From: Aureibaculum luteum
Lineage (GTDB): Bacteria; Bacteroidota; Bacteroidia; Flavobacteriales; Flavobacteriaceae
Direction: 5' to 3'
Assembly (NCBI RefSeq): GCF_003449015.1
Contig: NZ_QRGD01000012.1
Coordinates: forward strand, 1-64,000
Length of the DNA stretch: 64,000 nucleotides
A program made the position numbers and the translations under genes. The notes under the pieces were generated by a model that worked only from the letters and a program-made list of their open reading frames with translations, searched no databases and had not been told where the DNA came from. The stretch's first letter is position 1; every line of letters begins with the position of its first letter. Positions 1-64,000 of the stretch are shown here, piece by piece.

Positions 1-77
1 GCCGTATACGAGACCCGTATGTACGGTGGTGTGAGGGGTGCACTCCGTCAATTATTGGCGGAGCCATCCACTCGATT
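1..77 (+). mobile_element. 3' end of a group II intron (domains V and VI)
   Basis: The first bases fold as a classical intron domain V. GCCGTA (1-6) pairs with TACGGT (22-27), TACG (7-10) pairs with CGTA (16-19), and a two-base bulge (20-21) lies on the 3' side. A second hairpin at 43-63 (CTCCG/CGGAG plus four inner pairs) fits domain VI. The terminal CACTCGATT resembles the 3' end of bacterial group II introns. The intron-encoded reverse transcriptase and the 5' part lie left of the window. The intron is antisense to the neighbouring HNH and recombinase genes, an orientation known for class C-attC introns sitting in integron cassettes. The exact 3' splice position (about 75-77) and the intron class are inferred. 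Confidence 0.75.
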
Positions 78-98
78 ACCAACTGGCTTTATTCCGTT

Positions 99-848
99 TT
101 AGTGGTTTATATTTATTTCCTCTTTCGTTCTATAATCAGTCGGAATTGGTAAATAAGTTGGATAATCATAAAGTCCTATGTCGAAAGTGTGGTTTCTTTC
201 ATCCGTATAATTTTTCCAACCACTTATTTCTGTTAAATGGTCAATTCCGTTGTAATTATCAATATTTAAGATATATCCAAATGGCTCAAATGCTAATTCA
301 CATACTTGACCATAAAAATTTGTTCCACTCCATTTTGTTGTTCTTATTTGTCCTCGACTTTTCAAATAGACATAAATTTTATAGCGTTCAGATAAAATCT
401 TTAATTCGGGATTATTAACAAATTCAAGAAGTTCAGGATTTTGTTTTCCAAACCAAGGTTCATTCATTGCGATAAACATTGCTATAATTTGCTTTAAAAT
501 TCTAAACGGATTTTTTTCGGTTACTTCCCAAACATTGTAATCAGATTTAGCATTTTTAATTGCACTCATTCCAAATTTTGCCCAATCAGCATAAGGTCGG
601 ACATAATTATCATTTAAAAAGCCATTACATTTTTCACACAAAGAATGATAACCAAGTCCACCTTGGTTTATTTTTCCTTTTGGTTTATAGTTCAGCCAAT
701 TTTTCGCTTTTGCAAATTCCTTAAATGGAACTGAAAAATATCTAGTCGTTTTATTAAATGCAGATTTCGGTGGAATATGTTCAAAACTTAATTCCTTATC
801 TTTTTGGCATAATCTGCAAATTCCGTTCTGCATTTTCTTTTTAGTCAC
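99..848 (-). CDS. HNH endonuclease-like protein
   Basis: The 249-residue protein has an N-terminal CxxC (residues 12-15, C-R-L-C), an E-H-I-P-P motif shortly after it, and a second pair C-E-K-C-N near residue 70. This cysteine/histidine layout is typical of HNH-type nucleases with a structural zinc. The remainder, rich in aromatic residues, has no motif I recognise. The gene lies between two repeated boundary sequences, downstream of and co-oriented with a tyrosine recombinase. Its stop codon is about 20 bases from the 3' end of an oppositely oriented group II intron, so it may be a mobile cassette gene. A defence or homing role is possible but unproven. Confidence 0.65.
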   Translation of the reverse strand: MTKKKMQNGICRLCQKDKELSFEHIPPKSAFNKTTRYFSVPFKEFAKAKNWLNYKPKGKINQGGLGYHSLCEKCNGFLNDNYVRPYADWAKFGMSAIKNAKSDYNVWEVTEKNPFRILKQIIAMFIAMNEPWFGKQNPELLEFVNNPELKILSERYKIYVYLKSRGQIRTTKWSGTNFYGQVCELAFEPFGYILNIDNYNGIDHLTEISGWKNYTDERNHTFDIGLYDYPTYLPIPTDYRTKEEININH

Positions 849-869
849 GATTTTTTTTTAGCTTGTTGG

Positions 870-906
870 TAACTATTGTATAAACGTATTGCGTTTATAT
901 CCGTTA
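870..906. repeat. attC-like palindromic boundary site (copy between HNH gene and recombinase)
   Basis: A 37-base imperfect palindrome: TAAC (870-873) pairs with GTTA (903-906), and TATAAACG (879-886) pairs perfectly with CGTTTATA (892-899) around the 5-base loop TATTG. Nested short arms separated by unequal spacers resemble integron attC or attI architecture. It is shorter than typical attC sites and the outer boxes do not match the GTTRRRY consensus. Part of it recurs at 1831-1846. Confidence 0.45.
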
Positions 907-921
907 TGGCCATAAAGGTAA

Positions 922-1764
922 TTATTTTTTTAAAAAATCTAGAGGACTAGGTGTTTTATTAAGGTGTACATTACTTACATGAGTGTATAATTCAGTAGTT
1001 TTGCTACTTTCATGCCCCAGTAATACCTGAATACTCCTTAAGTTTATTCCATTTTCATATAAATGAGTTGCATAACTATGCCTTAAGGTGTGCAAAGTAG
1101 CTTTCTTTTTAATATGAGCTTTAAATAATGAGTTTTTGTAAAAAGATCTGATACTACTAGCAGAATATTTAACTGTTTCAGAGCTTCCTTTTTTGGCTCG
1201 CCCTTCAAAAAGATATAATTCAGGTTTGTAAAATTTTAAATAAACACGTAGTTGAATCAATAAGCTCTCAGGTACTGGTATCATTCGGTCCTTTTTCCCT
1301 TTACCACGCTTAATGTGCATCATTTTTCTTTCACCATCTATATCTTCAATCTTTAAATTTATTAAATCACCAATTCTTAATCCACATGCATAAATGGTTG
1401 TTAAAACCATTCTATGTTTATAGTTTTCAGTGCAATCAAAAATTCTAGCAACTTCGTCTAAACTAAAAATAGGTGGTAACCGTCTTTCCTTCATAGGTCT
1501 ATCAATAGCTATAAATTGTGGTTCAAAACCTAAAATGTGTTCCCAGTAAAATTTTATCGCATTAATGGCTTGGTTTTGTGTACTTATGGCATATCCCAAA
1601 TCAACTAAATGCAAAATAAATGGAGAAGCATCCTTTTTTGCATCTAAATCATGCTCATTACAGTATTTTGCGTACATTTTTAAAAAACTACAGTAAACAT
1701 TTTGTGTGTTTTTTGAGTAGTTACGCTGTTTTAATTTGTTTTGTATTTTCTCTAATGTCTTCAT
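922..1764 (-). CDS. Tyrosine recombinase (XerC/D-type integrase)
   Basis: This 280-residue protein has a SAM-like N-terminal DNA-binding domain (about 1-90) and a tyrosine-recombinase catalytic domain. All expected catalytic residues are visible: R130 (C-G-L-R-I-G-D), K155, H225 and R228 (H-T-L-R-H), H251 (L-L-G-H) and nucleophile Y260. It ends in T-P-S-P-L-D, a tail also seen in integron integrases. However, I do not see the extra domain that IntI proteins carry just before the H-x-x-R box. It is flanked by related boundary repeats (870-906 and 1821-1854) and precedes a co-oriented HNH gene. A role in moving the flanking cassettes is inferred; a chromosomal Xer-like housekeeping role is less likely in this setting. 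Confidence 0.9.
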   Translation of the reverse strand: MKTLEKIQNKLKQRNYSKNTQNVYCSFLKMYAKYCNEHDLDAKKDASPFILHLVDLGYAISTQNQAINAIKFYWEHILGFEPQFIAIDRPMKERRLPPIFSLDEVARIFDCTENYKHRMVLTTIYACGLRIGDLINLKIEDIDGERKMMHIKRGKGKKDRMIPVPESLLIQLRVYLKFYKPELYLFEGRAKKGSSETVKYSASSIRSFYKNSLFKAHIKKKATLHTLRHSYATHLYENGINLRSIQVLLGHESSKTTELYTHVSNVHLNKTPSPLDFLKK

Positions 1765-1820
1765 ATTTGAGTAAAACTAATCATATAATACATCATAATG
1801 TTGAATTAGTCGACTGTATT

Positions 1821-1854
1821 CGTTTGTAAACGTTTATTAACCGTTAACCAACGG
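1821..1854. repeat. Boundary repeat right of the recombinase
   Basis: It contains the palindrome CGTTTGTAAACG (1821-1832) and then CGTTTATTAACCGTTA (1831-1846), which nearly repeats CGTTTATATCCGTTA at 892-906. It continues as ACCAACGG (1847-1854). A similar TTACCAAC follows the intron end at 76-83. This likely marks the right edge of the inserted cassette region. Confidence 0.4.
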
Positions 1855-1880
1855 ATAATAAGAAAACCAAATAAAATCAA

Positions 1881-1888
1881 TACTTTTG
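1881..1888 (+). promoter_or_regulatory. -7 promoter element TACTTTTG
   Basis: It matches the Bacteroidota TAnnTTTG consensus and ends only seven bases before the ATG at 1896. The transcript would therefore have almost no leader. Confidence 0.5.
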
Positions 1889-1895
1889 AAACATT

Positions 1896-2240
1896 ATGGA
1901 ATGTAAAATTTGTAAAAAAGAGATAAAGGGTAGAATTGATAGAGTATTCTGTTCTATCAAATGTAAAAATGATTACCACACTAAATTAAGAAGGGTTACA
2001 AAAACAACAGCTACTGAAATTGATAAAATTTTACATAGAAACAGAGCAATTTTATTAGAACTGTTAGGTAAAAATAGCAATCAAAAAAAAATAAAAAGAC
2101 TCACCTTGTCTAGAAAAAAATTTAATTTTAAATACATTACTCATTTTAATGTTAATAAACAGGGTAAAATGTATCATCATATATATGATTTTGCTTGGAT
2201 GGAATTTTCAGATGATGAAGTTTTAATAATAAGAAGATAA
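1896..2240 (+). CDS. Small zinc-ribbon protein of unknown function
   Basis: The 114-residue protein starts with a zinc-binding signature: C3-x2-C6, then C19-x3-C23, followed by a basic region rich in K and R. The C-terminal third (about 75-114) is aromatic and acidic. It has no signal peptide or membrane segment, so it should be cytoplasmic. The basic helix after the zinc ribbon suggests nucleic-acid or protein binding, but I do not recognise the family. It lies just right of the boundary repeat at 1821-1854, and its promoter (1881-1888) is very close to the start codon. It is upstream of and co-directional with the PPK2 gene, with a 99-base gap holding two direct repeats, so co-transcription is uncertain. 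Confidence 0.75.
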   Translation: MECKICKKEIKGRIDRVFCSIKCKNDYHTKLRRVTKTTATEIDKILHRNRAILLELLGKNSNQKKIKRLTLSRKKFNFKYITHFNVNKQGKMYHHIYDFAWMEFSDDEVLIIRR

Positions 2241-2246
2241 AAATAG

Positions 2247-2275
2247 TATCAATCCCCATTTTTAATATCAATCCC
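2247..2275 (+). repeat. Direct repeat TATCAATCCC x2 upstream of PPK2
   Basis: TATCAATCCC occurs at 2247-2256 and again at 2266-2275, with a 19-base period (about two helical turns). It could be an operator for a regulator binding direct repeats. No second line of evidence is available. Confidence 0.3.
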
Positions 2276-2339
2276 GCTTAACCTTTTTAAAAACAGATTA
2301 ATTTACTTAATTTTACGCTATAAAAACCTGCGAATCCAT

Positions 2340-3191
2340 ATGCATAAATATAAAGTTACCACTCCCATAAACCTGTCAAAAATTACAACAAAAGAAGTTG
2401 ATAGTAATGCCAAAGACAAATTAAAAAAAGCAAGAAAACAACTCAGTGAATTGCAAGATACCATGTATGCTCACGGTAAGTATAGTATGTTAGTTTGTTT
2501 ACAAGGCATGGACACTTCAGGTAAAGACAGTTTAATAAGAGAAGTTTTTAAACAAGTAAATGCCAGAGGTGTTGTGGTACATAGCTTTAAGGTGCCAACA
2601 GATAAAGAGTTAAAGCACGATTTTTTGTGGCGTCATTATGTTGCCTTACCAGAAAGAGGTAAAATAGGCGTTTTTAACCGTACCCATTACGAGAATGTTT
2701 TGGTTACAAGAGTGCATCCTGAATATATTATGGGTGAAAAACTTCCATCCGTAAAGAGTACAAACGATATTGATGATACTTTTTTCCATAACAGAATGGA
2801 AGACATCAATAACTTTGAAAAGCACATTGCTGATAATGGTACAATAATCTTAAAGTTCTTTCTGCATGTATCTAAAGAGGAGCAGAAAAACAGATTGTTA
2901 CGTAGAATAGAGAAAAAAAATAAAAATTGGAAGTTCTCTGCTGGCGATCTAGAAGAGCGTGAACATTGGAGTACCTATCAAGCCTGTTATGAAGATGCTA
3001 TTAATAGAACTTCTACAGAAAAAGCACCTTGGTACATTGTACCGGCAGATGATAAACCTACGGCAAGAACCATCGTAGCAACTACTATTTTAGAAACCTT
3101 AGAAAGTTACAAAGACATTAAGGCTCCTGAATTAGATGATAAAACGAAAGCTCGGTTAGACGAATTTAGAGCACAACTTGAAAATGATTAA
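2340..3191 (+). CDS. ppk2: Polyphosphate kinase 2 family protein
   Basis: PPK2 enzymes transfer phosphate between inorganic polyphosphate and nucleotides in the cytoplasm. The 283-residue protein has a Walker A-like loop G-M-D-T-S-G-K-D-S (56-64), the Walker B region K-I-G-V-F-N-R (108-114) followed by T-H-Y-E-N-V, and a basic lid segment with R-L-L-R-R further on. These are the standard PPK2 signatures and the length fits a single-domain enzyme. Nucleotide specificity (AMP, ADP or GDP) cannot be read from sequence by eye. The next gene begins about 70 bases downstream on the same strand. Confidence 0.93.
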   Translation: MHKYKVTTPINLSKITTKEVDSNAKDKLKKARKQLSELQDTMYAHGKYSMLVCLQGMDTSGKDSLIREVFKQVNARGVVVHSFKVPTDKELKHDFLWRHYVALPERGKIGVFNRTHYENVLVTRVHPEYIMGEKLPSVKSTNDIDDTFFHNRMEDINNFEKHIADNGTIILKFFLHVSKEEQKNRLLRRIEKKNKNWKFSAGDLEEREHWSTYQACYEDAINRTSTEKAPWYIVPADDKPTARTIVATTILETLESYKDIKAPELDDKTKARLDEFRAQLEND

Positions 3192-3259
3192 TTTTGATAA
3201 ATCATACTAGGTTCAATGCCTCTTTTTACATAAATTCACAAATAATAGCACCTAAAATT

Positions 3260-4651
3260 ATGAAGCAGTTAATAACAATAAGCTTACTACTATTACTATC
3301 CGTAAACCTGTCTGCACAAACAAATGCAACGAACGATTCTATTCAGCTAAAAAAGCTATATATGGAGGCGTTAACAAAAGGTAAAAGCTATCTATGGTTA
3401 CAACAATTAACCAAAAAAGTAGGTCATCGCTTAACAGGTTCAGAAGGCGATAAAAAGGCAGTAGCTTGGGCAAAAGCTGAATTAGATAAGTTAGGACTAA
3501 CCAAAGTTTGGTTGCAACCCGTAACCGTACCGCATTGGGTACGTGGAGAGAAAGAAGAGGGGCATGTAGCAACGGAGTTCGGTAATTTTAATGTAAATAT
3601 TAGAGCCTTAGGTGGTTCTGTTGCTACGCCAGAAGAAGGATTGCTAGCTGAGGTTATTGAAGTAAAAAGTTTAAAAGAAGTAGAAGAGTTAGGAGACAAA
3701 GTTAAAGGTAAAATTGTGTTTTATAACGGAGCCATGCCTGCTGATAAAATTGAAACTTTTAAAGCCTATGGTGCTGCTGTTGGTCAACGTGTAAACGGAG
3801 CCGCAGTGGCGGGTAAATATGGTGCTTTAGGTGCTATAGTTCGTTCAATGACTACTAAAATTGACAACGTACCACATACAGGTACCATGCATTATGGAGA
3901 TATTGAAGAAAGTCAAAAAATTCCTACAGCGGCCATAAGTACAAATAGTGCAGAAATGCTCAGTAGTTTGTTAAAGCAAAATGATAAAATGAAGCTTAAA
4001 TTCTACTTTAAACAAAGCTGTAAGAATTTGCCAGATACACAGTCTTTTAATGTAATTGGCGAAATTGAAGGCCTCAATTATCCAGATGAAATAATGGTAG
4101 TGGGCGGACATTTAGATTCTTGGGATTTAGGAGAAGGTGCACACGATGATGGGGCAGGAGTAGTGCAGTCTATGGAAGTATTACGATTGTTTAAAACCTT
4201 GAGAATTAAGAACAAAAGAACCTTAAGAGTGGTATTGTTTGCTAATGAGGAGTTTGGCTTAAGTGGAGGGAAGGCTTATGCGGCAGAAGTGGTAAAGAAA
4301 AAAGAAAATCATATTGTGGCATTAGAGTCTGATTCTGGTGGTTTTTCACCTCGTGGATTTGGTTTTACATGTAATGATAAAAATTACGATCAAGTTTTAC
4401 AATGGAAATCATTATTTGAACCTTATAACATTCATATTTTTGCCAGAGGTGGTGGTGGTGCAGATATTGGCCCTTTAAAAAAGGATGATAATGTGTTGTT
4501 AGGGTTAAGACCAGATTCGCAACGGTATTTTGACTACCATCATACAGAAGCAGATGTATTTGAGGCGGTTAACCAACGTGAATTGGAATTAGGAGCGGCC
4601 TCTATGGCATCAATGCTTTATTTATTTGACCAATATGGTGTTGTTAAATAG
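3260..4651 (+). CDS. M28 family metallopeptidase (carboxypeptidase Q-like), exported
   Basis: I chose the ATG at 3260 rather than the in-frame ATG at 3194, because it gives a normal signal peptide (M-K-Q-L-I-T, hydrophobic core, cleavage near L-S-A-Q). The mature protein is a zinc aminopeptidase of the M28 class. Metal and catalytic motifs are present: G-G-H-L-D-S-W-D, then H-D-D-G-A-G, A-N-E-E-F-G (general base and zinc ligand), E-S-D-S-G-G, and a late H-H-T-E-A-D. A PA-like insert precedes the catalytic domain. At 463 residues it matches the carboxypeptidase Q type. It probably works in the periplasm or outside the cell on short peptides. It follows PPK2 without obvious functional link. Confidence 0.9.
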   Translation: MKQLITISLLLLLSVNLSAQTNATNDSIQLKKLYMEALTKGKSYLWLQQLTKKVGHRLTGSEGDKKAVAWAKAELDKLGLTKVWLQPVTVPHWVRGEKEEGHVATEFGNFNVNIRALGGSVATPEEGLLAEVIEVKSLKEVEELGDKVKGKIVFYNGAMPADKIETFKAYGAAVGQRVNGAAVAGKYGALGAIVRSMTTKIDNVPHTGTMHYGDIEESQKIPTAAISTNSAEMLSSLLKQNDKMKLKFYFKQSCKNLPDTQSFNVIGEIEGLNYPDEIMVVGGHLDSWDLGEGAHDDGAGVVQSMEVLRLFKTLRIKNKRTLRVVLFANEEFGLSGGKAYAAEVVKKKENHIVALESDSGGFSPRGFGFTCNDKNYDQVLQWKSLFEPYNIHIFARGGGGADIGPLKKDDNVLLGLRPDSQRYFDYHHTEADVFEAVNQRELELGAASMASMLYLFDQYGVVK

Positions 4652-4747
4652 TGTAAAGAACTAAGGTAAACTTGAACAATAGTCTTAATTTTGTTATTTA
4701 TTCAGAGTTTTAGTTAATCCTTTATCCCTAAATCAGAAACAATAGTA

Positions 4748-6409
4748 ATGATTTATTCCCAAAAAGAACTTTCTCAATTAATTGTAGAGAGTTGTGTTGC
4801 ATATAACGTAGAACATATCATCATTTCTCCGGGCTCACGTAATGCACCCTTAACTATTGGTTTTACCAATCATCCTAATATAAAAACATATAGTATTGTT
4901 GATGAAAGGTGTGCCGCATTTTTCGCATTGGGTATTGCTCAGCAAACTCAAATGCCAGTAGCCGTAGTGTGTACTTCAGGTTCTGCGTTGTTAAATTATT
5001 ACCCTGCCTTTGCAGAAGCTTTTTATAGTAATATTCCGTTAATCGTTATTTCTGCTGATAGACCTAAAGAGTTCATAGATATTGGTGACGGACAAACCAT
5101 CCGTCAAGAAAATGTTTTTAAAAACCACAGTATATTTAATGCTAATTTAAGGCATGGTAAAGCGTTTGAACAGGAAAATAAAAAATTGATTTCTGAAGCC
5201 ATACAACTCGCCATTCTTAAAAGCGGACCAACACATATCAATGTGCCTTTTGATGAGCCTTTATACGAAACATGTAATAGCTTATCAATAAATAATGTTG
5301 AGGCAAAATTCATGACTATTGAAGAGGAAATAGATTTTTATTTAGAAGATTTCTCCAACATTTGGAATCAATCAGCTCAAAAAATAATACTGATCGGAGC
5401 CAATTATCCCGATGAATTATTACAGCAACAATTAAATGAATTGGTACATGATCAGTCCGTGTTGGTATTTACAGAAAACACCTCTAACCTTCACCATCCA
5501 AAATTTATAAATAGTATTGATAAACTCATTTTCTCTTTACAAGATGCTGATTTTGAGCAACTAAAACCAGATTTGTTGGTTACCCTTGGCGGGATGATCG
5601 TATCAAAAAAGATAAAACAATTCTTACGAAAGTACCAACCCAAAAATCATTGGCATATCAATAGTGATAACTGCTTAGATACATATCATTGTTTAACGCA
5701 TCATTTTAAAATGTCAGGTTCACTATTTTTTGAGCAATTTATAAATTTAATAAAACCGATAGAAAGTAAGTATCAGAAACATTGGCTAACTATAAAAGAA
5801 GAACGAAATAGTAAGCACAAGCAATTTGTAAAAGACGTTGACTTTTCTGATTTTGAGGTTTTTGATGCGGTATTAAATAAATTACCTGATGCATCACAAT
5901 TACAACTCTCAAACAGTTCTGTAATACGTTACGCTCAATTGTATGACAACAATCCTTCAATAAAAGTATTTTGCAACAGAGGCACAAGTGGTATTGACGG
6001 AAGCACTTCTACAGCTATTGGAGCAGCTTCTATTTCAAAAGAACAAACCATTTTTATTACCGGTGATATTAGCTTCTTTTATGATAGTAACGCGTTGTGG
6101 AATAAATATATACCTAAAAATTTTAGAATTATTCTACTAAATAATGGAGGTGGTGGTATTTTTAAAATTTTACCTGGACCTAAAAAAACCAATGCGTTAG
6201 ACTATTTTGAAACCAAGCACAATCTAAATGCAGAACATCTGTGTAAAATGTATCAGTTAGCATATAAATCGGCTACAACTAAAGAAGAGTTATTCCATCA
6301 ATTAGATACTTTCTTTGAGGCTTCTGAACAGCCTAAAATATTAGAAGTCTTTACACCCAGTACTATAAATGATGAGGTGTTAAAAAGCTATTTCAATGCC
6401 ATTAAATAA
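4748..6409 (+). CDS. menD: 2-succinyl-5-enolpyruvyl-6-hydroxy-3-cyclohexene-1-carboxylate synthase
   Basis: MenD is the thiamine-diphosphate enzyme that joins isochorismate and 2-oxoglutarate in menaquinone synthesis. The 553-residue protein has the N-terminal I-I-S-P-G-S-R-N-A-P-L motif, D-E-R-C-A-A-F-F around residue 53 (cofactor-activating glutamate), and the C-terminal ThDP/magnesium motif G-D-I-S-F-F-Y-D with N-N-G-G-G-G-I-F. The length is normal for MenD. MenB of the same pathway lies at 7808 on the same strand, separated by a reversed esterase-like gene, so the two are neighbours but not one operon. A strong terminator follows the stop codon. Confidence 0.95.
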   Translation: MIYSQKELSQLIVESCVAYNVEHIIISPGSRNAPLTIGFTNHPNIKTYSIVDERCAAFFALGIAQQTQMPVAVVCTSGSALLNYYPAFAEAFYSNIPLIVISADRPKEFIDIGDGQTIRQENVFKNHSIFNANLRHGKAFEQENKKLISEAIQLAILKSGPTHINVPFDEPLYETCNSLSINNVEAKFMTIEEEIDFYLEDFSNIWNQSAQKIILIGANYPDELLQQQLNELVHDQSVLVFTENTSNLHHPKFINSIDKLIFSLQDADFEQLKPDLLVTLGGMIVSKKIKQFLRKYQPKNHWHINSDNCLDTYHCLTHHFKMSGSLFFEQFINLIKPIESKYQKHWLTIKEERNSKHKQFVKDVDFSDFEVFDAVLNKLPDASQLQLSNSSVIRYAQLYDNNPSIKVFCNRGTSGIDGSTSTAIGAASISKEQTIFITGDISFFYDSNALWNKYIPKNFRIILLNNGGGGIFKILPGPKKTNALDYFETKHNLNAEHLCKMYQLAYKSATTKEELFHQLDTFFEASEQPKILEVFTPSTINDEVLKSYFNAIK

Positions 6410-6440
6410 AAAAGCCGCTCATGTAGAGCGGCTTTTTTAT
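6410..6440. terminator. Bidirectional rho-independent terminator
   Basis: The stem GCCGCTC (6414-6420) / GAGCGGC (6426-6432) has loop ATGTA, with an A-tract before and a T-tract after. It serves the convergent menD and esterase-like genes. Confidence 0.9.
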
Positions 6441-6462
6441 TATGTCTAAATATTATTATGGT

Positions 6463-7710
6463 TTAACGTCCAGTTTCGTCACCTTGTACAGTTTCAATTA
6501 TTTCTTCATCATAATCGTCACCAATTTCTTGACCGTTGTTTAAGCTTTTTTGCTTTGCTAAAACACGTTCTACATTTTGATAGTATCCGTCAGAATTAGG
6601 ATCTTCAGATGATATTTTTGCAAATCCATTTTTATAATATTTTAAAGCTTTCTTTAAATTATTTCCTGTTTCGTAATATTGACCAATATAATAGTCGCCT
6701 ATTGGAGATTCAGGATACAATCTGTTAATCATTTTACCAAATTCTTCTAAATACGCCCCATCTTCTTTGTCTAAAATAATAGACTCAATGGCAAAAATAT
6801 CTCTTTCTCTAATTTTTAGATTGGCACCAAAAAGGTATTGTATCTCAACATATTTCTTTTCTATATACTCAATAGCTTCTGCCGGATTTAAATCGGCAAT
6901 ATTAGTATCAAATTCCTCTTTAGAAATTGATGAATACATGTCGAAAATATGAGCCATAGCAGCTGGTATTGCTTGCCCCATTGAAGAAATATTCGTTGAG
7001 GTATCAAACGCGTCATATTTATATTTAAAATTGTCGTTTTCAAAATTTTTCAAAACATAATAAAGAGACTCAATGTTTTTGCTTTTCTCTTCACCTAAAA
7101 ACGCACCATTATTCAAATAGTAATAAGTATGTCGGTCTATGGTTGGTACTTTACCTCTAAATAAATCTGCAATATCTTGAGAATATCTCGGGTTAATATT
7201 TACATATGCATTAAAAATTGGTGTTGGTTCTACCATAAAGTAGTTGGTGAAATTTGCCGTTATGGTATTTCCTACAATGGTTCTAAATGGTGAAATTCTA
7301 TAATTATGTTCAATATAACCAATCAATTCATTCTTAATGAATTTATAAAATTTAGAACTTGTTTCTGTAAGCATACTGTTCAAATCTACAGCACAATCAG
7401 TTTTACGTTCGTTTTTTTGGTTTTGAAAAATACCAACAACAATTTGCTCTGGTGCTTTGTCTTTAGCGGAAAAAAGTTTAGAATTGGCTACATAAATATC
7501 AAAAAGATATTCAGCATCTAAAACAATAGCTAAAGGGTATACCCTTGTAGAGTCTTGTTGATAAGAATCGGGCACATAAATTTTTAAAGTACGTGTACTA
7601 TTTAATTCACCGCTTAATTCGGATGATTTAAAAGCTTCTAACGAAATGTTCTGACTAAATGCAGCAAAACTAAACGTTAATACAAGTAATAGCGAGTAAA
7701 TTTTTTTCAT
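6463..7710 (-). CDS. Exported esterase-like alpha/beta-hydrolase with degenerate active site
   Basis: This 415-residue protein has a signal peptide (cleavage near F-S-Q, residue 20) and an N-terminal segment typical of the putative esterase (EsteraseD/Fes-like) family (Y-V-P-D-S-Y, Y-P-L-A-I-V-L-D). Where catalytic members have G-H-S-x-G-G, this one has G147-N-T-I-T-A, so the nucleophile serine and both oxyanion glycines appear replaced. The C-terminal part (about 270-395) is helical and TPR-like (Y-Y-I-G-Q-Y-Y-E-T-G-N-N-L-K-K-A-L-K-Y-Y-K). It is probably a non-catalytic or altered relative acting in the periplasm. Convergent with menD, it shares the terminator at 6410-6440. Confidence 0.75.
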   Translation of the reverse strand: MKKIYSLLLVLTFSFAAFSQNISLEAFKSSELSGELNSTRTLKIYVPDSYQQDSTRVYPLAIVLDAEYLFDIYVANSKLFSAKDKAPEQIVVGIFQNQKNERKTDCAVDLNSMLTETSSKFYKFIKNELIGYIEHNYRISPFRTIVGNTITANFTNYFMVEPTPIFNAYVNINPRYSQDIADLFRGKVPTIDRHTYYYLNNGAFLGEEKSKNIESLYYVLKNFENDNFKYKYDAFDTSTNISSMGQAIPAAMAHIFDMYSSISKEEFDTNIADLNPAEAIEYIEKKYVEIQYLFGANLKIRERDIFAIESIILDKEDGAYLEEFGKMINRLYPESPIGDYYIGQYYETGNNLKKALKYYKNGFAKISSEDPNSDGYYQNVERVLAKQKSLNNGQEIGDDYDEEIIETVQGDETGR

Positions 7711-7767
7711 ACTTACACAATTTTTGGATTTTTAAGTGGTTAATTTTTTTTCTCTTTTTCTTAATTC

Positions 7768-7775
7768 TATCTTTA
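7768..7775 (+). promoter_or_regulatory. -7 promoter element TATCTTTA for menB
   Basis: It is a one-base variant of TAnnTTTG, 32 bases before the menB start, and lies in the divergent gap between the esterase-like gene and menB. Confidence 0.45.
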
Positions 7776-7807
7776 CAAACGCTTAGAATCGCATAAAATT
7801 GTAATAA

Positions 7808-8647
7808 ATGATACAACCAGATTGGAAAATTGTAAAAAAATACGAAGATATTACCTATAAAAAGTCTAATGGCGTGGCCAGAATTGCGTTCAATAGACCT
7901 GATGTACGCAATGCATTTCGTCCAAAAACAACAAGTGAATTGTATAATGCTTTTTATGATGCACAAGAAGATACTAGTATTGGTGTAGTGTTACTTTCAG
8001 CAGAAGGACCTTCTTCAAAAGATGGTATTTATTCTTTTTGCAGTGGTGGAGATCAAAAAGCAAGAGGTCATCAAGGGTATGTTGGTGAAGATGGTATGCA
8101 CCGCTTAAATATTTTAGAAGTACAACGTTTAATTCGTTTTATGCCAAAGGCCGTTATTGCTGTGGTACCAGGATGGGCTGTTGGTGGTGGTCATAGTTTA
8201 CATGTAGTATGCGACTTAACATTGGCAAGTAAAGAACATGCCATTTTTAAGCAAACGGATGCTGATGTTACTAGTTTTGATGGTGGTTATGGATCAGCGT
8301 ATTTAGCTAAAATGGTGGGGCAGAAAAGGGCACGAGAAATTTTCTTTTTAGGGCGAAATTATTCCGCTCAAGAAGCTTTTGAAATGGGAATGGTAAATGC
8401 CGTTATTCCACACGATGAATTAGAGGATACCGCATATCAATGGGCACAAGAAATTTTAGAAAAATCGCCTACCTCTATAAAAATGTTAAAATTTGCCATG
8501 AACTTGACGGATGATGGAATGGTAGGGCAACAAGTTTTTGCAGGAGAAGCGACACGATTAGCCTATATGACAGAAGAAGCCAAAGAAGGTCGCGATGCTT
8601 TTTTAGAAAAACGTAAACCTAATTTTGAAAAGAAATGGTTACCATAA
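7808..8647 (+). CDS. menB: 1,4-dihydroxy-2-naphthoyl-CoA synthase
   Basis: MenB closes the second ring of the menaquinone nucleus from o-succinylbenzoyl-CoA. The 279-residue crotonase-fold protein carries the MenB-typical segments: R-P-D-V-R-N-A-F-R-P, the oxyanion loop S-G-G-D-Q-K, P-G-W-A-V-G-G-G-H-S-L, and the catalytic aspartate region D-A-D-V-T-S-F-D-G-G-Y-G. The length is normal. Together with MenD upstream it shows that the organism makes menaquinone, the usual respiratory quinone of this phylum. purU follows 45 bases downstream on the same strand and may be co-transcribed. Confidence 0.96.
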   Translation: MIQPDWKIVKKYEDITYKKSNGVARIAFNRPDVRNAFRPKTTSELYNAFYDAQEDTSIGVVLLSAEGPSSKDGIYSFCSGGDQKARGHQGYVGEDGMHRLNILEVQRLIRFMPKAVIAVVPGWAVGGGHSLHVVCDLTLASKEHAIFKQTDADVTSFDGGYGSAYLAKMVGQKRAREIFFLGRNYSAQEAFEMGMVNAVIPHDELEDTAYQWAQEILEKSPTSIKMLKFAMNLTDDGMVGQQVFAGEATRLAYMTEEAKEGRDAFLEKRKPNFEKKWLP

Positions 8648-8692
8648 ATTCAAGGTTTCTTAAATAATCTAAAATTAAACATAGCATAATAA

Positions 8693-9562
8693 ATGGATTC
8701 GCAAATAGTAACATTTTTAATAAATTGTCCAGATAACAAAGGGTTGGTGGCAAAAATAACAAACTTTTTTTACAGTAAAGGTTTTAATATTTTAAGCTGT
8801 CAGCAATATGTAAATTCTATTGAAAATACATATTTTATGCGAGTTAGATTAAATGCAGAAGGAACCCATATCAGTAAAAAAGAATTGGAAGCTAATTTTT
8901 TAGAATTGGCAGAACCGTTAAATTTTAATTGGTCGGTTAATTACGGAGATAGCAAGCCGAATGTTGCTATTTTAGTTTCGCACACATCACATTGTTTGTA
9001 CGATTTGCTTGAACGGCAAAAAGAGGGCGATTTAAATTGTACCATTAGCATGGTAATCAGTAATCATGATAAACTACGACCTATTGCTGAAATGTTTAAC
9101 ATACCTTATTTTTATATGCCTGTGACAAAAGGAGCTAAGGAGCAACAAGAAGTTGAGGTTATTAAATTATTAGTTGATCATAAAATCGATTTAATTATAA
9201 TGGCAAGATACATGCAAATTTTGTCTTCTAATTTTATCAATAGTTTTCCAGAAAGAATTATAAACATACACCATTCGTTTTTACCAGCATTCCAAGGAGC
9301 AAATCCTTACAAAAGAGCGTATGAAAGAGGGGTAAAGCTAATTGGAGCCACTGCACATTACGCCACTGAAGATTTAGATGAAGGTCCTATCATTGAACAA
9401 GGTGTAGAGCGTGTTACGCATGACTGTACACCCAATACATTAAAACGTATTGGAGCAGATGTGGAACGATTAGTACTTGCTAAAGCCGTTAAATGCCACC
9501 TTCAAAATCAAATAATAGTTGCAAATAAAAGAGCTGTTGTGTTTCCAGAATCTGGAGAATAA
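8693..9562 (+). CDS. purU: Formyltetrahydrofolate deformylase
   Basis: PurU hydrolyses 10-formyl-THF to formate and THF, balancing one-carbon pools for purine and methionine synthesis. The 289-residue protein has an N-terminal ACT domain (about 5-85; I-N-C-P-D-N-K-G-L-V-A-K-I) and a C-terminal formyltransferase-fold domain with H-H-S-F-L-P-A-F-Q-G-A-N-P-Y and A-T-A-H-Y-A-T-E-D-L-D-E-G-P, including the catalytic Asn/His/Asp context. The length and motif order match PurU rather than PurN, which lacks the ACT domain. It lies between menB and a FAH-family gene on the same strand. Confidence 0.95.
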   Translation: MDSQIVTFLINCPDNKGLVAKITNFFYSKGFNILSCQQYVNSIENTYFMRVRLNAEGTHISKKELEANFLELAEPLNFNWSVNYGDSKPNVAILVSHTSHCLYDLLERQKEGDLNCTISMVISNHDKLRPIAEMFNIPYFYMPVTKGAKEQQEVEVIKLLVDHKIDLIIMARYMQILSSNFINSFPERIINIHHSFLPAFQGANPYKRAYERGVKLIGATAHYATEDLDEGPIIEQGVERVTHDCTPNTLKRIGADVERLVLAKAVKCHLQNQIIVANKRAVVFPESGE

Positions 9563-9617
9563 ATAGAAAGTATAAAATGTTCATTCATAAGACAGCTAAT
9601 CCTAAAAAATAAAACAG

Positions 9618-10226
9618 ATGAAAATAATTTGTATAGGAAGAAATTATGCCAAGCATATTGAAGAATTGGCAAATGAAAGACCTGAAAATCCAGTCGTTTT
9701 TCTGAAACCAGACTCCGCAATTTTACCGAAGAAAATGCCATTTTTTATTCCAGCATTTTCTAGTGACATACATTATGAGGTTGAGGTGCTGGTAAAGATA
9801 AATAAAGTAGGAAAGCATATAGAGTCTAAATTTGCTCATAAATATTATGACGAAATTGGACTGGGTATTGATTTTACAGCTCGTGACGTTCAAGCTCAAT
9901 GTAAGGAAAAAGGATTGCCATGGGAAAAAGCCAAAGCCTTTGACGGTAGTGCCGTTATAGGTGAGTTTTATCCTAAAGAAAATTTTGATTTAGAAAATTT
10001 AAAATTTCAGTTATCTAAAAATGAGGTGGTTGTTCAAAATGGAAACACAAATGCAATGCTTTGGAAAATTGATGATTTAATAGCATACGTTTCTCAATTT
10101 TTTACCTTAAAAAAAGGGGATATTATTTTTACAGGAACTCCTGAAGGCGTGGGTAGGGTTGCTGAGAATGATATTTTAATTGGAAAATTAGAAGACAACG
10201 AAGCGTTTAGCATAAAAATTAAATAG
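9618..10226 (+). CDS. Fumarylacetoacetate hydrolase family protein
   Basis: The 202-residue cytosolic protein has the short single-domain FAH layout. It opens M-K-I-I-C-I-G-R-N-Y, followed by the metal-binding H-Y-E-V-E-V pair, G-I-D-F-T-A-R-D-V-Q, the K-A-F-D-G-S motif, and the C-terminal G-D-I-I-F-T-G-T-P-E-G-V-G. Members act as hydratases, isomerases or acylpyruvate hydrolases on 2-oxo acids, for example oxaloacetate tautomerase or decarboxylase. The substrate cannot be assigned here. It is 55 bases downstream of purU, so a shared transcript is possible. Confidence 0.9.
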   Translation: MKIICIGRNYAKHIEELANERPENPVVFLKPDSAILPKKMPFFIPAFSSDIHYEVEVLVKINKVGKHIESKFAHKYYDEIGLGIDFTARDVQAQCKEKGLPWEKAKAFDGSAVIGEFYPKENFDLENLKFQLSKNEVVVQNGNTNAMLWKIDDLIAYVSQFFTLKKGDIIFTGTPEGVGRVAENDILIGKLEDNEAFSIKIK

Positions 10227-10424
10227 TTTATACACAGCAAAAAGCATTAACATAAAGATTATAATATAAATTCAAAATGTTGCTGTTGGTATTTTATTTT
10301 TTATTTGGATTTTGGTACTTGAAATTTGTTTTTTAATTAAAAAAAACTAGAAGTATTGAAGCAAGTTAAGTCATACTCAATTAAATACTTTATTATCTTA
10401 ATATTTATAACTTAATTATAATTT

Positions 10425-10895
10425 ATGGCATTAGAAATTGAACGTAAATTCTTAGTAGTAAGTGATGCTTTTAAAAAAGAAGCTTTTAAGAAGCTAAAAA
10501 TTATTCAAGGTTTTTTATCTTCTGTGCCAGAACGTACTGTACGTGTTCGAATTATTGGTGACTTAGGTTTTTTGACTGTAAAAGGAATTGGCAATGCTTC
10601 TGGAGCTTCTAGGTATGAGTGGGAAAAGGAGATTCCGTTTGATGAAGCCAAAGATTTATTAAAAATTTGTGAACCTGGTGTTATTGATAAAAGTAGGTAT
10701 TTAGTAAAAGTAGGTATTCATACCTTTGAAGTTGATGAATTTTATGCGGAGAATAAAGGATTAGTAGTGGCAGAAATTGAATTATCCTCAGAAAAAGAAA
10801 CGTTCACGAAACCTAAATGGTTAGGCAATGAAGTAACAGGCATTACTAAATATTACAATGCAGCCTTAGTAAACAATCCATATGTGAATTGGTAA
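10425..10895 (+). CDS. CYTH domain protein (triphosphate-processing enzyme family)
   Basis: The 156-residue protein begins M-A-L-E-I-E-R-K-F-L-V, which contains the E-x-E-R-K signature (E4, E6, K8) of the CYTH superfamily. Further pairs of acidic and basic residues follow (V-R-V-R, R-Y-E-W-E-K-E-I-P, E-V-D-E-F, A-E-I-E-L). CYTH enzymes bind triphosphates with divalent metal in a beta-tunnel; bacterial single-domain members are usually inorganic triphosphatases. The length is that of the minimal domain. It converges with the M28 peptidase gene, whose end is only 11 bases away. Confidence 0.92.
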   Translation: MALEIERKFLVVSDAFKKEAFKKLKIIQGFLSSVPERTVRVRIIGDLGFLTVKGIGNASGASRYEWEKEIPFDEAKDLLKICEPGVIDKSRYLVKVGIHTFEVDEFYAENKGLVVAEIELSSEKETFTKPKWLGNEVTGITKYYNAALVNNPYVNW

Positions 10896-10905
10896 AACTA
10901 GAAAA

Positions 10906-12372
10906 TTACTTCTTTTTATATAAGTGTTCACCAATCTCATAATACTTATCGCCCTTCGTCCAAAATGGAGTGTTAGGGTCATTTGCAATAAGTCTACAGG
11001 CCATCACATACGATTTAAAGAATTTTTCTAAATAGTCGTAATCCAACGTATCAGGGTTGTCAGCAGTTTGATGATAGTATTTGTTAATTTCAGCATCAAA
11101 AGCGGTAAAACCTAAACTAAATGTAGGAGCGGGAATGCCTTTAGCTGCAAAACTGACATTGTCAGAACGGTCAAATAAACCTTGCTCGCCCGCAGGATCA
11201 TCAATCGCTTTTAAACCAAATTCAGAGGCCGCATTGATAATATGTTGTCCAACAGTTGTTCTGTTCAATCCAACAATAGTTGCAATGGAGGTGTCATTAT
11301 AACCACCATTATCACTATTAAAACAATAAACCATTTGTTCTAACGGAATAACAGGATGTTCTACATACCATTTGCTTCCCAGTAACCCTTTTTCTTCACC
11401 GGTAAATAATATAAACAAAGCAGATCTTTTTGTAGGATATTTAGCAATATTTTCGGCAGCACTTAACACAGTAACAGTTCCCACCGCATTATCACGAGCA
11501 CCATTATAAATAGAATCATTTTCTGCATTGGGTTTACCAACGCCATTGTGATCATAATGAGCTGAATAAATAACAAATTCGTTTTTTAAGCTAGGGTCTG
11601 TTCCTTCTACCATTCCCACTACGTTTCTTGACGGAACAGCTTTTTTGTGAATTCCAGAAACACTTAATTTTCCTGAGATTTTTTTAGAAGAACGCAATTC
11701 TTTTTCAATGCTTCCATCAGTATCTTGAAGCCATACATGTACAAGTTTTTTAACATCTTCACTTTTTAATCCTATTTGTTCACCACCAAAGTATCCTGAT
11801 AATTGCGTCCAAAGAGCAGCATCAGCATTACTTAATTCTACAATGCCAGCGGCACCGTTTTTTGAGGCGAGTTCTCTTTTATTTTTGGCAGCTCTAAAAG
11901 CAGCTCTTGGGTCACTTTTTTCAGCGGTCCCTGCTTTTACAATAACCAATTTGCCCTTTACATCTTTTTTATTATAATCTTCTTCTAAACCATAATTTAA
12001 GAAAATAGCATCACCGTTAAAATCAAAGTTACTGGCGGCTAGTGGTAATAGATTACCCGATTTAAAAGTATTTAATTCTATTTTAATATCTTTTGCGGCA
12101 CTTACTTTTTCAAGTTCAACAGCTTGGTAATAGCTACCATTATCTGCTGGTTTAACACCGTATCTTCTAAAAGAATTGGCTAAATAGGCGGCAGCAATGT
12201 CAATTTCTGGACTCCCAGTTTCTCTTCCACGTAATTCATCAGAAGCTAAAAAATAAATATGTCCTTCAATATCATTCTTAGAAACAGTTTCCTTTACTTT
12301 ATCAGCATCCGTTTGAGCAAAACATGTTAACGTAAAAGTAAGTGGTAGAATAAATAATAGTAATTGTCGCAT
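10906..12372 (-). CDS. M28 family metallopeptidase, exported
   Basis: The 488-residue protein starts with a signal peptide (cleavage near C-F-A-Q, residue 20). It has a PA-like insert (about 110-220) and an M28 zinc-peptidase domain: Y-S-A-H-Y-D-H-N-G (first ligand), N-G-A-R-D-N-A-V-G-T (bridging aspartate), F-T-G-E-E-K-G-L-L-G-S (general base and ligand), N-S-D-N-G-G and Y-H-Q-T-A-D. It differs in detail from the M28 enzyme at 3260, so the window carries two non-identical secreted aminopeptidases. It should digest peptides in the periplasm or outside the cell. It is divergent from cinA, sharing a 105-base promoter gap. Confidence 0.92.
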   Translation of the reverse strand: MRQLLLFILPLTFTLTCFAQTDADKVKETVSKNDIEGHIYFLASDELRGRETGSPEIDIAAAYLANSFRRYGVKPADNGSYYQAVELEKVSAAKDIKIELNTFKSGNLLPLAASNFDFNGDAIFLNYGLEEDYNKKDVKGKLVIVKAGTAEKSDPRAAFRAAKNKRELASKNGAAGIVELSNADAALWTQLSGYFGGEQIGLKSEDVKKLVHVWLQDTDGSIEKELRSSKKISGKLSVSGIHKKAVPSRNVVGMVEGTDPSLKNEFVIYSAHYDHNGVGKPNAENDSIYNGARDNAVGTVTVLSAAENIAKYPTKRSALFILFTGEEKGLLGSKWYVEHPVIPLEQMVYCFNSDNGGYNDTSIATIVGLNRTTVGQHIINAASEFGLKAIDDPAGEQGLFDRSDNVSFAAKGIPAPTFSLGFTAFDAEINKYYHQTADNPDTLDYDYLEKFFKSYVMACRLIANDPNTPFWTKGDKYYEIGEHLYKKK

Positions 12373-12444
12373 AATATTTTTATTTATTTGTAAATATATA
12401 GAATTACTATTAAAGTAAAAATGCTATGATACAAAACACTTGAT

Positions 12445-12452
12445 TACCTTTG
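12445..12452 (+). promoter_or_regulatory. -7 promoter element TACCTTTG for cinA
   Basis: It is a perfect TAnnTTTG match, 25 bases before the GTG start of cinA in the divergent gap. Confidence 0.55.
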
Positions 12453-12477
12453 TAGTTAAATTTTAAAACTAGGATTT

Positions 12478-13728
12478 GTGAATGCCGAAATAATTACAAT
12501 TGGAGATGAAATTCTTATTGGACAAATTGTAGATACCAATTCTGCTTTTATTGCTCAAGAATTAAATAAAATTGGAGTTTCTGTGTATCAGATAACATCC
12601 GTACAAGATGATAAAGAGCATATTTTAAAGTCTTTAAAAGAAGCTGAAGAGAATGCTGATATCATCATTATTACTGGAGGATTAGGTCCAACGAAGGATG
12701 ATATTACAAAACATACACTCTGTGAATATTTTAATGATACCTTAGTGCTTAATGATGAGGTATTAAAGCATGTAGAAAATTTATTTAAAAATTATGTTTC
12801 TACGCCAATTTCTGATATTAACCGTCAGCAGGCTCTAGTGCCTTCCAAAGCATTAGTCTTAAAGAATAATTTTGGTACAGCCCCAGGAATGCTAATGGAG
12901 AAAAATGATAAGGTTTTTATTTCATTACCTGGTGTGCCCTATGAAATGGAAGGTTTAATTACCGGAGAGGTGGTACCTTATTTACAAAAGAAATACAACC
13001 GTCCATATATTATGCATAGAACTTTGCTCACTTATGGTGTAGGAGAAAGTGCTATTGCTGAAAGATTAGATACTTGGGAAGATAGCTTGCCTAAAAATAT
13101 TAAATTGGCTTACTTACCAAATTTAGGTAAAGTAAGGCTAAGATTAACCGCAAAGGGCTTTGATGAAAATTTATTAATAAGTGAAATGCTAAGGCTTGAA
13201 AAGGAGTTAGTTGGTTATGTTAAAGATATTTTTGTAGGTTTTGAAGGAGAGGAATCCATAGAGACAATAATTGGTAAGTTGTTAGTTGCAGAGCATAAAA
13301 CAATAGCTACGGCCGAAAGCTGTACTGGCGGAAATATTGCAACAATGATTACTTCTGTAGCAGGTGCCTCTGAATACTTTGTAGGATCGGTTGTTAGTTA
13401 TAATGAACGCATTAAAAGAGAAGTTTTAGGAGTATCTGAAAAAACAATTGAAGAGCATTCAGTGGTAAGTGCAGCAGTGGTAGAAGAAATGGCGAGAGGA
13501 ATTCAAAAACTTTATAAAACGGATTGTGCTATTGCCGTCACAGGTAATGCGGGTCCTACAAAAGATAATACAGATAAATCTGTAGGTGTAGTATTTATAA
13601 GTATTTTAACGCCTGACGGAATTACGACTAAAGAATTTAATTTTGGTCAACCTCGCCAAAAGGTTATAGAACGGGCTTCAGTAAAGGCATTGGAGTTGTT
13701 AAGAATAGCATTATTGAATACATTGTGA
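12478..13728 (+). CDS. cinA: CinA family nicotinamide-nucleotide amidohydrolase / competence-damage protein
   Basis: The 416-residue protein has the two CinA domains. The N-terminal molybdopterin-binding-like domain (about 1-170) shows I-T-I-G-D-E-I-L-I-G-Q and I-I-I-T-G-G-L-G-P-T-K-D-D. The C-terminal PncC amidohydrolase domain (about 255-410) shows T-A-E-S-C-T-G-G-N-I-A, S-V-V-S-Y-N and V-T-G-N-A-G-P. PncC activity recycles NMN to nicotinate mononucleotide. I use the GTG at 12478: the protein there begins N-A-E-I-I-T-I-G-D-E, as the family does, and the promoter lies just upstream. It precedes the rpmB-rpmG-ftsY block on the same strand. Confidence 0.95.
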   Translation: MNAEIITIGDEILIGQIVDTNSAFIAQELNKIGVSVYQITSVQDDKEHILKSLKEAEENADIIIITGGLGPTKDDITKHTLCEYFNDTLVLNDEVLKHVENLFKNYVSTPISDINRQQALVPSKALVLKNNFGTAPGMLMEKNDKVFISLPGVPYEMEGLITGEVVPYLQKKYNRPYIMHRTLLTYGVGESAIAERLDTWEDSLPKNIKLAYLPNLGKVRLRLTAKGFDENLLISEMLRLEKELVGYVKDIFVGFEGEESIETIIGKLLVAEHKTIATAESCTGGNIATMITSVAGASEYFVGSVVSYNERIKREVLGVSEKTIEEHSVVSAAVVEEMARGIQKLYKTDCAIAVTGNAGPTKDNTDKSVGVVFISILTPDGITTKEFNFGQPRQKVIERASVKALELLRIALLNTL

Positions 13729-13825
13729 CCCGTTTTTCTGAGATAAAAATCAAGGTAGAAAACGCGTAAATACGAAGTGAAAGAAAAAAATGAACAGAGT
13801 TGACTAAAAAACAGTGAAAAATTTG

Positions 13826-13855
13826 TTTGTAAATTCAATTAATTTATTATTTTTG
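13826..13855 (+). promoter_or_regulatory. Promoter for the rpmB-rpmG-DUF4295 operon
   Basis: A TTTG at 13826-13829 (-33 region) and TATTTTTG at 13848-13855 (-7 region) are separated by 18 bases, matching Bacteroidota promoter spacing. The start codon of rpmB is 38 bases downstream. Confidence 0.65.
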
Positions 13856-13892
13856 CACCTCGTTTAGAATTAACACATTTAAAGTTTAGAAA

Positions 13893-14132
13893 ATGTCAAG
13901 AGTTTGTGAGTTAACAGGAAAAAAGGCTATGGTAGGAAACAACGTTTCTCATTCCATGAATAGGACTAAAAGAAAATTTGACGCTAATTTAATGAAGAAG
14001 CGTTTTTATATTCCTGAAGAAGATAAGTGGGTTACTTTGAAAGTATCTGCTTCGGCTTTAAAAAATATCAATAAAAAAGGCATATCTGCTGTAATTAAAG
14101 AAGCCAGAGCTAATGGCTTTTTGAAAAAATAG
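13893..14132 (+). CDS. rpmB: 50S ribosomal protein L28
   Basis: The 79-residue basic protein starts M-S-R-V-C-E-L-T-G-K-K and contains G-N-N-V-S-H-S and N-R-T-K-R-K-F, the hallmarks of bacterial L28 of the large ribosomal subunit. The size is typical. It heads a compact translation operon: rpmG follows after six bases and a DUF4295 gene after that. In many Flavobacteriia this block lies upstream of ftsY, as here. Confidence 0.98.
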   Translation: MSRVCELTGKKAMVGNNVSHSMNRTKRKFDANLMKKRFYIPEEDKWVTLKVSASALKNINKKGISAVIKEARANGFLKK

Positions 14133-14138
14133 AATACA

Positions 14139-14324
14139 ATGGCAAAAGGTAAAGGTAATAGAATTCAGGTTATATTAGAGTGCACTGAACACAAAGAAAG
14201 TGGTAAACCAGGTACATCTAGATACATTACTACAAAGAACAAAAAGAATACTCCAGATAGATTGGAATTGAAAAAATTCAATCCTATCCTAAAGAAAATG
14301 ACTATTCATAAAGAAATTAAATAA
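14139..14324 (+). CDS. rpmG: 50S ribosomal protein L33
   Basis: The 61-residue basic protein starts [15 protein letters not shown] and contains [12 protein letters not shown], standard for L33. Only one cysteine is present and there is no second CxxC pair, so it is the zinc-independent form. Co-transcription with rpmB is expected from the six-base spacing. Confidence 0.98.
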
Positions 14325-14378
14325 TTCGAAATTTTAAAATAAAATTTCAAAATAAAAATTTCAAATAATATTTAAAGT

Positions 14379-14531
14379 ATGGCAAAGAAATCAGTAGCAT
14401 CGTTACAAACAGGGGCGAAAAGATTAACAAAAGCAGTGAAAATGGTGAAATCTCCAAAAACTGGAGCTTATTCTTTTGTTGAATCAATTATGGATCCCGC
14501 TGACGTAAATGATTATTTTAGTAAAAAATAA
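14379..14531 (+). CDS. DUF4295 family small protein
   Basis: This 50-residue reading frame begins M-A-K-K-S-V-A-S-L-Q-T-G-A-K-R and ends in D-Y-F-S-K-K. It matches the DUF4295 family that follows rpmG in Bacteroidota genomes. It is strongly basic in its N-terminal half and probably ribosome-associated, though its function is not established. It is preceded by a 54-base AT-rich gap and followed by a terminator, so it closes the operon. Confidence 0.92.
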   Translation: MAKKSVASLQTGAKRLTKAVKMVKSPKTGAYSFVESIMDPADVNDYFSKK

Positions 14532-14552
14532 TCGTTTTTTATAAATTATATA

Positions 14553-14585
14553 GAAGCTACTTTCATTTTTTGGAAGTAGCTTTTG
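14553..14585 (+). terminator. Rho-independent terminator after DUF4295
   Basis: AAGCTACTT (from 14554) pairs with AAGTAGCTT (ending about 14582) around a T-rich loop, followed by TTT. It ends the rpmB operon. Confidence 0.75.
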
Positions 14586-14685
14586 CTATTTAATAACCTT
14601 TGAAAAAAGGTTGCAATATGTAGAAGTTCTAATGACTTTAGATGTCATAGTTCTAAAATTTTTCTCTCCTCTTACTATTTAGTCA

Positions 14686-14714
14686 TTGTGTTTTAGAAAG
14701 CTTTCTTATCTTTG
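14686..14714 (+). promoter_or_regulatory. Promoter for ftsY
   Basis: TTG (14686-14688) and a perfect -7 TATCTTTG (14707-14714) are spaced by 18 bases. The start codon of ftsY is 94 bases after the -7 element, so a leader of about 85 bases is predicted. Confidence 0.65.
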
Positions 14715-14807
14715 TAAGAATGATGTTGAAATTTGAGAATCAAAATGATCACTCGATAATGCATTATATAATACAAAACACTAACTCAATAACTATTAAA
14801 TTCAAAA

Positions 14808-15761
14808 ATGAGTTTATTTAAAAAAATATTTTCAAAAGAAAAAAAGGAAACCTTAGACAAAGGCTTGGAAAAAAGTAAAACTACCTTTTTTTCTAAACTG
14901 TCGAAAGCGGTAGCCGGTAAATCAAAAGTAGATGATGATGTATTAGATAATTTGGAAGAGATATTAGTTTCTTCTGATGTGGGTGTGGCTACTACCTTAA
15001 AGATTATTGATAGAATTGAAGCAAGAGTAGCTAAAGATAAGTATTTAGGTACCGAAGAGCTGAATAAAATTTTAAGAGAAGAAATAGCAGGTTTATTGGC
15101 GGAAACTAATGTCGGTAACGAAACTGATTTTACAGTGCCTAATGATAAAAAACCATATGTTATAATGGTGGTTGGTGTAAATGGAGTAGGTAAGACAACT
15201 ACAATTGGTAAATTAGCTTCTCAATTTAAGAAACAAGGCCTGAAAGTAGTTTTGGGTGCAGGTGATACTTTTAGAGCTGCTGCCATAGATCAATTGCAAG
15301 TTTGGGCAGATAGGATAGGTGTGCCCATAATAAAGCAAAAAATGGGTAGTGATCCGGCATCTGTGGCTTTTGACACTGTTCAATCAGCGGTTAATCAGAA
15401 TGCTGATGTTGTAATTATTGACACAGCGGGACGTTTGCATAATAAGGTGAATTTAATGAATGAGCTGACCAAAATTAAAAGGGTTATGCAAAAAGTTATT
15501 GACGATGCTCCTCATGAAGTGTTACTTGTATTAGATGGTTCAACTGGTCAAAATGCTTTTGAACAAGCTAAACAATTCACAAAGGCAACTGAAGTTACAT
15601 CTTTAGCGGTAACCAAGTTAGACGGTACTGCAAAGGGTGGTGTTGTAATTGGTATTTCTGATCAATTTAAAATTCCCGTAAAATATATTGGTGTAGGAGA
15701 ACAAGTAGACGATTTACAGGTGTTTAATAAAATTGAGTTTGTTGATAGCTTTTTTAAATAA
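14808..15761 (+). CDS. ftsY: Signal recognition particle receptor FtsY
   Basis: FtsY is the SRP GTPase receptor that delivers nascent membrane proteins to the translocon. The 317-residue protein has a short N-terminal helical region and then the NG domain: P-loop G-V-N-G-V-G-K-T-T-T-I-G-K-L, D-T-F-R-A-A-A, D-T-A-G-R, T-K-L-D-G-T-A-K-G-G and the closing G-V-G-E-Q-V-D-D-L. It lacks the long acidic A domain of the E. coli protein, as is common in this phylum. Its own promoter (14686-14714) separates it from the ribosomal genes. Confidence 0.97.
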   Translation: MSLFKKIFSKEKKETLDKGLEKSKTTFFSKLSKAVAGKSKVDDDVLDNLEEILVSSDVGVATTLKIIDRIEARVAKDKYLGTEELNKILREEIAGLLAETNVGNETDFTVPNDKKPYVIMVVGVNGVGKTTTIGKLASQFKKQGLKVVLGAGDTFRAAAIDQLQVWADRIGVPIIKQKMGSDPASVAFDTVQSAVNQNADVVIIDTAGRLHNKVNLMNELTKIKRVMQKVIDDAPHEVLLVLDGSTGQNAFEQAKQFTKATEVTSLAVTKLDGTAKGGVVIGISDQFKIPVKYIGVGEQVDDLQVFNKIEFVDSFFK

Positions 15762-15802
15762 ATAACAATTTTTTACGAACTTCTATTTGATGATTAAAAG
15801 TT

Positions 15803-16864
15803 TTAATTAAGTAAGGCATTTATTTTTTGCCATAATAATTCATCAAAATCAGATAAAGCAAAATTATCATCTTCTGCAGATTCACCCATACGTACAATCA
15901 CAAGGTTTTGACTAGGTACTACATATATTTTTTGATCATTTTTACCAAGTGCACAATACATATCATCAGGTGCTGATTCAATTAACGAACCTTGAAATTC
16001 AATTTGTGTTTGAGGTAAATGATAACTTGATTTACCATTTAACCACCATAAATATCCATAGGATTGGTTTATAGGTTGCGAAGTGCTAACTGCTTTTTTA
16101 TAATAATTTTCGTTTACAATCTGAGAGCCATCCCAAGCTCCATATGAGAGGGAAAGTAAACCAAAACGAGCCATACTTTTTGTATTACTCCAAAAGACAT
16201 TATTGTTTCCCAATTTAATCCAAGTCCCTGTCATTCCAATTCTATCTCTCAGTTTTGTATTAAAATAATTTACATAAGATTGTTGTGATGCGGTGGCTAT
16301 TATATCTTGTAATTTTACATATACATTGTGATATGCCCATCTGGTGCCTGCATCTGAAACAAAATTAAGATTTTCAGCATTCACATCATCCCCTAAGTAG
16401 TCATCCAATCCAGATGTCATGGATAGTAGATGTGAAATGGTAATAAGATTTTCCTTTGCCAATGGAGCACTGGTCCATCCTGTACCTAGATGTATAGAAG
16501 CCTTATCATTAAGGTTTAAATAGCCATCATTTTCTGCAATTCCAGTCATTGCAGCAGTTAAGGTTTTACCTGCACTTGCCCAATACCATATTGAACTATT
16601 AGAATGACCATTAAAATATTTTTCAATGACCATTTTACCATTTTTTAAAATGATAAAACCTTTAGTGTTATTATCTTCTAAAAAAGTTAGCAATGGCTCT
16701 AGCTTAGCTTTGTTCCAATTTAAATTATCTATTGATTCTGTTTCCCAGCCATCATCAGTAATTGATGGAAAATAAATGGGGTCTATAGTTTCAAGTGGAT
16801 CATCTTGTGAGGTACAAGAAAATAGTAAGGAGATAAGTAATCCAATTGCTAATAACCTTTGCAT
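15803..16864 (-). CDS. Serine hydrolase lipoprotein (beta-lactamase / class C PBP family)
   Basis: The 353-residue protein has a lipoprotein signal with cysteine at residue 17 (L-L-F-S-C). The serine-hydrolase signature is present: S97-A-G-K100 (nucleophile serine and lysine) and Y178-H-N180 as the second motif, in the arrangement of class C beta-lactamase-like esterases and DD-peptidases. The third motif is poorly conserved. It is probably anchored to a membrane and acts on peptide or ester substrates in the periplasm; real beta-lactamase activity should not be assumed. It is convergent with ftsY. Confidence 0.88.
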   Translation of the reverse strand: MQRLLAIGLLISLLFSCTSQDDPLETIDPIYFPSITDDGWETESIDNLNWNKAKLEPLLTFLEDNNTKGFIILKNGKMVIEKYFNGHSNSSIWYWASAGKTLTAAMTGIAENDGYLNLNDKASIHLGTGWTSAPLAKENLITISHLLSMTSGLDDYLGDDVNAENLNFVSDAGTRWAYHNVYVKLQDIIATASQQSYVNYFNTKLRDRIGMTGTWIKLGNNNVFWSNTKSMARFGLLSLSYGAWDGSQIVNENYYKKAVSTSQPINQSYGYLWWLNGKSSYHLPQTQIEFQGSLIESAPDDMYCALGKNDQKIYVVPSQNLVIVRMGESAEDDNFALSDFDELLWQKINALLN

Positions 16865-17063
16865 ATCATTGACTTTTGTATAACTAATTTAAATATTAGA
16901 CTTAACGGAATAATAAAGGTTTAATTTTATGTGCTATTTATAGTTGTTGGAAATGGAATAAGTTATAAAAAAGGAATGCTGTATTTGAATTTTAAGAAGT
17001 AAAAGGTTTAGATGATTTGTATATTAAAACATCAAAACACTTAAGAAATAAATTTATGGTTTG

Positions 17064-17240
17064 TTATTTTTTTGAAGTTACGCGATCGTAGAAGAAAATA
17101 AGACCAGCACTAATTTCTAAAAACAAACCAATTGTTAAAAAAGTAGTAGCGTATGTTTCCATTTTAATTACTTTTAAAATAGCACCTAACATAACTAATA
17201 ATAATCCTACAACAAGAAATTGAGATGATCTGTTTTTCAT
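17064..17240 (-). CDS. Small two-helix membrane protein (GldL-like N-terminal pattern)
   Basis: The 58-residue frame begins M-K-N-R-S-S-Q-F-L-V-V-G. Two hydrophobic segments (about 8-24 and 33-51) flank a short charged turn, and the tail is basic (Y-D-R-V-T-S-K-K). The pattern L-L-L-V-M-L-G-A-I-L-K resembles the first transmembrane region of GldL, but GldL is far longer, so this is at most a mini-relative. Coding status rests on the clean hydrophobic pattern. A structured region and a TATCTTTG promoter lie upstream on the same strand, so this gene may be expressed from that promoter. Confidence 0.6.
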   Translation of the reverse strand: MKNRSSQFLVVGLLLVMLGAILKVIKMETYATTFLTIGLFLEISAGLIFFYDRVTSKK

Positions 17241-17274
17241 GGTTTAAAAAGATTATATTGTTTCGTGCTTAATA

Positions 17275-17304
17275 AAAATAGAGGCTCTTTCGAACCTCTA
17301 TTTT
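17275..17304. terminator. Perfect 10-bp hairpin, terminator- or leader-like
   Basis: AAAATAGAGG (17275-17284) pairs perfectly with CCTCTATTTT (17295-17304) around a 10-base loop containing TTCGAA. It lies 35 bases upstream of the small membrane protein start on the minus strand, and could be a terminator of the upstream RNA or a leader element. Confidence 0.5.
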
Positions 17305-17334
17305 AACTAACTCCCTTATTAAAATAAATTTAGT

Positions 17335-17367
17335 AAAAGTGACTTTTTAAATGATAATCACTTTTTT
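17335..17367. terminator. AT-rich hairpin, possible terminator
   Basis: AAAAGTGA (17335-17342) pairs with TCACTTTT (from 17358), flanked by A and T tracts. It lies downstream of the structured RNA on the minus strand and could be a back-up terminator. Confidence 0.4.
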
Positions 17368-17376
17368 AAAAAGTAA

Positions 17377-17528
17377 ATAAAAAGTCCAGCCCAATGATTG
17401 TGAGTAAAGTACTTGCTATGAATAGACTTTACTTCCTTCGTAATAAGTGGAAATTTTTAGGAAAGTAGATCATTGGGTTAAGGACTAGATTATACATAAT
17501 GTGTTTAGCTGTACTTATTGTTTTAAGT
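17377..17528 (-). ncRNA. Candidate structured non-coding RNA
   Basis: Read on the minus strand, a long closing stem is visible: AGTCC (17482-17486) pairs with GGACT (17383-17387), and CCCAATGAT (17469-17477) pairs with ATCATTGGG (17390-17398). The interior can fold two smaller hairpins built on TACTTTCCT/AGGAAGTA and AAAGT/ACTTT, giving a three-way junction. The closing stem is followed by TTTTTATTT, a terminator-like tail. A TATCTTTG promoter lies at 17534-17541. No long reading frame covers it. The RNA would be about 150 bases. I cannot assign it to a family; a 5' leader of the small membrane gene is the main alternative. Confidence 0.45.
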
Positions 17529-17533
17529 TGATA

Positions 17534-17541
17534 CAAAGATA
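17534..17541 (-). promoter_or_regulatory. -7 promoter element TATCTTTG (minus strand)
   Basis: It is a perfect TAnnTTTG match on the minus strand, just upstream of the structured RNA candidate. No well-placed -33 TTG was found. Confidence 0.5.
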
Positions 17542-17570
17542 ACGACAAACGAGCGACTTTATTCCAAAAA

Positions 17571-17636
17571 AAACCGCAATAGTTAGTGTAAAAAACCGCA
17601 ATATTTTACGGTTTAAACCGTAAAATATTGCGGTTT
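17571..17636. promoter_or_regulatory. 44-bp perfect palindrome plus extra half-site, likely operator
   Basis: Positions 17593-17636 form a perfect palindrome with two 22-base arms centred at 17614/17615. Each arm begins AAACCGCAATA and ends ACGGTTT. A third AAACCGCAATA half-site starts at 17571, exactly 22 bases before the palindrome, so direct repeats occur at a two-helical-turn period. LytTR-family regulators bind direct repeats with about this period, and the next gene encodes one. Autoregulation, or divergent control of the RNA at 17377-17528, is inferred. Confidence 0.65.
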
Positions 17637-17686
17637 AATACTGGTTATTTTGAGGTTAAAGAGCTCATCTAAAATAAAATAACTAT

Positions 17687-17709
17687 GTAATTTAGTAAAA
17701 CTAAATTAC
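17687..17709 (+). promoter_or_regulatory. Hairpin just before the LytTR start codon
   Basis: GTAATTTAG (17687-17695) pairs perfectly with CTAAATTAC (17701-17709) around TAAAA. It ends six bases before the ATG at 17716 and would cover the ribosome-binding region if folded in the mRNA. Confidence 0.45.
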
Positions 17710-17715
17710 GGGCCT

Positions 17716-18450
17716 ATGCAAAATAGATATTCAATAATTGATGGCGACAAAAAAACCATTATAAAGATTCAAAAATATTTCGAAAATACAGATGATTTTA
17801 TCTGTATAGGTGCTTCGGGATGTTTTAATCAATCATTGGATACTATTTTAGAATACGCACCAGATATTATTTTTATTGATGTAGATAACAACAAAGAGAA
17901 CACGAACGATGCCTTTAGTTTTATAAATGAATTGTATAAGTACGTCAAAGAAATGCCGAAAGTGATAGCCTTGTCAACTACAAAAGATGGGGCGTATAAT
18001 TGTATGAAAAATAATTTTTGTGATTATATTTTAAAACCCATCAATGATTTTGAGCTGCGTAAATCTGTGGCAAGGTTAAAAATAAAGCCCAGAAAACCTT
18101 CAGATAAGTTATGTCTAAAATCATATAAAGATTATCGATTTATTGAAATGAATGAAATACTGTTTCTAAAAGCAGATAATACATCTACTGATTTTTTTAT
18201 GGAAGATGGTACTACTATTAGTGCATATAAAACCCTCAAATACTTTGAAAAACTTTTACCTGAAAATTTTACTAGAATACACAATAGTTATATTGTAAAC
18301 CAAAAGTATGTATCTAGAATTCACTTCGGAAAAGCTAAATGCACAATAAAGCAGCATAGTTTTGCCATTCCTTTCTCAAAATCATATAAAGAAAATGTTG
18401 TTATTTTAGAAAAATCTATTTCTAAGAATGCCTTATTATCCTTAAACTAG
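17716..18450 (+). CDS. LytTR family response regulator
   Basis: The 244-residue protein has an N-terminal receiver domain (about 1-115) with phospho-acceptor D55 (I-F-I-D-V-D) and the conserved lysine in Y-I-L-K-P. A C-terminal LytTR DNA-binding domain (about 135-235) shows F-I-E-M-N-E-I-L-F-L-K-A-D, T-L-K-Y-F-E-K-L-L-P and F-T-R-I-H-N-S-Y-I-V-N. The acidic pocket near residue 9 (I-I-D-G-D) is only partly conserved. No LytS-type kinase is adjacent; the nearest kinase (19656) is paired with its own regulator. The palindrome upstream is a natural candidate target. Confidence 0.92.
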   Translation: MQNRYSIIDGDKKTIIKIQKYFENTDDFICIGASGCFNQSLDTILEYAPDIIFIDVDNNKENTNDAFSFINELYKYVKEMPKVIALSTTKDGAYNCMKNNFCDYILKPINDFELRKSVARLKIKPRKPSDKLCLKSYKDYRFIEMNEILFLKADNTSTDFFMEDGTTISAYKTLKYFEKLLPENFTRIHNSYIVNQKYVSRIHFGKAKCTIKQHSFAIPFSKSYKENVVILEKSISKNALLSLN

Positions 18451-18610
18451 TATTGTAAATTACCCATTAATTACCATCTACTGTTATACTCGTGCAAAGC
18501 ACTTCTCTTTGTGGGTCATCCACTATGTCTTCTTTAAAATAGTAGTTTAAACTTCCCCTTCGGCTTAGTTTTGTAACAGAAATTGAAGCTTCTATATCAT
18601 TTTAAATAGT

Positions 18611-18654
18611 AACATAACAATAAGAATGTGAGTGGTTAACAGAAATGTTATGTT
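18611..18654. repeat. 9-bp inverted repeat upstream of the lipoprotein array
   Basis: AACATAACA (18611-18619) is the exact complement of TGTTATGTT (18646-18654), with a 26-base spacer. It lies about 70 bases before the first lipoprotein gene and may be an operator. The remaining bases of the 18451-18720 gap show nothing else clear. Confidence 0.35.
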
Positions 18655-18720
18655 GCCTTATACATTCATTTATTAACAACATTGAATTAAAAACAAAACC
18701 ATAATCAAAACCATAAACCC

Positions 18721-18942
18721 ATGAAGACATTTAAAAACATATTAGCCATATTAATAGTATCAGTAGCTTTTTATTCATGCGATGCAGATGCAACGCTAGA
18801 TGATGTAGAACAAGCAGAATTAACAGAATTTAACCATGACTTATCTGTAGATGCTGATGACGAAGCGTTAGATACTGGTGATCAAGGAAATGAACATGAT
18901 GAAAGAGAAGAAGAGGATGATGATTTGGGAGCTGGTAACTAA
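18721..18942 (+). CDS. Acidic small lipoprotein, copy 1 of a tandem triplet
   Basis: The 73-residue product has a lipoprotein signal ending A-F-Y-S-C20, then an acidic mature part that starts D-A-D-A-T-L-D-D and ends in a run of E and D residues (E-R-E-E-E-D-D-D-L-G). No family is recognised. An acidic stretch close to the lipidated cysteine is reminiscent of the surface-export signal of flavobacterial lipoproteins, so surface exposure is possible. It is the first of three copies with a constant 309-base period; copy 1 is preceded by its own upstream region. The genes are followed by a sensor kinase pair. Confidence 0.8.
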   Translation: MKTFKNILAILIVSVAFYSCDADATLDDVEQAELTEFNHDLSVDADDEALDTGDQGNEHDEREEEDDDLGAGN

Positions 18943-18944
18943 AT

Positions 18945-19338
18945 CTTAACTGAATTAATAATAGATAGTAACACAAGTACCGTGCTGACATGCACATGCA
19001 TTAATAACCATAATCAAAACAATAAACCCATGAAGACATTTAAAAACATATTAGCCATATTAATAGTATCAGTAGCTTTTTATTCATGCGATGCAGATGC
19101 AACGCTAGATGATGTAGAACAGGCAGAATTAACAGAATTTAACCATGACTTATCAGTAGATGCTGATAGTGAAGGTTTAGATACTGGTGACCAAGGTAAT
19201 GAACATGATGAAAGAGAAGAAGAGGATGATGATTTGGGAGGTGGTAACTAAATCTTAACTGAAGTGATAATAAATAGTAACACAAGTACCGTGCTGACAT
19301 GCACATGCATTAATAACCATAATCAAAATAATAAACCC
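18945..19338 (+). repeat. Duplicated intergenic spacers between lipoprotein copies
   Basis: The spacers 18943-19029 and 19252-19338 are nearly identical (each includes CACAAGTACCGTGCTGACAT and TGCACATGCATTAATAACC). The duplicated unit is therefore gene plus spacer, 309 bases long. The feature span also includes copy 2 itself. Confidence 0.8.
19030..19251 (+). CDS. Acidic small lipoprotein, copy 2 of a tandem triplet
   Basis: The 73-residue product differs from copy 1 by only a few residues, clustered near the middle (D-A-D-S-E-G-L in place of D-A-D-D-E-A-L) and at the last glycine of the tail. I use the ATG at 19030 because it aligns exactly with the start of the other copies; an upstream in-frame ATG at 18982 would place a long polar stretch before the signal peptide. 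The intergenic sequence before it is also duplicated before copy 3. Recent tandem duplication is the simplest origin. Confidence 0.8.
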   Translation: MKTFKNILAILIVSVAFYSCDADATLDDVEQAELTEFNHDLSVDADSEGLDTGDQGNEHDEREEEDDDLGGGN

Positions 19339-19557
19339 ATGAAGACATTTAAAAACATATTAGCCATATTAATAGTATCAGTAGCTTTTTATTCTTGTGA
19401 TTCTGATGCAACGCTAGATGATTTAGAACAGGCAGAATTAACTGAATTTAACCATACTTTATCCGTAGATACTGATAATGAAGATTTAGATACTGGTGAC
19501 CAAGGAAATGAACATGATGAAAGAGAAGAAGAGGATGATTTGGGAGGAGGTAACTAA
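19339..19557 (+). CDS. Acidic small lipoprotein, copy 3 of a tandem triplet
   Basis: The 72-residue product is the most diverged copy: D-S-D-A-T after the lipid cysteine, T-L-S-V-D-T-D-N-E-D-L in the middle, and one aspartate fewer in the acidic tail. The start at 19339 is chosen by alignment with the other two copies. The signal peptide is identical in all three, while changes fall in the mature part, which suggests selection or drift on the exposed portion. A terminator follows about 30 bases downstream. Confidence 0.8.
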   Translation: MKTFKNILAILIVSVAFYSCDSDATLDDLEQAELTEFNHTLSVDTDNEDLDTGDQGNEHDEREEEDDLGGGN

Positions 19558-19583
19558 ATTTACATTAAATAATTAATAGATAT

Positions 19584-19616
19584 AAAACCTTAGGTACTTA
19601 CTTAAGGTTTTTTTTG
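19584..19616 (+). terminator. Rho-independent terminator after the lipoprotein array
   Basis: AAACCTTA pairs with TAAGGTTT around a short loop (19584-19610), followed by a run of T residues. It separates the array from the kinase gene. Confidence 0.8.
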
Positions 19617-19655
19617 TTTATATTAGATACATTTACAACTTGAAAATTATTCTAA

Positions 19656-21683
19656 TTGAAACATTTATTTTTTTACATTACGTTTTTAATATTTTTTATA
19701 ACTTCTCAGTCAGTAGCACTAGATAGTAATGTCAATGATTATATTGATAATACTAATGATAGTATACCTGTTTGGATTAAATATGCAAAGAAAACGGAAT
19801 TAACATTAGAAAATAGATTGTTTTTTCTAGATAAGGCTTATGAAAAGACCTTAGAAGAAAAAAATGATTCTCTGCGGAATAAATATTTATCTAAAATAGC
19901 GATACGTTATTCCAAATTAAAAGATTCTTCTTCGTTCAGAAGAACTAATAAGCTAACAATTGAATTATCAAAAAAATTAGGAGATTCTCTAAGGCTTGCT
20001 TTTAATTATTGGGATTTAGGTGATTTTTTTGGATCTTATGAAGTAAATGATAGTGCTTATTATAATTATTTTTATGCACAAAAAAATTTTAATGCAATAG
20101 GAGATAATTATTCATCTGGAAGAATGTTGTTGAACATGGCTATTAGTCAGTCTGAACTCAGAGATTACACAGGGAGTGAAGTAACGACTATAAGGGCTAT
20201 TGAAATATTAGAACCGTTAGGTAAGGATAATCAATTATATAAATGTTATACCAATCTTGGAGTTGTTTTTAATGAATTACATCAATATGGTAAAGCATTA
20301 AAATATCATAACAAAGCCTTAGAGTATCAAAATCAAATTAATGGTAATGGAGAAGATACTAACTTTGAAAATACATTAAATAATATTGGAGTTGTCTATG
20401 CCAATAATAAGCAATATGAAAAGGCTAGAGAGCATTATATAAAAGCTTTAAGAAGAGTTGATTTAAAATATGAAAACACAAAATTATATGCCAAATTATT
20501 GGACAATTTAGCCTATAGTAAATTTAAGTTGAACGATACTATTGGTGTTATTAAGTTGTTTCAAGAATCTTTACATATAAGAGATAGTGTTTATGATGAT
20601 TGGGGTAAATCTATGAATTTATTACACCAAGCCGAATACTATGCTACTTTAAATGACACTATAAAAGCGTTACGTTTAGCAAAAGAATCTAAAAACATTG
20701 CAGAAAGCACAAATAATTATAGAGACCTTTTGGCCACATTAATGTTGCTAGCTGAAATTGATAAGAACAATAATGATAAATATACACGACAATACATTAA
20801 TCTGAACGAGAAACTACTCGAGGAAGAAAGAGCTGTTAGAAATAAAATTGCTCGAATACAGTTTGAAACCGATCAGTTTATAGAAGAAAATGAAACATTA
20901 TCAGAGCAAAATAGGAATATCTTAGTCGTAGGTTCAATAGTTCTTGTTTTAGGGATGCTTATTTATATTATTAGAGATCAGCGTTTAAAAAATATTAGAT
21001 TAAAATTGGAAAAAGAACAGCAACTTGCTAATGAAGAAATCTATAATTTAATGTTGACCCAGCAAAATAAAATAGATGAAGGTAAACGAAATGAGAAAAA
21101 AAGAATGTCTGAAGAGTTACATGATGGTGTTTTGGGCAATCTCTATGGTATAAAAATGAATTTAGCGGTATTAAATGCTCAAAACAATGCAGAGGCTGTA
21201 ATAAAAAGAGAGACCTTTATTGAAGGACTTTCTAAAGTAATTGATGAAATAAGAAATGTTTCACATGAATTACACTCCAATGCGATTGATGCTAACGTGG
21301 GATATGTTCAATTGATTGAAGACCTATTATCAGAAAAAAGTTCATTACACGGCTATACTTTTGAATTATTAGCAGATAATACTTTAAAATGGTCAGAGAT
21401 AAAGGGAGATATAAAAATGAATATCTATCGTATAATTCAAGAATCTGTTCAAAATATAAATAAATATGCCAAAGCCAATAACTTAAACGTATCTTTAAAT
21501 AGTGATGCTGATTTTATTCATTTATCAATAATAGATGATGGAATAGGTTTTAATACAAACACCAATAAAGACGGTATTGGTATTAAAAATATAAGGTCAA
21601 GAGTGGAACGCCTTAATGGCGTTGTTGAATTTATTTCAGAACTAAAAAAAGGAACTACCATAAATATTAAGATACCGTTGTAG
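19656..21683 (+). CDS. TPR-containing sensor histidine kinase
   Basis: The 675-residue protein has a hydrophobic N-terminus (signal or anchor), tetratricopeptide repeats through about residue 380 (Y-T-N-L-G-V-V-F-N-E-L, A-L-K-Y-H-N-K-A-L), a membrane segment near 423-441, a HisKA_3 dimerisation domain with H489 (S-E-E-L-H-D-G-V-L-G-N-L), and a HATPase domain (R-I-I-Q-E-S-V-Q-N-I, D-D-G-I-G-F, G-I-G-I-K-N-I). This is the NarL-type kinase architecture common in Bacteroidota. The start is a TTG at 19656, chosen because it yields the hydrophobic N-terminus. It is followed 51 bases later by its probable partner regulator. Confidence 0.9.
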   Translation: MKHLFFYITFLIFFITSQSVALDSNVNDYIDNTNDSIPVWIKYAKKTELTLENRLFFLDKAYEKTLEEKNDSLRNKYLSKIAIRYSKLKDSSSFRRTNKLTIELSKKLGDSLRLAFNYWDLGDFFGSYEVNDSAYYNYFYAQKNFNAIGDNYSSGRMLLNMAISQSELRDYTGSEVTTIRAIEILEPLGKDNQLYKCYTNLGVVFNELHQYGKALKYHNKALEYQNQINGNGEDTNFENTLNNIGVVYANNKQYEKAREHYIKALRRVDLKYENTKLYAKLLDNLAYSKFKLNDTIGVIKLFQESLHIRDSVYDDWGKSMNLLHQAEYYATLNDTIKALRLAKESKNIAESTNNYRDLLATLMLLAEIDKNNNDKYTRQYINLNEKLLEEERAVRNKIARIQFETDQFIEENETLSEQNRNILVVGSIVLVLGMLIYIIRDQRLKNIRLKLEKEQQLANEEIYNLMLTQQNKIDEGKRNEKKRMSEELHDGVLGNLYGIKMNLAVLNAQNNAEAVIKRETFIEGLSKVIDEIRNVSHELHSNAIDANVGYVQLIEDLLSEKSSLHGYTFELLADNTLKWSEIKGDIKMNIYRIIQESVQNINKYAKANNLNVSLNSDADFIHLSIIDDGIGFNTNTNKDGIGIKNIRSRVERLNGVVEFISELKKGTTINIKIPL

Positions 21684-21734
21684 TTTATTTAATTAAAATT
21701 CACTAACTTGTAAAACGCAACCCCTATTATTCTC

Positions 21735-22412
21735 TTGGAAAATTTTTTAAACATATTAATAGTCGATGATAATCCTATGATCATAGAGGCGTATAAAAGT
21801 ATGTTTAATTATGCCGATTTAGATTGTGGTAGCCTAAAAATAGATGTAGCTTGTGACTGTGAAGAAGCCATTTTAAAAATGAAGTTAGCTCAAACTAATG
21901 TTCCTTATGATTGTTTTTATTTTGATATGAATTTACCGCCATCGCTAGATGGAAACTTTAAATCTGGAGAAGATTTAGCGTTATATGCTAAAAAAAACTT
22001 TCCGAAAGCACGAATAGCTATATTAACGTTAAATAATGACAGTCTTAGCATTCATAATATTTTAACTAAAATTAAGCCTGACGGATTATTGATAAAAAAC
22101 GATAGTAATCCTACAGAATTTATTACTGGTTTTAAAACGATTATGAGTAACCCTCCATTTTATAGTACTTCCGTACTAAAATTTTTAAGTAATATTAGTC
22201 TCCGTAAAGAAAGTGATAAATTCGACGATAACGATATTAAAATATTAATGCATTTAGAACGGGGGATTAAAACCAAAGATTTAGATCAATATATTAACTT
22301 ATCATTAAGTTCAATTGAAAAGAAAAAAAGTCAATTGAAAAAATCACTTAATCTAAAAAGGGGAAATGATGAAGATTTGGTGCGTATTGCTAAAGAAAAA
22401 GGTCTTATATAA
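21735..22412 (+). CDS. Response regulator with HTH output, partner of the TPR kinase
   Basis: The 225-residue protein has a receiver domain (about 1-140) opening N-I-L-I-V-D-D-N-P and with the phospho-acceptor aspartate in Y-F-D-M-N-L-P. A C-terminal helical region (about 160-220) has the spacing of a LuxR-type HTH (I-N-L-S-L-S-S-I-E-K-K-K-S-Q-L), but is somewhat degenerate. The start is a TTG at 21735, supported by M-E-N-F-L-N-I-L-I-V-D-D. The receiver has an insert around N-L-P-P-S-L-D-G-N-F-K-S. Kinase and regulator form a likely operon. Confidence 0.85.
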   Translation: MENFLNILIVDDNPMIIEAYKSMFNYADLDCGSLKIDVACDCEEAILKMKLAQTNVPYDCFYFDMNLPPSLDGNFKSGEDLALYAKKNFPKARIAILTLNNDSLSIHNILTKIKPDGLLIKNDSNPTEFITGFKTIMSNPPFYSTSVLKFLSNISLRKESDKFDDNDIKILMHLERGIKTKDLDQYINLSLSSIEKKKSQLKKSLNLKRGNDEDLVRIAKEKGLI

Positions 22413-22435
22413 TTAGTCTTTAATGCATAATAGCC

Positions 22436-22443
22436 TATTTTTG
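22436..22443 (+). promoter_or_regulatory. -7 promoter element TATTTTTG for rimO
   Basis: It is a TAnnTTTG match, 19 bases before the rimO start. Confidence 0.5.
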
Positions 22444-22462
22444 CAAAAAATAATAAAGCTAC

Positions 22463-23776
22463 ATGCGAACAAAATCTACAAAACAAAATAAGATTAATGT
22501 TGTTACTCTAGGATGTTCTAAGAATGTTTATGATTCTGAAGTGCTAATGGGGCAACTACAAGCCAATGGTAAAGAGGTTGTACATGAAGATGAAAATGAC
22601 GATGGTAATATTGTAGTAATAAATACTTGTGGATTTATTGGTAAAGCCAAAGAAGAATCTATCAATACTATTTTACATTACGCTCACAAAAAGGAAAAAG
22701 GTGAGGTTGACAAAGTTTTTGTTACAGGATGTTTAAGTGAACGTTATAAACCAGATTTAGAAAAAGAAATACCTGATGTTGATGCTTATTTTGGTACACA
22801 TGATTTACCTAACTTATTAAAAGTTTTAGAAGCAGATTATAAGCATGAGTTATTAGGTGAACGTGTAACAACGACTCCAAAGCATTATGCTTATTTAAAA
22901 ATTGCTGAAGGTTGTGATAGACCTTGTTCGTTTTGTGCCATCCCATTAATGAGGGGTAAGCATGTTTCTACACCTATTGAAAATTTAGTAAAAGAAGCTC
23001 AAAATTTAGCTGAAAAAGGAATTAAAGAGTTGATTTTAATTGCTCAAGATTTAACGTATTACGGACTAGATATTTATAAAAAAAGAGCCTTAGCTGATTT
23101 ATTAAAAGAATTAGCAAAAGTAGAAGGAATAGAGTGGATTAGATTACACTATGCTTTTCCTACAGGTTTTCCTTTAGATATACTTGAGGTAATGAAAAAT
23201 GAGCCTAAAGTGTGTAATTATTTGGACATTCCATTACAACATATTAATACTGAAATCTTAAAATCCATGCGAAGAGGTACAACGCATGAAAAAACAGTAA
23301 ACCTTATTACAAAGTTTAGAGCGGCTGTTCCAGATATGGCCATTAGAACAACGCTAATTGTGGGATATCCAGGAGAAACTGATGAAATTTTTGAAGAATT
23401 AAAGAATTGGGTTATAGATACACGCTTTGATAGACTTGGGGCTTTTGCCTATTCACATGAAGAAAATACACATGCAGCAACTTTAGAAGATGATGTTCCA
23501 GAAGAGGTAAAAGAACAACGTGTTGCCGAAATTATGGAAATACAAAGTCAAATTTCTTTTGAATTAAATCAAGAGAAAGTGGGTAAAACATTTAAATGTC
23601 TTTTCGATAGAAAAGAAGGGAATTACTTTTTTGGTAGAACGGAGTTTGATTCGCCAGATGTTGATAATGATGTTATAATTGATGCATCAAAACATTATGT
23701 ACAATTAGGTCAGTTTGTTAATGTGAAAATCAATTCTGCAGGTGATTTTGACCTCAATGGAGAACCTGTTTCTTAG
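22463..23776 (+). CDS. rimO: Ribosomal protein S12 methylthiotransferase RimO
   Basis: RimO adds a methylthio group to an aspartate of ribosomal protein S12, using two iron-sulphur clusters and SAM. The 437-residue protein has an N-terminal methylthiotransferase domain with cysteines in V-T-L-G-C-S-K, N-T-C-G-F and T-G-C-L, a radical-SAM motif C151-x3-C155-x2-C158, and a C-terminal TRAM region. The length is normal. Downstream of cinA-rpmB-rpmG-DUF4295-ftsY, this order is common in Flavobacteriia, except that the signalling island 15803-22412 lies between ftsY and rimO here. Confidence 0.97.
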   Translation: MRTKSTKQNKINVVTLGCSKNVYDSEVLMGQLQANGKEVVHEDENDDGNIVVINTCGFIGKAKEESINTILHYAHKKEKGEVDKVFVTGCLSERYKPDLEKEIPDVDAYFGTHDLPNLLKVLEADYKHELLGERVTTTPKHYAYLKIAEGCDRPCSFCAIPLMRGKHVSTPIENLVKEAQNLAEKGIKELILIAQDLTYYGLDIYKKRALADLLKELAKVEGIEWIRLHYAFPTGFPLDILEVMKNEPKVCNYLDIPLQHINTEILKSMRRGTTHEKTVNLITKFRAAVPDMAIRTTLIVGYPGETDEIFEELKNWVIDTRFDRLGAFAYSHEENTHAATLEDDVPEEVKEQRVAEIMEIQSQISFELNQEKVGKTFKCLFDRKEGNYFFGRTEFDSPDVDNDVIIDASKHYVQLGQFVNVKINSAGDFDLNGEPVS

Positions 23777-23900
23777 TTAAAATTTAAATTATCAATAATA
23801 ATGATTCCTTACCTTATTTCAAGGAGAAGTACTCCTAAGGTGGAGGGGTTAATTATTTTAAATAGTATTTCAATAATTACGCAATCTTTTAAATTTTCCC

Positions 23901-23908
23901 TATTTTTA
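23901..23908 (+). promoter_or_regulatory. -7 promoter element TATTTTTA adjacent to the bshC start
   Basis: It is a near-match to TAnnTTTG, ending four bases before the ATG at 23913. This predicts a leaderless or nearly leaderless transcript. Confidence 0.45.
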
Positions 23909-23912
23909 TCAT

Positions 23913-25517
23913 ATGATTGAAGAAGACTGTTTAACTACAATTCCTTTTGCCCGAACGGGCTATTTCTCCGATATTATTTGCGACTATCTCGCTCAAAATG
24001 ATAAGATTAAATCATTTTATTCAAATTTCTCAACTATTGATGGGTTTAAGAAACAAATAGAATTAAAACGATTGTCTTTTCAAACAGAGTCGAGATCTAT
24101 CTTGGTCAAATCTTTAGAAGATCAATATCAAAAAATAGAAGTTTCTAGTACAACAAAAAGTAATATTGAACTTCTAAAAAAGGAAAATACGTTTACAATT
24201 ACAACAGGGCATCAGCTCAATTTATTTACAGGGCCACTCTATTTTTTGTATAAAATAGTTTCTACAATTAATTTGTGCAAACAATTAAAAAGAGAATTTC
24301 CTGATGATAACTTTGTCCCAATTTATTGGATGGCAACGGAGGATCATGATTTTGATGAAATCAATTATTTTAATTTTAAAGGTCAAAAAATAAGCTGGAA
24401 TAGGGATAGCAAAAGTGGAGTAGGACGTTTACCTACCGATGGTTTAGAAAACGTTGCTGCTATTTTTGAAAAAGCTTTAGATGGCTCTAAAAATGCCAAG
24501 TATTTAATTCACCTATTTAAAGAAGCGTATTTAAAGCATGACAATCTTACTGACGCTACAAGATATTTAACAAATGAATTGTTTAACCAATATGGCTTAG
24601 TAATTATAGACGGTGATGATACAAACTTAAAAGAGTTATTCAAACCGTTTGTTGAGGACGAATTGTTGAATCAAACTAGTTTTAAACAGGTTTCTAAAAC
24701 AATTGAAAAACAATTGAAAAATTATGGTATTCAGGTAAATCCACGTGAAATTAACTTGTTTTACTTAACTGATGCCATTCGAGAACGTATTGTTTTTGAG
24801 CATGGAATTTATAAGGTAGTTGATTCTGACATTTCTTGGAGTAAAGATGATCTCCTTAAAGAAGTAAATGCATTTCCTGAAAGATTCAGCCCTAATGTAA
24901 TAATGCGACCGTTATATCAAGAAATTATCTTGCCTAATTTATGCTATATCGGAGGTGGTGGAGAACTTGCTTATTGGTTAGAACTTAAGGATTATTTTGA
25001 GGCCGTTAAAATTCCATTTCCAATATTATTATTAAGAAATTCAGCCTTAATTATTTCAGAGAAACAATTTAATAAAGCTGAGAAATTAAAAATATCAATT
25101 GACGAGTTGTTCTTAGATCAACACCAGTTAGTCAATAAAAAAATAAAAGAAATTTCTGAAATTGAAATTGATTTTTCAAAGCAACGCAATAGTTTAGAAA
25201 AGCAGTTCACTGATTTAGAGGAGTTGGCCACTAAAACAGATAAGTCATTTATAGGGGCGGTTAAAGCTCAAAAAGTAAAACAGTTAAAAGGGTTAAATAC
25301 GTTAGAAAAAAGACTGCTAAGTGCTCAAAAAAGAAAATTAAAAGATGAGGTTGATCGAATAAAGGAGTTGCAGAATCAATTATTCCCGAATCAGAGTTTG
25401 GAAGAACGACAACGTAATTTTTCAGAATTGTATTTGTTATATGGAGATCGTTTAATTCCAACCTTGATGGCAACATTAAATCCGTTGGAGGGTAAGTTTT
25501 CAGTTATACAGTTGTAA
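23913..25517 (+). CDS. bshC: Bacillithiol biosynthesis cysteine-adding enzyme BshC
   Basis: BshC performs the last step of bacillithiol synthesis, adding cysteine to glucosaminyl-malate. The 534-residue protein has the family's features: T-G-H-Q-L-N-L-F-T-G-P-L-Y, Y-W-M-A-T-E-D-H-D-F-D-E, a central cytidylyltransferase-like core with Y-I-G-G-G-G-E-L-A-Y-W, and a coiled-coil segment (about 390-500) before a short C-terminus. The length is typical of Bacteroidota BshC. It indicates that this organism uses bacillithiol. Other bsh genes are not in the window. It converges with susD, sharing the terminator at 25587-25626. Confidence 0.95.
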   Translation: MIEEDCLTTIPFARTGYFSDIICDYLAQNDKIKSFYSNFSTIDGFKKQIELKRLSFQTESRSILVKSLEDQYQKIEVSSTTKSNIELLKKENTFTITTGHQLNLFTGPLYFLYKIVSTINLCKQLKREFPDDNFVPIYWMATEDHDFDEINYFNFKGQKISWNRDSKSGVGRLPTDGLENVAAIFEKALDGSKNAKYLIHLFKEAYLKHDNLTDATRYLTNELFNQYGLVIIDGDDTNLKELFKPFVEDELLNQTSFKQVSKTIEKQLKNYGIQVNPREINLFYLTDAIRERIVFEHGIYKVVDSDISWSKDDLLKEVNAFPERFSPNVIMRPLYQEIILPNLCYIGGGGELAYWLELKDYFEAVKIPFPILLLRNSALIISEKQFNKAEKLKISIDELFLDQHQLVNKKIKEISEIEIDFSKQRNSLEKQFTDLEELATKTDKSFIGAVKAQKVKQLKGLNTLEKRLLSAQKRKLKDEVDRIKELQNQLFPNQSLEERQRNFSELYLLYGDRLIPTLMATLNPLEGKFSVIQL

Positions 25518-25586
25518 TAGTATCAAGTGAAGTATCTTAAGGTGGTTTTTCTTGAAATTAAAGATGTTATGGCCTAAATTTTAAGC

Positions 25587-25626
25587 AAAAAAAATCCCTA
25601 TAAAATTTATTTTATAGGGATTTTTT
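25587..25626. terminator. Bidirectional rho-independent terminator
   Basis: A near-perfect stem built on AATCCCTATAAAA and TTTTATAGGGATT has an A-tract before and a T-tract after. It serves the convergent bshC and susD genes. Confidence 0.92.
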
Positions 25627-25638
25627 AATGGACTGATA

Positions 25639-26994
25639 TTAGTAACCTGGATTTTGCTCCAAATTTGTGTTGGCATCAGTTTCTCTAAGTGGTATGGGTA
25701 ATACCAATTGATTAGCGTCATAAGATATAGTTCCAATGTTATTACCTAGGCGTTTTGCATCAAATAGTGCAAAACCCTCAAAGGATAATTCTCTTTTTCG
25801 TTCCATTAAAATAATGTCTAAATCCACAGTGCCAAAAGTTGAAGCAGTAGATCTACTCCTTAATTTATTAATATCATTTACCGGAGTATCTCCAACTGTC
25901 GTTGTTAATCTGAAGTTACTTTCAGCTCGTATTAAATACATTTCTGCAAGGCGTATAAATGGAATGTTTCCAAATTGGTATTGCCATTTAGTAGTACACC
26001 AATATTTTGCTTCATAAAAGAAGTTAGCTCTTTGGTCATTGGAGTCGTCATAAATATCATAATGTTGGTCTTCTACATCAATATCAGGGTTTCCTGATCG
26101 ACCTCCAAAATCGCTTCCTGCAAAGAATAGGTTTAAATAGTTAGAACTTGCATCTTGGCTGGTTACTTGCCAAGCAAGAAGGTCTTCTTCAGAATTTTCA
26201 TCATTATTAAAAGCACCACTAAAAGTGTTGGTTAATGAAGCACCACTATTATTGATTACTTCATCTGCCATATCTCGTGCGTTAGTATAATCTCCCATTT
26301 GTAAGTATACTCGTGCAAGTAGTGCAGCAGCACTGTATTTTGTAGCATATACACCATTTGAAGATGGTAATAAATCATACGCATCTGTTAAATCTGTTAT
26401 TACTTGTGTGTATACTTCTTCTAGAGTGTTTCTAGTTGGGTAATCAATATTTTTTGGATCTAGTACAGCTGTAAAAACCAAAGGCACTCCTAATTGGGTG
26501 TTTTGGATACCGTTTGTGTAAGGTTTGGAGAACAGTCTAGCTAAATCGAAATACACCATAGCTCTTAAAAATTTTGCCTCAGCTTCTGCAGTTTGTTTTT
26601 CATCTTCGTCTACATAAGCACTAGAATTGCCTAGTATAATATTAGCTTGGTTAATAATGTCATAGCCATTCATCCAAATGCTTTCTACAAATCCATTATC
26701 TGATAACATTGCCTTTTCAATAAATTCTCCCGGATCTACATAAGTTCCGTTCCACCAAAGATCACCATCGTCGGCAATTAGTTCAGATGCTATAGCAATA
26801 CTACCGCCATAGCTGGAGCTTGAGCGGGCGTCGTTATAAGCGTTATTTAAAACCTTAGATAGATTTTCAGAGTTACTAATAACTACCTCAGTTGATAGGT
26901 ATTGTTCAGGTTCAATATTAAGGTTATCATTACAGCTTATCAAAGAAATAGTAAGCAGTAGTATTCCGATTTTTATATTTATAAATTTTTTCAT
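25639..26994 (-). CDS. SusD/RagB family nutrient-binding outer-membrane lipoprotein
   Basis: The 451-residue lipoprotein has a signal ending L-I-S-C and an N-terminus D-N-L-N-I-E-P-E-Q-Y-L typical of RagB/SusD proteins. TPR-like helices and the C-terminal R-L-A-E-M-Y-L-I-R-A-E-S motif complete the fold. SusD proteins sit on the SusC porin as a lid that captures ligand. It lies 12 bases after susC and is clearly co-transcribed. The substrate is not identifiable from sequence; no glycoside hydrolase is adjacent, but a secreted S9 peptidase lies upstream, so a peptide or mixed ligand is possible. Confidence 0.95.
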   Translation of the reverse strand: MKKFINIKIGILLLTISLISCNDNLNIEPEQYLSTEVVISNSENLSKVLNNAYNDARSSSSYGGSIAIASELIADDGDLWWNGTYVDPGEFIEKAMLSDNGFVESIWMNGYDIINQANIILGNSSAYVDEDEKQTAEAEAKFLRAMVYFDLARLFSKPYTNGIQNTQLGVPLVFTAVLDPKNIDYPTRNTLEEVYTQVITDLTDAYDLLPSSNGVYATKYSAAALLARVYLQMGDYTNARDMADEVINNSGASLTNTFSGAFNNDENSEEDLLAWQVTSQDASSNYLNLFFAGSDFGGRSGNPDIDVEDQHYDIYDDSNDQRANFFYEAKYWCTTKWQYQFGNIPFIRLAEMYLIRAESNFRLTTTVGDTPVNDINKLRSRSTASTFGTVDLDIILMERKRELSFEGFALFDAKRLGNNIGTISYDANQLVLPIPLRETDANTNLEQNPGY

Positions 26995-27006
26995 GGTCTC
27001 TTTTTT

Positions 27007-30000
27007 TTATAGGTCTATATTTAATCCAAGAGTAAACGTTTTTGCCGGTGGTGCAGAATAAAATGCAATACCTTTTTGAATACTTGAATTACCATAATTA
27101 TCATATGTAGATTCAGGGTCATAACCAGTATAATCAGTAAATGTCAGTAAATTAACACCTGTAAAATATATTCTCAACCTGTCTACTGAAAATTTTTGAG
27201 TAACATTCCGAGGTATAGTGTAGCCCAGTGATAGATTTCGTAATCTTATAAAATCAGATTTTTCTAAATACCGTGTTGAAGCTTGTTGTCCATTTGTACT
27301 GTACATTCTTGCTTGTGGAACATCGGTAATGTCACCAGGGTTTTGCCATCTATTCATTTGATCAGCGGTTTGATTGTCTTCATATCTAGCATTACCAGAT
27401 TGAAACTTACCACCTTCGTTATATATAGAAGCACCCCATTCGCCTTGAAATGTAAAAGAAAAATCAAAATTTCGGTACGATAAGTTATTGGTAAATCCGG
27501 CCATTAGCGTTGGGTATGGGTTTCCAGTTACAATTCTTTCAGCATCACTATAAACATTTGTTTTGGTTTTGTCTAAAGTACCATCTGCATTTGTTGTATT
27601 TGTGTAGAAAAGAGCATCGCCATTATCAGGATCAACACCGGCATATTCAACTAAATAAAAAGAAGATATGGTTTCACCTTCTCTAACTAGATTACGTTCT
27701 GCTACAATATCTCCATTTGGTAATTTTGTTACTTCATTTTTTAAAGTGGAAAGGTTTAATGAAGAATTCCATGTAAAATTAGAAGTTGTGACGTTGGTAG
27801 TATTTAAAACAAACTCAAATCCACTATTCTGCATCGATCCAACATTTCGAGTAATTGAGCTCCAGCCAGAAGTACCTGGTACGGGTTCATTTAATAAGAG
27901 ATCATTAGTTGTTTTAACATAATAATCAACTTCACCAGTTATTTTATTATTCAATAAGCCAAAATCTAAACCAACATCCACTTGAGTTGTACGCTCCCAT
28001 TTTAAATCGCTATTTGCTAATTGAGAAGGAGACAATGAAGACGTTTTATTATACGCACTACCATTATATAAACCTAAACTAGCAAAGTTTCCAATACCAG
28101 CATTACCTGTAATTCCATAACTTCCTCTTAATTTTAAAGATGATACAGTATTAGAGTTTTTTAGAAAATCTTCTTCTGATAGTATCCAACCTACTGAAGC
28201 TGCAGGAAAAATTCCATAACGGTTGTCAGCACCAAATCGAGAAGATCCATCATATCTAATACTTCCTTTTAAAAGATATTTGTCGTAGAGTGAAAATGTA
28301 GCTCTACTAAAATAGGATAAAAAGTTATATTTAGTTCTGCTTGAAGATCCAGCAGTGATTTCTGAAGCACTCTCAACGGTTTGAAGTGCATCAGAGGGAA
28401 AACCAGTTCCAGCAACATATTGCCTTTTTCTAGAACTCTCTTCGAAACTCATTCCAGCTACAACTTCTAAATTACTAGTGTTAAAAGATTTTTGATAAGT
28501 AAAGTAATTGTTAATGTTGTATTTGTCTGATTGTATTGAGGTAGCGTCGGCATATCCATTTGTAGAAGCTGATTCAGTTAAACTACCCGCAAAATATTCA
28601 TCCAATTGATTGTTGCTGTCATACCCTATTTCAGTTCTAAAGCTTAAATCTGGAGTAAAATCATATTGAGCAAAAGTATTCATAATTGCTCTTGTAATAT
28701 TAACATCCCAACTACCATTATACTCTTGCATTAAAAAGTTATAATAAATTGTAGATTCATTATTGGGTGTAACCCCATCATCTAAATAAGCAGGGTTTAA
28801 GGGTGATTGAGCTATTGCTTGAAGAGGTGTAGAAAATGAATTGTCTGTACCTATTCTTGAAATTTGTGTTTTACTTAAGCTACTGTTTAGACCAATACGG
28901 AATTTATCAGAAACTTTATGATCTAAATTACCTCTATAAGAGTAACGTTCTAAACTGTTACCACGAACAATACCCTCAGTATTATTATAAGCACCAGATA
29001 CATAAAAAACTGTTTTTTCATCACCTCCTGAAATAGAGAATGAATGATCTTGTACTGATCCGTTTACTAAAGCATAATCTGTCCAATCAGTATCGACTTC
29101 TCCATTACGCCAATCTAATCCGTTTGCCATATCATCAAAATAACCTCCTGGTTCTGTAAGCCATAAATCATCTGCACCATAACTGTTAGCAGATGCTTCT
29201 GTAAATAACTCAACATATTGCTCTGCATTAAGAAATTTTACAGTGTTTGTTGCTTCACTCCAACCATAAGAAGAGTTTACTGAAATTTTAGTTTTACCAG
29301 ATTTACCTTGTTTTGTGGTAATTAAAACAACTCCATTGGTACCTCGAGCACCATAAATTGCAGCAGATGATGCATCTTTTAAGATTTGAATACTTTCAAT
29401 ATCGTTTGGATTCAAAGAAATTAATGGATTCATAGGAGCATCAGATACACTCTCATCATCATTAATCAATGGCATACCATCAATTACATATAAGGGCTCT
29501 TGTGATGATGATATCGTTGAGACACCTCTAATTCTCATTTTAACACCACCTTCAACTTTACCATTTATTTGTTGAATTTGTACGCCTGCCGCCTTTCCAG
29601 TTAATGCACCTTGCAAATTCGAAATGGGTATATTATTAAGATCTTTGGAGGTCAAAGAAGCTATGTTGTCAGTAACTGTTCGTTTAGATTGTTTTCCAAA
29701 ACCAACGATTACCACTTCTTCCAATTGATTGTCCGAAATCATAGAAACATTTATTGTAGTTTTTTTACCTACTGTTTGTTTGACGGTTTTTAAACCTAAA
29801 AACGAAAAAATCAAAACATTTTCAGGTTTAGCTTTAATAGAATAATTACCGTCAAAATCGGTTTCTGTTCCGGTTTGGGTATTTTCAATAATAATACTTA
29901 CCCCTGGCAGAGGCATACCTTGTTCGTCGATAATTGTACCAGAAATTTCCTTTTCTTGTGCGAAAATTATCGATGTAATAAAAAATAATCCGAAAAAAAA

Positions 30001-30018
30001 GTAACTTTTAATTTTCAT
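27007..30018 (-). CDS. SusC/RagA family TonB-linked outer-membrane transporter
   Basis: The 1003-residue protein has a signal peptide, a carboxypeptidase-D-like domain (about 22-105; I-S-G-T-I-I-D-E-Q-G-M-P-L-P-G-V), a plug domain with the SusC signature (A-G-V-Q-I, I-R-G-V-S-T-I, P-L-Y-V-I-D-G-M-P, A-A-I-Y-G-A-R-G-T-N-G-V-V-L-I-T-T) and a C-terminal beta-barrel. It imports large ligands using TonB energy together with the SusD partner. A hairpin in its leader (30087-30127) may control expression. Confidence 0.96.
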   Translation of the reverse strand: MKIKSYFFFGLFFITSIIFAQEKEISGTIIDEQGMPLPGVSIIIENTQTGTETDFDGNYSIKAKPENVLIFSFLGLKTVKQTVGKKTTINVSMISDNQLEEVVIVGFGKQSKRTVTDNIASLTSKDLNNIPISNLQGALTGKAAGVQIQQINGKVEGGVKMRIRGVSTISSSQEPLYVIDGMPLINDDESVSDAPMNPLISLNPNDIESIQILKDASSAAIYGARGTNGVVLITTKQGKSGKTKISVNSSYGWSEATNTVKFLNAEQYVELFTEASANSYGADDLWLTEPGGYFDDMANGLDWRNGEVDTDWTDYALVNGSVQDHSFSISGGDEKTVFYVSGAYNNTEGIVRGNSLERYSYRGNLDHKVSDKFRIGLNSSLSKTQISRIGTDNSFSTPLQAIAQSPLNPAYLDDGVTPNNESTIYYNFLMQEYNGSWDVNITRAIMNTFAQYDFTPDLSFRTEIGYDSNNQLDEYFAGSLTESASTNGYADATSIQSDKYNINNYFTYQKSFNTSNLEVVAGMSFEESSRKRQYVAGTGFPSDALQTVESASEITAGSSSRTKYNFLSYFSRATFSLYDKYLLKGSIRYDGSSRFGADNRYGIFPAASVGWILSEEDFLKNSNTVSSLKLRGSYGITGNAGIGNFASLGLYNGSAYNKTSSLSPSQLANSDLKWERTTQVDVGLDFGLLNNKITGEVDYYVKTTNDLLLNEPVPGTSGWSSITRNVGSMQNSGFEFVLNTTNVTTSNFTWNSSLNLSTLKNEVTKLPNGDIVAERNLVREGETISSFYLVEYAGVDPDNGDALFYTNTTNADGTLDKTKTNVYSDAERIVTGNPYPTLMAGFTNNLSYRNFDFSFTFQGEWGASIYNEGGKFQSGNARYEDNQTADQMNRWQNPGDITDVPQARMYSTNGQQASTRYLEKSDFIRLRNLSLGYTIPRNVTQKFSVDRLRIYFTGVNLLTFTDYTGYDPESTYDNYGNSSIQKGIAFYSAPPAKTFTLGLNIDL

Positions 30019-30086
30019 ACATCTGAGTTTAAATTAAATTAATTTTCCTAATTTATGTAAATTAGGCTTTGTTTTAATTATTTGAA

Positions 30087-30127
30087 GGGGGTGAGTGGTG
30101 AATTCGTTATTGCCACTCCGTTGCCCC
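30087..30127 (-). promoter_or_regulatory. GC-rich hairpin in the susC leader
   Basis: GGGGG (30087-30091) and GAGTGG (30093-30098) pair with CCACTC (30113-30118) and CCCC (30124-30127). It is by far the most GC-rich spot in this region and lies about 70 bases before the susC start on the minus strand. It could be a regulatory leader structure or a terminator of the S9 peptidase transcript; there is no T-tract right after it. Confidence 0.5.
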
Positions 30128-30213
30128 TGCAATTTTAATGGTACACATATAAAAGTAAATAGAAATACATGTAATAGTAAATAAAAAATATTTTTTTAAG
30201 ATATGACGTAAAC

Positions 30214-32205
30214 TTATTTTAAGTACTTATTAAACCAAGTTGTATATCGTTCGTACCGATCTTTTATAAAGCTAGGTCGTCTTAAACCATGATGCTCTCC
30301 TGGATAAACAACCAATTGCGTTTCACGCCCTAAGCGTTTCATAGCTTGATACATTTGTTCTGAATTTAGAATAGGCACATTCCAGTCGTCACTACCACCA
30401 ACCCATAACGTTGGTGTAATAATTTTTGCAACATCATTAAATGGAGAAATTTTTTCCCAAGCCTTTGCATTTTCCCACGGCAAACCAAGTTCTAATTCCC
30501 ATGTCAATTGATAATGGTCATGTCCGTAATTGGCTCTGTAAAGTGCTTCACTCGCACCCGATATAGCAGCTTTGAAGCGATCACTTTTAGTAATGACGTA
30601 ATTAGTTAGTATTCCACCATAAGACCATCCTCCAACACCTAAACGATTTTCATCAGTATAACCTTGATCGATTATATAATTAACACCTGCCATAACATCT
30701 TGAAAATCTTTATTACCCCAATCGGCAAACAATGCTTCAGAAAATGGTTGCCCATAACCAGAAGAGCCTCGTGGATTAATCAATAAGGTAATATAACCAT
30801 TGGCAGCAAAAAGTTCTGCCTCATCATTAAATCCAAATTCATATTGACTAACAGGGCCACCGTGTAACCATAAAATTAAAGGATATTTTTTTGTCGCTAT
30901 AAAATTTATTGGTTTTACCACAAAACCTTCAACGGGCATACCATCTTTACTTTTAAAGTTTATTTTTTCTACTGTCGGTTTTGAAATATTCTCAAATAGC
31001 TTGTCATTTACTGTACTAAGTTTAATGAGTTTTCCTTTTTCGTAATTATAAACTTCGGCAGGTTCATTGCTTTTTGTTAACAAAGGAACGATTGACGAAC
31101 CCACTAAATCGTAGTCAGAAATACTGAAATCACCCTTGATAATGCGTTTCAAATTTTTTCCGGAACGATCTAATGAACCTAAAACGCTCGTACCATTTTC
31201 TTCTATTATAAAGAATATGGATTTACCATCATCTGAAAAACGTGCTTTACTGATGTTTCGATCTAATTCATTCGCTAATATTTTTGGTTCACCGCTAGTT
31301 GCGGATACCATGGCTAATTTTTGAGTTGCGTACCACATCGCTTTAGCATCAGTAATTGTATTGTAAAGGATTGTTTTACCGTCCTTGCTCCACACAGGAT
31401 TTGTGTCTGAATTACCGTTAGTAGTAACTTGGATTAAATTTTTGTCATCTGAAGAGTTTTTAGATGAAACAATCCAAATATCAGTATTTGAATTACCATC
31501 AGGATTTTCAGTTCTATTACTTTGAAAAGCAATCTGAGTACCATTTGGATTCCACGTTGGATTCAAATCGTCAAAATCGCCAAAAGTAAGTTGGGAAGGA
31601 ATAGAGTCTCCAATTTTCAATGAATAGAGATGCACCCTGAATCGATCTAAATAGCCTACATAATCTCTTTTGAATTGCAACCGGTCAATTACAATTGGTT
31701 TCGGTTTTTCATCATCTTTTTTATCTTCCGTTAACTCTTCTGGTTTTGCATCCTTAATACTTAATAAAAACGTTTTACCATCTGGTGACCATTCGTAACC
31801 TTGAATTCCTTGTTTGATATTGGTTATTTGCTCTGCATCACCTCCCAATCTATTTAAAGTATATAGTTGGGTTTTTTCATTTTTTTTTGACGCTAGAAAA
31901 GACAAGTATTTGTTATCAGGACTCCAACGTGGAGAACTAGGGGAGTAAAAGTCTTTTGAGGTCATTGGAATTGCAGCTCCACCTTCAATAGAAATCATCC
32001 AAAGTTGTGACTGTGATTCGTCTTTTTTTAAATCCATTTCTGTGGTTAAATAGGCCACCCATTTTCCATCAGGACTAATCTGAGGATCACTTACAGATTT
32101 TAAATTCATTAAATCAGCAATGTCAATTGCTTTTTGACTATTCATTTGAAGACAAAAGCAAATGAATAAAATAGAAATACTAAATTTATAGAAGTTTGAT
32201 TTCAT
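30214..32205 (-). CDS. S9 family serine peptidase (acylaminoacyl-/dipeptidyl-peptidase type)
   Basis: The 663-residue exported protein has a signal peptide (cleavage near M-N-S-Q), an N-terminal WD40-like beta-propeller (about 30-390; repeated S-P-D-G-K-W, S-P-D-G-K-T) and a C-terminal prolyl-oligopeptidase domain. The catalytic serine is S528 (G-G-W-S-Y-G-G), with the aspartate region G-G-S-D-D-W and the histidine pair H638/H639 (G-E-H-H-G-L). It releases peptides from N-termini in the periplasm. It is upstream of and co-oriented with susCD (195-base gap), and may supply or process the SusCD ligand. It is divergent from the SanA-like gene. Confidence 0.95.
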   Translation of the reverse strand: MKSNFYKFSISILFICFCLQMNSQKAIDIADLMNLKSVSDPQISPDGKWVAYLTTEMDLKKDESQSQLWMISIEGGAAIPMTSKDFYSPSSPRWSPDNKYLSFLASKKNEKTQLYTLNRLGGDAEQITNIKQGIQGYEWSPDGKTFLLSIKDAKPEELTEDKKDDEKPKPIVIDRLQFKRDYVGYLDRFRVHLYSLKIGDSIPSQLTFGDFDDLNPTWNPNGTQIAFQSNRTENPDGNSNTDIWIVSSKNSSDDKNLIQVTTNGNSDTNPVWSKDGKTILYNTITDAKAMWYATQKLAMVSATSGEPKILANELDRNISKARFSDDGKSIFFIIEENGTSVLGSLDRSGKNLKRIIKGDFSISDYDLVGSSIVPLLTKSNEPAEVYNYEKGKLIKLSTVNDKLFENISKPTVEKINFKSKDGMPVEGFVVKPINFIATKKYPLILWLHGGPVSQYEFGFNDEAELFAANGYITLLINPRGSSGYGQPFSEALFADWGNKDFQDVMAGVNYIIDQGYTDENRLGVGGWSYGGILTNYVITKSDRFKAAISGASEALYRANYGHDHYQLTWELELGLPWENAKAWEKISPFNDVAKIITPTLWVGGSDDWNVPILNSEQMYQAMKRLGRETQLVVYPGEHHGLRRPSFIKDRYERYTTWFNKYLK

Positions 32206-32301
32206 AATGTCAAAATTTAGTTAAGGTTCTAACAAATATATTATATAAAAGAATATTAATTTAAATTTAGAAACAATTAAATTTTGCCAAACCTATTTTT
32301 T

Positions 32302-32925
32302 ATGAAAAAGAAAATTTTACTCCTCGTAATTATTTTATCTCTATTTGTCTTTATCCCTAATTACATTATATATAATTTTTCATCTGATAGGGTTTTTGAT
32401 AATATTAATCAAATCAAGTCTAATAAAGTAGGGGTAGTGTTAGGTACTTCTAAACTTTTAAAGAGTGGTAATATCAATCTTTTCTATCAATATCGAGTTG
32501 ATGCGGCAGTAGCCTTATACAAGGCGGGGAAAATTGAATTTATATTAGTAAGTGGTGATAATAGTTCCGTTAACAATGATGAGCCGACTGATTTTAAAAA
32601 TGATTTAATTGCTAAAGGCATACCTGCTGAACGAATATTTCTCGATTATGCAGGTTTTAGAACCTTAGATTCTGTAGTGCGAGCGAAAGAAATTTTTGGA
32701 TTAACAGAAGTAACTTTTATTTCTCAAAAATTTCATAATGAAAGAGCGATCTATCTCGCAGAAAAAAAAGGTATTAAGAGTATTGGCTTCAATGCCAAAG
32801 ACGTTGGAGGCAAATCAGGTACAAAAGTAATGATGCGAGAATATTTAGCAAGAGTAAAAGTTTTTGTTGATTTACTCTTTGGCGTAAAACCTCATTTTTT
32901 AGGTGACAAAATAGAAATTAAATAA
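32302..32925 (+). CDS. SanA/YdcF-like DUF218 membrane protein
   Basis: The protein opens M-K-K-K-I-L-L-L-V-I-I-L with a single N-terminal transmembrane segment. A DUF218 domain follows (V-V-L-G-T-S-K, A-A-V-A-L-Y-K-A-G-K, L-V-S-G-D-N, I-S-Q-K-F-H-N-E-R-A). I use the ATG at 32302; an in-frame TTG six codons earlier is less likely. The mature part would face the periplasm. E. coli SanA is linked to envelope barrier function, but the biochemical role is not settled. The gene converges with the NUDIX gene, whose stop is just two bases away. Confidence 0.88.
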   Translation: MKKKILLLVIILSLFVFIPNYIIYNFSSDRVFDNINQIKSNKVGVVLGTSKLLKSGNINLFYQYRVDAAVALYKAGKIEFILVSGDNSSVNNDEPTDFKNDLIAKGIPAERIFLDYAGFRTLDSVVRAKEIFGLTEVTFISQKFHNERAIYLAEKKGIKSIGFNAKDVGGKSGTKVMMREYLARVKVFVDLLFGVKPHFLGDKIEIK

Positions 32926-32927
32926 AG

Positions 32928-33359
32928 TTACAAAAGACCGCAAATTACCAACGCCTTTTCATATGCTTGTGCTCTAAAGTATGTATTGTAGTTTAGTAAT
33001 TCTGATGGGTTTATCCAAATTAACTCCTCAAACTCATCATCTTGAGGTATAAGCTTCATTTGATTGTTAAACGTTACCTTAACAATATTTAATTCTTGAC
33101 TTTTAAAAATATATTTATCCTCATTTGGGTAAATATACTTTACAGTTTCAGTATAACTTTGAGAAATATCATTAATAGTAATATCAAGATCCAGTTCTTC
33201 TTTTAATTCACGTATAATACCGTCTATAAAATGTTCGTTTTTATCTAATCCGCCTTGCGGGAATTTAAAACCGCCATCTCTTGGTGAAGAACCAATTAAT
33301 ACCTTATTCTCGATATTTACAATTACGGCCATTACAGCTTTTCGAATCTCCTGTTTCAT
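32928..33359 (-). CDS. NUDIX hydrolase
   Basis: The 143-residue protein carries a complete Nudix box: G-G-L-D-K-N-E, then R-E-L-K-E-E-L at the expected spacing. The opening R-K-A-V-M-A-V-I-V and F-K-F-P-Q-G-G resemble RppH-type RNA pyrophosphohydrolases and small dinucleotide-polyphosphate hydrolases, but the substrate cannot be fixed. It is cytosolic. The gene is 10 bases downstream of a helical hypothetical gene on the minus strand and probably shares its transcript. Confidence 0.93.
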   Translation of the reverse strand: MKQEIRKAVMAVIVNIENKVLIGSSPRDGGFKFPQGGLDKNEHFIDGIIRELKEELDLDITINDISQSYTETVKYIYPNEDKYIFKSQELNIVKVTFNNQMKLIPQDDEFEELIWINPSELLNYNTYFRAQAYEKALVICGLL

Positions 33360-33369
33360 TCAAACAAAG

Positions 33370-33855
33370 TTATCTAGAAAAAATGTTTCTAAGACCTTTT
33401 TGAGCATAAATCTGAGGTTTTTCAGTATAAACTTGCGTTAGTCTAACAATATTATTAGACAACCTGCTAGTTGCTGAAAAAAGTTTTACTTGCGTAGAAT
33501 TCGAATCTGATGCTGCAGAATAGGTATTCATAAGGAAAGTGTGATAATTTCTGATATTTTGGAAATAAGCGGGATTTAGAATGTCATTGTTTTCCAAATC
33601 AGCAGTTATTTTAGCATAGACCTTAAATTTAGCTTGGTCTATATTTGACATCGTTACTACATCACAAAATAATTTTACCTTTTGATTAAAAGTGAACTGA
33701 TTGTTAGCCGTTAGTCCATTAATAGTTTGAACATCTTTCTTTGAAAGATGATTTAAAAAATAGTTGGAAATCAGTTGGTCAATGAGCAAAGTGTTTTCTC
33801 TAACTTTTTTTTCTAATTCTAATATCATGTACAACAATTTTGAGCATTGATCCAT
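33370..33855 (-). CDS. Hypothetical helical protein upstream of NUDIX
   Basis: The 161-residue protein has no signal peptide. It is mostly helical, with an N-terminal heptad-like segment (L-E-L-E-K-K-V-R-E-N) and a central F-N-Q-K-V-K-L-F-C-D-V. A second in-frame ATG at residue 10 could be the true start. I do not recognise the family; a faint resemblance to MtlR-like helical bundles is not enough for a call. Its tight linkage (10 bases) to the NUDIX gene suggests a shared transcript. Confidence 0.75.
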   Translation of the reverse strand: MDQCSKLLYMILELEKKVRENTLLIDQLISNYFLNHLSKKDVQTINGLTANNQFTFNQKVKLFCDVVTMSNIDQAKFKVYAKITADLENNDILNPAYFQNIRNYHTFLMNTYSAASDSNSTQVKLFSATSRLSNNIVRLTQVYTEKPQIYAQKGLRNIFSR

Positions 33856-33964
33856 TTAAGTTGAATGGATTAATACTTAGGATTAAAATATGATTGTTAG
33901 AAAAATAATTGATAGACTTCAAATATAGCGAATATTATTGAGCAAATTGATCAAAATCAATGAA

Positions 33965-34348
33965 TTACATCTTTTTGTTGACAAATGGTATGTTTTTTCT
34001 GTTTTTTAGTAAAATAATAGCAGATAAAATAAAGACTGTAATCGCTAAATAAAAAAGTTTACCACTATCTCCATTAATTACAATTCCCAATTTGGTTAGA
34101 TGAGCATATATGGCTCCAGTAATAATTAGAAATGATAGTAATGCTCCAAGCCAAATGGTTTTGGGTACAAATAATAAAATAGCAGCAATCAATTCTAAGA
34201 TACCTATTGTAATTCTCCCATAGGGTTCAAGACCTAGGGTGTTAAAAATATATACACTGTCAGCATGTGCAGAAAATTTAAAGTACAAGGTTTGAACTAA
34301 TACAAGGGCCACTATTAATCTTAAAGTGAAGTGAATTCTAGAGTTCAT
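33965..34348 (-). CDS. DoxX-like four-helix membrane protein
   Basis: The 127-residue inner-membrane protein shows four hydrophobic segments (about 8-24, 45-62, 66-85, 98-114) in the DoxX pattern: R-L-I-V-A-L-V-L-V-Q-T-L-Y-F-K-F-S at the start and G-I-L-E-L-I-A-A-I-L-L-F in the second helix. DoxX-like proteins are often linked to quinone or redox functions, but the role here is unknown. It stands alone, divergent from guaA. Confidence 0.85.
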   Translation of the reverse strand: MNSRIHFTLRLIVALVLVQTLYFKFSAHADSVYIFNTLGLEPYGRITIGILELIAAILLFVPKTIWLGALLSFLIITGAIYAHLTKLGIVINGDSGKLFYLAITVFILSAIILLKNRKNIPFVNKKM

Positions 34349-34456
34349 AGCGATTTAATTTAGGGTTTAGTCGAAAATCAATTAAAATCATACAGCTATA
34401 TTCAAACAATTTATAAACAAATCATAAAAGGTCCTCAAGTTTTAGGAATTAAATTT

Positions 34457-34464
34457 TATTTTTG
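34457..34464 (+). promoter_or_regulatory. -7 promoter element TATTTTTG overlapping the guaA start region
   Basis: It is a perfect TAnnTTTG match, ending only three bases before the ATG at 34468. The transcript should start at or very near the start codon, so guaA is a leaderless-mRNA candidate. Confidence 0.6.
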
Positions 34465-34467
34465 CAG

Positions 34468-36000
34468 ATGCAAGAAAAAGTCCTCATTTTAGATTTTGGT
34501 TCACAGTTTACTCAATTAATAGCTCGTCGTATTAGAGAGTTAAATATATTCTGCGAAATATTTCCATTCAATAGTAATAAATTTAACGTAGACGAATACA
34601 AAGCTGTTATATTGTCTGGCAGTCCATGTTCGGTAGATGCTGAAGATGCTCCTCAACCTGATTTATCAAAAATTAAAGGAAAAAAACCATTATTGGGTAT
34701 CTGTTATGGAGCTCAATATTTAGTTCATTTTTATGGCGGAAAGGTAGGTGCATCCAATACAAGAGAGTATGGAAGGGCCAAACTTTCAAAAGTAGATCAT
34801 AGTGAAGAGTTTTTTACTAAAGTTAATGAAGGTAGTCAAGTTTGGATGAGCCATTCGGATACCATTTTAAAATTACCAAAAGGATATAAAAATATTGCGA
34901 GTACGGAAGATGTAGAGCATGCCGCTTTTAAAATAGAAGATGAGGATACTTATGCAATTCAATTTCATCCAGAAGTATATCACACTACTGAAGGGAAGCA
35001 AATTTTAGAAAATTTTTTAGTTAAAATAGCCAATGTTGCACAAACTTGGACACCCGATTCTTTTGTTGACTCTACGGTCAGTAAACTGAAAGAACAATTG
35101 GGGAATGATAAAGTAGTACTAGGTTTATCTGGAGGAGTTGATTCTACAGTTGCTGCAGTTCTTTTGGATAAAGCGATAGGAAAGAATTTATATTGCATTT
35201 TTGTTAATAATGGGTTATTACGTAAAAATGAATTTGAAAGCGTATTAGATCAATATGAACATATGGGACTTAATGTTAAGGGTGTCGATGCTTCGGCACG
35301 TTTTTTGAAAGCTCTAGAAGGTATTTCAGAACCAGAATTAAAACGTAAAGCCATTGGTGGCACGTTTATAGAAGTATTTGATGATGAAGCACATCTAATT
35401 AAAGATGTTAAGTGGCTTGCACAGGGTACTATTTATCCTGATGTAATTGAATCAGTTTCTGTAACAGGCGGTCCATCGGCAACTATTAAAAGTCATCATA
35501 ATGTAGGAGGATTACCTGATTTTATGAAATTGAAAATTGTGGAGCCTTTACGCATGATTTTTAAGGATGAGGTACGAAGAGTTGGTAAAACGATGGGAAT
35601 TGACCCTGAATTATTAGGTAGGCACCCGTTTCCAGGTCCTGGATTAGGAATTAGAATTCTTGGTGATATTACGGCAGAAAAAGTGAGAATATTACAGGAG
35701 GTTGATGCCGTTTTTGTAAATGGTTTAAAGAAGTGGAATTTATATGATGATGTTTGGCAGGCAGGAGCCATGCTTTTACCCGTTAATTCAGTAGGAGTAA
35801 TGGGTGATGAGCGGACTTATGAAAAAGTTGTAGCTTTGCGAGCGGTTTCTTCAACAGATGGAATGACAGCCGATTGGGTGAATTTACCATATGAATTTTT
35901 ACAGGAAACATCAAATAAAATAATAAATGGTGTAAAAGGTGTTAATAGAGTTGTATATGATATCAGTTCTAAGCCACCAGCAACAATAGAGTGGGAGTAA
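34468..36000 (+). CDS. guaA: GMP synthase (glutamine-hydrolysing)
   Basis: GuaA aminates XMP to GMP. The protein is about 510 residues. The class I glutamine amidotransferase domain (1-190) has the nucleophile in G-I-C-Y-G-A-Q and the H-P-E triad. The ATP-pyrophosphatase domain (about 200-390) has the P-loop G-L-S-G-G-V-D-S-T. The C-terminal dimerisation domain ends in P-P-A-T-I-E-W-E. I use the ATG at 34468 ([13 protein letters not shown]), two codons after an in-frame TTG, because the family starts this way. The promoter position suggests a leaderless mRNA. Confidence 0.98.
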
Positions 36001-36030
36001 TTCCGTTTTTAAATAGATTAATTAATTACG

Positions 36031-37929
36031 ATGAATAAAATAAAAATAACATTACTTTTTTTTCTATTAGTAACGGTAAGTGTTTTTTCTCAAGAGAAGA
36101 AGTATTTACCTTACCAAGTTAAAAAAGGAGAAACAGTATTTAGTATTACTCAAAAATTCAGTGTTAGTAAAGCTGATTTTTTTAAGCTAAATCCTGATAT
36201 TAAAAACAATCAAGTAAGTATAGATCAGGTTGTTATTGTGCCGAATAATAAGTATAGTGCGGTTCCAAATATTGAAGATGGCGATTATGTATTGGATGGT
36301 TTTTTATACCATAAGGTATTGCCGAAAGAGAATTATTTCAGGTTGAGAAAGGATTTTGGTGCTTCTAAACGGACTTTAAGAAAACACAATGAAGTTTTAA
36401 GGATGGACGATCTGAAAGCAGGTCAAGTTATAAAAATACCAGTAAAACGAGGCTATCAAGTTGAGGTTAAGAAAGTAAAGGCTGAAGACAATACAGTTAA
36501 ACCTTATTTGGTTAAAGCGAAAGAAACAAAATACATGATAGCGAGGCGTTATGGTATTTCAGTGGCAGATTTAGAAAAGATGAATCCTCAGATTAAAGAA
36601 GGATTAAAAGCAGATGCCATAATTAAGGTACCTAATAGAGTTGAAATACCAGATGCTATAAATGATGATAAAATAACACATCAAATTGAAAAAGGAGAAA
36701 CACTTTTTAGTTTAAGTCAAAAATTTAAAATTTCTCAAGAGCAACTAGTATTGTATAATCCAGACTTGAAACTTGGAGCTAAAGTGGGAGCTATTATCAT
36801 GATTCCTAAAGTAGTCACTCTTAATAATAGTGAGGTTTTTGCAGAGAATTTTTTATCAAATAATACGTTGAAAATAGCAATAATGTTACCTTTTTCTTCG
36901 GGTAAACCTAGATTAGACGATATTGCGACAGATTTCTATTTAGGAGCAGAAATGGCCTTAGATTCTTTAAAAAAGCAAGGATTGAATATCACGGCAAAAG
37001 TTTTTGATACTAAAAATAGTTTAACAGAGGTTTCTACTATTCTTAAAATGAATGAATTTAATGATGTTGATGCTATTATTGGTCCAATGTTTTTAAATAA
37101 TGTAAGATTTGTTTCTCAAAGTTTAGGAAATCAAAATACCGCAATTATCTCTCCTGTTTCCTCAAAAGATCACGGTGCATTTGCGGCAAAAAATACAATT
37201 CAAGATACACCTTCAGAAGATCAATTATCACAAAAAGTACTCGAGTATATTAAAAAGAATTATAAGGGTGAAAATTTAATTGTTATTAAAGATGATATCC
37301 AAGAGAACCAATTAAAATATAATAAAACAATTGCTGAGTTAAAGGCTATTGATACATTAGGTAAACTCAGAATTTTAAGTCCTGTTAAAGGATATATTAG
37401 ACCAGATTATTTTAAAAAGAATATATTAGATAAAAAAGAGAATTGGGTAGTTTTATTGACAGATGATTCATCAGTAACTAATGATGTAATTCAGAACTTA
37501 GGGGTAATGCCTGAAAAAATTAGTATTACACTTTTCGCACTGAGACATCAAGCTAATTTTGAGAAAATTGAAAATCATCATTTGGCAAGGGTTAATTTGC
37601 ATTATGCTACAGAGAACTTTGTGGATGAGAATAGTATTAATGTACAGCAATTTATTTCTAAGTATAAGAAGAAGAATTATCTAGATCCCTCTGACTATGC
37701 TTTTAAAGGTTTTGATATAACTTATGATGCTTTAGCTCGTATGGCAACGTATGCAATGGTCAATAGTGCTTTTTCAGGAGGCATTTCTGAAAGAATTACA
37801 AGTAAATTTTTGTATACTAAAAATGGTAATAATGGGTATATAAACAAGGGTATATTCTTAGTGAAATACGATGGACTCAATTTGGTAGATGTTGAAAAAC
37901 CGAAAACTACAGAGACTATAGAAGAATAA
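36031..37929 (+). CDS. LysM-repeat protein with periplasmic-binding-like domain
   Basis: The 632-residue protein has a signal peptide (cleavage near F-S-Q, residue 21). Four LysM-type repeats follow, at about 25-72, 85-137, 158-202 and 214-260; the first and last are clear (K-K-G-E-T-V-F-S-I-T-Q-K-F and E-K-G-E-T-L-F-S-L-S-Q-K-F), the second and third degenerate. The rest (about 278-610) looks like a type 1 periplasmic-binding fold, as in LpoA/LppC-like and amino-acid-binding proteins (I-A-I-M-L-P-F-S-S-G, A-I-I-G-P-M, I-I-S-P-V-S-S). It probably binds peptidoglycan and a ligand or partner. It lies 30 bases after guaA, so it may be co-transcribed. Confidence 0.9.
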   Translation: MNKIKITLLFFLLVTVSVFSQEKKYLPYQVKKGETVFSITQKFSVSKADFFKLNPDIKNNQVSIDQVVIVPNNKYSAVPNIEDGDYVLDGFLYHKVLPKENYFRLRKDFGASKRTLRKHNEVLRMDDLKAGQVIKIPVKRGYQVEVKKVKAEDNTVKPYLVKAKETKYMIARRYGISVADLEKMNPQIKEGLKADAIIKVPNRVEIPDAINDDKITHQIEKGETLFSLSQKFKISQEQLVLYNPDLKLGAKVGAIIMIPKVVTLNNSEVFAENFLSNNTLKIAIMLPFSSGKPRLDDIATDFYLGAEMALDSLKKQGLNITAKVFDTKNSLTEVSTILKMNEFNDVDAIIGPMFLNNVRFVSQSLGNQNTAIISPVSSKDHGAFAAKNTIQDTPSEDQLSQKVLEYIKKNYKGENLIVIKDDIQENQLKYNKTIAELKAIDTLGKLRILSPVKGYIRPDYFKKNILDKKENWVVLLTDDSSVTNDVIQNLGVMPEKISITLFALRHQANFEKIENHHLARVNLHYATENFVDENSINVQQFISKYKKKNYLDPSDYAFKGFDITYDALARMATYAMVNSAFSGGISERITSKFLYTKNGNNGYINKGIFLVKYDGLNLVDVEKPKTTETIEE

Positions 37930-37949
37930 AGATCTTATTGATCAAATAT

Positions 37950-37984
37950 AAAAAAGCCTGAAATTTTTTTTTCGGGCTTTTTTT
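37950..37984 (+). terminator. Rho-independent terminator
   Basis: AAAAAGCCTGAAA pairs imperfectly with TTTCGGGCTTTTT (37951-37983), followed by T residues. It ends the guaA / LysM transcript. Confidence 0.85.
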
Positions 37985-38022
37985 ATGCGTTAAAAGTACG
38001 CTATGATGTAAAACAGGAGAAA

Positions 38023-38041
38023 CCCCCTTTTTTAATGGGGG
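38023..38041 (+). other. CCCCC/GGGGG hairpin upstream of the HTCS gene
   Basis: CCCCC (38023-38027) pairs with GGGGG (38037-38041) around a T-rich loop. GC runs are rare in this AT-rich intergenic stretch. It lies about 125 bases before the HTCS start; role unknown. Confidence 0.35.
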
Positions 38042-38100
38042 AAAACCCTTTTGTGCATACTATACTTTTTAAGTATCTTGTGAAAGTGAAATGTATTGAG

Positions 38101-38147
38101 AGTCAATGTATTTTCTTACATTTAAATAGAACTATTTTAAGAGTCAA
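38101..38147 (-). promoter_or_regulatory. Two TTGACT boxes upstream of the HTCS gene
   Basis: AGTCAAT occurs twice (38101-38107 and 38142-38148), giving TTGACT on the minus strand. TTGAC is part of the shared element found at 42271 and 55562, so weak autoregulatory sites are possible. The full 38-base element is absent here. Confidence 0.25.
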
Positions 38148-38166
38148 TCAAATTTAATTTGAATTC

Positions 38167-41100
38167 ATGCTGTTTATCAGAAAAAAACATTCTTACCATT
38201 TATTAATAATATTGTTTTTCTTCACATTTTATAATTCATTTTCTCAAGAGAACATTAATTCTAACCGTGACTTTACTCCTTTACAAATTTGGGAATCTGG
38301 ATTACCATATATAGAAAATTTCACATCAGATGATTATAAAAGTAACCCTCAAAATTGGGACATCTTGGAAGGGAATGACGGTTTAATGTATTTTGGAAAT
38401 ACAGACGGAATTGTTCAATTTGACGGAAGTAGTTGGAGTACCATAAAATTTGAAAATAAAAATTTAATTAGATCATTAACTAAAATAAATGATACGATAT
38501 ATTTTGGAGGGACAAATGAGCTAGGCTATCTAAAACCAGATGAATTGGGGCAAATGCGTTTACATTCTTTAATGGAACAGTTAGAATTGACAAATCGGAA
38601 ATTTGGAAATATTTGGACTACAATTGCACTAAATAATGAAGTGTTTTTTATGTCACAGAAATATCTTTTTAGATGGAATGGGGAACATTTAAAAACGTGG
38701 GGATTTGAATCTAAATTTGGAGGAATTTTTAGAATAAAAGACACATTATTTGCAGAAATTAAAGGGATTGGTATACATAAAATTGTGGGTGATTCCCTTG
38801 TTTTAATTCCAGGTGGAGATGTTTTAAAAAATAATATTTCAAAAGTAAATGTGATATTACCTCATCAAGATAATCAAGTTGTAATAGTTACAGCTAATCA
38901 AGGTCTTTTGTTATTTAATGGTAAAACAACTACTCCGTTTAATAAAAGTAGTAATGAAATTTTTTTAAAACATCCAATATATAAAGGGATCCTGTTATCT
39001 AACGGAGATTTTGCAATGGCAACAACTTCCTTTGGTCTTTATATTGTTGATGGTAAAACTGGAAAAATAAAGCAACGGATTGGGAAAAAACATGGTCTCA
39101 TAAGTGATGTTTTGTTCTGCGTTTATGAAGATAGTAATGGTTCAATTTGGGTTGGGAGTGATAATGGTATATCTAAGATTGATTGGGCATCTCCGTTTAG
39201 AAGTTTTAATGAATTAAACGGATTAACTGAAAGAGTGAGGTCAGTTAGTTATCATAATAATACTTTCTTAGTTGATAGTAAGGGGTTATATCAATTAGAA
39301 AAACAAGGTTTGACAGCAAGTAACAAAGAACCTTATTTTAATAAAATTGACGGCATAGACAATAGCATTAAATTCATTATTTCATTAGAAAAAGGATTAT
39401 TAGCTTTTCATTCTGAATATATCTACAAAATAAATGAAAATAGTAAAGCTCAATTTATAAAAAAAGAAAGTTGGGCATTAACATCTCTATTAAAAACCAA
39501 ATCGCCTAATTCAAAGGTATACGCAGGAACAATTGAGGGTAAGTTATTTGACGTTAACTTTGTAAATAATAAATGGTTTAAAAAATTACTTCTCCAGATT
39601 GATGGCGGTATAGAAGGAATCGTAGAAGAACCTAACAAGAATATCTGGCTTCAAACTTATCATAAAGGACTTTATCATATTAACAAAATTAATTCTGGTT
39701 TTAATATAAAGCATTATGATACGTTGTCTGGACTTCCTTCTATGAGTTATAACTTTCCATATGAATTCAATAATAAAATATACGTAACAACACAAAATGG
39801 GATGTATCATTATAATAGAAAAGAAGATACCTTTGAAAAAGATACTATTTTAACAAGTCAATATGATAAATCTGTAGATGCTTATGGTTTTATGGGAATG
39901 GACAGCAATGGTACTATTTGGCAAACCGTTAGGGCTGGTTTTAAAAATAAAATCTACAAATTTTCCGAAAATGAATTCTCAGAATTATATGAATACAATC
40001 TTTTCAATGATTTTTCAACTTATAGTATGGAATTTTTGGAAGATATTGTTCTCTTTACAGGACCTAAAGGTATACTTCTCTATAATCAAAATAAAACGAG
40101 ATTATCCAAGAAAAACCTAACTGCCAAGTTGAGAAAGGTTTGGGTTAATAATGATTCTTTAATCTATACAGGTTCTAACATTCATAGAACCAAGGAAATT
40201 GTTTTTAAAATTCCATTTAAAAACAATGCGTTAAAATTTGAATATTCACTTCCATATTACACCAAATCTGAAAACAATACGTATCAATATATCTTGGAAG
40301 GTTTTGACAAGGATTGGTCATCTTGGACTAAGGAAACCAAAAAAGACTATACCAACATACCAGAAGGAGACTATAGTTTTAAAGTGCGTTCGAAAAATGT
40401 TTTTAATGATATAAGTAAGGAAGATAGTTATTCATTTACCATTTTACCACCGTTGCATAGAACATGGTGGGCATATTTATTGTATAGCATACTAGCATTT
40501 ACAATTGTGGCCGTATATTCTAAGTGGAGGTCTAATGAACTAAAGAAAAAAAATGAGACATTAGAAAATACTATTAATAAACGTACCCTTGAAATACGAC
40601 AAAAAAATGTACTGTTAAACCACCAAACCGAACAACTGGAATTATTGAATGATTCAAAAACAAAACTATATTCGAATATCACTCATGAATTCAGAACTCC
40701 ATTAACGGTAATTCTAGGGATGACTGAAATACTCAAAGCAAATGTACTTACAAAAAGTATTGAAGGTACTGATACTTCTTTGGAAATGATTCGCCGTAAT
40801 GGCAAAAACTTATTGCAATTAGTCAATGAGATGTTAGATTTAGCAAAAGTAGAAAGTGGCTCTATGGAGTTGAATCTGGTGCAGACTGATGCCATACCAT
40901 TTGTAAAGTATCTAAGTGAGAGCTTTCATTCTTTGGCCGAAGCAAAGAAAATAAATCTCACTGTTTATTCTGAAATTGATAAGCTAGTAATGGATATTGA
41001 TGTCAATAAGATGGCATCCATTATGTCTAATTTACTATCAAATGCTATAAAATTCACAGAGGTTAACGGTAAAGTAATCGTACATCTCAACAAAATTAAG

Positions 41101-42198
41101 ACAAATGACATTAGTTTTTTCTCAATAAAAGTAAAAGATAATGGCTTGGGGCTCGCAGAGGATGATATTGTAAATTTATTCGACCGATTTTTTCAAGTTG
41201 ATAATGAGTCGTTTAATGGGAGAAAAGGCACCGGAATTGGACTTTCCTTGGCTAAGGAATTTGTGGAGTTAATGACAGGAACTATTGAAGTAAAGAGTGT
41301 TTTGGGCAAAGGAAGCACCTTTATCGTTCAAATACCAATTACTAATAATGCAGTTAAAACCGTAGAAGGTAAAATTACGATTGAACAGCCTATAAAGAAA
41401 AGTTTGAATATTACAAAAACAGAATTGTCATATTTCGACGATAGTTCTCTTTTACCTTTAGTACTTATTATTGAAGATAATGAGGATGTTGCTCATTATT
41501 TGATGACCTGTTTAAAGGGGAAATACCAAACCATGCATGCCATAAATGGTAATATCGGAATAGAAATGGCATATGAAAAAGTACCAGATATTATTATTTC
41601 CGATGTTATGATGCCTGAAAAAGATGGTTTTGAAGTCTGTGATACGTTAAAAAGAGACGTTCGCACTGATCATATCCCCATTATACTTTTAACGGCGAAG
41701 GTTACTACAAAAGATAGGTTGACAGGACTTTCGTATGGAGCGGATGCTTATTTAGCAAAACCTTTTAATGAAAAGGAATTATTTATTCGATTAGATCAAT
41801 TAGTTTTAGTTCGGAAAAAATTGATTAGTAAACTTGAAAAAAATGGTTTTTCTATAGTGTTGAATGAGAAATCCGAAAACCCTCAAACCAAATTTTTACA
41901 GCAAATACTTAATAATATTCATAAAAATTTAGACAATGCTAATTTCGGACCAACGCAATTAGCCAAAGAAATGTGTTTAAGTGAATCTCAGATCTATAGA
42001 AAACTAAAGGCCATTACAGATAAATCTACCGCAGTTTTTATTCGTTCTGTTAGGTTGCAAAAGGCCAAAGAATTAATTGAATCTTCACATAAAACCGTTT
42101 CAGAAATTGCTTATGAAGTCGGTTTTAAAGATCCTTCCTGGTTTAGTCGTGCATTTAAAGAAGAATTTGGATGCTCACCTATTGGAATCCGTAAATAA
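38167..42198 (+). CDS. Hybrid two-component system regulator (HTCS)
   Basis: The 1343-residue protein joins all parts of a two-component system. Signal peptide (cleavage near S-F-S-Q); two beta-propeller regions with Reg_prop-like repeats (about 40-660; G-S-I-W-V-G-S-D-N-G-I); Y_Y_Y domain (about 690-760); one membrane segment (about 773-792); HisKA with H840 (N-I-T-H-E-F-R-T-P); HATPase (about 935-1055); receiver with D1146 (I-I-S-D-V-M-M-P); C-terminal AraC-type HTH (about 1240-1343). HTCS proteins sense periplasmic ligand and activate adjacent genes. The next operon lacks CAZymes, so the ligand is probably not a standard polysaccharide. The 38-base elements at 42271 and 55562 are candidate targets. 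Confidence 0.97.
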   Translation: MLFIRKKHSYHLLIILFFFTFYNSFSQENINSNRDFTPLQIWESGLPYIENFTSDDYKSNPQNWDILEGNDGLMYFGNTDGIVQFDGSSWSTIKFENKNLIRSLTKINDTIYFGGTNELGYLKPDELGQMRLHSLMEQLELTNRKFGNIWTTIALNNEVFFMSQKYLFRWNGEHLKTWGFESKFGGIFRIKDTLFAEIKGIGIHKIVGDSLVLIPGGDVLKNNISKVNVILPHQDNQVVIVTANQGLLLFNGKTTTPFNKSSNEIFLKHPIYKGILLSNGDFAMATTSFGLYIVDGKTGKIKQRIGKKHGLISDVLFCVYEDSNGSIWVGSDNGISKIDWASPFRSFNELNGLTERVRSVSYHNNTFLVDSKGLYQLEKQGLTASNKEPYFNKIDGIDNSIKFIISLEKGLLAFHSEYIYKINENSKAQFIKKESWALTSLLKTKSPNSKVYAGTIEGKLFDVNFVNNKWFKKLLLQIDGGIEGIVEEPNKNIWLQTYHKGLYHINKINSGFNIKHYDTLSGLPSMSYNFPYEFNNKIYVTTQNGMYHYNRKEDTFEKDTILTSQYDKSVDAYGFMGMDSNGTIWQTVRAGFKNKIYKFSENEFSELYEYNLFNDFSTYSMEFLEDIVLFTGPKGILLYNQNKTRLSKKNLTAKLRKVWVNNDSLIYTGSNIHRTKEIVFKIPFKNNALKFEYSLPYYTKSENNTYQYILEGFDKDWSSWTKETKKDYTNIPEGDYSFKVRSKNVFNDISKEDSYSFTILPPLHRTWWAYLLYSILAFTIVAVYSKWRSNELKKKNETLENTINKRTLEIRQKNVLLNHQTEQLELLNDSKTKLYSNITHEFRTPLTVILGMTEILKANVLTKSIEGTDTSLEMIRRNGKNLLQLVNEMLDLAKVESGSMELNLVQTDAIPFVKYLSESFHSLAEAKKINLTVYSEIDKLVMDIDVNKMASIMSNLLSNAIKFTEVNGKVIVHLNKIKTNDISFFSIKVKDNGLGLAEDDIVNLFDRFFQVDNESFNGRKGTGIGLSLAKEFVELMTGTIEVKSVLGKGSTFIVQIPITNNAVKTVEGKITIEQPIKKSLNITKTELSYFDDSSLLPLVLIIEDNEDVAHYLMTCLKGKYQTMHAINGNIGIEMAYEKVPDIIISDVMMPEKDGFEVCDTLKRDVRTDHIPIILLTAKVTTKDRLTGLSYGADAYLAKPFNEKELFIRLDQLVLVRKKLISKLEKNGFSIVLNEKSENPQTKFLQQILNNIHKNLDNANFGPTQLAKEMCLSESQIYRKLKAITDKSTAVFIRSVRLQKAKELIESSHKTVSEIAYEVGFKDPSWFSRAFKEEFGCSPIGIRK

Positions 42199-42270
42199 AC
42201 TGTTTTACAGTGTTTTAGAATGTTTTTGAATACAATTTATGAACAAGAATTTAAAGTTATGACCATCATT

Positions 42271-42308
42271 TTCACAAATACTGCTAGTTTTTGACTGAAT
42301 AATGAAAG
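42271..42308 (+). promoter_or_regulatory. Shared 38-bp operator, copy 1 (candidate HTCS-binding site)
   Basis: Blocks TTCACAAA, ACTGCTAG, TTGAC, AATA and TGAAAG occur in this order with fixed spacing. A second copy at 55562-55599 agrees at 32 of 38 bases. TTCAC and TTGAC lie 20 bases apart, the direct-repeat spacing expected for an AraC-type HTH dimer. The element ends 20 bases before a -7-like TACTATTG. Confidence 0.75.
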
Positions 42309-42328
42309 ACTTTATCGCATCATAATCC

Positions 42329-42336
42329 TACTATTG
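42329..42336 (+). promoter_or_regulatory. -7-like element TACTATTG of the secreted-protein operon
   Basis: It begins 21 bases after the operator end, exactly as TAACATTG does at 55620. The surrounding ATTGTAA is shared by both promoters. The ATG at 42369 follows about 30 bases later. Confidence 0.6.
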
Positions 42337-42368
42337 TAACATCTATTATTTAACACTAAATAGAAGTT

Positions 42369-44504
42369 ATGGTAAAATCAAAAAAATATTTACTTAAATT
42401 AAGTGTCATTTCATTTTTTATTCTTTTTTCGATTGGAGCTAGAGCCCAAAATTTCTCTGGACTTCAAGGAAAAGAATTAACTAAAATTGATGATACAGCT
42501 TTTGCACTTCTACAAATTGGTGCCAAAAAATTAGATGGACAAATAGATAAAGTGGCAGTGTTATATTCTGGAGAGAAAACACTAAAATTGGAAATACATC
42601 ATTCTGGTATAGAATCTACATGGGTTAGTTACAAAATAATTGACGCGGAAAAAAAATCACTTAATGGAATTAAAAATGTAAAATACACTTTAATAGAAGG
42701 TGAAAAACCATTACAAGTTGAGATTACATTAGAGGATAATTTGCCAGAAGGCACGGAAATTCAATCTTCCTATTTACAGATTGATGTAAAAAAGGAGAAA
42801 AAGAATTTTTTACCTACGACTTTCTTATACAGTTTGGAAAAATTATGGAAAACTGAGATTAATGCAGAAAATTTAATAATTCCAATAAAATTAGAGCCCA
42901 TTGGAAGTGCAAAAGATTTAAGAGCTGATAATCACGTGTTTGTAATACCCTATAAACGCCCCACTTTTAATAGTAGTTATATGACTACTTCTACTGGAAC
43001 CGCAACAAATGAAAATGGAAGTAATCGTGAAACAGCACCGGTTATAAGAGAAGGAGTTACAAGAAGGAATGAAATTGTACCAGCTGTTAGAGGAAGAGCT
43101 ACAAGAAAAAATGAAGTTGTACCAGCTGTAAGAGGGAAAGCAACAAGAAGAAATGAAACTGTTCAAGCGGTTAGAGGTAAAGATCCAGCTAAAACACTTG
43201 AAGTATTAGGGCCAGATAATTTAAATCAAATATCTCTATGGGATAATTTGGCTACTGATGTTAATTTTGAATTTCCTTTTGATATTACTAATATCCAAAT
43301 GAATATATATTCAGATAAGAATTTGAACTCTGGTGTATTTTACTATTTACCAGAGGCTTATCATTTGCAATGGAATACTAATACTGGCTATCAATTTGAT
43401 ATGCTATATGGTACCGCTTCATCTTCTGAAATCTCTGGAAATGTTAATATGTCAGGAGTACTAACCCCTAATATTTCGAAAAAAGAGAGTGATTTAATAA
43501 AAGCACTATTAAATTCTTATATAAATAACAATAAATCAATTTATACAAATGATAATATTGATTTAAAAATTATACCAATAAAATCAACACCTACAATATC
43601 CTTATCTGAAGGACTTCAAAGTGCATATGAGATCCCAGATAAGGATATAAATGTTACAATGTCGTCAACTATAAATAATCCAATAAACGTGTCTTGGAAG
43701 GTTGATAATAGAATAAAAGAAGAAATACAAGTTGCATTATCAGAAAACGGTGGTGGTATTTTTGGAAACATGTCGCTTACACCAGATAGCGAGACCATAC
43801 CTGAACAAAAAATACCAGTAAGAATTACATTAGCAGATACAAGGACTATTGGTAAATTTATTTTACAGCCAAACAACTGGAGAACTGAAAATTGGGTTAA
43901 TGAGACACCTTTTCCACTAAAACTAAAGTATATACATGCATTAGTTATTGGTGAAGAAAATGGTCGCAATTTACCAATGGTTTATTCCTGGGGTTTAAAC
44001 AATACGGAGGTTCCTTCAAAATCTAAAGCGAAATTTAATGGTGCATTGATGCCGAAATGGATTGAATCAAAAACAGAACGGATCTGGATAGATTATTCAA
44101 TTGATGAATGTAATTCTTGTATGAATGAAATTATGAATGAGCTAACAGGAGGTACTTCAGGCAGTAATACTAAAACTGTCAATTTTAAAAGTTTTAAAGT
44201 ATTAGAAACTACAAAAGCAGCATTTTTAGAAATACAAATAAGAAGTAAACAAGCAGATCCAAAAGCAAAAAATATAATAAAATTAACATCTATAATAATA
44301 GAAAAGGATCTGTCAGCAATATCAGCTGGTCCGTTTTATTTGCCAGAAGGTTCGGAGCTTAAATATGAGTATAAATTGAAACTTGTAATGTCCGATGGTA
44401 AGATACATGAATCAGATGATTGGATATCATCAGATGAAGTGGATGTATATATTGGTATGCATACACTTAAAGAAACTATTAGTAATCTTCCCGAATTTCA
44501 ATAA
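42369..44504 (+). CDS. Secreted protein, first gene of the HTCS-linked operon (divergent paralogue)
   Basis: The 711-residue protein has a signal peptide (cleavage near A-R-A-Q, residue 27) and a beta-rich N-terminal domain (30-190). A linker follows with four 14-residue tandem repeats (219-274; unit R-N-E-V-V-P-A-V-R-G-K-A-T-R), then a second beta-rich half (about 295-711). Around 322-375 it has F-Y-Y-L-P-E-A-Y, Y-Q-F-D-M-L and L-T-P-N-I-S, which align with the N-terminal block of the four larger paralogues downstream. A C-x2-C pair (E-C-N-S-C) occurs near residue 580. I recognise no known domain. It heads the operon under the 42271 operator; the next gene starts seven bases after its stop. 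Confidence 0.8.
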   Translation: MVKSKKYLLKLSVISFFILFSIGARAQNFSGLQGKELTKIDDTAFALLQIGAKKLDGQIDKVAVLYSGEKTLKLEIHHSGIESTWVSYKIIDAEKKSLNGIKNVKYTLIEGEKPLQVEITLEDNLPEGTEIQSSYLQIDVKKEKKNFLPTTFLYSLEKLWKTEINAENLIIPIKLEPIGSAKDLRADNHVFVIPYKRPTFNSSYMTTSTGTATNENGSNRETAPVIREGVTRRNEIVPAVRGRATRKNEVVPAVRGKATRRNETVQAVRGKDPAKTLEVLGPDNLNQISLWDNLATDVNFEFPFDITNIQMNIYSDKNLNSGVFYYLPEAYHLQWNTNTGYQFDMLYGTASSSEISGNVNMSGVLTPNISKKESDLIKALLNSYINNNKSIYTNDNIDLKIIPIKSTPTISLSEGLQSAYEIPDKDINVTMSSTINNPINVSWKVDNRIKEEIQVALSENGGGIFGNMSLTPDSETIPEQKIPVRITLADTRTIGKFILQPNNWRTENWVNETPFPLKLKYIHALVIGEENGRNLPMVYSWGLNNTEVPSKSKAKFNGALMPKWIESKTERIWIDYSIDECNSCMNEIMNELTGGTSGSNTKTVNFKSFKVLETTKAAFLEIQIRSKQADPKAKNIIKLTSIIIEKDLSAISAGPFYLPEGSELKYEYKLKLVMSDGKIHESDDWISSDEVDVYIGMHTLKETISNLPEFQ
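43023..43190 (+). repeat. 42-bp (14-residue) tandem repeat inside the coding region
   Basis: Four in-frame units of 14 codons encode the basic, proline- and valine-containing repeat R-N-E-x-V-P-A-V-R-G-x-A-T-R. The first copy (E-T-A-P-V-I-R-E-G-V) is the most diverged. It links the two halves of the secreted protein and may vary in copy number between strains. Confidence 0.8.
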
Positions 44505-44511
44505 ATTAAAA

Positions 44512-45639
44512 ATGTCAAAAAGTGGATACATATTAATAGTAGCATTATTAGTGAGTTTTAATGCATTTTCACAACCTAAAAGAAGTTCTAGGCGAGTAAT
44601 TGACAATGTTATTATATATCAAGATGTTACAAAGAAGACACACTATTATTATGTGGCTTATGGTTTAAAATTAGTCAAAAATAAAGAAGGTAAGCCGAAT
44701 TTTAAATTTATTCAAATGAGGCATACGGGTACAAAAGTAACTGAAAATGAAAATTCCAATAGTTTTAAAAGTTTAATAAATTTTAGAGTAGCAATAAATA
44801 CCCCAACTAAAAATACCATAAATGCAATCATCTCAAAATTAATAAATGCAGGTGTTAAAATTCAAGAATTAAAACCAATTGCCATTAGCAACATAGATAC
44901 AGAACTAGAGTACGTTACAAATAAGAAAACAACTGATACTTTATCTGAAAATTTTAAAAATGGTTTTTTTGAAAACACAGAAAATAGCGGGGCAGATCAA
45001 AACTGGAAAGAACGCTATTTTACATTACGATTAGAGACTGAAGATGCTCAATTATTCAAAGAGAGTTTAGAAAATAATAGACCAACTATAAGTCTAAATT
45101 ATACTTTTTTAGCAAAGTTTTCAGGAGGTGATTTAGATGAAGTTATAGCTTCAGGTTCTACAGAACTTATTAAGGAATTTGAAAACGAGAACAGTGAAAA
45201 TACCATAGATGTAAATGTTTTATCAGAAGCAATTGTAAAAAATGGATCACTTTCCATTGATATCAATACCGATAAGTGGCCAGACTTAATAAAACAAGTA
45301 GATCTTAATGAACGGCTACCTTCTGAATATGCAGCCTTAGATGTTTATTGTTATGATTTCAATAATATGATAAGAGATGACCTATCCGCAAAAATTGTTG
45401 AAATTAAGGCAAAAAGTGTTAATGGAAAAGAAGTTGTTTTTAAAAATGTCTTTTATAAAGAACAACCCGATATCTATGCAAAAACCATAAAATTTATCTA
45501 CGCTGTAAAATTAAGTGAACCTTATGAGTATAGAGTAACAGAAATATATAATGATGGCACTTTAAAAAGAGAAGAATGGATCGAAAAAAAGCAATGGAAC
45601 GGTATATTAGATATTACCAGTGAAATTGAAAGTAATTAG
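44512..45639 (+). CDS. Secreted protein, short divergent member of the operon family
   Basis: I place the start at the ATG at 44512, seven bases after the previous stop. It gives a 375-residue protein with a signal peptide (hydrophobic core, cleavage near A-F-S-Q); the longer in-frame extension overlaps the upstream gene and looks non-natural. The block Y-Y-Y-V-A-Y-G-L-K-L ... K-E-G-K-P-N-F-K-F-I matches the family N-terminal motif, but the L-P is changed to V-A. A later part (I-V-E-I-K-A-K-S-V-N-G-K-E) only weakly recalls the family C-terminal block. Likely a shortened relative; function unknown. Confidence 0.78.
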   Translation: MSKSGYILIVALLVSFNAFSQPKRSSRRVIDNVIIYQDVTKKTHYYYVAYGLKLVKNKEGKPNFKFIQMRHTGTKVTENENSNSFKSLINFRVAINTPTKNTINAIISKLINAGVKIQELKPIAISNIDTELEYVTNKKTTDTLSENFKNGFFENTENSGADQNWKERYFTLRLETEDAQLFKESLENNRPTISLNYTFLAKFSGGDLDEVIASGSTELIKEFENENSENTIDVNVLSEAIVKNGSLSIDINTDKWPDLIKQVDLNERLPSEYAALDVYCYDFNNMIRDDLSAKIVEIKAKSVNGKEVVFKNVFYKEQPDIYAKTIKFIYAVKLSEPYEYRVTEIYNDGTLKREEWIEKKQWNGILDITSEIESN

Positions 45640-45655
45640 ATAACAATAATGAATT

Positions 45656-47494
45656 ATGAAATATAATAAGACGCTAATTGTAACCTTAATATTATTTTGT
45701 TTTGGTTTAACATATTGTTTTTCACAAGTCAATTATGATGAAGGAAGAAGAACAATAAATGGGATTCAATTGTTACAAGATAGTAATGATAAAAAAGCAT
45801 TTTATTTTTTACCAGACTACCCAAGAATTGCTGTTAATAAAGCTGGTGATTTTGAACTGATGGGTATCAAATATATTGGAGAGAATGGAGAATCTAGTGG
45901 AGGATTATTTCATGCCCTTATTCAATTTGATTTACCTGAAGAGGTTTTGTCTACCATAGAAAAAAAACTTAAATCACTAGTTCCTGGAGCTAGAATTGTT
46001 GGTGCGGTTCCATTATTACAGGAAACCCAAAGCGGCGAAAATGTAAGTACCGGTTTCAAGGTCATATCATCAATATTAACAAATACGGAAGGTGAAAATC
46101 CTTTTACTTCAAATCTAATTGCCGCTGGCCCTGCACTTACGCAAGGAGGAAAAACAGCATTTGCTGCAAAATTGAATATGAATGGAGCGACATTATTATT
46201 TAAATCTCTTGAAAGTGGAACATCAGATGTTTCGGTAGTTGTAAGCGGATACTATGAAGCAAAGGTAAAAGCCTATAACGCAGTGGTTACTGCTGAAATG
46301 TCTACAATTTATAAGCACTTTAGTGAGATAAAAAATATTCAAGGAGGATTTACCAAACGGCAATTAAGAGATATTACTGATAAAATGATACAAGATCAAT
46401 TAATTAGCATTGATGTCTTTGATCGTTCTGAGGGGTTAGGTGTAAAAACCAGTGACATGGATGGAATATTAAATATAATAACAGAAAAGCTTACAGATGT
46501 AATGTTTAATGTAGAAATAGGATGGGCAAAGCAACCTGTTAAAGAAACCGCTGTTGAGAAAGGTCAACTTAAAGGGCGTCAAAAAAGAGGTTGGTTCAGT
46601 AGTGTTTTTGGTGGAACAAAAATAGGCCTGACAGGGGTAAGCATTTCTGGGAAAACTAGAAACGACAATTATGTTACTGATGATCAATTGGTAATTAAAA
46701 ATAGAGAAGATATCAAAATAAATAAGTTCTATTTAAATTTAAATAAATCTACAACTATTAAGGTGCCAGTTACTTCTTCTGGCAATATTGGTGGACTCTA
46801 TAATATTCTAAAAGAGGAAGCAGGTGATAAGTATTTTAAAATTGTGAATTTAAATGACTCCGATTTTATGATGAGAGATATTATGTTTCTTATAGACTTA
46901 GCTTATGTTGAATCGTTTAGTGAAATTTTAAATTCTGTTACTGTTTCTTTTAAAAAATATTATAAAGCCGGTCAAGATGAGATAACAAAAGATATTATTT
47001 TTAACAATACAGACTTGGCAAATGGCACTAATTATAAAACGCTTTCATACCCACGACTAGGATTAAAAAAAGCAAACTGGTTAGATTATGAATATAAACT
47101 GAATTGGAGTTTAAAAGGGAAGTCAGAAACAATTCAAATTCCTGAGAATAAAGATGAATGGTTAAAATCTAATACGCCATCTATTGTATTAACCCCTCCA
47201 TTTAAAAAAAGAAATATAGAAATTGATGCTGACAAGAGTAGTTTTAGTGCATTAGGAATTAATTCTTGTACTATACGGTTTTTTGTGATTCTTAACGGAA
47301 AACCAACACCATATAAAGTACAAGTATTAAGAGCTGATGATGTTGAAAGTACCACGAAAATAAATGTGTACCATGATGAAAATGAGCCAATTATTTATCA
47401 AGTCACTTGGTATATGGGCAGTGAAAAAATAGAAGAAGAGGCCAAGCCGTTAAATGATGAAAATTATCTGTTTTTGATGACTCCAAACCAATAA
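45656..47494 (+). CDS. Secreted protein of the operon family (paralogue C)
   Basis: The 612-residue protein has a signal peptide (cleavage near C-F-S-Q, residue 24). The N-terminal family block is clear: F-Y-F-L-P-D-Y-P, then F-E-L-M-G-I-K-Y, G-G-L-F-H-A-L and, later, G-A-R-I-V-G-A-V-P. A middle region (about 140-400) differs between members. The C-terminal block starts M-M-R-D-I-M-F-L-I-D and continues L-N-S-V-T-V-S-F-K-K, then T-P-P-F-K-K-R-N-I-E-I. The fold is probably beta-rich and extracytoplasmic. No catalytic motif was recognised. Co-transcribed with its neighbours (16 bases after the previous stop, eight before the next start). Confidence 0.82.
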   Translation: MKYNKTLIVTLILFCFGLTYCFSQVNYDEGRRTINGIQLLQDSNDKKAFYFLPDYPRIAVNKAGDFELMGIKYIGENGESSGGLFHALIQFDLPEEVLSTIEKKLKSLVPGARIVGAVPLLQETQSGENVSTGFKVISSILTNTEGENPFTSNLIAAGPALTQGGKTAFAAKLNMNGATLLFKSLESGTSDVSVVVSGYYEAKVKAYNAVVTAEMSTIYKHFSEIKNIQGGFTKRQLRDITDKMIQDQLISIDVFDRSEGLGVKTSDMDGILNIITEKLTDVMFNVEIGWAKQPVKETAVEKGQLKGRQKRGWFSSVFGGTKIGLTGVSISGKTRNDNYVTDDQLVIKNREDIKINKFYLNLNKSTTIKVPVTSSGNIGGLYNILKEEAGDKYFKIVNLNDSDFMMRDIMFLIDLAYVESFSEILNSVTVSFKKYYKAGQDEITKDIIFNNTDLANGTNYKTLSYPRLGLKKANWLDYEYKLNWSLKGKSETIQIPENKDEWLKSNTPSIVLTPPFKKRNIEIDADKSSFSALGINSCTIRFFVILNGKPTPYKVQVLRADDVESTTKINVYHDENEPIIYQVTWYMGSEKIEEEAKPLNDENYLFLMTPNQ

Positions 47495-47502
47495 GAAAAA
47501 AG

Positions 47503-49242
47503 ATGAAACTAAAATATATAAACATACTATTCTTGAATTGCCTATTCCTGTGTTCTTTGCAAGGACAAAAGATATTGATAGATCAGGGAATACAGGCAGA
47601 TGGTCTTTTGTGTTTTCCTGTATATAAACAGCCAAATACATTTAAGTATTTACCATTGAATGCTGGTTTTTCTCTTACTAAAGAGGGTTTACCAACATTT
47701 TCTTATATGCGTTATATTATTGAAAAACCTACAAAAGAAGAATCAAGTAATTCTATTACAAAAGCTGATGGTGGAGGAATTTTACACTTCTTAGTTCAAT
47801 ACAATACACCAGTAGAAAAAATAGCAGAAGCAAAAATATTTTTACAAAAAAAATTCAACACGAAGGATATCAAAATTAGTGGGCCAATTCAATTTAATAA
47901 GGGAAGATATACTATGGTGTCTTCTATATTAAACTCAAAATCTGGAAAAAAGGAAAAAAGAGTGATAGAGTCTGGAGAGACCCCAATTACAGAAAGAACC
48001 AATCTCGCAGCTACTTTTAACGTAGATCCTTTAAAGTCTAAATTATTATTGGAAAGTTTAAAAATGGCAACATCAGATGTCTCTTTAGTTTTTGAATTAT
48101 CATTTTCCGGATTGACTGATAGTTATGAAGCTGAGGTTGATATTGATTGGTCTGAAATAAAAAAAAGCAAAAAGTTTGATGCTGGCGGTAGTGCCTATTT
48201 TATTGGAGCTGACATTGGTTTAGCATTTGACAGTATGCGAAGAGATAATGTAATAAAACTAACAAGCGTAGGCTCTGATTCAGCTATGGAAAGTTTGGTA
48301 CAAACTATATATGACAAACTTATTGGTTTAATGTTTACTAAAGTGCCTCTAGAACAAGTATCAGAAGAGAATAAAGGAGGTATTGAAGAGTCAATAGGAG
48401 CATTAATAGGTCCAAATGGAGCCTTAGGAAGTCGAAATACAACAGGTTTTGGGTTCAATGTGGCTTATAAACACAAAGAATATAAAACTACAGGTAAAAG
48501 CCATTTAGTATTTAAAGGGAGAAGTGATGTTAATAGAACTCATTTTATCACTTTTAATATGGGAAGCTTGTATAAAGAATATGGAAGTAATCAAAATATT
48601 TTCAAGGAAGTACCACTTTGGGACCCCACTTTTCAGCAACGTGAAATCTTTATAGGTTTGGATGGTGATGTAAAGAAAGAGTTCGAGAAAATGATAAATA
48701 GTGTTACAATAAAAATGAAGAAACAGCATCAAGATGGTACAGAAACTATTAAAGAAGTTTTTTTAACAAAAGATACATATCTAAAAAAAGATGGAAAAGT
48801 TGGAATTTCCTATCTAAATCATAAGGACACTGACATTGATATGTGGTTAACGTATCAATATCAATCCATTTGGAAGTTTGTTGGGGGTGGTTCTTATAGT
48901 AGTGATTGGAAAAAACAATCTACCGCTATGATAAATTTATTTGTACCATTTAACAGAAAAACAATTGAAATAATGGGAGAATTAGAAACCCTAAGAATTC
49001 AAAACATTGTGGCAACTTCGATCAATATTTCCTATGATTTTTTTGGTGAAAAACGAAATGAAAGAGTAAAAGTATTTCCGTCTGATACACTTAGTGAAAA
49101 ATCATTTGAAGTCACTTTACCTCGTGGTCAGGATACGATAAACTACTCCATGATGTGGTTTGTTAAAGGGGAGCAACCCATAAAAAAAGCAGGAATAAAT
49201 ACACATGGAATTTTATTTATTGATGAAATACCAAAAGAATGA
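47503..49242 (+). CDS. Secreted protein of the operon family (paralogue D)
   Basis: The 579-residue protein has a signal peptide (cleavage near C-S-L-Q-G-Q). The N-terminal block reads F-K-Y-L-P-L-N-A, K-E-G-L-P-T-F-S-Y-M and G-G-G-I-L-H-F-L. The C-terminal block reads Q-Q-R-E-I-F-I-G-L-D-G, I-N-S-V-T-I-K-M-K-K and V-P-F-N-R-K-T-I-E-I. It ends in H-G-I-L-F-I-D-E-I-P, nearly the same as the end of paralogue F (T-G-I-L-L-V-D-E-L-P). It starts eight bases after the previous stop. No known domain was recognised. Confidence 0.82.
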   Translation: MKLKYINILFLNCLFLCSLQGQKILIDQGIQADGLLCFPVYKQPNTFKYLPLNAGFSLTKEGLPTFSYMRYIIEKPTKEESSNSITKADGGGILHFLVQYNTPVEKIAEAKIFLQKKFNTKDIKISGPIQFNKGRYTMVSSILNSKSGKKEKRVIESGETPITERTNLAATFNVDPLKSKLLLESLKMATSDVSLVFELSFSGLTDSYEAEVDIDWSEIKKSKKFDAGGSAYFIGADIGLAFDSMRRDNVIKLTSVGSDSAMESLVQTIYDKLIGLMFTKVPLEQVSEENKGGIEESIGALIGPNGALGSRNTTGFGFNVAYKHKEYKTTGKSHLVFKGRSDVNRTHFITFNMGSLYKEYGSNQNIFKEVPLWDPTFQQREIFIGLDGDVKKEFEKMINSVTIKMKKQHQDGTETIKEVFLTKDTYLKKDGKVGISYLNHKDTDIDMWLTYQYQSIWKFVGGGSYSSDWKKQSTAMINLFVPFNRKTIEIMGELETLRIQNIVATSINISYDFFGEKRNERVKVFPSDTLSEKSFEVTLPRGQDTINYSMMWFVKGEQPIKKAGINTHGILFIDEIPKE

Positions 49243-49334
49243 AAAAAATGCAATTCCTCTGAAATATACTTTATAATAAAACAATAAAATTATAAATATT
49301 AAGACAAATTTAATTTCACATTAAAAATTCAATT

Positions 49335-51260
49335 ATGAAAATAACTTTAAAACTAGCAGTTATATTTATCAGCCTTATAGTGTATACTCATAACATTAAA
49401 GCACAAATATTAGATAGTGATAACAAGTTAACCATTGTGCTAAAAGATGGACTACAAGTGACATTGTTAGGACAGTCAATCAGCATGTCTGATCAGAAAT
49501 CTAAAAATTATTTCTACTTACCTACTAATCCTCATTTATCTTTAGATAAAGAGGGTACACCAAAATTTATGCTCTTAAAATACATGACAGAAAAAGGAGC
49601 CAATGAAGGAGGTGTAAGTGGTGCCTTATTTCATATGCTAATGGAATGGGGTTTGACACCAAAGCAACAAACAGAGTTAGAAGGGATTCTTAAAATCGGA
49701 GGACAAGGAGCAAGAAAAGGTAGCATTTTAAAAGGAGCAGTTGATGTAACCCCAGATGGCGATAATTCATTTCGAATAATCTCTGCATTGTTATCCGATC
49801 CAAATAGAGCGGGAAAAGTTGTTATGTCAAAAAGAGCTCCTATAATGCCAGGAGCTGCATCTTCTTTTGCTTCTAAAATGGATAATATAGAAGCACAATT
49901 AATGATAGCATCTTTAGAAAAAGATCGCTCTATTGCAGATTTATCGTTAGAATTATCTTTTAAGTATGCTGTACAAATGCCTGCTGCTAAAGGAAGGGCA
50001 ATAATTAATTGGGAGAAAATGCATACGCAGTTTAAACAAGACTCAGCTTCGTACTCGAATAAGAAAAAAGGCCATTGGTGGTGGAAAAAAAACACAAGAA
50101 ACTATGATGAGGTTCACAAGTTTATAGAAACACTTGAGGAGAACAAGATTATAGAGCTAAAATGGGAAGAAAACATCGCTGACGATAGAATAAGTCAAAT
50201 GCGAGAAGCATTCTTTCAGTTTTTCTTGGATAAAATGTCAAATGTTGAAGAAGAGAATACTACCTCACCACCTACAGAGCAAGAACAAGAGGCGATGCCA
50301 GATATAAAATACGGAAAAAAATATACGTTCAATAAAACCTATTTCGAATCTAATTTTCAGAAAAACACACAGGTATTTGATTTTGATGCCAAATTGGCTG
50401 TAAATAAATATTTCTCTGTAACAGGTAATTTAGCAGACTGGTACGATGCTGTAAGGGATAATGAAAAATGTGTAAATGAGGTTACTTTAAATGACCCCTT
50501 TTTCGAGCACAGAACTATCGACTTTATATTAGACTTAGATGCCATAGATATTTTCGAAAAAGAAATTAATTATGTTACTGTTAATGTACGCAAAAAGCGA
50601 AAATCAGGCAATGATTTTAATAAACACTTTACAATGGATCTAGCATATTTAAAGGAGAATGGACCCACTAAATCAATCAGTTATGCAATGGGAAGCGATG
50701 TGGATGGAGAGGCTTATGAGTATAAAATACAAAGTAGTTTACGAGGCGGTAAACTATTCCCTGAAAACCCAACCTATAAAAAAGCTGATTTGGCAGGCAT
50801 CACCTTTTCAGCCCCAATTGAAGGAAGAACAGTAGAATGCGAAGCTGATCTTGAAGAGTTATCTGCTTTGGGAGTAGTTAGAGCAACTATTCAACTTAGG
50901 TATTACAAGTTTGGCAAGGAAGTTCAAACAAATGTTCCCATAACAGTATCTAAAGGTGTCTCTATTATGGAAAAAACAATCTTTATGGATGCAGATACAC
51001 AAGGTTATGCCTACCAATTAATAGTAGATTATAAAGACCCTTCAAAAGGTAAAATGGCCTTTGGGTGGCAACCCAAGATTAATGATGATTATGTATACGC
51101 GGCAATACCAACAGAAGTGTTAGATGAAAATGTAGCATTTATTGAAAAGGTAATTGAGGCAGGTAAAGTAATTGTAAAACCTTCAAGTGATGGCAGTATT
51201 AATAAAGCCTCTGGAATATTAGATCGATTTAAAGATGTAATAAATATTGTAAAAAATTAA
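49335..51260 (+). CDS. Secreted protein of the operon family (paralogue E)
   Basis: The 641-residue protein has a signal peptide (cleavage near N-I-K-A-Q). N-terminal block: F-Y-L-P-T-N-P-H-L-S-L, K-E-G-T-P-K-F-M-L-L-K-Y and G-A-L-F-H-M-L. C-terminal block: E-H-R-T-I-D-F-I-L-D, I-N-Y-V-T-V-N-V-R-K-K and A-P-I-E-G-R-T-V-E. It carries an extra tail of about 60 residues after the block. A 92-base gap precedes it, the largest inside the main part of the operon, but no promoter or operator copy is visible there. Function unknown. Confidence 0.82.
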   Translation: MKITLKLAVIFISLIVYTHNIKAQILDSDNKLTIVLKDGLQVTLLGQSISMSDQKSKNYFYLPTNPHLSLDKEGTPKFMLLKYMTEKGANEGGVSGALFHMLMEWGLTPKQQTELEGILKIGGQGARKGSILKGAVDVTPDGDNSFRIISALLSDPNRAGKVVMSKRAPIMPGAASSFASKMDNIEAQLMIASLEKDRSIADLSLELSFKYAVQMPAAKGRAIINWEKMHTQFKQDSASYSNKKKGHWWWKKNTRNYDEVHKFIETLEENKIIELKWEENIADDRISQMREAFFQFFLDKMSNVEEENTTSPPTEQEQEAMPDIKYGKKYTFNKTYFESNFQKNTQVFDFDAKLAVNKYFSVTGNLADWYDAVRDNEKCVNEVTLNDPFFEHRTIDFILDLDAIDIFEKEINYVTVNVRKKRKSGNDFNKHFTMDLAYLKENGPTKSISYAMGSDVDGEAYEYKIQSSLRGGKLFPENPTYKKADLAGITFSAPIEGRTVECEADLEELSALGVVRATIQLRYYKFGKEVQTNVPITVSKGVSIMEKTIFMDADTQGYAYQLIVDYKDPSKGKMAFGWQPKINDDYVYAAIPTEVLDENVAFIEKVIEAGKVIVKPSSDGSINKASGILDRFKDVINIVKN

Positions 51261-51274
51261 TAAAACTATAAACG

Positions 51275-53449
51275 ATGAAGACCTTATTAAAGTTTTGTAT
51301 AGTGTTAGTCTTAGTGTTTGGATTTAGTGATTCTATGTCTTCTCAAAACAAAAGTGACTTTACAATGCAAATTGTATTAGATAAAAATGTGGATGTAGGA
51401 GGATTAACATTATATCCAGGCGTTAAGGACAAAAATTCTTATTGGTATTTGCCAAATAAATTAAAATTGGCAAATAATGAAGATGGTACTCCTAAATTTT
51501 CTTTAATAAAATGGGTGTATAATGAAGAAAGTGATGCAGGCGAAGGTATTGGCGGAGGTGTACTGCATTGTGTTTTTGGTTTTGAAGTAACTAAAGAAGA
51601 TGTGGAAAAAGCACAAGAAGAGCTAAAAGGGATTAATCCAAAAGGAAAAATTGTCGGTGCCGTTACCTATAAAAGCGGAGTAGTAAATGTTTCTGTTCCA
51701 AAGCTCAATGATCCTGATTCGCATGAATATGTAGGAGAAACGAAAGCACCCATTATGGATAATAGTTTTATTGCTATTAATTTATTATTGGACAAACGTT
51801 CTACCTCTCTGCTTTGGGAGTCTTTTAATACACCCAACCCTGTAGTCACCTTCAATTTCGATATGGTTATTGCAGGCTATAACTCTCCAATAGAAGCATT
51901 AATAATAATTAATTATGATAAAGTATACAATACCAAAAGGTTTAAAGCAGGAATTGCGACTTCTTGGGCCTCAAGTGATATAGATGCACTTGTTAAGGAA
52001 ACAGTAAATAATGGTGCTATTAAAATTAAAAGCATAGGGGCTAATTTTACGTTTGAGTCATCAATAAAGGAGGCCATAAAAGCTGCTAAGGGTGCCTTTT
52101 TTAAAGAAGATATAGATACCGCAATACCTAAAGTGCCATCTAAGTCTCAGAATAAAGCCAAATCTGCTTCACAATTATTAGCAGAGAGAAAAAAAACTGT
52201 AATAAAAGAAAGGGGCGAAATAATAAAAAGGAATAATGCCAAAAAAGATGAAGCTACCAAAAAAAACAAAGCTGCTTTAGAGAAATCGAATAGCGAAAAA
52301 AAGGATGCAGAGAAAGCAATATCAGCGGCAAGAAAAAAAGCAAATGGAGCAAGTGTTGCGGCCGTTAAAGCAACAAAAATAGCAGATAAAAAAGCCGCTG
52401 ACTTAAAAAAAGCAGTTGAAAATAAAAAAATAGTGAACGATAATGATGATGCTCTTGCTTCAGAAAAAGCAAATGCAGCTAAAAAGGTGGTTACGGCAAA
52501 TAAAGAAGCGAAAAAAGCTAAAGAAAGTGCTATTGAGAAAGGGAAATCTGCAGAAAATGAAGCTTCTAAGGCAGAAGCAATAGCAGCAAGTAAGTCTGGT
52601 GATTTGACAAAAATAGCACAAGTTTTCGATGCAGAATTAGAAGAGTTACCGGAAATACCCTCTATACAAATCACGGCATCTTATACTGTCAAGAAAATCA
52701 GAAAAACAGGTATAGATTCAATAAGTTTTAAAGAGAGTCATCCTACTGTCGTTAATGCCCCTTTTGGAGGTAACTTAGAGATAAGTAGGTCAAGTTGCCC
52801 CAAATGTTTTTTAGAAACCAATTTAGACGATGATGTATTTAAACAGCGGGAAATAGTTACAGTATTGGATGGATTAAATGAGAATGATTTTGTTAAATAT
52901 ATCAATTACGGAACAATACAATTACGTAAAAAACATGAATCAGGAAAAGTTACCTATAAACAAATTAGAATTACGCGAAATGAATTTAAAAAAGAAGGCA
53001 ACTTGTTTAAAATGATTTATGGTTGGAAAGGAGATGTCAACAGGTCTAATTGGTTTAATTATGATTATCAGGTTAATTGGAGCTTTTTTGGTGGAAACGA
53101 TATTGAGACAGACTGGTTAAGTACAAATAAAAGTGTCATTACGCTAAGCCCCCCAATTTCTAGACAGGTAATTACTATTCGTGCAGAAAAAGAACTTTTA
53201 ATAGCGAATAAAGTTAGAATTGTAGATGTTAAAGTTTATTATAATTTAGGTGGGAGAGATTTAATAAAATCATTTACTATATATACAAAAGCTGAAGTTT
53301 TAAGTGGGCAATTAGAGTTTATGCTACCTGTTGGAATACAGGTATATGATTACGAAATCACATGGAGACTATCTGGAAATAGAGAGATTAAATCTGGTAG
53401 AAAAACTACAAGTACAGGAATACTTTTAGTTGATGAACTACCCAATTAA
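51275..53449 (+). CDS. Secreted protein of the operon family with TolA-like coiled coil (paralogue F)
   Basis: The 724-residue protein has a signal peptide (cleavage near M-S-S-Q). N-terminal block: W-Y-L-P-N-K-L, E-D-G-T-P-K-F-S-L-I-K and G-G-G-V-L-H-C-V. Unlike its paralogues it has a long lysine/alanine-rich segment (about 290-445; A-A-V-K-A-T-K-I-A-D-K-K-A-A) that should form a rod-like coiled coil, similar in composition to TolA. A C-P-K-C pair follows near residue 510, then the family C-terminal block (K-Q-R-E-I-V-T-V-L-D-G, I-N-Y-G-T-I-Q-L-R-K-K). The rod could span periplasm or bridge to a partner. Confidence 0.85.
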   Translation: MKTLLKFCIVLVLVFGFSDSMSSQNKSDFTMQIVLDKNVDVGGLTLYPGVKDKNSYWYLPNKLKLANNEDGTPKFSLIKWVYNEESDAGEGIGGGVLHCVFGFEVTKEDVEKAQEELKGINPKGKIVGAVTYKSGVVNVSVPKLNDPDSHEYVGETKAPIMDNSFIAINLLLDKRSTSLLWESFNTPNPVVTFNFDMVIAGYNSPIEALIIINYDKVYNTKRFKAGIATSWASSDIDALVKETVNNGAIKIKSIGANFTFESSIKEAIKAAKGAFFKEDIDTAIPKVPSKSQNKAKSASQLLAERKKTVIKERGEIIKRNNAKKDEATKKNKAALEKSNSEKKDAEKAISAARKKANGASVAAVKATKIADKKAADLKKAVENKKIVNDNDDALASEKANAAKKVVTANKEAKKAKESAIEKGKSAENEASKAEAIAASKSGDLTKIAQVFDAELEELPEIPSIQITASYTVKKIRKTGIDSISFKESHPTVVNAPFGGNLEISRSSCPKCFLETNLDDDVFKQREIVTVLDGLNENDFVKYINYGTIQLRKKHESGKVTYKQIRITRNEFKKEGNLFKMIYGWKGDVNRSNWFNYDYQVNWSFFGGNDIETDWLSTNKSVITLSPPISRQVITIRAEKELLIANKVRIVDVKVYYNLGGRDLIKSFTIYTKAEVLSGQLEFMLPVGIQVYDYEITWRLSGNREIKSGRKTTSTGILLVDELPN

Positions 53450-53475
53450 TAATATAAATTTTAAAACAATTAATT

Positions 53476-54159
53476 ATGAAACGAAAAATCACATTAATTT
53501 TAGGAGCAATACTTATTATAAGTATTTCACAAATTCAAGCACAAAAAACAATTAATTTTCGATTAATCATTAACGATCACGAAGGTAAACCTTTAACAGG
53601 AATGTTCAGAATAGAAACTTCTGTAGAAGTAGATGGTTATGATGATACAAGTTACAAAGATATCTCTGTTTATAATGGGAAAGCATTCTTCCCAGTTGAG
53701 ATGGAAATAAATGAAGAAGATTCAGGAACAATACTTGTGGCTTATTATCCTGCAGAGGAGCCTTACAATAGAATTCTAAGTACTCCAATTTTGGATGATG
53801 ATAAATATAGATTGGAGTCAGAAATAATTGAGTTTACACTTCCAGATAGAAATGAACTTTTCTTTGAATTATCTTTTGGTTACAACGAACAAGAAATTAT
53901 AAGCTCAACAAAGGTTGGAGCTGAACGCGAAGCTTCAAGATCTGAAGAAACAACAGAAATGATGAAGACTTATGCCGAAGCAGGCCTTGATATTTGGGTT
54001 TTTTCTGCAAAAGGAGGAGGAGAAATGGAAGATAGTGAGACGGAAACAAATACCGTTAGAGATAGAGAAATGACAGAAGACGAAGTGAGTAAAAAGTATA
54101 TTGTTAAAATTCCAACAGGTGGGTTAATAATTGAACAGACGAATAAACCTTCTGAATAA
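53476..54159 (+). CDS. Secreted small protein closing the main operon
   Basis: The 227-residue protein has a signal peptide (cleavage near Q-I-Q-A-Q) and a beta-sandwich-like N-terminal part (D-H-E-G-K-P-L-T-G-M-F-R-I-E, resembling a carboxypeptidase-regulatory or prealbumin-like domain). A charged helical stretch (about 145-165) and an acidic C-terminal part follow. It does not show the family blocks. It starts 26 bases after paralogue F and probably belongs to the same transcript. A weak hairpin at 54183-54201 follows. Confidence 0.75.
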   Translation: MKRKITLILGAILIISISQIQAQKTINFRLIINDHEGKPLTGMFRIETSVEVDGYDDTSYKDISVYNGKAFFPVEMEINEEDSGTILVAYYPAEEPYNRILSTPILDDDKYRLESEIIEFTLPDRNELFFELSFGYNEQEIISSTKVGAEREASRSEETTEMMKTYAEAGLDIWVFSAKGGGEMEDSETETNTVRDREMTEDEVSKKYIVKIPTGGLIIEQTNKPSE

Positions 54160-54182
54160 TATTACACTTTTAAGGATTGAGG

Positions 54183-54204
54183 TAGGGCTAAAACTGCCCT
54201 ATTT
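54183..54204 (+). terminator. Weak terminator-like hairpin
   Basis: TAGGGC (54183-54188) pairs with GCCCTA (54196-54201) around TAAAACT, then TTT. The T-tract is short, so termination would be partial. Confidence 0.4.
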
Positions 54205-54317
54205 CCATTCTTTAGTGATAAGTTTATTATTAATAAGGTATGATTTTTTATTATGAATTTATATGAAAATTCAAATCATTAATTGAATACTAAAAAACAA
54301 TGCAAATAAAATGTACC

Positions 54318-55349
54318 ATGAATAAAAGGAAACAAGATTATACAAATGTTAAACTCATTTCTTTTTTTGTTGTTGTTATCTGCTTTATTTTGCCATATTC
54401 GACTACTGCTCAAAACCAAGATAAATCTTCATTACCCACAATTACTTCATTTATGGTAACTAATAAAACTAAAGGAGATGAAAATGGGAGAAAAACCAAT
54501 TGGATTGAATTCAGTTGGAAAACAACAAATGCAAACAGAGTAAAACTCTATAGAGATGGCTTAGAAATAAAAAGTCGTTCTGAACGCTCTAATAGTGAAA
54601 TAGGTTGGCCCTCTTTTATGAAAAGGAGTTTTAAAATCCAGCATAGAAAATCGGCTATTTATGAGCTTGTGGCTGAAAATGATTATGGTAAAGTAACTGA
54701 AAAATTAGATGTCAAGTTCAAGAAAAAGAAAAATACTCAAACTGATACTGAACCTGAAATTCTTGATTTTAAAGTTGAACCAACAAGAATTAAATCAGGG
54801 GATCAAGTTCGTTTTTACTGGAAAGTAAAGAATGCATATAAAGCACATCTCTATGATAGTTTTGGGGAAATTACGTCGCGAATAAAATTTCCAACGGGTA
54901 ATTTTGGTTGGCCTTTGACAATGGATGGTGAATACTCAGAACATTTAAACAAATCTGAAACTTATAAGTTGGTAGTTACCGGAAAGAATGGCACTGTGGC
55001 TAAAAGTGTTAGCGTATATGTAGAGGATAAGAAATGTAAATTAGTTGTTTCGGTTACAGGAATATATGACAAACATACGGATGGTATTGGTATATATAAA
55101 GTAAATTCCAATGGAGTCAATACGTTTTTATTCAAATCATCTGTCAATGAGCTCAATAAACAAGGACAGCTTTCTTATTGGTCTACTATAGCTTTACCAA
55201 CTGGTAACTATTTTTTAGCTCCATATGGTGGAGGAAAAGATAAGAATGGGAATTTTGGAGTAATATATAATCCAAGGAGTATTGATTATACTTGTAAAGA
55301 TGGCAATACTCAATATGTTACTATTAAGGCGGATGTGGCGGAGTATTAA
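54318..55349 (+). CDS. Secreted protein with two Ig-like domains
   Basis: I use the ATG at 54318 (an in-frame ATG lies at 54300). The 343-residue protein has a signal peptide (cleavage near T-T-A-Q). Two homologous Ig-like domains follow: the first has I-E-F-S-W-K-T-T-N-A and I-G-W-P-S, the second V-R-F-Y-W-K-V-K-N-A and F-G-W-P-L, so both carry a W-K core and a G-W-P turn. A C-terminal domain (about 245-343) is rich in glycine and has two cysteines (K-C-K-L, Y-T-C-K-D). It is probably an adhesive or structural accessory of the same secreted system. A 158-base gap separates it from the operon. Confidence 0.75.
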   Translation: MNKRKQDYTNVKLISFFVVVICFILPYSTTAQNQDKSSLPTITSFMVTNKTKGDENGRKTNWIEFSWKTTNANRVKLYRDGLEIKSRSERSNSEIGWPSFMKRSFKIQHRKSAIYELVAENDYGKVTEKLDVKFKKKKNTQTDTEPEILDFKVEPTRIKSGDQVRFYWKVKNAYKAHLYDSFGEITSRIKFPTGNFGWPLTMDGEYSEHLNKSETYKLVVTGKNGTVAKSVSVYVEDKKCKLVVSVTGIYDKHTDGIGIYKVNSNGVNTFLFKSSVNELNKQGQLSYWSTIALPTGNYFLAPYGGGKDKNGNFGVIYNPRSIDYTCKDGNTQYVTIKADVAEY

Positions 55350-55561
55350 TTTTTTTTATACGTGTGATTGTAAATTTTTGAAAAATCTAAAATGGGACTG
55401 CCCCTAAGCTTCCAATAAATTGAAAATTTAAGCTGTATCTCCATTAGTCTTATAAATTATAAACCAGTAAACTTAGAAAAAATGAGAAGGCATAAGAATA
55501 AGAAAGTACTTGATTTTCAGAAAAACAATTTTAAACGATAAAAATGAGCACAATGTTATTA
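55350..55561. other. Intergenic stretch without a recognised gene
   Basis: No reading frame of substance or clear structure was found here; a tiny frame from 55482 encodes only 19 basic residues and is probably chance. The shared operator begins at 55562. Confidence 0.6.
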
Positions 55562-55599
55562 TTCACAAAGACTGCTAGGTATTGACGAAATAGTGAAAG
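55562..55599 (+). promoter_or_regulatory. Shared 38-bp operator, copy 2 (candidate HTCS-binding site)
   Basis: It has the same blocks in the same order as 42271-42308 (TTCACAAA, ACTGCTAG, TTGAC, AATA, TGAAAG), with six mismatches in 38 bases. TTCAC and GTGAA at the two ends also form an inverted pair here. It ends 20 bases before TAACATTG, as in copy 1. Confidence 0.75.
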
Positions 55600-55619
55600 T
55601 ATTTTTTTGTAGAATTTTT

Positions 55620-55627
55620 TAACATTG
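55620..55627 (+). promoter_or_regulatory. -7-like element TAACATTG of the MddA-like gene group
   Basis: It begins 21 bases after the operator end, the same as in the 42329 promoter. It would give a leader of about 85 bases before the ATG at 55719. Confidence 0.55.
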
Positions 55628-55718
55628 TAATATGATTTTAGAATAGTATTTCTTGCTTTCTAAGGCTTCAGTAAAACTTAAAAGTATAAACTATATAAAT
55701 TACAAAAAATTAAATATT

Positions 55719-56456
55719 ATGAATAAAATACTAGTTATCCTATACGGAATAGTAGCTTACATCGTCTTTTTAGTCGCATTTTTATATGCTGTAGGGTTTG
55801 TAGGAAATATTATAGTGCCTAAATCTATTGATACCGGTGTTGATGGGCCTTTGTTACAATCCGCCTTTATAAATATTGGATTGCTCAGCTTATTTGCCAT
55901 GCAACATACTATAATGGCACGTCCCGCTTTTAAAAAGTGGTTGAGTAATTATGTAAATCCAGCTATTGAACGAAGTACATTTGTTTTACTATCTAGCCTT
56001 ATTTTATTGTTAATGTATTGGAAATGGCAACCTATGACGGAAATTGTCTGGAACACTGATGGGCCAATTTCTTTGATCATTACCGTTATATTTTTTTCGG
56101 GTTGGTTAATCGTGCTCTTATCAACTTTTATGATCAGTCATTTTGAATTATTTGGGCTTAGTCAGATTTACGAAAACTTTAAAGATCGGAAATTGACCTA
56201 TCCGCCTTTTCAGGTAAATTATTTTTACAAATTAATAAGACATCCTATGATGCTCGGTTTTATTATTGCCTTTTGGGCTGCTCCTACAATGACTCTTGGA
56301 CGCCTTTTGTTTGCAGTTGTAACCACAACATATATATTCGTTGCGGTCAAATTACTAGAAGAAAAGGATTTAAAAAAGATAATTGGAGAAGAGTATGAAG
56401 AGTATCAAAAAGAGGTGCCAATGATAATTCCATTTTCTAAATTTAAAAAAAGTTAA
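55719..56456 (+). CDS. mddA: Methanethiol S-methyltransferase-like membrane protein (MddA/NnrU family)
   Basis: I use the ATG at 55719, which gives a 245-residue protein with about five transmembrane helices and the family pattern G-F-V-G-N-I-I-V-P-K-S-I-D, A-M-Q-H-T-I-M-A-R-P-A-F-K, E-R-S-T-F-V-L and R-H-P-M-M-L-G-F, which is the SAM-binding region of isoprenylcysteine-methyltransferase-like enzymes. MddA converts methanethiol to dimethyl sulfide; this sequence fits MddA better than generic NnrU, but activity is not proven. An earlier in-frame start at 55653 would add a polar extension and is rejected. It is the first gene under operator copy 2. Confidence 0.78.
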   Translation: MNKILVILYGIVAYIVFLVAFLYAVGFVGNIIVPKSIDTGVDGPLLQSAFINIGLLSLFAMQHTIMARPAFKKWLSNYVNPAIERSTFVLLSSLILLLMYWKWQPMTEIVWNTDGPISLIITVIFFSGWLIVLLSTFMISHFELFGLSQIYENFKDRKLTYPPFQVNYFYKLIRHPMMLGFIIAFWAAPTMTLGRLLFAVVTTTYIFVAVKLLEEKDLKKIIGEEYEEYQKEVPMIIPFSKFKKS

Positions 56457-56649
56457 AAGTGATTGCATATAACCTATGTTGATCTTTTGAAGAGATAAAA
56501 TAATCACACCGATAAATATTACGTGACATAGGGACAATTATAATTTAATCCCGTCCTAATTGATTGGAATTTTAAATTGAAAATAATTAATTTAATATTC
56601 TTAAGAATTCAATAACCAATTTTTACAAACAATATAAAATTTAAAACAC

Positions 56650-57165
56650 ATGGAAACAAAATTTCCACTTGCTTTACTCTTAATTTTCGGAATTTTAGTA
56701 ATAGGATGTAAAGAAAAAGAACAAAAAGTAGTCGTTGAAGAAGTTAAAATTGATTTAGTAAACGATGAATTTCCAGAAGCAAAAAAGGAAATAGTCGAAA
56801 CCTTTGAGGCCATTGCACAAAGTTTAAAGGATGGTGATATGGATAAATTAATTTCCTTCCATGCTTATGGACCAAAGTTTACTGAATTTAAAGATGGTGC
56901 ACTTCGTAATGGAGGAGAAGCAAATGAAACCTATGAACGTAAAGTTTTTAGTGGTGTTACAGAAGTAGTGAAATTTGATGCAAAAGATATGCAGATTGCA
57001 GTTTACGGAGACGTCGCTAATGTAACATTTCATTCTGATTTCCAATTAAAATTTGGTGAGGATCTCGTTGTTGTTAATGATCAAATAACCTTACTATTTG
57101 TAAAAACAGAAGAAGGTTGGAAAATAGTTCATGAACATCATTCTCCATTGAAGAAAGAAGATTAG
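56650..57165 (+). CDS. SnoaL-like (NTF2-fold) lipoprotein
   Basis: The 171-residue protein has a lipoprotein signal ending V-I-G-C20, then an acidic linker and an NTF2-like domain (about 45-165): helical start (E-T-F-E-A-I-A-Q-S-L-K-D-G-D), aromatic-lined strands, and the closing E-E-G-W-K-I-V-H-E-H-H-S. NTF2-like or SnoaL-like proteins bind small ligands or act as cyclases or isomerases; no catalytic assignment is possible. It follows mddA after a 193-base gap, in which I see no second operator copy, and is close to the TPR gene (34 bases). Confidence 0.82.
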   Translation: METKFPLALLLIFGILVIGCKEKEQKVVVEEVKIDLVNDEFPEAKKEIVETFEAIAQSLKDGDMDKLISFHAYGPKFTEFKDGALRNGGEANETYERKVFSGVTEVVKFDAKDMQIAVYGDVANVTFHSDFQLKFGEDLVVVNDQITLLFVKTEEGWKIVHEHHSPLKKED

Positions 57166-57199
57166 GTCAAATAGTTATTAATTTCCAAAACGAGCAATT

Positions 57200-58930
57200 A
57201 TGAAAACAAAAACTAACTTTATTTTATTTAGCCTGATGCTATTGCCAATAGCTTATTTTTTAAATATAACATTTTCAGAAATTACTTCAGAGCGACCAGC
57301 CAAGGCAGGATTAAATTTTATTAAATGTACGTCAACTAAGTATTTATTGACAGACATAGACACTACAAGACAAATCTCTCCACTTTTTGAAAATTTGGGA
57401 AATCTTAATTTCACTATTAGCACCAAAAATGAGCGGGTGCAAGCCTTTTTTAATCAAGGAATGAAATTGAGTTACGCTTTCAATCATGCAGAAGGACATC
57501 GTTCTTTTTTGGAAACGGCTCGGCTAAGCCCTAACACTGCCATGGCGTATTGGGGACAAGCATTTGCATTAGGTCCAAATATAAATGACCCACTACCAGA
57601 TGATGAACGGAAACAAAAAATAAATGAGGCAATGGACAAAGCCTTACAGTTATTGTCTAAGGCTAGTCCCAAGGAAAAAGCATTGATTAATGCATTATCT
57701 GCAAGATATAGTACTGATTTAACAAAAGATGTTGCTGAACTGAATTCGGCCTATATGAACGCTATGAAAAAAGTGGTTCAACAATATCCTGAAGATGTAA
57801 ATATTCAAATTTTGTATGCGGCATCAGTAATGAACACAGTGCCTTGGAATTATTGGGATAAAGATGGAAATCCATCCCCAAATATTAAAGAAGCCAAAGT
57901 AGCTCTTGAAAAAGCAATGGAGCTTGAACCTGAAAACCCTGGTGGGCATCATTACTATATCCATATGGTAGAATTACCTTATCCAGATATGGGTGTAGCA
58001 AGTGCAGATAAACTTATTACTTTAATGCCAGGAGCTGGTCATATTGTTCATATGCCTTCACATATTTATATTAGAGTGGGAAGATATTTAGATGCTGTTA
58101 AAGTGAATCAAGCCGCAATTTTGGCAGATGAAGATTATATTTCACAATGTTTTGCTCAAGGTATATACCCTTTGGGTTATTACCCACATAACATTCATTT
58201 TTTATGGTCATCAGCTAGTTTACTTGGAGCTAGTGATATTGCTATAGATGCGGCCAAAAAAACCGCTGAAAAAGTACCAACGGGAGAATTAGAAACCTTA
58301 ACGTTTTTACAAGATTTTGCTGCTACACCGTTATTAGCATACACGCGGTTTGGAAAATGGAATGAGATTTTGACGATACCTGCTCCTAATCCGAAAATTA
58401 AGCATTTGAGTCTTATGCAGCATTACGCTCGTGGAATTGCTTTTGTAAGAAAAGGTAATGTAAAGGAGGCTCAAGAAGAGTTGGATGCTATTGCTGTACT
58501 TAAGAAAGATCCTGATTTAGAAACATTAGTAGCCACTGCAAACAATGCATCTATCCATGCCGCTAATATTGCTTTTGAAGTGGTGGCAGGAGAGTTAGCA
58601 GCATTAAAAGGTGATTATTCAACATCAATAGAACACCTTGAAAACGCAGTTATTTTTGAAGATGGATTAACCTATACAGAACCCGCTGCATGGCACATAC
58701 CTACACGACAAAATTTGGGAGCGGTACTTTTAAAAGCTGGTAAATTTAGTCAAGCTGAAAAGATATATAAGGAAGATTTGAATATTTTAAGACAAAACGG
58801 ATGGTCTTTAACTGGCTTATATCATAGCTTAAAAGCTCAAGGTAAAATGGAAGAAGCAAAAAAGATAAAAGTAGAATTTGAAAAGGCATGGGAACATGCC
58901 GATATTGAAATAGAAAGTTCTGTGTTGTAA
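57200..58930 (+). CDS. Tetratricopeptide-repeat protein, exported or anchored
   Basis: The 576-residue protein has one hydrophobic N-terminal segment (about 8-25) and TPR-type helical repeats throughout: G-M-K-L-S-Y-A-F-N-H-A-E-G-H-R-S-F near residue 90, A-L-E-K-A-M-E-L-E-P-E-N-P-G, and the last copy G-A-V-L-L-K-A-G-K-F-S-Q-A-E-K-I-Y. A conserved H-M-P-S-H-I-Y-I-R lies in the middle. Such proteins occur as stand-alone secreted TPR proteins in Bacteroidota; a partner-binding or scaffold role is likely. It is tightly linked to the SnoaL-like gene and the beta-barrel gene that follows. Confidence 0.85.
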   Translation: MKTKTNFILFSLMLLPIAYFLNITFSEITSERPAKAGLNFIKCTSTKYLLTDIDTTRQISPLFENLGNLNFTISTKNERVQAFFNQGMKLSYAFNHAEGHRSFLETARLSPNTAMAYWGQAFALGPNINDPLPDDERKQKINEAMDKALQLLSKASPKEKALINALSARYSTDLTKDVAELNSAYMNAMKKVVQQYPEDVNIQILYAASVMNTVPWNYWDKDGNPSPNIKEAKVALEKAMELEPENPGGHHYYIHMVELPYPDMGVASADKLITLMPGAGHIVHMPSHIYIRVGRYLDAVKVNQAAILADEDYISQCFAQGIYPLGYYPHNIHFLWSSASLLGASDIAIDAAKKTAEKVPTGELETLTFLQDFAATPLLAYTRFGKWNEILTIPAPNPKIKHLSLMQHYARGIAFVRKGNVKEAQEELDAIAVLKKDPDLETLVATANNASIHAANIAFEVVAGELAALKGDYSTSIEHLENAVIFEDGLTYTEPAAWHIPTRQNLGAVLLKAGKFSQAEKIYKEDLNILRQNGWSLTGLYHSLKAQGKMEEAKKIKVEFEKAWEHADIEIESSVL

Positions 58931-58966
58931 TCATAACATCGGAAAATAGAAATTAAAACATTGAAC

Positions 58967-61396
58967 ATGAGAAAGTTAAAATTAATAATTCTAATACTCT
59001 TTACGTGTTCAATGTATTGTTTTTCACAAGCAACATATACCATTTCTGGTTTAGTTTCGGAAGCGAATGGAAACGGATTGCCATTTGCAAATGTTTTATT
59101 GCTACAATCATCAGATTCTACATTGGTTAAGGGTATTGTAACTTTAAAAAATGGAACGTATACTTTAGATAATATAAATCAAGGTAATTACCTGATCATG
59201 TCAAGTATTGTTGGATATCAATCCGCTTACTCAAAACCTATTAACTTAAGTGCTAATTATAAAGTGGAAACCCTTGTCTTAATTGAAGGCGAGGCACTTA
59301 ATGAGGTTGAAGTGGTAGCTAAAAAGCAGTTGTACGAGCAAAAAATTGACAGGATGGTTATAAATGTATCTAGTAGTATTATTGCTACTGGTTCATCAGC
59401 TTTGGAAGTGCTTGAACGTTCTCCAGGTGTTATTGTTAATAGACAGAATAATGCTATATCTTTAGTAGGAAAAAGCGGTGTAGTTGTCATGATAAATGGA
59501 AAAGAAAGTTATATGCCTGCATCAAGTGTGGTGCAGATGTTGCAAGGGATGAGCTCTGATAATATTGAATCCATTGAATTGATAACCACGCCACCCGCTA
59601 ATTTTGATGCTGAAGGGAATGCAGGATTTATAAATATCATATTAAAAACGCGTACAGATGTTGGGCTGAACGGTTCCTATTCGTTTTCTTTTGGTGTAGG
59701 TAACGGAAGTGTAACTTCTGATAATATTAGTTTTAACTATAGAAAGAATAAAATCAACATTTTTGGAAATTATTCTTTTTTTAGACAAACTCAAGGAGAA
59801 CTATTTGAATTTGAGAGGAGTTTTATAAACGAAGATGGTATTCCCGTAAATGTAGCCACAGTATCTGATAGAGATCCAAATCTACGTTATCATAACATTA
59901 GGTCCGGCCTGGATTATAAGCTGTCCGATAAATCTGTTATTGGGTTTCTACTTTGGGCAAGTGACAGTAAATGGACCATGGATGCGGCTAATATGAGTCG
60001 AGAGTTATTAAATGAAAGTCCAAATTCTTTTATTGAACTAATGAATACGGAAAGAAACCAACACAAACATTTTGGGTCAAATATTAACTTCAAACATAAT
60101 TTTAAAGACGATGCTTATATCAGTATTGATTTAGATTATTTAAAATATGAAATTGAAAACCCAACAAATTATACCAATAGTTTTTTTGATGAAAATAATA
60201 ATTTTTTAAGGGAAGAACTTACCAAAAGTGATAAAACCAACCCTATTAACATTACCGTTGGCAAAGCAGATTATAGTGGTCAAATTAGTGATAAAATAAA
60301 GTTAGGAATAGGGCTAAAAGCAGCTTTCAATAATTTTAATAATGATGTGGTAGTGGGTGCTTTTGAAGGTCAAAATTTTATCGAAGACCCTGAATTGACC
60401 AACATCAGTAAATTAGAAGAACGGATATTGGCAGGATATAGTAGTATTGACTATGCCATAAATGACATAATAAGCCTGCAATTGGGCTTGCGTTATGAAC
60501 ATACCGACTCGGAGTTAAATTCTGACAAACAAGGTAAAGTGGTGGATAGGGCTTTTGGCGAATTTTTCCCAACAGCATATCTCTCGTATAAAGTTAACGA
60601 TAGTTTAAATTTTAATGCTTCTTATTCAAGACGTATCACAAGACCAACATTTAATGATATGGCTCCATTTGTAATTTTCTTTGACCCAGGCACTTTTTTT
60701 GCTGGAAATGCTTCTATCCAACCTGCCATTTCAAATTCCGTTAAGTTCGATGTTAATTACCGGTCTGTGATTCTTTCAGCACAGTATTCCATAGAGGATG
60801 GAACTATTGCAAGATTTCAATCCTCTTTTGATGAAGAAAATGAAAGATTGGTTTTTGCGGCGGCAAACATAGACAGAACAAAAATATTCTCCTTAACATT
60901 AGGGCTTCCAATAACCGTAACGCACTGGTGGAAAATGCAGAACAACTTTATATATTCAAATACTAAATTTTCAAATACCGTAGATGGCTCACTTTCTAAT
61001 TTTGAAAAAAACACGATAAATATTAATTGCACGCAGTCATTCACCATGGCAAAAAACCTTACTTCAGAAATTAGTGTAAATTATAACAGCCCAAGTTTAA
61101 ACAGTTTTATAGGCACTTCCACGTTAAAAAGTATTTTTGGAATAAATCTTGGGATTCAAAAAAAGTTTGGTGATAAATGGGGTACACTCGGATTTAAGGT
61201 CAATGACTTGATGGATTCAATGAAATGGGAGGTAACCAACAGTGTTCCTGAGCAAAACCTGAATACAAATAGTACCTTCGATTTTATGAACCGTACCTTT
61301 ATGTTGACCTATTCAAGAAATTTTGGAAATAAAAAACTAAAATCCGCACGTGAAAGAGATACTGGGGCAGAAGAGGAAAAACAGAGGTTAAATTAG
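58967..61396 (+). CDS. Outer-membrane beta-barrel TonB-dependent receptor family protein
   Basis: I use the ATG at 58967 (an in-frame TTG lies two codons upstream). The protein, about 809 residues, has a signal peptide (cleavage near C-F-S-Q), a carboxypeptidase-D-like domain (about 25-105; I-S-G-L-V-S-E-A-N-G-N-G-L-P-F-A-N-V), a plug-like domain (about 120-220; L-E-R-S-P-G-V-I-V) and an OMP_b-brl_3-type barrel (N-A-S-Y-S-R-R-I-T-R-P-T-F-N-D-M). These proteins are TonB-linked importers without a SusD partner. It ends the second gene group, and a strong terminator follows. Confidence 0.9.
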   Translation: MRKLKLIILILFTCSMYCFSQATYTISGLVSEANGNGLPFANVLLLQSSDSTLVKGIVTLKNGTYTLDNINQGNYLIMSSIVGYQSAYSKPINLSANYKVETLVLIEGEALNEVEVVAKKQLYEQKIDRMVINVSSSIIATGSSALEVLERSPGVIVNRQNNAISLVGKSGVVVMINGKESYMPASSVVQMLQGMSSDNIESIELITTPPANFDAEGNAGFINIILKTRTDVGLNGSYSFSFGVGNGSVTSDNISFNYRKNKINIFGNYSFFRQTQGELFEFERSFINEDGIPVNVATVSDRDPNLRYHNIRSGLDYKLSDKSVIGFLLWASDSKWTMDAANMSRELLNESPNSFIELMNTERNQHKHFGSNINFKHNFKDDAYISIDLDYLKYEIENPTNYTNSFFDENNNFLREELTKSDKTNPINITVGKADYSGQISDKIKLGIGLKAAFNNFNNDVVVGAFEGQNFIEDPELTNISKLEERILAGYSSIDYAINDIISLQLGLRYEHTDSELNSDKQGKVVDRAFGEFFPTAYLSYKVNDSLNFNASYSRRITRPTFNDMAPFVIFFDPGTFFAGNASIQPAISNSVKFDVNYRSVILSAQYSIEDGTIARFQSSFDEENERLVFAAANIDRTKIFSLTLGLPITVTHWWKMQNNFIYSNTKFSNTVDGSLSNFEKNTININCTQSFTMAKNLTSEISVNYNSPSLNSFIGTSTLKSIFGINLGIQKKFGDKWGTLGFKVNDLMDSMKWEVTNSVPEQNLNTNSTFDFMNRTFMLTYSRNFGNKKLKSARERDTGAEEEKQRLN

Positions 61397-61400
61397 TAAT

Positions 61401-61435
61401 AAAAAAGCCTGAAATATTTAATTTCAGGCTTTTTC
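61401..61435. terminator. Bidirectional rho-independent terminator
   Basis: GCCTGAAAT pairs with ATTTCAGGC around a short loop, with A-tract before and T-tract after. It serves the convergent beta-barrel receptor and pdhC genes. Confidence 0.9.
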
Positions 61436-61460
61436 TATATTTATTTTTACTACTTATAAA

Positions 61461-63083
61461 TTATACCAACATTGTAACTGGATTTTCAATAAATCCTTTT
61501 AATGTTAATAAAAATTGAGCACCAGTAGCACCGTCAACCGTTCTGTGGTCACATGCCAAGGTTAATTTCATTGTATTACCTACAACAATTTGACCTTCTT
61601 TTACAATTGGTTTTTGAACAATTGCTCCCACTGATAAAATAGCTGAATTTGGCTGATTTATAATTGAAGTAAAGTCCGTTATACCGAACATTCCTAAATT
61701 AGAGATAGTAAAAGTACTGCCTTCCATTTCTTGAGGCGTTAATTTTTTAGTTCTTGCTTTACCAGCATATTCTTTTACTTTTGATCCAATTTGTTGTAAG
61801 CTTTGCTCATCGGCAAATTTTAAAACTGGTACCAATAAACCATCTTCAACAGCAACTGCTACACCAATATGTACATGGTGATTTATACGCATTTTATCGT
61901 CAAACCACTGAGAATTAACTTGTGGATGTTGTTTCAAAGCCAAAGCTACGGCTTTAACAACCATATCATTATAAGATATTTTGGTATCGGGTACAGAATT
62001 GAATTGTAGTCTAAATGCTATCGCATTATCCATATTGAATTCTACATTCAAATAGTAATGTGGTGCCGTAAATTTAGATTCACCCAATCTACGAGCAATC
62101 ACTTTACGCATTTGCGAGTTAGGTATTTCTTCAAAACTCTCTTCTCCACTTGCCACAAAAGGCATTGCAGATGATCCTGCTTGACTAGGTGTAAAGTTTT
62201 CGACATCACTTCTGATGATACGTCCACCAGTACCAGAACCTTTTACTTGTGCTAAATCAATCCCTTTTTCTTGTGCTATTTTTTTAGCCAATGGGGAAGC
62301 GAATATGCGTCCACCAGAAGTAGAAGTTGTTACATTTGCTTCTTGAACTGGAGCACTTACTGTTTTTTGAACTTGTTGAGGTGCAGTTTTTACTTCTTCC
62401 TTTTTAGGAGCCGGTTTTGCTTCATCTTTTGAAAAAGCACCCGCTTTAATAGCTTCTACTAAGGCAGTTACATCAGTACCTTTATTACCAATTACAGCCA
62501 AAGTACTATCAACAAGAGCAGTTTCACCTTCATGAACACCAATATATAGTAAGGTACCATCATAGAAACATTCAAACTCCATAGTGGCTTTATCCGTTTC
62601 TATTTCAGCTAAAATATCACCTTCTTTAACTGTATCACCAACTTTTTTAAGCCAAGATGCAACAGTACCTTCAGTCATCGTATCACTTAAGCGAGGCATG
62701 GTAATAATTTGAGCCCCCTCTGGGATAAGTGCTTCAGCATTTGTTTGAGCAGCTTCCTTTACTTCAGGTTTTGCTACAGCATCATTATTTTCTTCTTCTT
62801 TAGGAGCTTCTGAAGCTCCTTTAATTAAGTCAGAAATATCCTCACCTTTTTCACCTATAATCGCTAATAAAGTATCTACTTTAGAAGATTCACCTTCTTG
62901 GATTCCGATATACAATAAAGTACCTTCATTGAAAGATTCAAACTCCATCGTAGCTTTGTCAGTTTCTATTTCAGCTAGTATATCACCTTCTTCAATCTTA
63001 TCACCTACTTTTTTTAACCATTTAGCAACAACACCTTCTTCCATAGTGTCGCTCAAACGGGGCATATTAATTATTGTTGCCAT
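61461..63083 (-). CDS. pdhC: Pyruvate dehydrogenase E2, dihydrolipoamide acetyltransferase
   Basis: The 540-residue E2 protein has two N-terminal lipoyl domains, each with the lipoylated lysine in E-T-D-K-A-T-M-E-F (K43 and K165). A peripheral-subunit-binding domain follows (about 258-295; S-P-L-A-K-K-I-A-Q-E-K-G-I-D), then a catalytic acyltransferase domain with the conserved D-H-R-T-V-D-G-A motif near the C-terminus. It transfers acetyl groups to CoA in the pyruvate dehydrogenase complex. The two lipoyl domains are joined by an acidic/alanine-rich linker. pdhA lies upstream on the same strand. Confidence 0.97.
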   Translation of the reverse strand: MATIINMPRLSDTMEEGVVAKWLKKVGDKIEEGDILAEIETDKATMEFESFNEGTLLYIGIQEGESSKVDTLLAIIGEKGEDISDLIKGASEAPKEEENNDAVAKPEVKEAAQTNAEALIPEGAQIITMPRLSDTMTEGTVASWLKKVGDTVKEGDILAEIETDKATMEFECFYDGTLLYIGVHEGETALVDSTLAVIGNKGTDVTALVEAIKAGAFSKDEAKPAPKKEEVKTAPQQVQKTVSAPVQEANVTTSTSGGRIFASPLAKKIAQEKGIDLAQVKGSGTGGRIIRSDVENFTPSQAGSSAMPFVASGEESFEEIPNSQMRKVIARRLGESKFTAPHYYLNVEFNMDNAIAFRLQFNSVPDTKISYNDMVVKAVALALKQHPQVNSQWFDDKMRINHHVHIGVAVAVEDGLLVPVLKFADEQSLQQIGSKVKEYAGKARTKKLTPQEMEGSTFTISNLGMFGITDFTSIINQPNSAILSVGAIVQKPIVKEGQIVVGNTMKLTLACDHRTVDGATGAQFLLTLKGFIENPVTMLV

Positions 63084-63211
63084 AAATTTTTATTTAATAT
63101 TTAGAAACTAATTTTATGAATTAGCTCAAAGTTTTCATTTGTTATTTGAAAATGTAATTTACTCAAATCTTTTTCATTCCACCGCAGATTCAATGTAGGC
63201 GGAACTTCTAA

Positions 63212-64000
63212 CTATAATCTGTGTTTAACAAAAGGATAATCTTCCTGTTCATAAACCATATCATATAATGCTTGTTTATTAGGATATGGAGATTCTTCAG
63301 CAAATTTTTCACATTCTGCTACTTTCTCTTTTACAGCTTTGTCCCATGATTTTATTTCATCATCAGTTGCATATTTTTCCTTTTTTATTACATCTAAAAC
63401 TTGAGTAATAGGATCTATTTTTTTATACTCTGCAACTTCATCTTTCGTTCTATAGTGTTGTGCATCACTCATAGAATGTCCTCTATATCTATATGTTTTA
63501 ACCTCTAAAAAGTAAGGGCCATCTTTTCTAGCATGTTCAATAGCTTCATACATCGCTTCCGCAACTTTAACAGGATTCATTCCATCAACAGGTTTACTAG
63601 GCATATTATATCCTAAGCCTAACTTCCAAATATCTTCATGATTTGCAGTACGTTTTACAGATGTACCCATGGCATAACCGTTATTTTCTACTACAAAAAC
63701 TACAGGAAGTTTCCATAACATTGCCATATTAAAGGTTTCGTGTAAAGAACCTTGTCTTGCAGCACCATCACCAAAACATGTTAGAGTAACAGCATCGTTT
63801 CCTTTGTACTTATCACCAAAAGCAATACCTGCACCTAATGGAATTTGACCACCAACAATACCATGACCACCATAAAAACGATGTTCTTTAGAAAAAATAT
63901 GCATAGAACCACCCATACCATGAGAAGTTCCAGTTTCTTTACCGTATAACTCCGCCATAACTCTTTTAGGATCTACACCCATTCCAATAGGTTGTACGTG
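63212..64000 (-). CDS. pdhA: Pyruvate dehydrogenase E1 alpha subunit (partial, 5' end beyond the window)
   Basis: The visible 263 residues are the C-terminal part of E1 alpha. The frame is open to the window edge (H-V-Q-P-I-G before the first in-frame methionine), so the true start lies to the right. Motifs: T-S-H-G-M-G-G-S-M-H, the thiamine-diphosphate motif G-D-G-A-A-R-Q-G ... E-N-N-G-Y-A-M-G-T, and the regulatory-loop-like Y-R-Y-R-G-H-S-M-S-D-A. With E1 beta missing from this side, E1 may be the alpha-beta type encoded elsewhere. pdhC follows after 128 bases. Confidence 0.97.
   Translation of the reverse strand, partial: HVQPIGMGVDPKRVMAELYGKETGTSHGMGGSMHIFSKEHRFYGGHGIVGGQIPLGAGIAFGDKYKGNDAVTLTCFGDGAARQGSLHETFNMAMLWKLPVVFVVENNGYAMGTSVKRTANHEDIWKLGLGYNMPSKPVDGMNPVKVAEAMYEAIEHARKDGPYFLEVKTYRYRGHSMSDAQHYRTKDEVAEYKKIDPITQVLDVIKKEKYATDDEIKSWDKAVKEKVAECEKFAEESPYPNKQALYDMVYEQEDYPFVKHRL

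Follow-up and report, generated by a model that had tools for sequence, protein, structure and literature searches.

Toxin complexes and contractile injection systems are multi-subunit carriers. The gene set described here, which lies in a window of 64,000 nucleotides (the whole stretch of Aureibaculum luteum DNA that was analysed), recalls them in the idea of a carrier with several subunits and in having leaderless subunits beside wall hydrolases. However, its family proteins, when scanned, matched no such family over the cut-off, and the one weak match, to Tail_P2_I, came from a 278-aa protein of locus L018 (E 0.003, under the cut-off). Tripartite pore-forming toxins of the HBL/NHE type are another possible point of comparison, as L042 and L094 each have HBL genes (over the Pfam cut-off) next to a single family protein. 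Nevertheless, the family proteins were scanned without an HBL match, and HBL clusters exist without the family in G583 and G732, two of the three genomes with HBL over the cut-off.

In polymorphic toxin systems (PMC3482391), the toxin is the C-terminal domain of a carrier. The likeness lies in one conserved carrier with varying effectors; here, however, each effector would have a gene of its own, and several paralogues together would form the carrier. Among described domains (Pfam and NCBIfam), no effector domain was listed in the eight window proteins. NTP-dependent conflict systems (PMC7159879) comprise EADs, caspases and trypsins. Similar genes accompany our family in L025 (trypsin, EAD1, STAND) and in L018 and L085 (caspases), but the core family gives no clear Pfam or PADLOC match, EAD and NTPase genes were seen at one locus, and the window lineage looks exported.

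The first-pass annotation had spoken of an unrecognised family, and searches of Pfam, NCBIfam, PHROGs, PADLOC and PDB sequences agreed. None of P0001–P0008 matched a Pfam or NCBIfam model over its curated cut-off, the best match by E being that of P0002 to DUF6155 (20 bits vs a cut-off of 27), and no T9SS cargo signature (Por_Secre_tail or an NCBIfam sorting domain) was listed for them. PHROGs and PADLOC (E up to 0.1) gave no clear match for these eight proteins: P0002, the sole window protein matched in PHROGs, hit two entries at E 0.043 and 0.047, and PADLOC returned a single weak CARF match (0.014), to a leaderless relative. In profile searches of PDB sequences, A4 retrieved one chain at E 0.58 and A5 none up to E 10.

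The four large genes starting at 45656, 47503, 49335 and 51275, previously thought to be related, are true paralogues (Table 1). Each encodes a domain of some 200 aa at the N-terminus (N-domain), followed by a C-terminal part, which in the AlphaFold2 model of one protein consists of two sandwiches. The weaker version of the N-terminal block claimed for gene 44512 was confirmed as an N-domain (E 1e-11), and that of gene 42369 corresponds to a weakly matching, divergent internal copy. The slot 1 orthologue in L015, S1, matched at E 2e-68. The signal peptides of the window lineage are Sec-type, judged by eye. Whether P0008 is part of the set is uncertain.

Table 1. Coordinates of the gene set, its likely regulator gene and its flanks in the window
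Feature	Position	Strand	Evidence or remark
HTCS (hybrid two-component sensor/regulator)	38167..42198	+	Pfam over cut-off: Reg_prop, Y_Y_Y, HisKA, HATPase, receiver, AraC-type HTH
Slot 1, P0001 (711 aa), long subunit with internal N-domain	42369..44504	+	L015 orthologue; L082 and L083 relatives
Slot 1, divergent internal N-domain (aa 312-437)	43302..43679	+	Weak match
Slot 2, P0002 (375 aa)	44512..45639	+	N-domain HMM E 1.2e-11; clade with L082 and L083 slot 2
Slot 3, P0003 (612 aa)	45656..47494	+	N-domain 45725-46324; C-terminal block; slot clade of 6
Slot 4, P0004 (579 aa)	47503..49242	+	N-domain 47569-48174; slot clade of 6
Slot 4, two beta-sandwiches	about 48637-49233	+	AF2 models
Slot 5, P0005 (641 aa)	49335..51260	+	N-domain 49431-50036; slot clade of 6
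Slot 6, P0006 (724 aa)	51275..53449	+	N-domain 51368-51940; Lys/Ala-rich linker; C-terminal block; slot clade of 6
P0007 (227 aa)	53476..54159	+	Secreted (by eye); homologue beside another variant of the system
P0008 (349 aa)	54300..55349	+	Two Ig-like repeats (by eye); co-directional, 140 bp downstream
Left hotspot flank: guaA, LysM-type protein (by eye)	34462..37929	+	Flank common to G007 and G016
Right hotspot flank: NnrU-like, small lipoprotein, TPR protein (by eye)	55653..58930	+	

In a tree of six loci, drawn from five or more genera, slots 2, 3, 4, 5, 6 and x formed one clade each (that of slot 5, with support of 94/93, is not starred). The six slot groups required 5 changes on the tree, the minimum possible, and none of 200 shuffles gave so low a number. 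Gene order agrees: slots 1-6 are arranged identically in L083 and the window, and L015, L016 and L082 run in the order 3-4-(x)-5-6. The slots are thus co-inherited: the whole set passes on together, as subunits that differ from one another would be expected to do. Moreover, every window paralogue falls with its slot counterparts from other genera and from a Saprospiraceae MAG, meaning that the set is old. Consequently, the local expansion by duplication proposed earlier is not supported as a recent event, whereas the accompanying suggestion of subunits of one assembly is supported, by inference, by the separate clade of each slot; slots 1-6 would then make up that assembly.

The set is rare: of 397 genomes in the window's taxonomic family, 12 have it, the window's own among them. 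Leaderless relatives, in lineages that contain several paralogues, are found both within the window's phylum and on plasmids, the latter from Alphaproteobacteria and a cyanobacterium. In the window, the cassette occupies an insertion hotspot and follows an HTCS gene, which ends 170 bp upstream of the slot 1 gene. The state of the hotspot differs among all four informative genomes of the genus, and in one of them (G016) it is empty. G009 retains the end of the LysM gene of the left flank; on the right, the lipoprotein and TPR genes are found also in G007, G009 and G016, and the NnrU-like gene also in G007. HTCS genes lie within the hotspot of G009 and G007, too. The HTCS link noted earlier recurs in the genus (L017), but the gene tables of L015, L016 and L018 are without HTCS. 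An HTCS gene also lies beside another variant of the system, in L087 (35% identical to P0009 across 1,417 aligned positions) and, by eye, in L086. The HTCS is likely to be the regulator of the adjacent set.

Neighbours over the Pfam cut-off (peptidase, caspase, wall hydrolase or wall-binding, PLD or HBL-type toxin) were found, by raw count, at 11 of 23 loci, and weaker signs of such neighbours at 6 more. Those over the cut-off include M43 and C70 (L015), astacin and C70 (L082), a caspase pair (L018), PG_binding together with two caspase homologues (L085), CHAP and PG_binding (L088), papain and muramidase (L091), muramidase (L092) and M43 on the opposite strand with a T9SS tail of its own (L089). 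The Paracoccus locus, L025, has trypsin/EAD1, PLD and tyrosinase neighbours. No recognised effector was seen at the window, L017, L024, L083, L084 and L090, the neighbours in L084 and L090 lying outside the Pfam scan. The CHAP protein of L088 has homologues at 74-79% in L089, L093 and L095, and L085 contains a partial one at 75%; when six family-positive genomes were searched for CHAP, five gave a match, inside the cassette in G659 only. Of 249 genomes in the window's taxonomic family, 8 have C70, each as a single copy, and the copy of G618 falls inside the cassette. Several neighbours may be there by chance, the effector classes being so different. Altogether, the peptidases, wall hydrolases and toxins at other loci point to an effector-associated system.

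At roughly every second locus the family has neighbours that cut proteins or walls or form pores, so it may represent a carrier of a new kind for such enzymes. We tentatively favour, at somewhat below even confidence, a multi-subunit assembly carrying, displaying or releasing exchangeable effectors encoded alongside (peptidases, wall hydrolases, pore formers); its carrier role, location, assembly and regulation are what we infer. A rare, horizontally moving gene set would encode a hetero-oligomeric assembly, in which slot 1 would be a single long subunit with an internal N-domain and slots 2-6 distinct subunits beginning with an N-domain, the long ones ending in Ig-like modules. The N-domains probably join the subunits. 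These would be exported in the window lineage, under the adjacent HTCS, and in leaderless lineages would begin directly with the N-domain. The role of the assembly would probably be antagonism between cells. A broader proposal, namely an undescribed modular machine of at least three phyla, exported as well as leaderless, in which fixed slots of a new domain and Ig-like rods deliver a neighbour-encoded effector, strikes us as rather doubtful.

Polysaccharide utilisation loci are a common target of HTCS control in Bacteroidota, and the set might instead encode HTCS-controlled secreted binders of glycans or nutrients (for non-SusCD uptake or attachment), whose Ig-like modules bind ligand and whose hydrolases digest food. 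The astacin, M43 and papain neighbours could indeed be digestive, and fold searches likened the C-terminal modules to domains of the Fn3 and adhesin types, though no better than background. We consider this unlikely, given that P0001–P0008 include no SusC/SusD pair (Pfam, NCBIfam), that leaderless lineages have several paralogues, that HBL, caspase and EAD1/STAND neighbours are ill-suited to feeding, and that the slots are fixed rather than freely duplicated. Less likely still is a structural role, in which differing paralogous subunits would build a surface layer, a pilus-like fibre or a matrix, the wall hydrolases would serve insertion and there would be no effector function: a sporadic, hotspot-borne distribution would be odd for a structural layer, which would not need peptidases, HBL or PLD.

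A conflict or cell-death system of the sort described for multicellular bacteria (PMC7159879) would use the repeat proteins as sensors or scaffold and the caspase, trypsin or papain neighbours as executioners. The EAD1-trypsin, EAD1 and STAND-like NTPase genes of the Paracoccus locus fit such a scheme, as do the caspase pairs of L018 and, by homology, L085. Nonetheless, EAD1/STAND genes were seen at 1 of 23 loci, the window genome gave no EAD1 match (in a search whose control also matched nowhere), the window lineage looks secreted, and PADLOC offered just the CARF match; we judge this explanation improbable, marginally more so than nutrient binding.

If the preferred reading of an effector-carrying assembly is true, it would represent a class of such bacterial assemblies absent from all libraries searched, in which neighbours of protease, wall-hydrolase, nuclease-like and pore-forming type are naturally swapped. 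Should the carrier role prove wrong, a multi-slot paralogous set with no known domain, kept across genera, in hotspots and on plasmids, is still a clear target.

The homologue of P0007 mentioned in Table 1 lies in L086 (5345-6016; 40% identity, E 1e-41), where it adjoins N650/N657 relatives and an amidase-like gene.

For the eight cassette proteins of the window (P0001–P0008), no match above cut-off was found in Pfam or NCBIfam, so that the family is as unrecognised as the first-pass annotation had taken it to be. PADLOC and PHROGs gave no noteworthy match to them, PDB sequences gave no meaningful match to profiles built from 16 and from 12 members of the family, and a name for the family was absent from the libraries searched and from the literature listings examined. 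Neither this core family nor the multi-slot design, in which genes 42369 to 51275 (P0001–P0006) occupy slots 1–6, fits any system testable here, with the reservation that the cellular-protein fold library lay outside the comparison.

The gene positions in that annotation agree with the gene table and the translations. Its proposal that four large proteins (45656, 47503, 49335 and 51275) are related was confirmed by all-versus-all BLASTP, with the eight proteins encoded between 42369 and 55349 as the search space: all six pairs were linked, with best segments at E values of 4e-28 to 2e-11, and the motifs it described match invariant alignment columns. The weaker N-terminal block that it assigned to two further genes was recovered by BLASTP for 44512, against the N-terminal blocks of 51275 (E = 2.6e-4) and 47503 (E = 1e-3), but not for 42369, which matched none of these at E < 1 and in which an HMM weakly detected a divergent internal copy.

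A four-row profile detected only this locus in the window's own genome; among 60 relatives it was positive in 2, and among 395 genomes of the phylum likewise in 2. A 16-row profile was positive in 12 of 397 genomes of the window's family, and a profile of leaderless relatives (those without a signal peptide) in 7 of 395 genomes of the phylum. Each of these counts includes the own genome. Family and phylum are taken to be Flavobacteriaceae and Bacteroidota, judging by gene content and by the named relatives. The records name three phyla: relatives occur in Hyunsoonleella pacifica (L016) and in a MAG of Saprospiraceae (L015), both found by one profile scan of genome contigs, and, leaderless and detected by tblastn, on plasmids of Pararhizobium, Paracoccus (two equally long records, counted once), Azospirillum and Calothrix. 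We examined 23 loci (the window, L015, L016, L017, L018/L019, L024, L025, L042, L043 and L082–L095); one additional match, in G431, lay outside these, close to a contig end.

An HMM of the N-terminal region, built from 25 members, recognised proteins on which it was not trained: Hx (4.6e-17), P0002 (1.2e-11), the truncated slot 2 of L015 (9e-11), proteins of L042 (5e-16) and L043 (6e-14 and 2e-12), a 278-aa protein of L018 (3e-5) and, in two weak pieces, a 600-aa protein of L024 (6e-7). The HMM trimmed to this N-domain gave 78 matches, including its 25 training members, and near-minimal proteins of 209–243 aa (Hx, C4 and, at 229 aa, one of L082) consist of scarcely more than it. In slot-1 proteins the copy is internal and divergent, as judged by HMM against shuffled sequences. 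For 13 of 18 chosen proteins, none of 100 residue shuffles was as good as the best match, and the other five had 1, 1, 2, 5 and 9 equally good shuffles per 100; in the N657, L086 and L087 proteins the best internal match lay off the aromatic-P site. After the HMM had been rebuilt on the stronger matches, P0001 gave E = 4.9e-5 for 18 proteins, its best stretch reaching 12.3 bits against 8.5 for the top of 1,800 shuffles; neither R7 nor the N657, L086 and L087 proteins stood out.

Repeats about 95 aa apart were found in long leaderless members, one to four at E < 1e-3 in 13 of the 14 on which the repeat HMM had been both seeded and trained, up to five counting weak ones, and weak ones only in C1. 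It is by alignment that we infer the window's own C-terminal modules to be the same as these repeats, because the repeat HMM barely detects them.

For the tree, 44 N-domains were chosen from the 78; the partial slot 2 of L015 was omitted, and the slot-2 relative of L084 is absent, having no N-domain match. Slots 3, 4, 5 and 6 (six loci each), 2 (three loci) and x (two loci) each fell on one side of a branch, that of slot 5 having a support (94/93) under the tool's star threshold. Together the six groups needed 5 changes, the minimum, against a shuffled mean of 18.7, with none of 200 shuffles as low, and the six tree loci span at least five genera (the window's g1, g337, g413, g367 and the MAG). 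Gene order is consistent with the slot assignment across loci. Leaderless subunits of L018 and L024 are also paired in the tree (737 with Q3, 761 with Q5, both starred). Different paralogues, fixed and co-inherited, would be the pattern expected of a hetero-oligomer.

A Pfam scan of 78 proteins, family members and a subset of neighbours among them, placed an effector-like neighbour over the curated cut-off in 11 of the 23 loci. None was recognised at the window, at L017, where there was just an OmpA protein, at L024 or at L083, nor at L084 and L090, whose neighbours were outside the scan. The 362-aa proteins of L088, L089, L093 and L095 have by eye the look of clan-CD cysteine peptidases; the scan was empty for the first three.

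Slot orders, neighbours and other features of the loci
Locus	Coordinates	Slot order	Feature	Basis
Window	38167-42198		HTCS
Window	42369-55349	1-2-3-4-5-6	P0001-P0008
Window	53476-54159		P0007
Window	54300-55349		P0008: two Ig-like repeats; C-terminal part matches no family	repeats by eye
L015		3-4-5-6-peptidase-196 aa-1-2	M43 and C70	Pfam over cut-off
L016		3-4-x-5-6-metallopeptidase-like	720-aa protein, two HExxH motifs	weaker; motifs by eye, Pfam under cut-off
L018			two caspases	Pfam over cut-off
L024 (Pararhizobium)	554-4825		1,423-aa protein upstream of cluster, annotated cytochrome P450; second half resembles Dyp-type peroxidase	resemblance by eye
L025			trypsin with EAD1, EAD1, STAND-like AAA, PLD, tyrosinase	Pfam over cut-off
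L025 (Paracoccus plasmid)	7730-12617		trypsin with EAD1, EAD1 protein, STAND-like NTPase immediately upstream of N-domain gene run
L038 (G007)	9223-10899		Vitellogenin_N protein	Pfam 3.7e-12, over cut-off
L042			HBL	Pfam over cut-off
L042	17334-18173		protein adjoining family gene, related to those of L043 and L094
L042	18161		second conserved pair, with L043 18350
L043			nuclease-like	weaker; NCBIfam 2e-5, under cut-off
L043	17357-18346		protein adjoining family gene, related to those of L042 and L094
L043	18350		second conserved pair, with L042 18161
L082		3-4-x-5-6-peptidase-1-2	astacin and C70	Pfam over cut-off
L083		1-2-3-4-5-6
L083	5389-8237		458- and 486-aa proteins closing full slot 1-6 set	alike by eye
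L084		2-3-4-5-6-1
L085			PG_binding; two ORFs 70-75% identical to L018 caspases	PG_binding: Pfam over cut-off
L085	14848-15402		conserved 184-189-aa protein, membrane segment	segment by eye
L086, L087			Amidase_2	weaker; under cut-off
L088			CHAP and PG_binding	Pfam over cut-off
L088	18052-18621		conserved 184-189-aa protein, membrane segment	segment by eye
L089			M43, opposite strand, with T9SS tail	Pfam over cut-off
L091			papain and muramidase	Pfam over cut-off
L092			muramidase	Pfam over cut-off
L093, L095			ORFs 74-79% identical to L088 CHAP protein, themselves outside Pfam scan	weaker
L094			HBL and CHAT protein	Pfam over cut-off
L094	6713-7645		protein adjoining family gene, related to those of L042 and L043
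L116	6307-9593		HBL-like gene cluster, no N-domain gene in stretch examined
L117	6322-9332		HBL-like gene cluster, no N-domain gene in stretch examined

That effector-like neighbours are in excess is an impression and not a measured enrichment. C70 was found as a single copy in each of 8 genomes among 249 from the window's family; that of G618 lies inside the cassette, and none of the other seven genomes is among the 12 positives of the 16-row profile. A CHAP search matched in five of six positive genomes, inside the cassette only in G659 (one of its two matches); it did not report the homologues that lie in the cassettes of G687, G519 and G821. HBL was over cut-off in 3 of 378 genomes; the family stands beside it in G730 and was not found in the sequence examined around HBL in G583 and G732. 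The L116 and L117 clusters are from two genomes of the window's family, and one of the L116 proteins shares 44% identity with the HBL protein of Azospirillum. Among the mutually related proteins of L042, L043 and L094, the Calothrix member weakly matches a DMATS prenyltransferase family (NCBIfam 0.018, far below the cut-off).

Most likely, the slots would join via their N-domains into a mixed complex, with Ig-like modules as its body and the locus-specific enzyme as its cargo or partner. The leader peptides suggest that assembly would take place outside the cytoplasm in the window's lineage; beside the leaderless sets, wall hydrolases together with a small membrane protein would suit release or passage through the wall. 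This membrane protein, of 184-189 aa, has homologues in L089, L093 and L095, adjoins leaderless sets that also carry wall-hydrolase-like genes, and possibly functions in release. No effector was recognised among the window's cassette genes, where P0007 and P0008 are candidates. At L083, the 458- and 486-aa proteins, which had no Pfam match, are candidate effectors of unknown type.

The rivals to such a mixed complex are a ligand-binding set, a structural layer and a conflict system; as to the last, the Paracoccus arrangement possibly links the N-domain family to EAD conflict systems.

In the window's genus, the cassette occupies a hotspot flanked by guaA–LysM on one side and lipoprotein–TPR on the other. 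About 350 bp separate LysM from the lipoprotein in G016; the site holds a different HTCS plus three further genes in G007 (its TPR protein being 97% identical), a pair of HTCS genes with a distinct variant of the family (N650, N657) in G009, and the HTCS and P0001–P0008 in the window. In G005 and G002 the stretch examined covered the TPR gene only and is uninformative on hotspot content. Relatives of N650/N657 again lie downstream of an HTCS at L087 (by BLASTP) and at L086, where the HTCS was called by eye and not listed by BLASTP. Because L086, a locus of this type, has a P0007 homologue (40%, E = 1e-41), P0007 is tied to the system. The Vitellogenin_N gene of G007 adjoins an HTCS, in the site that the cassette occupies in the window.
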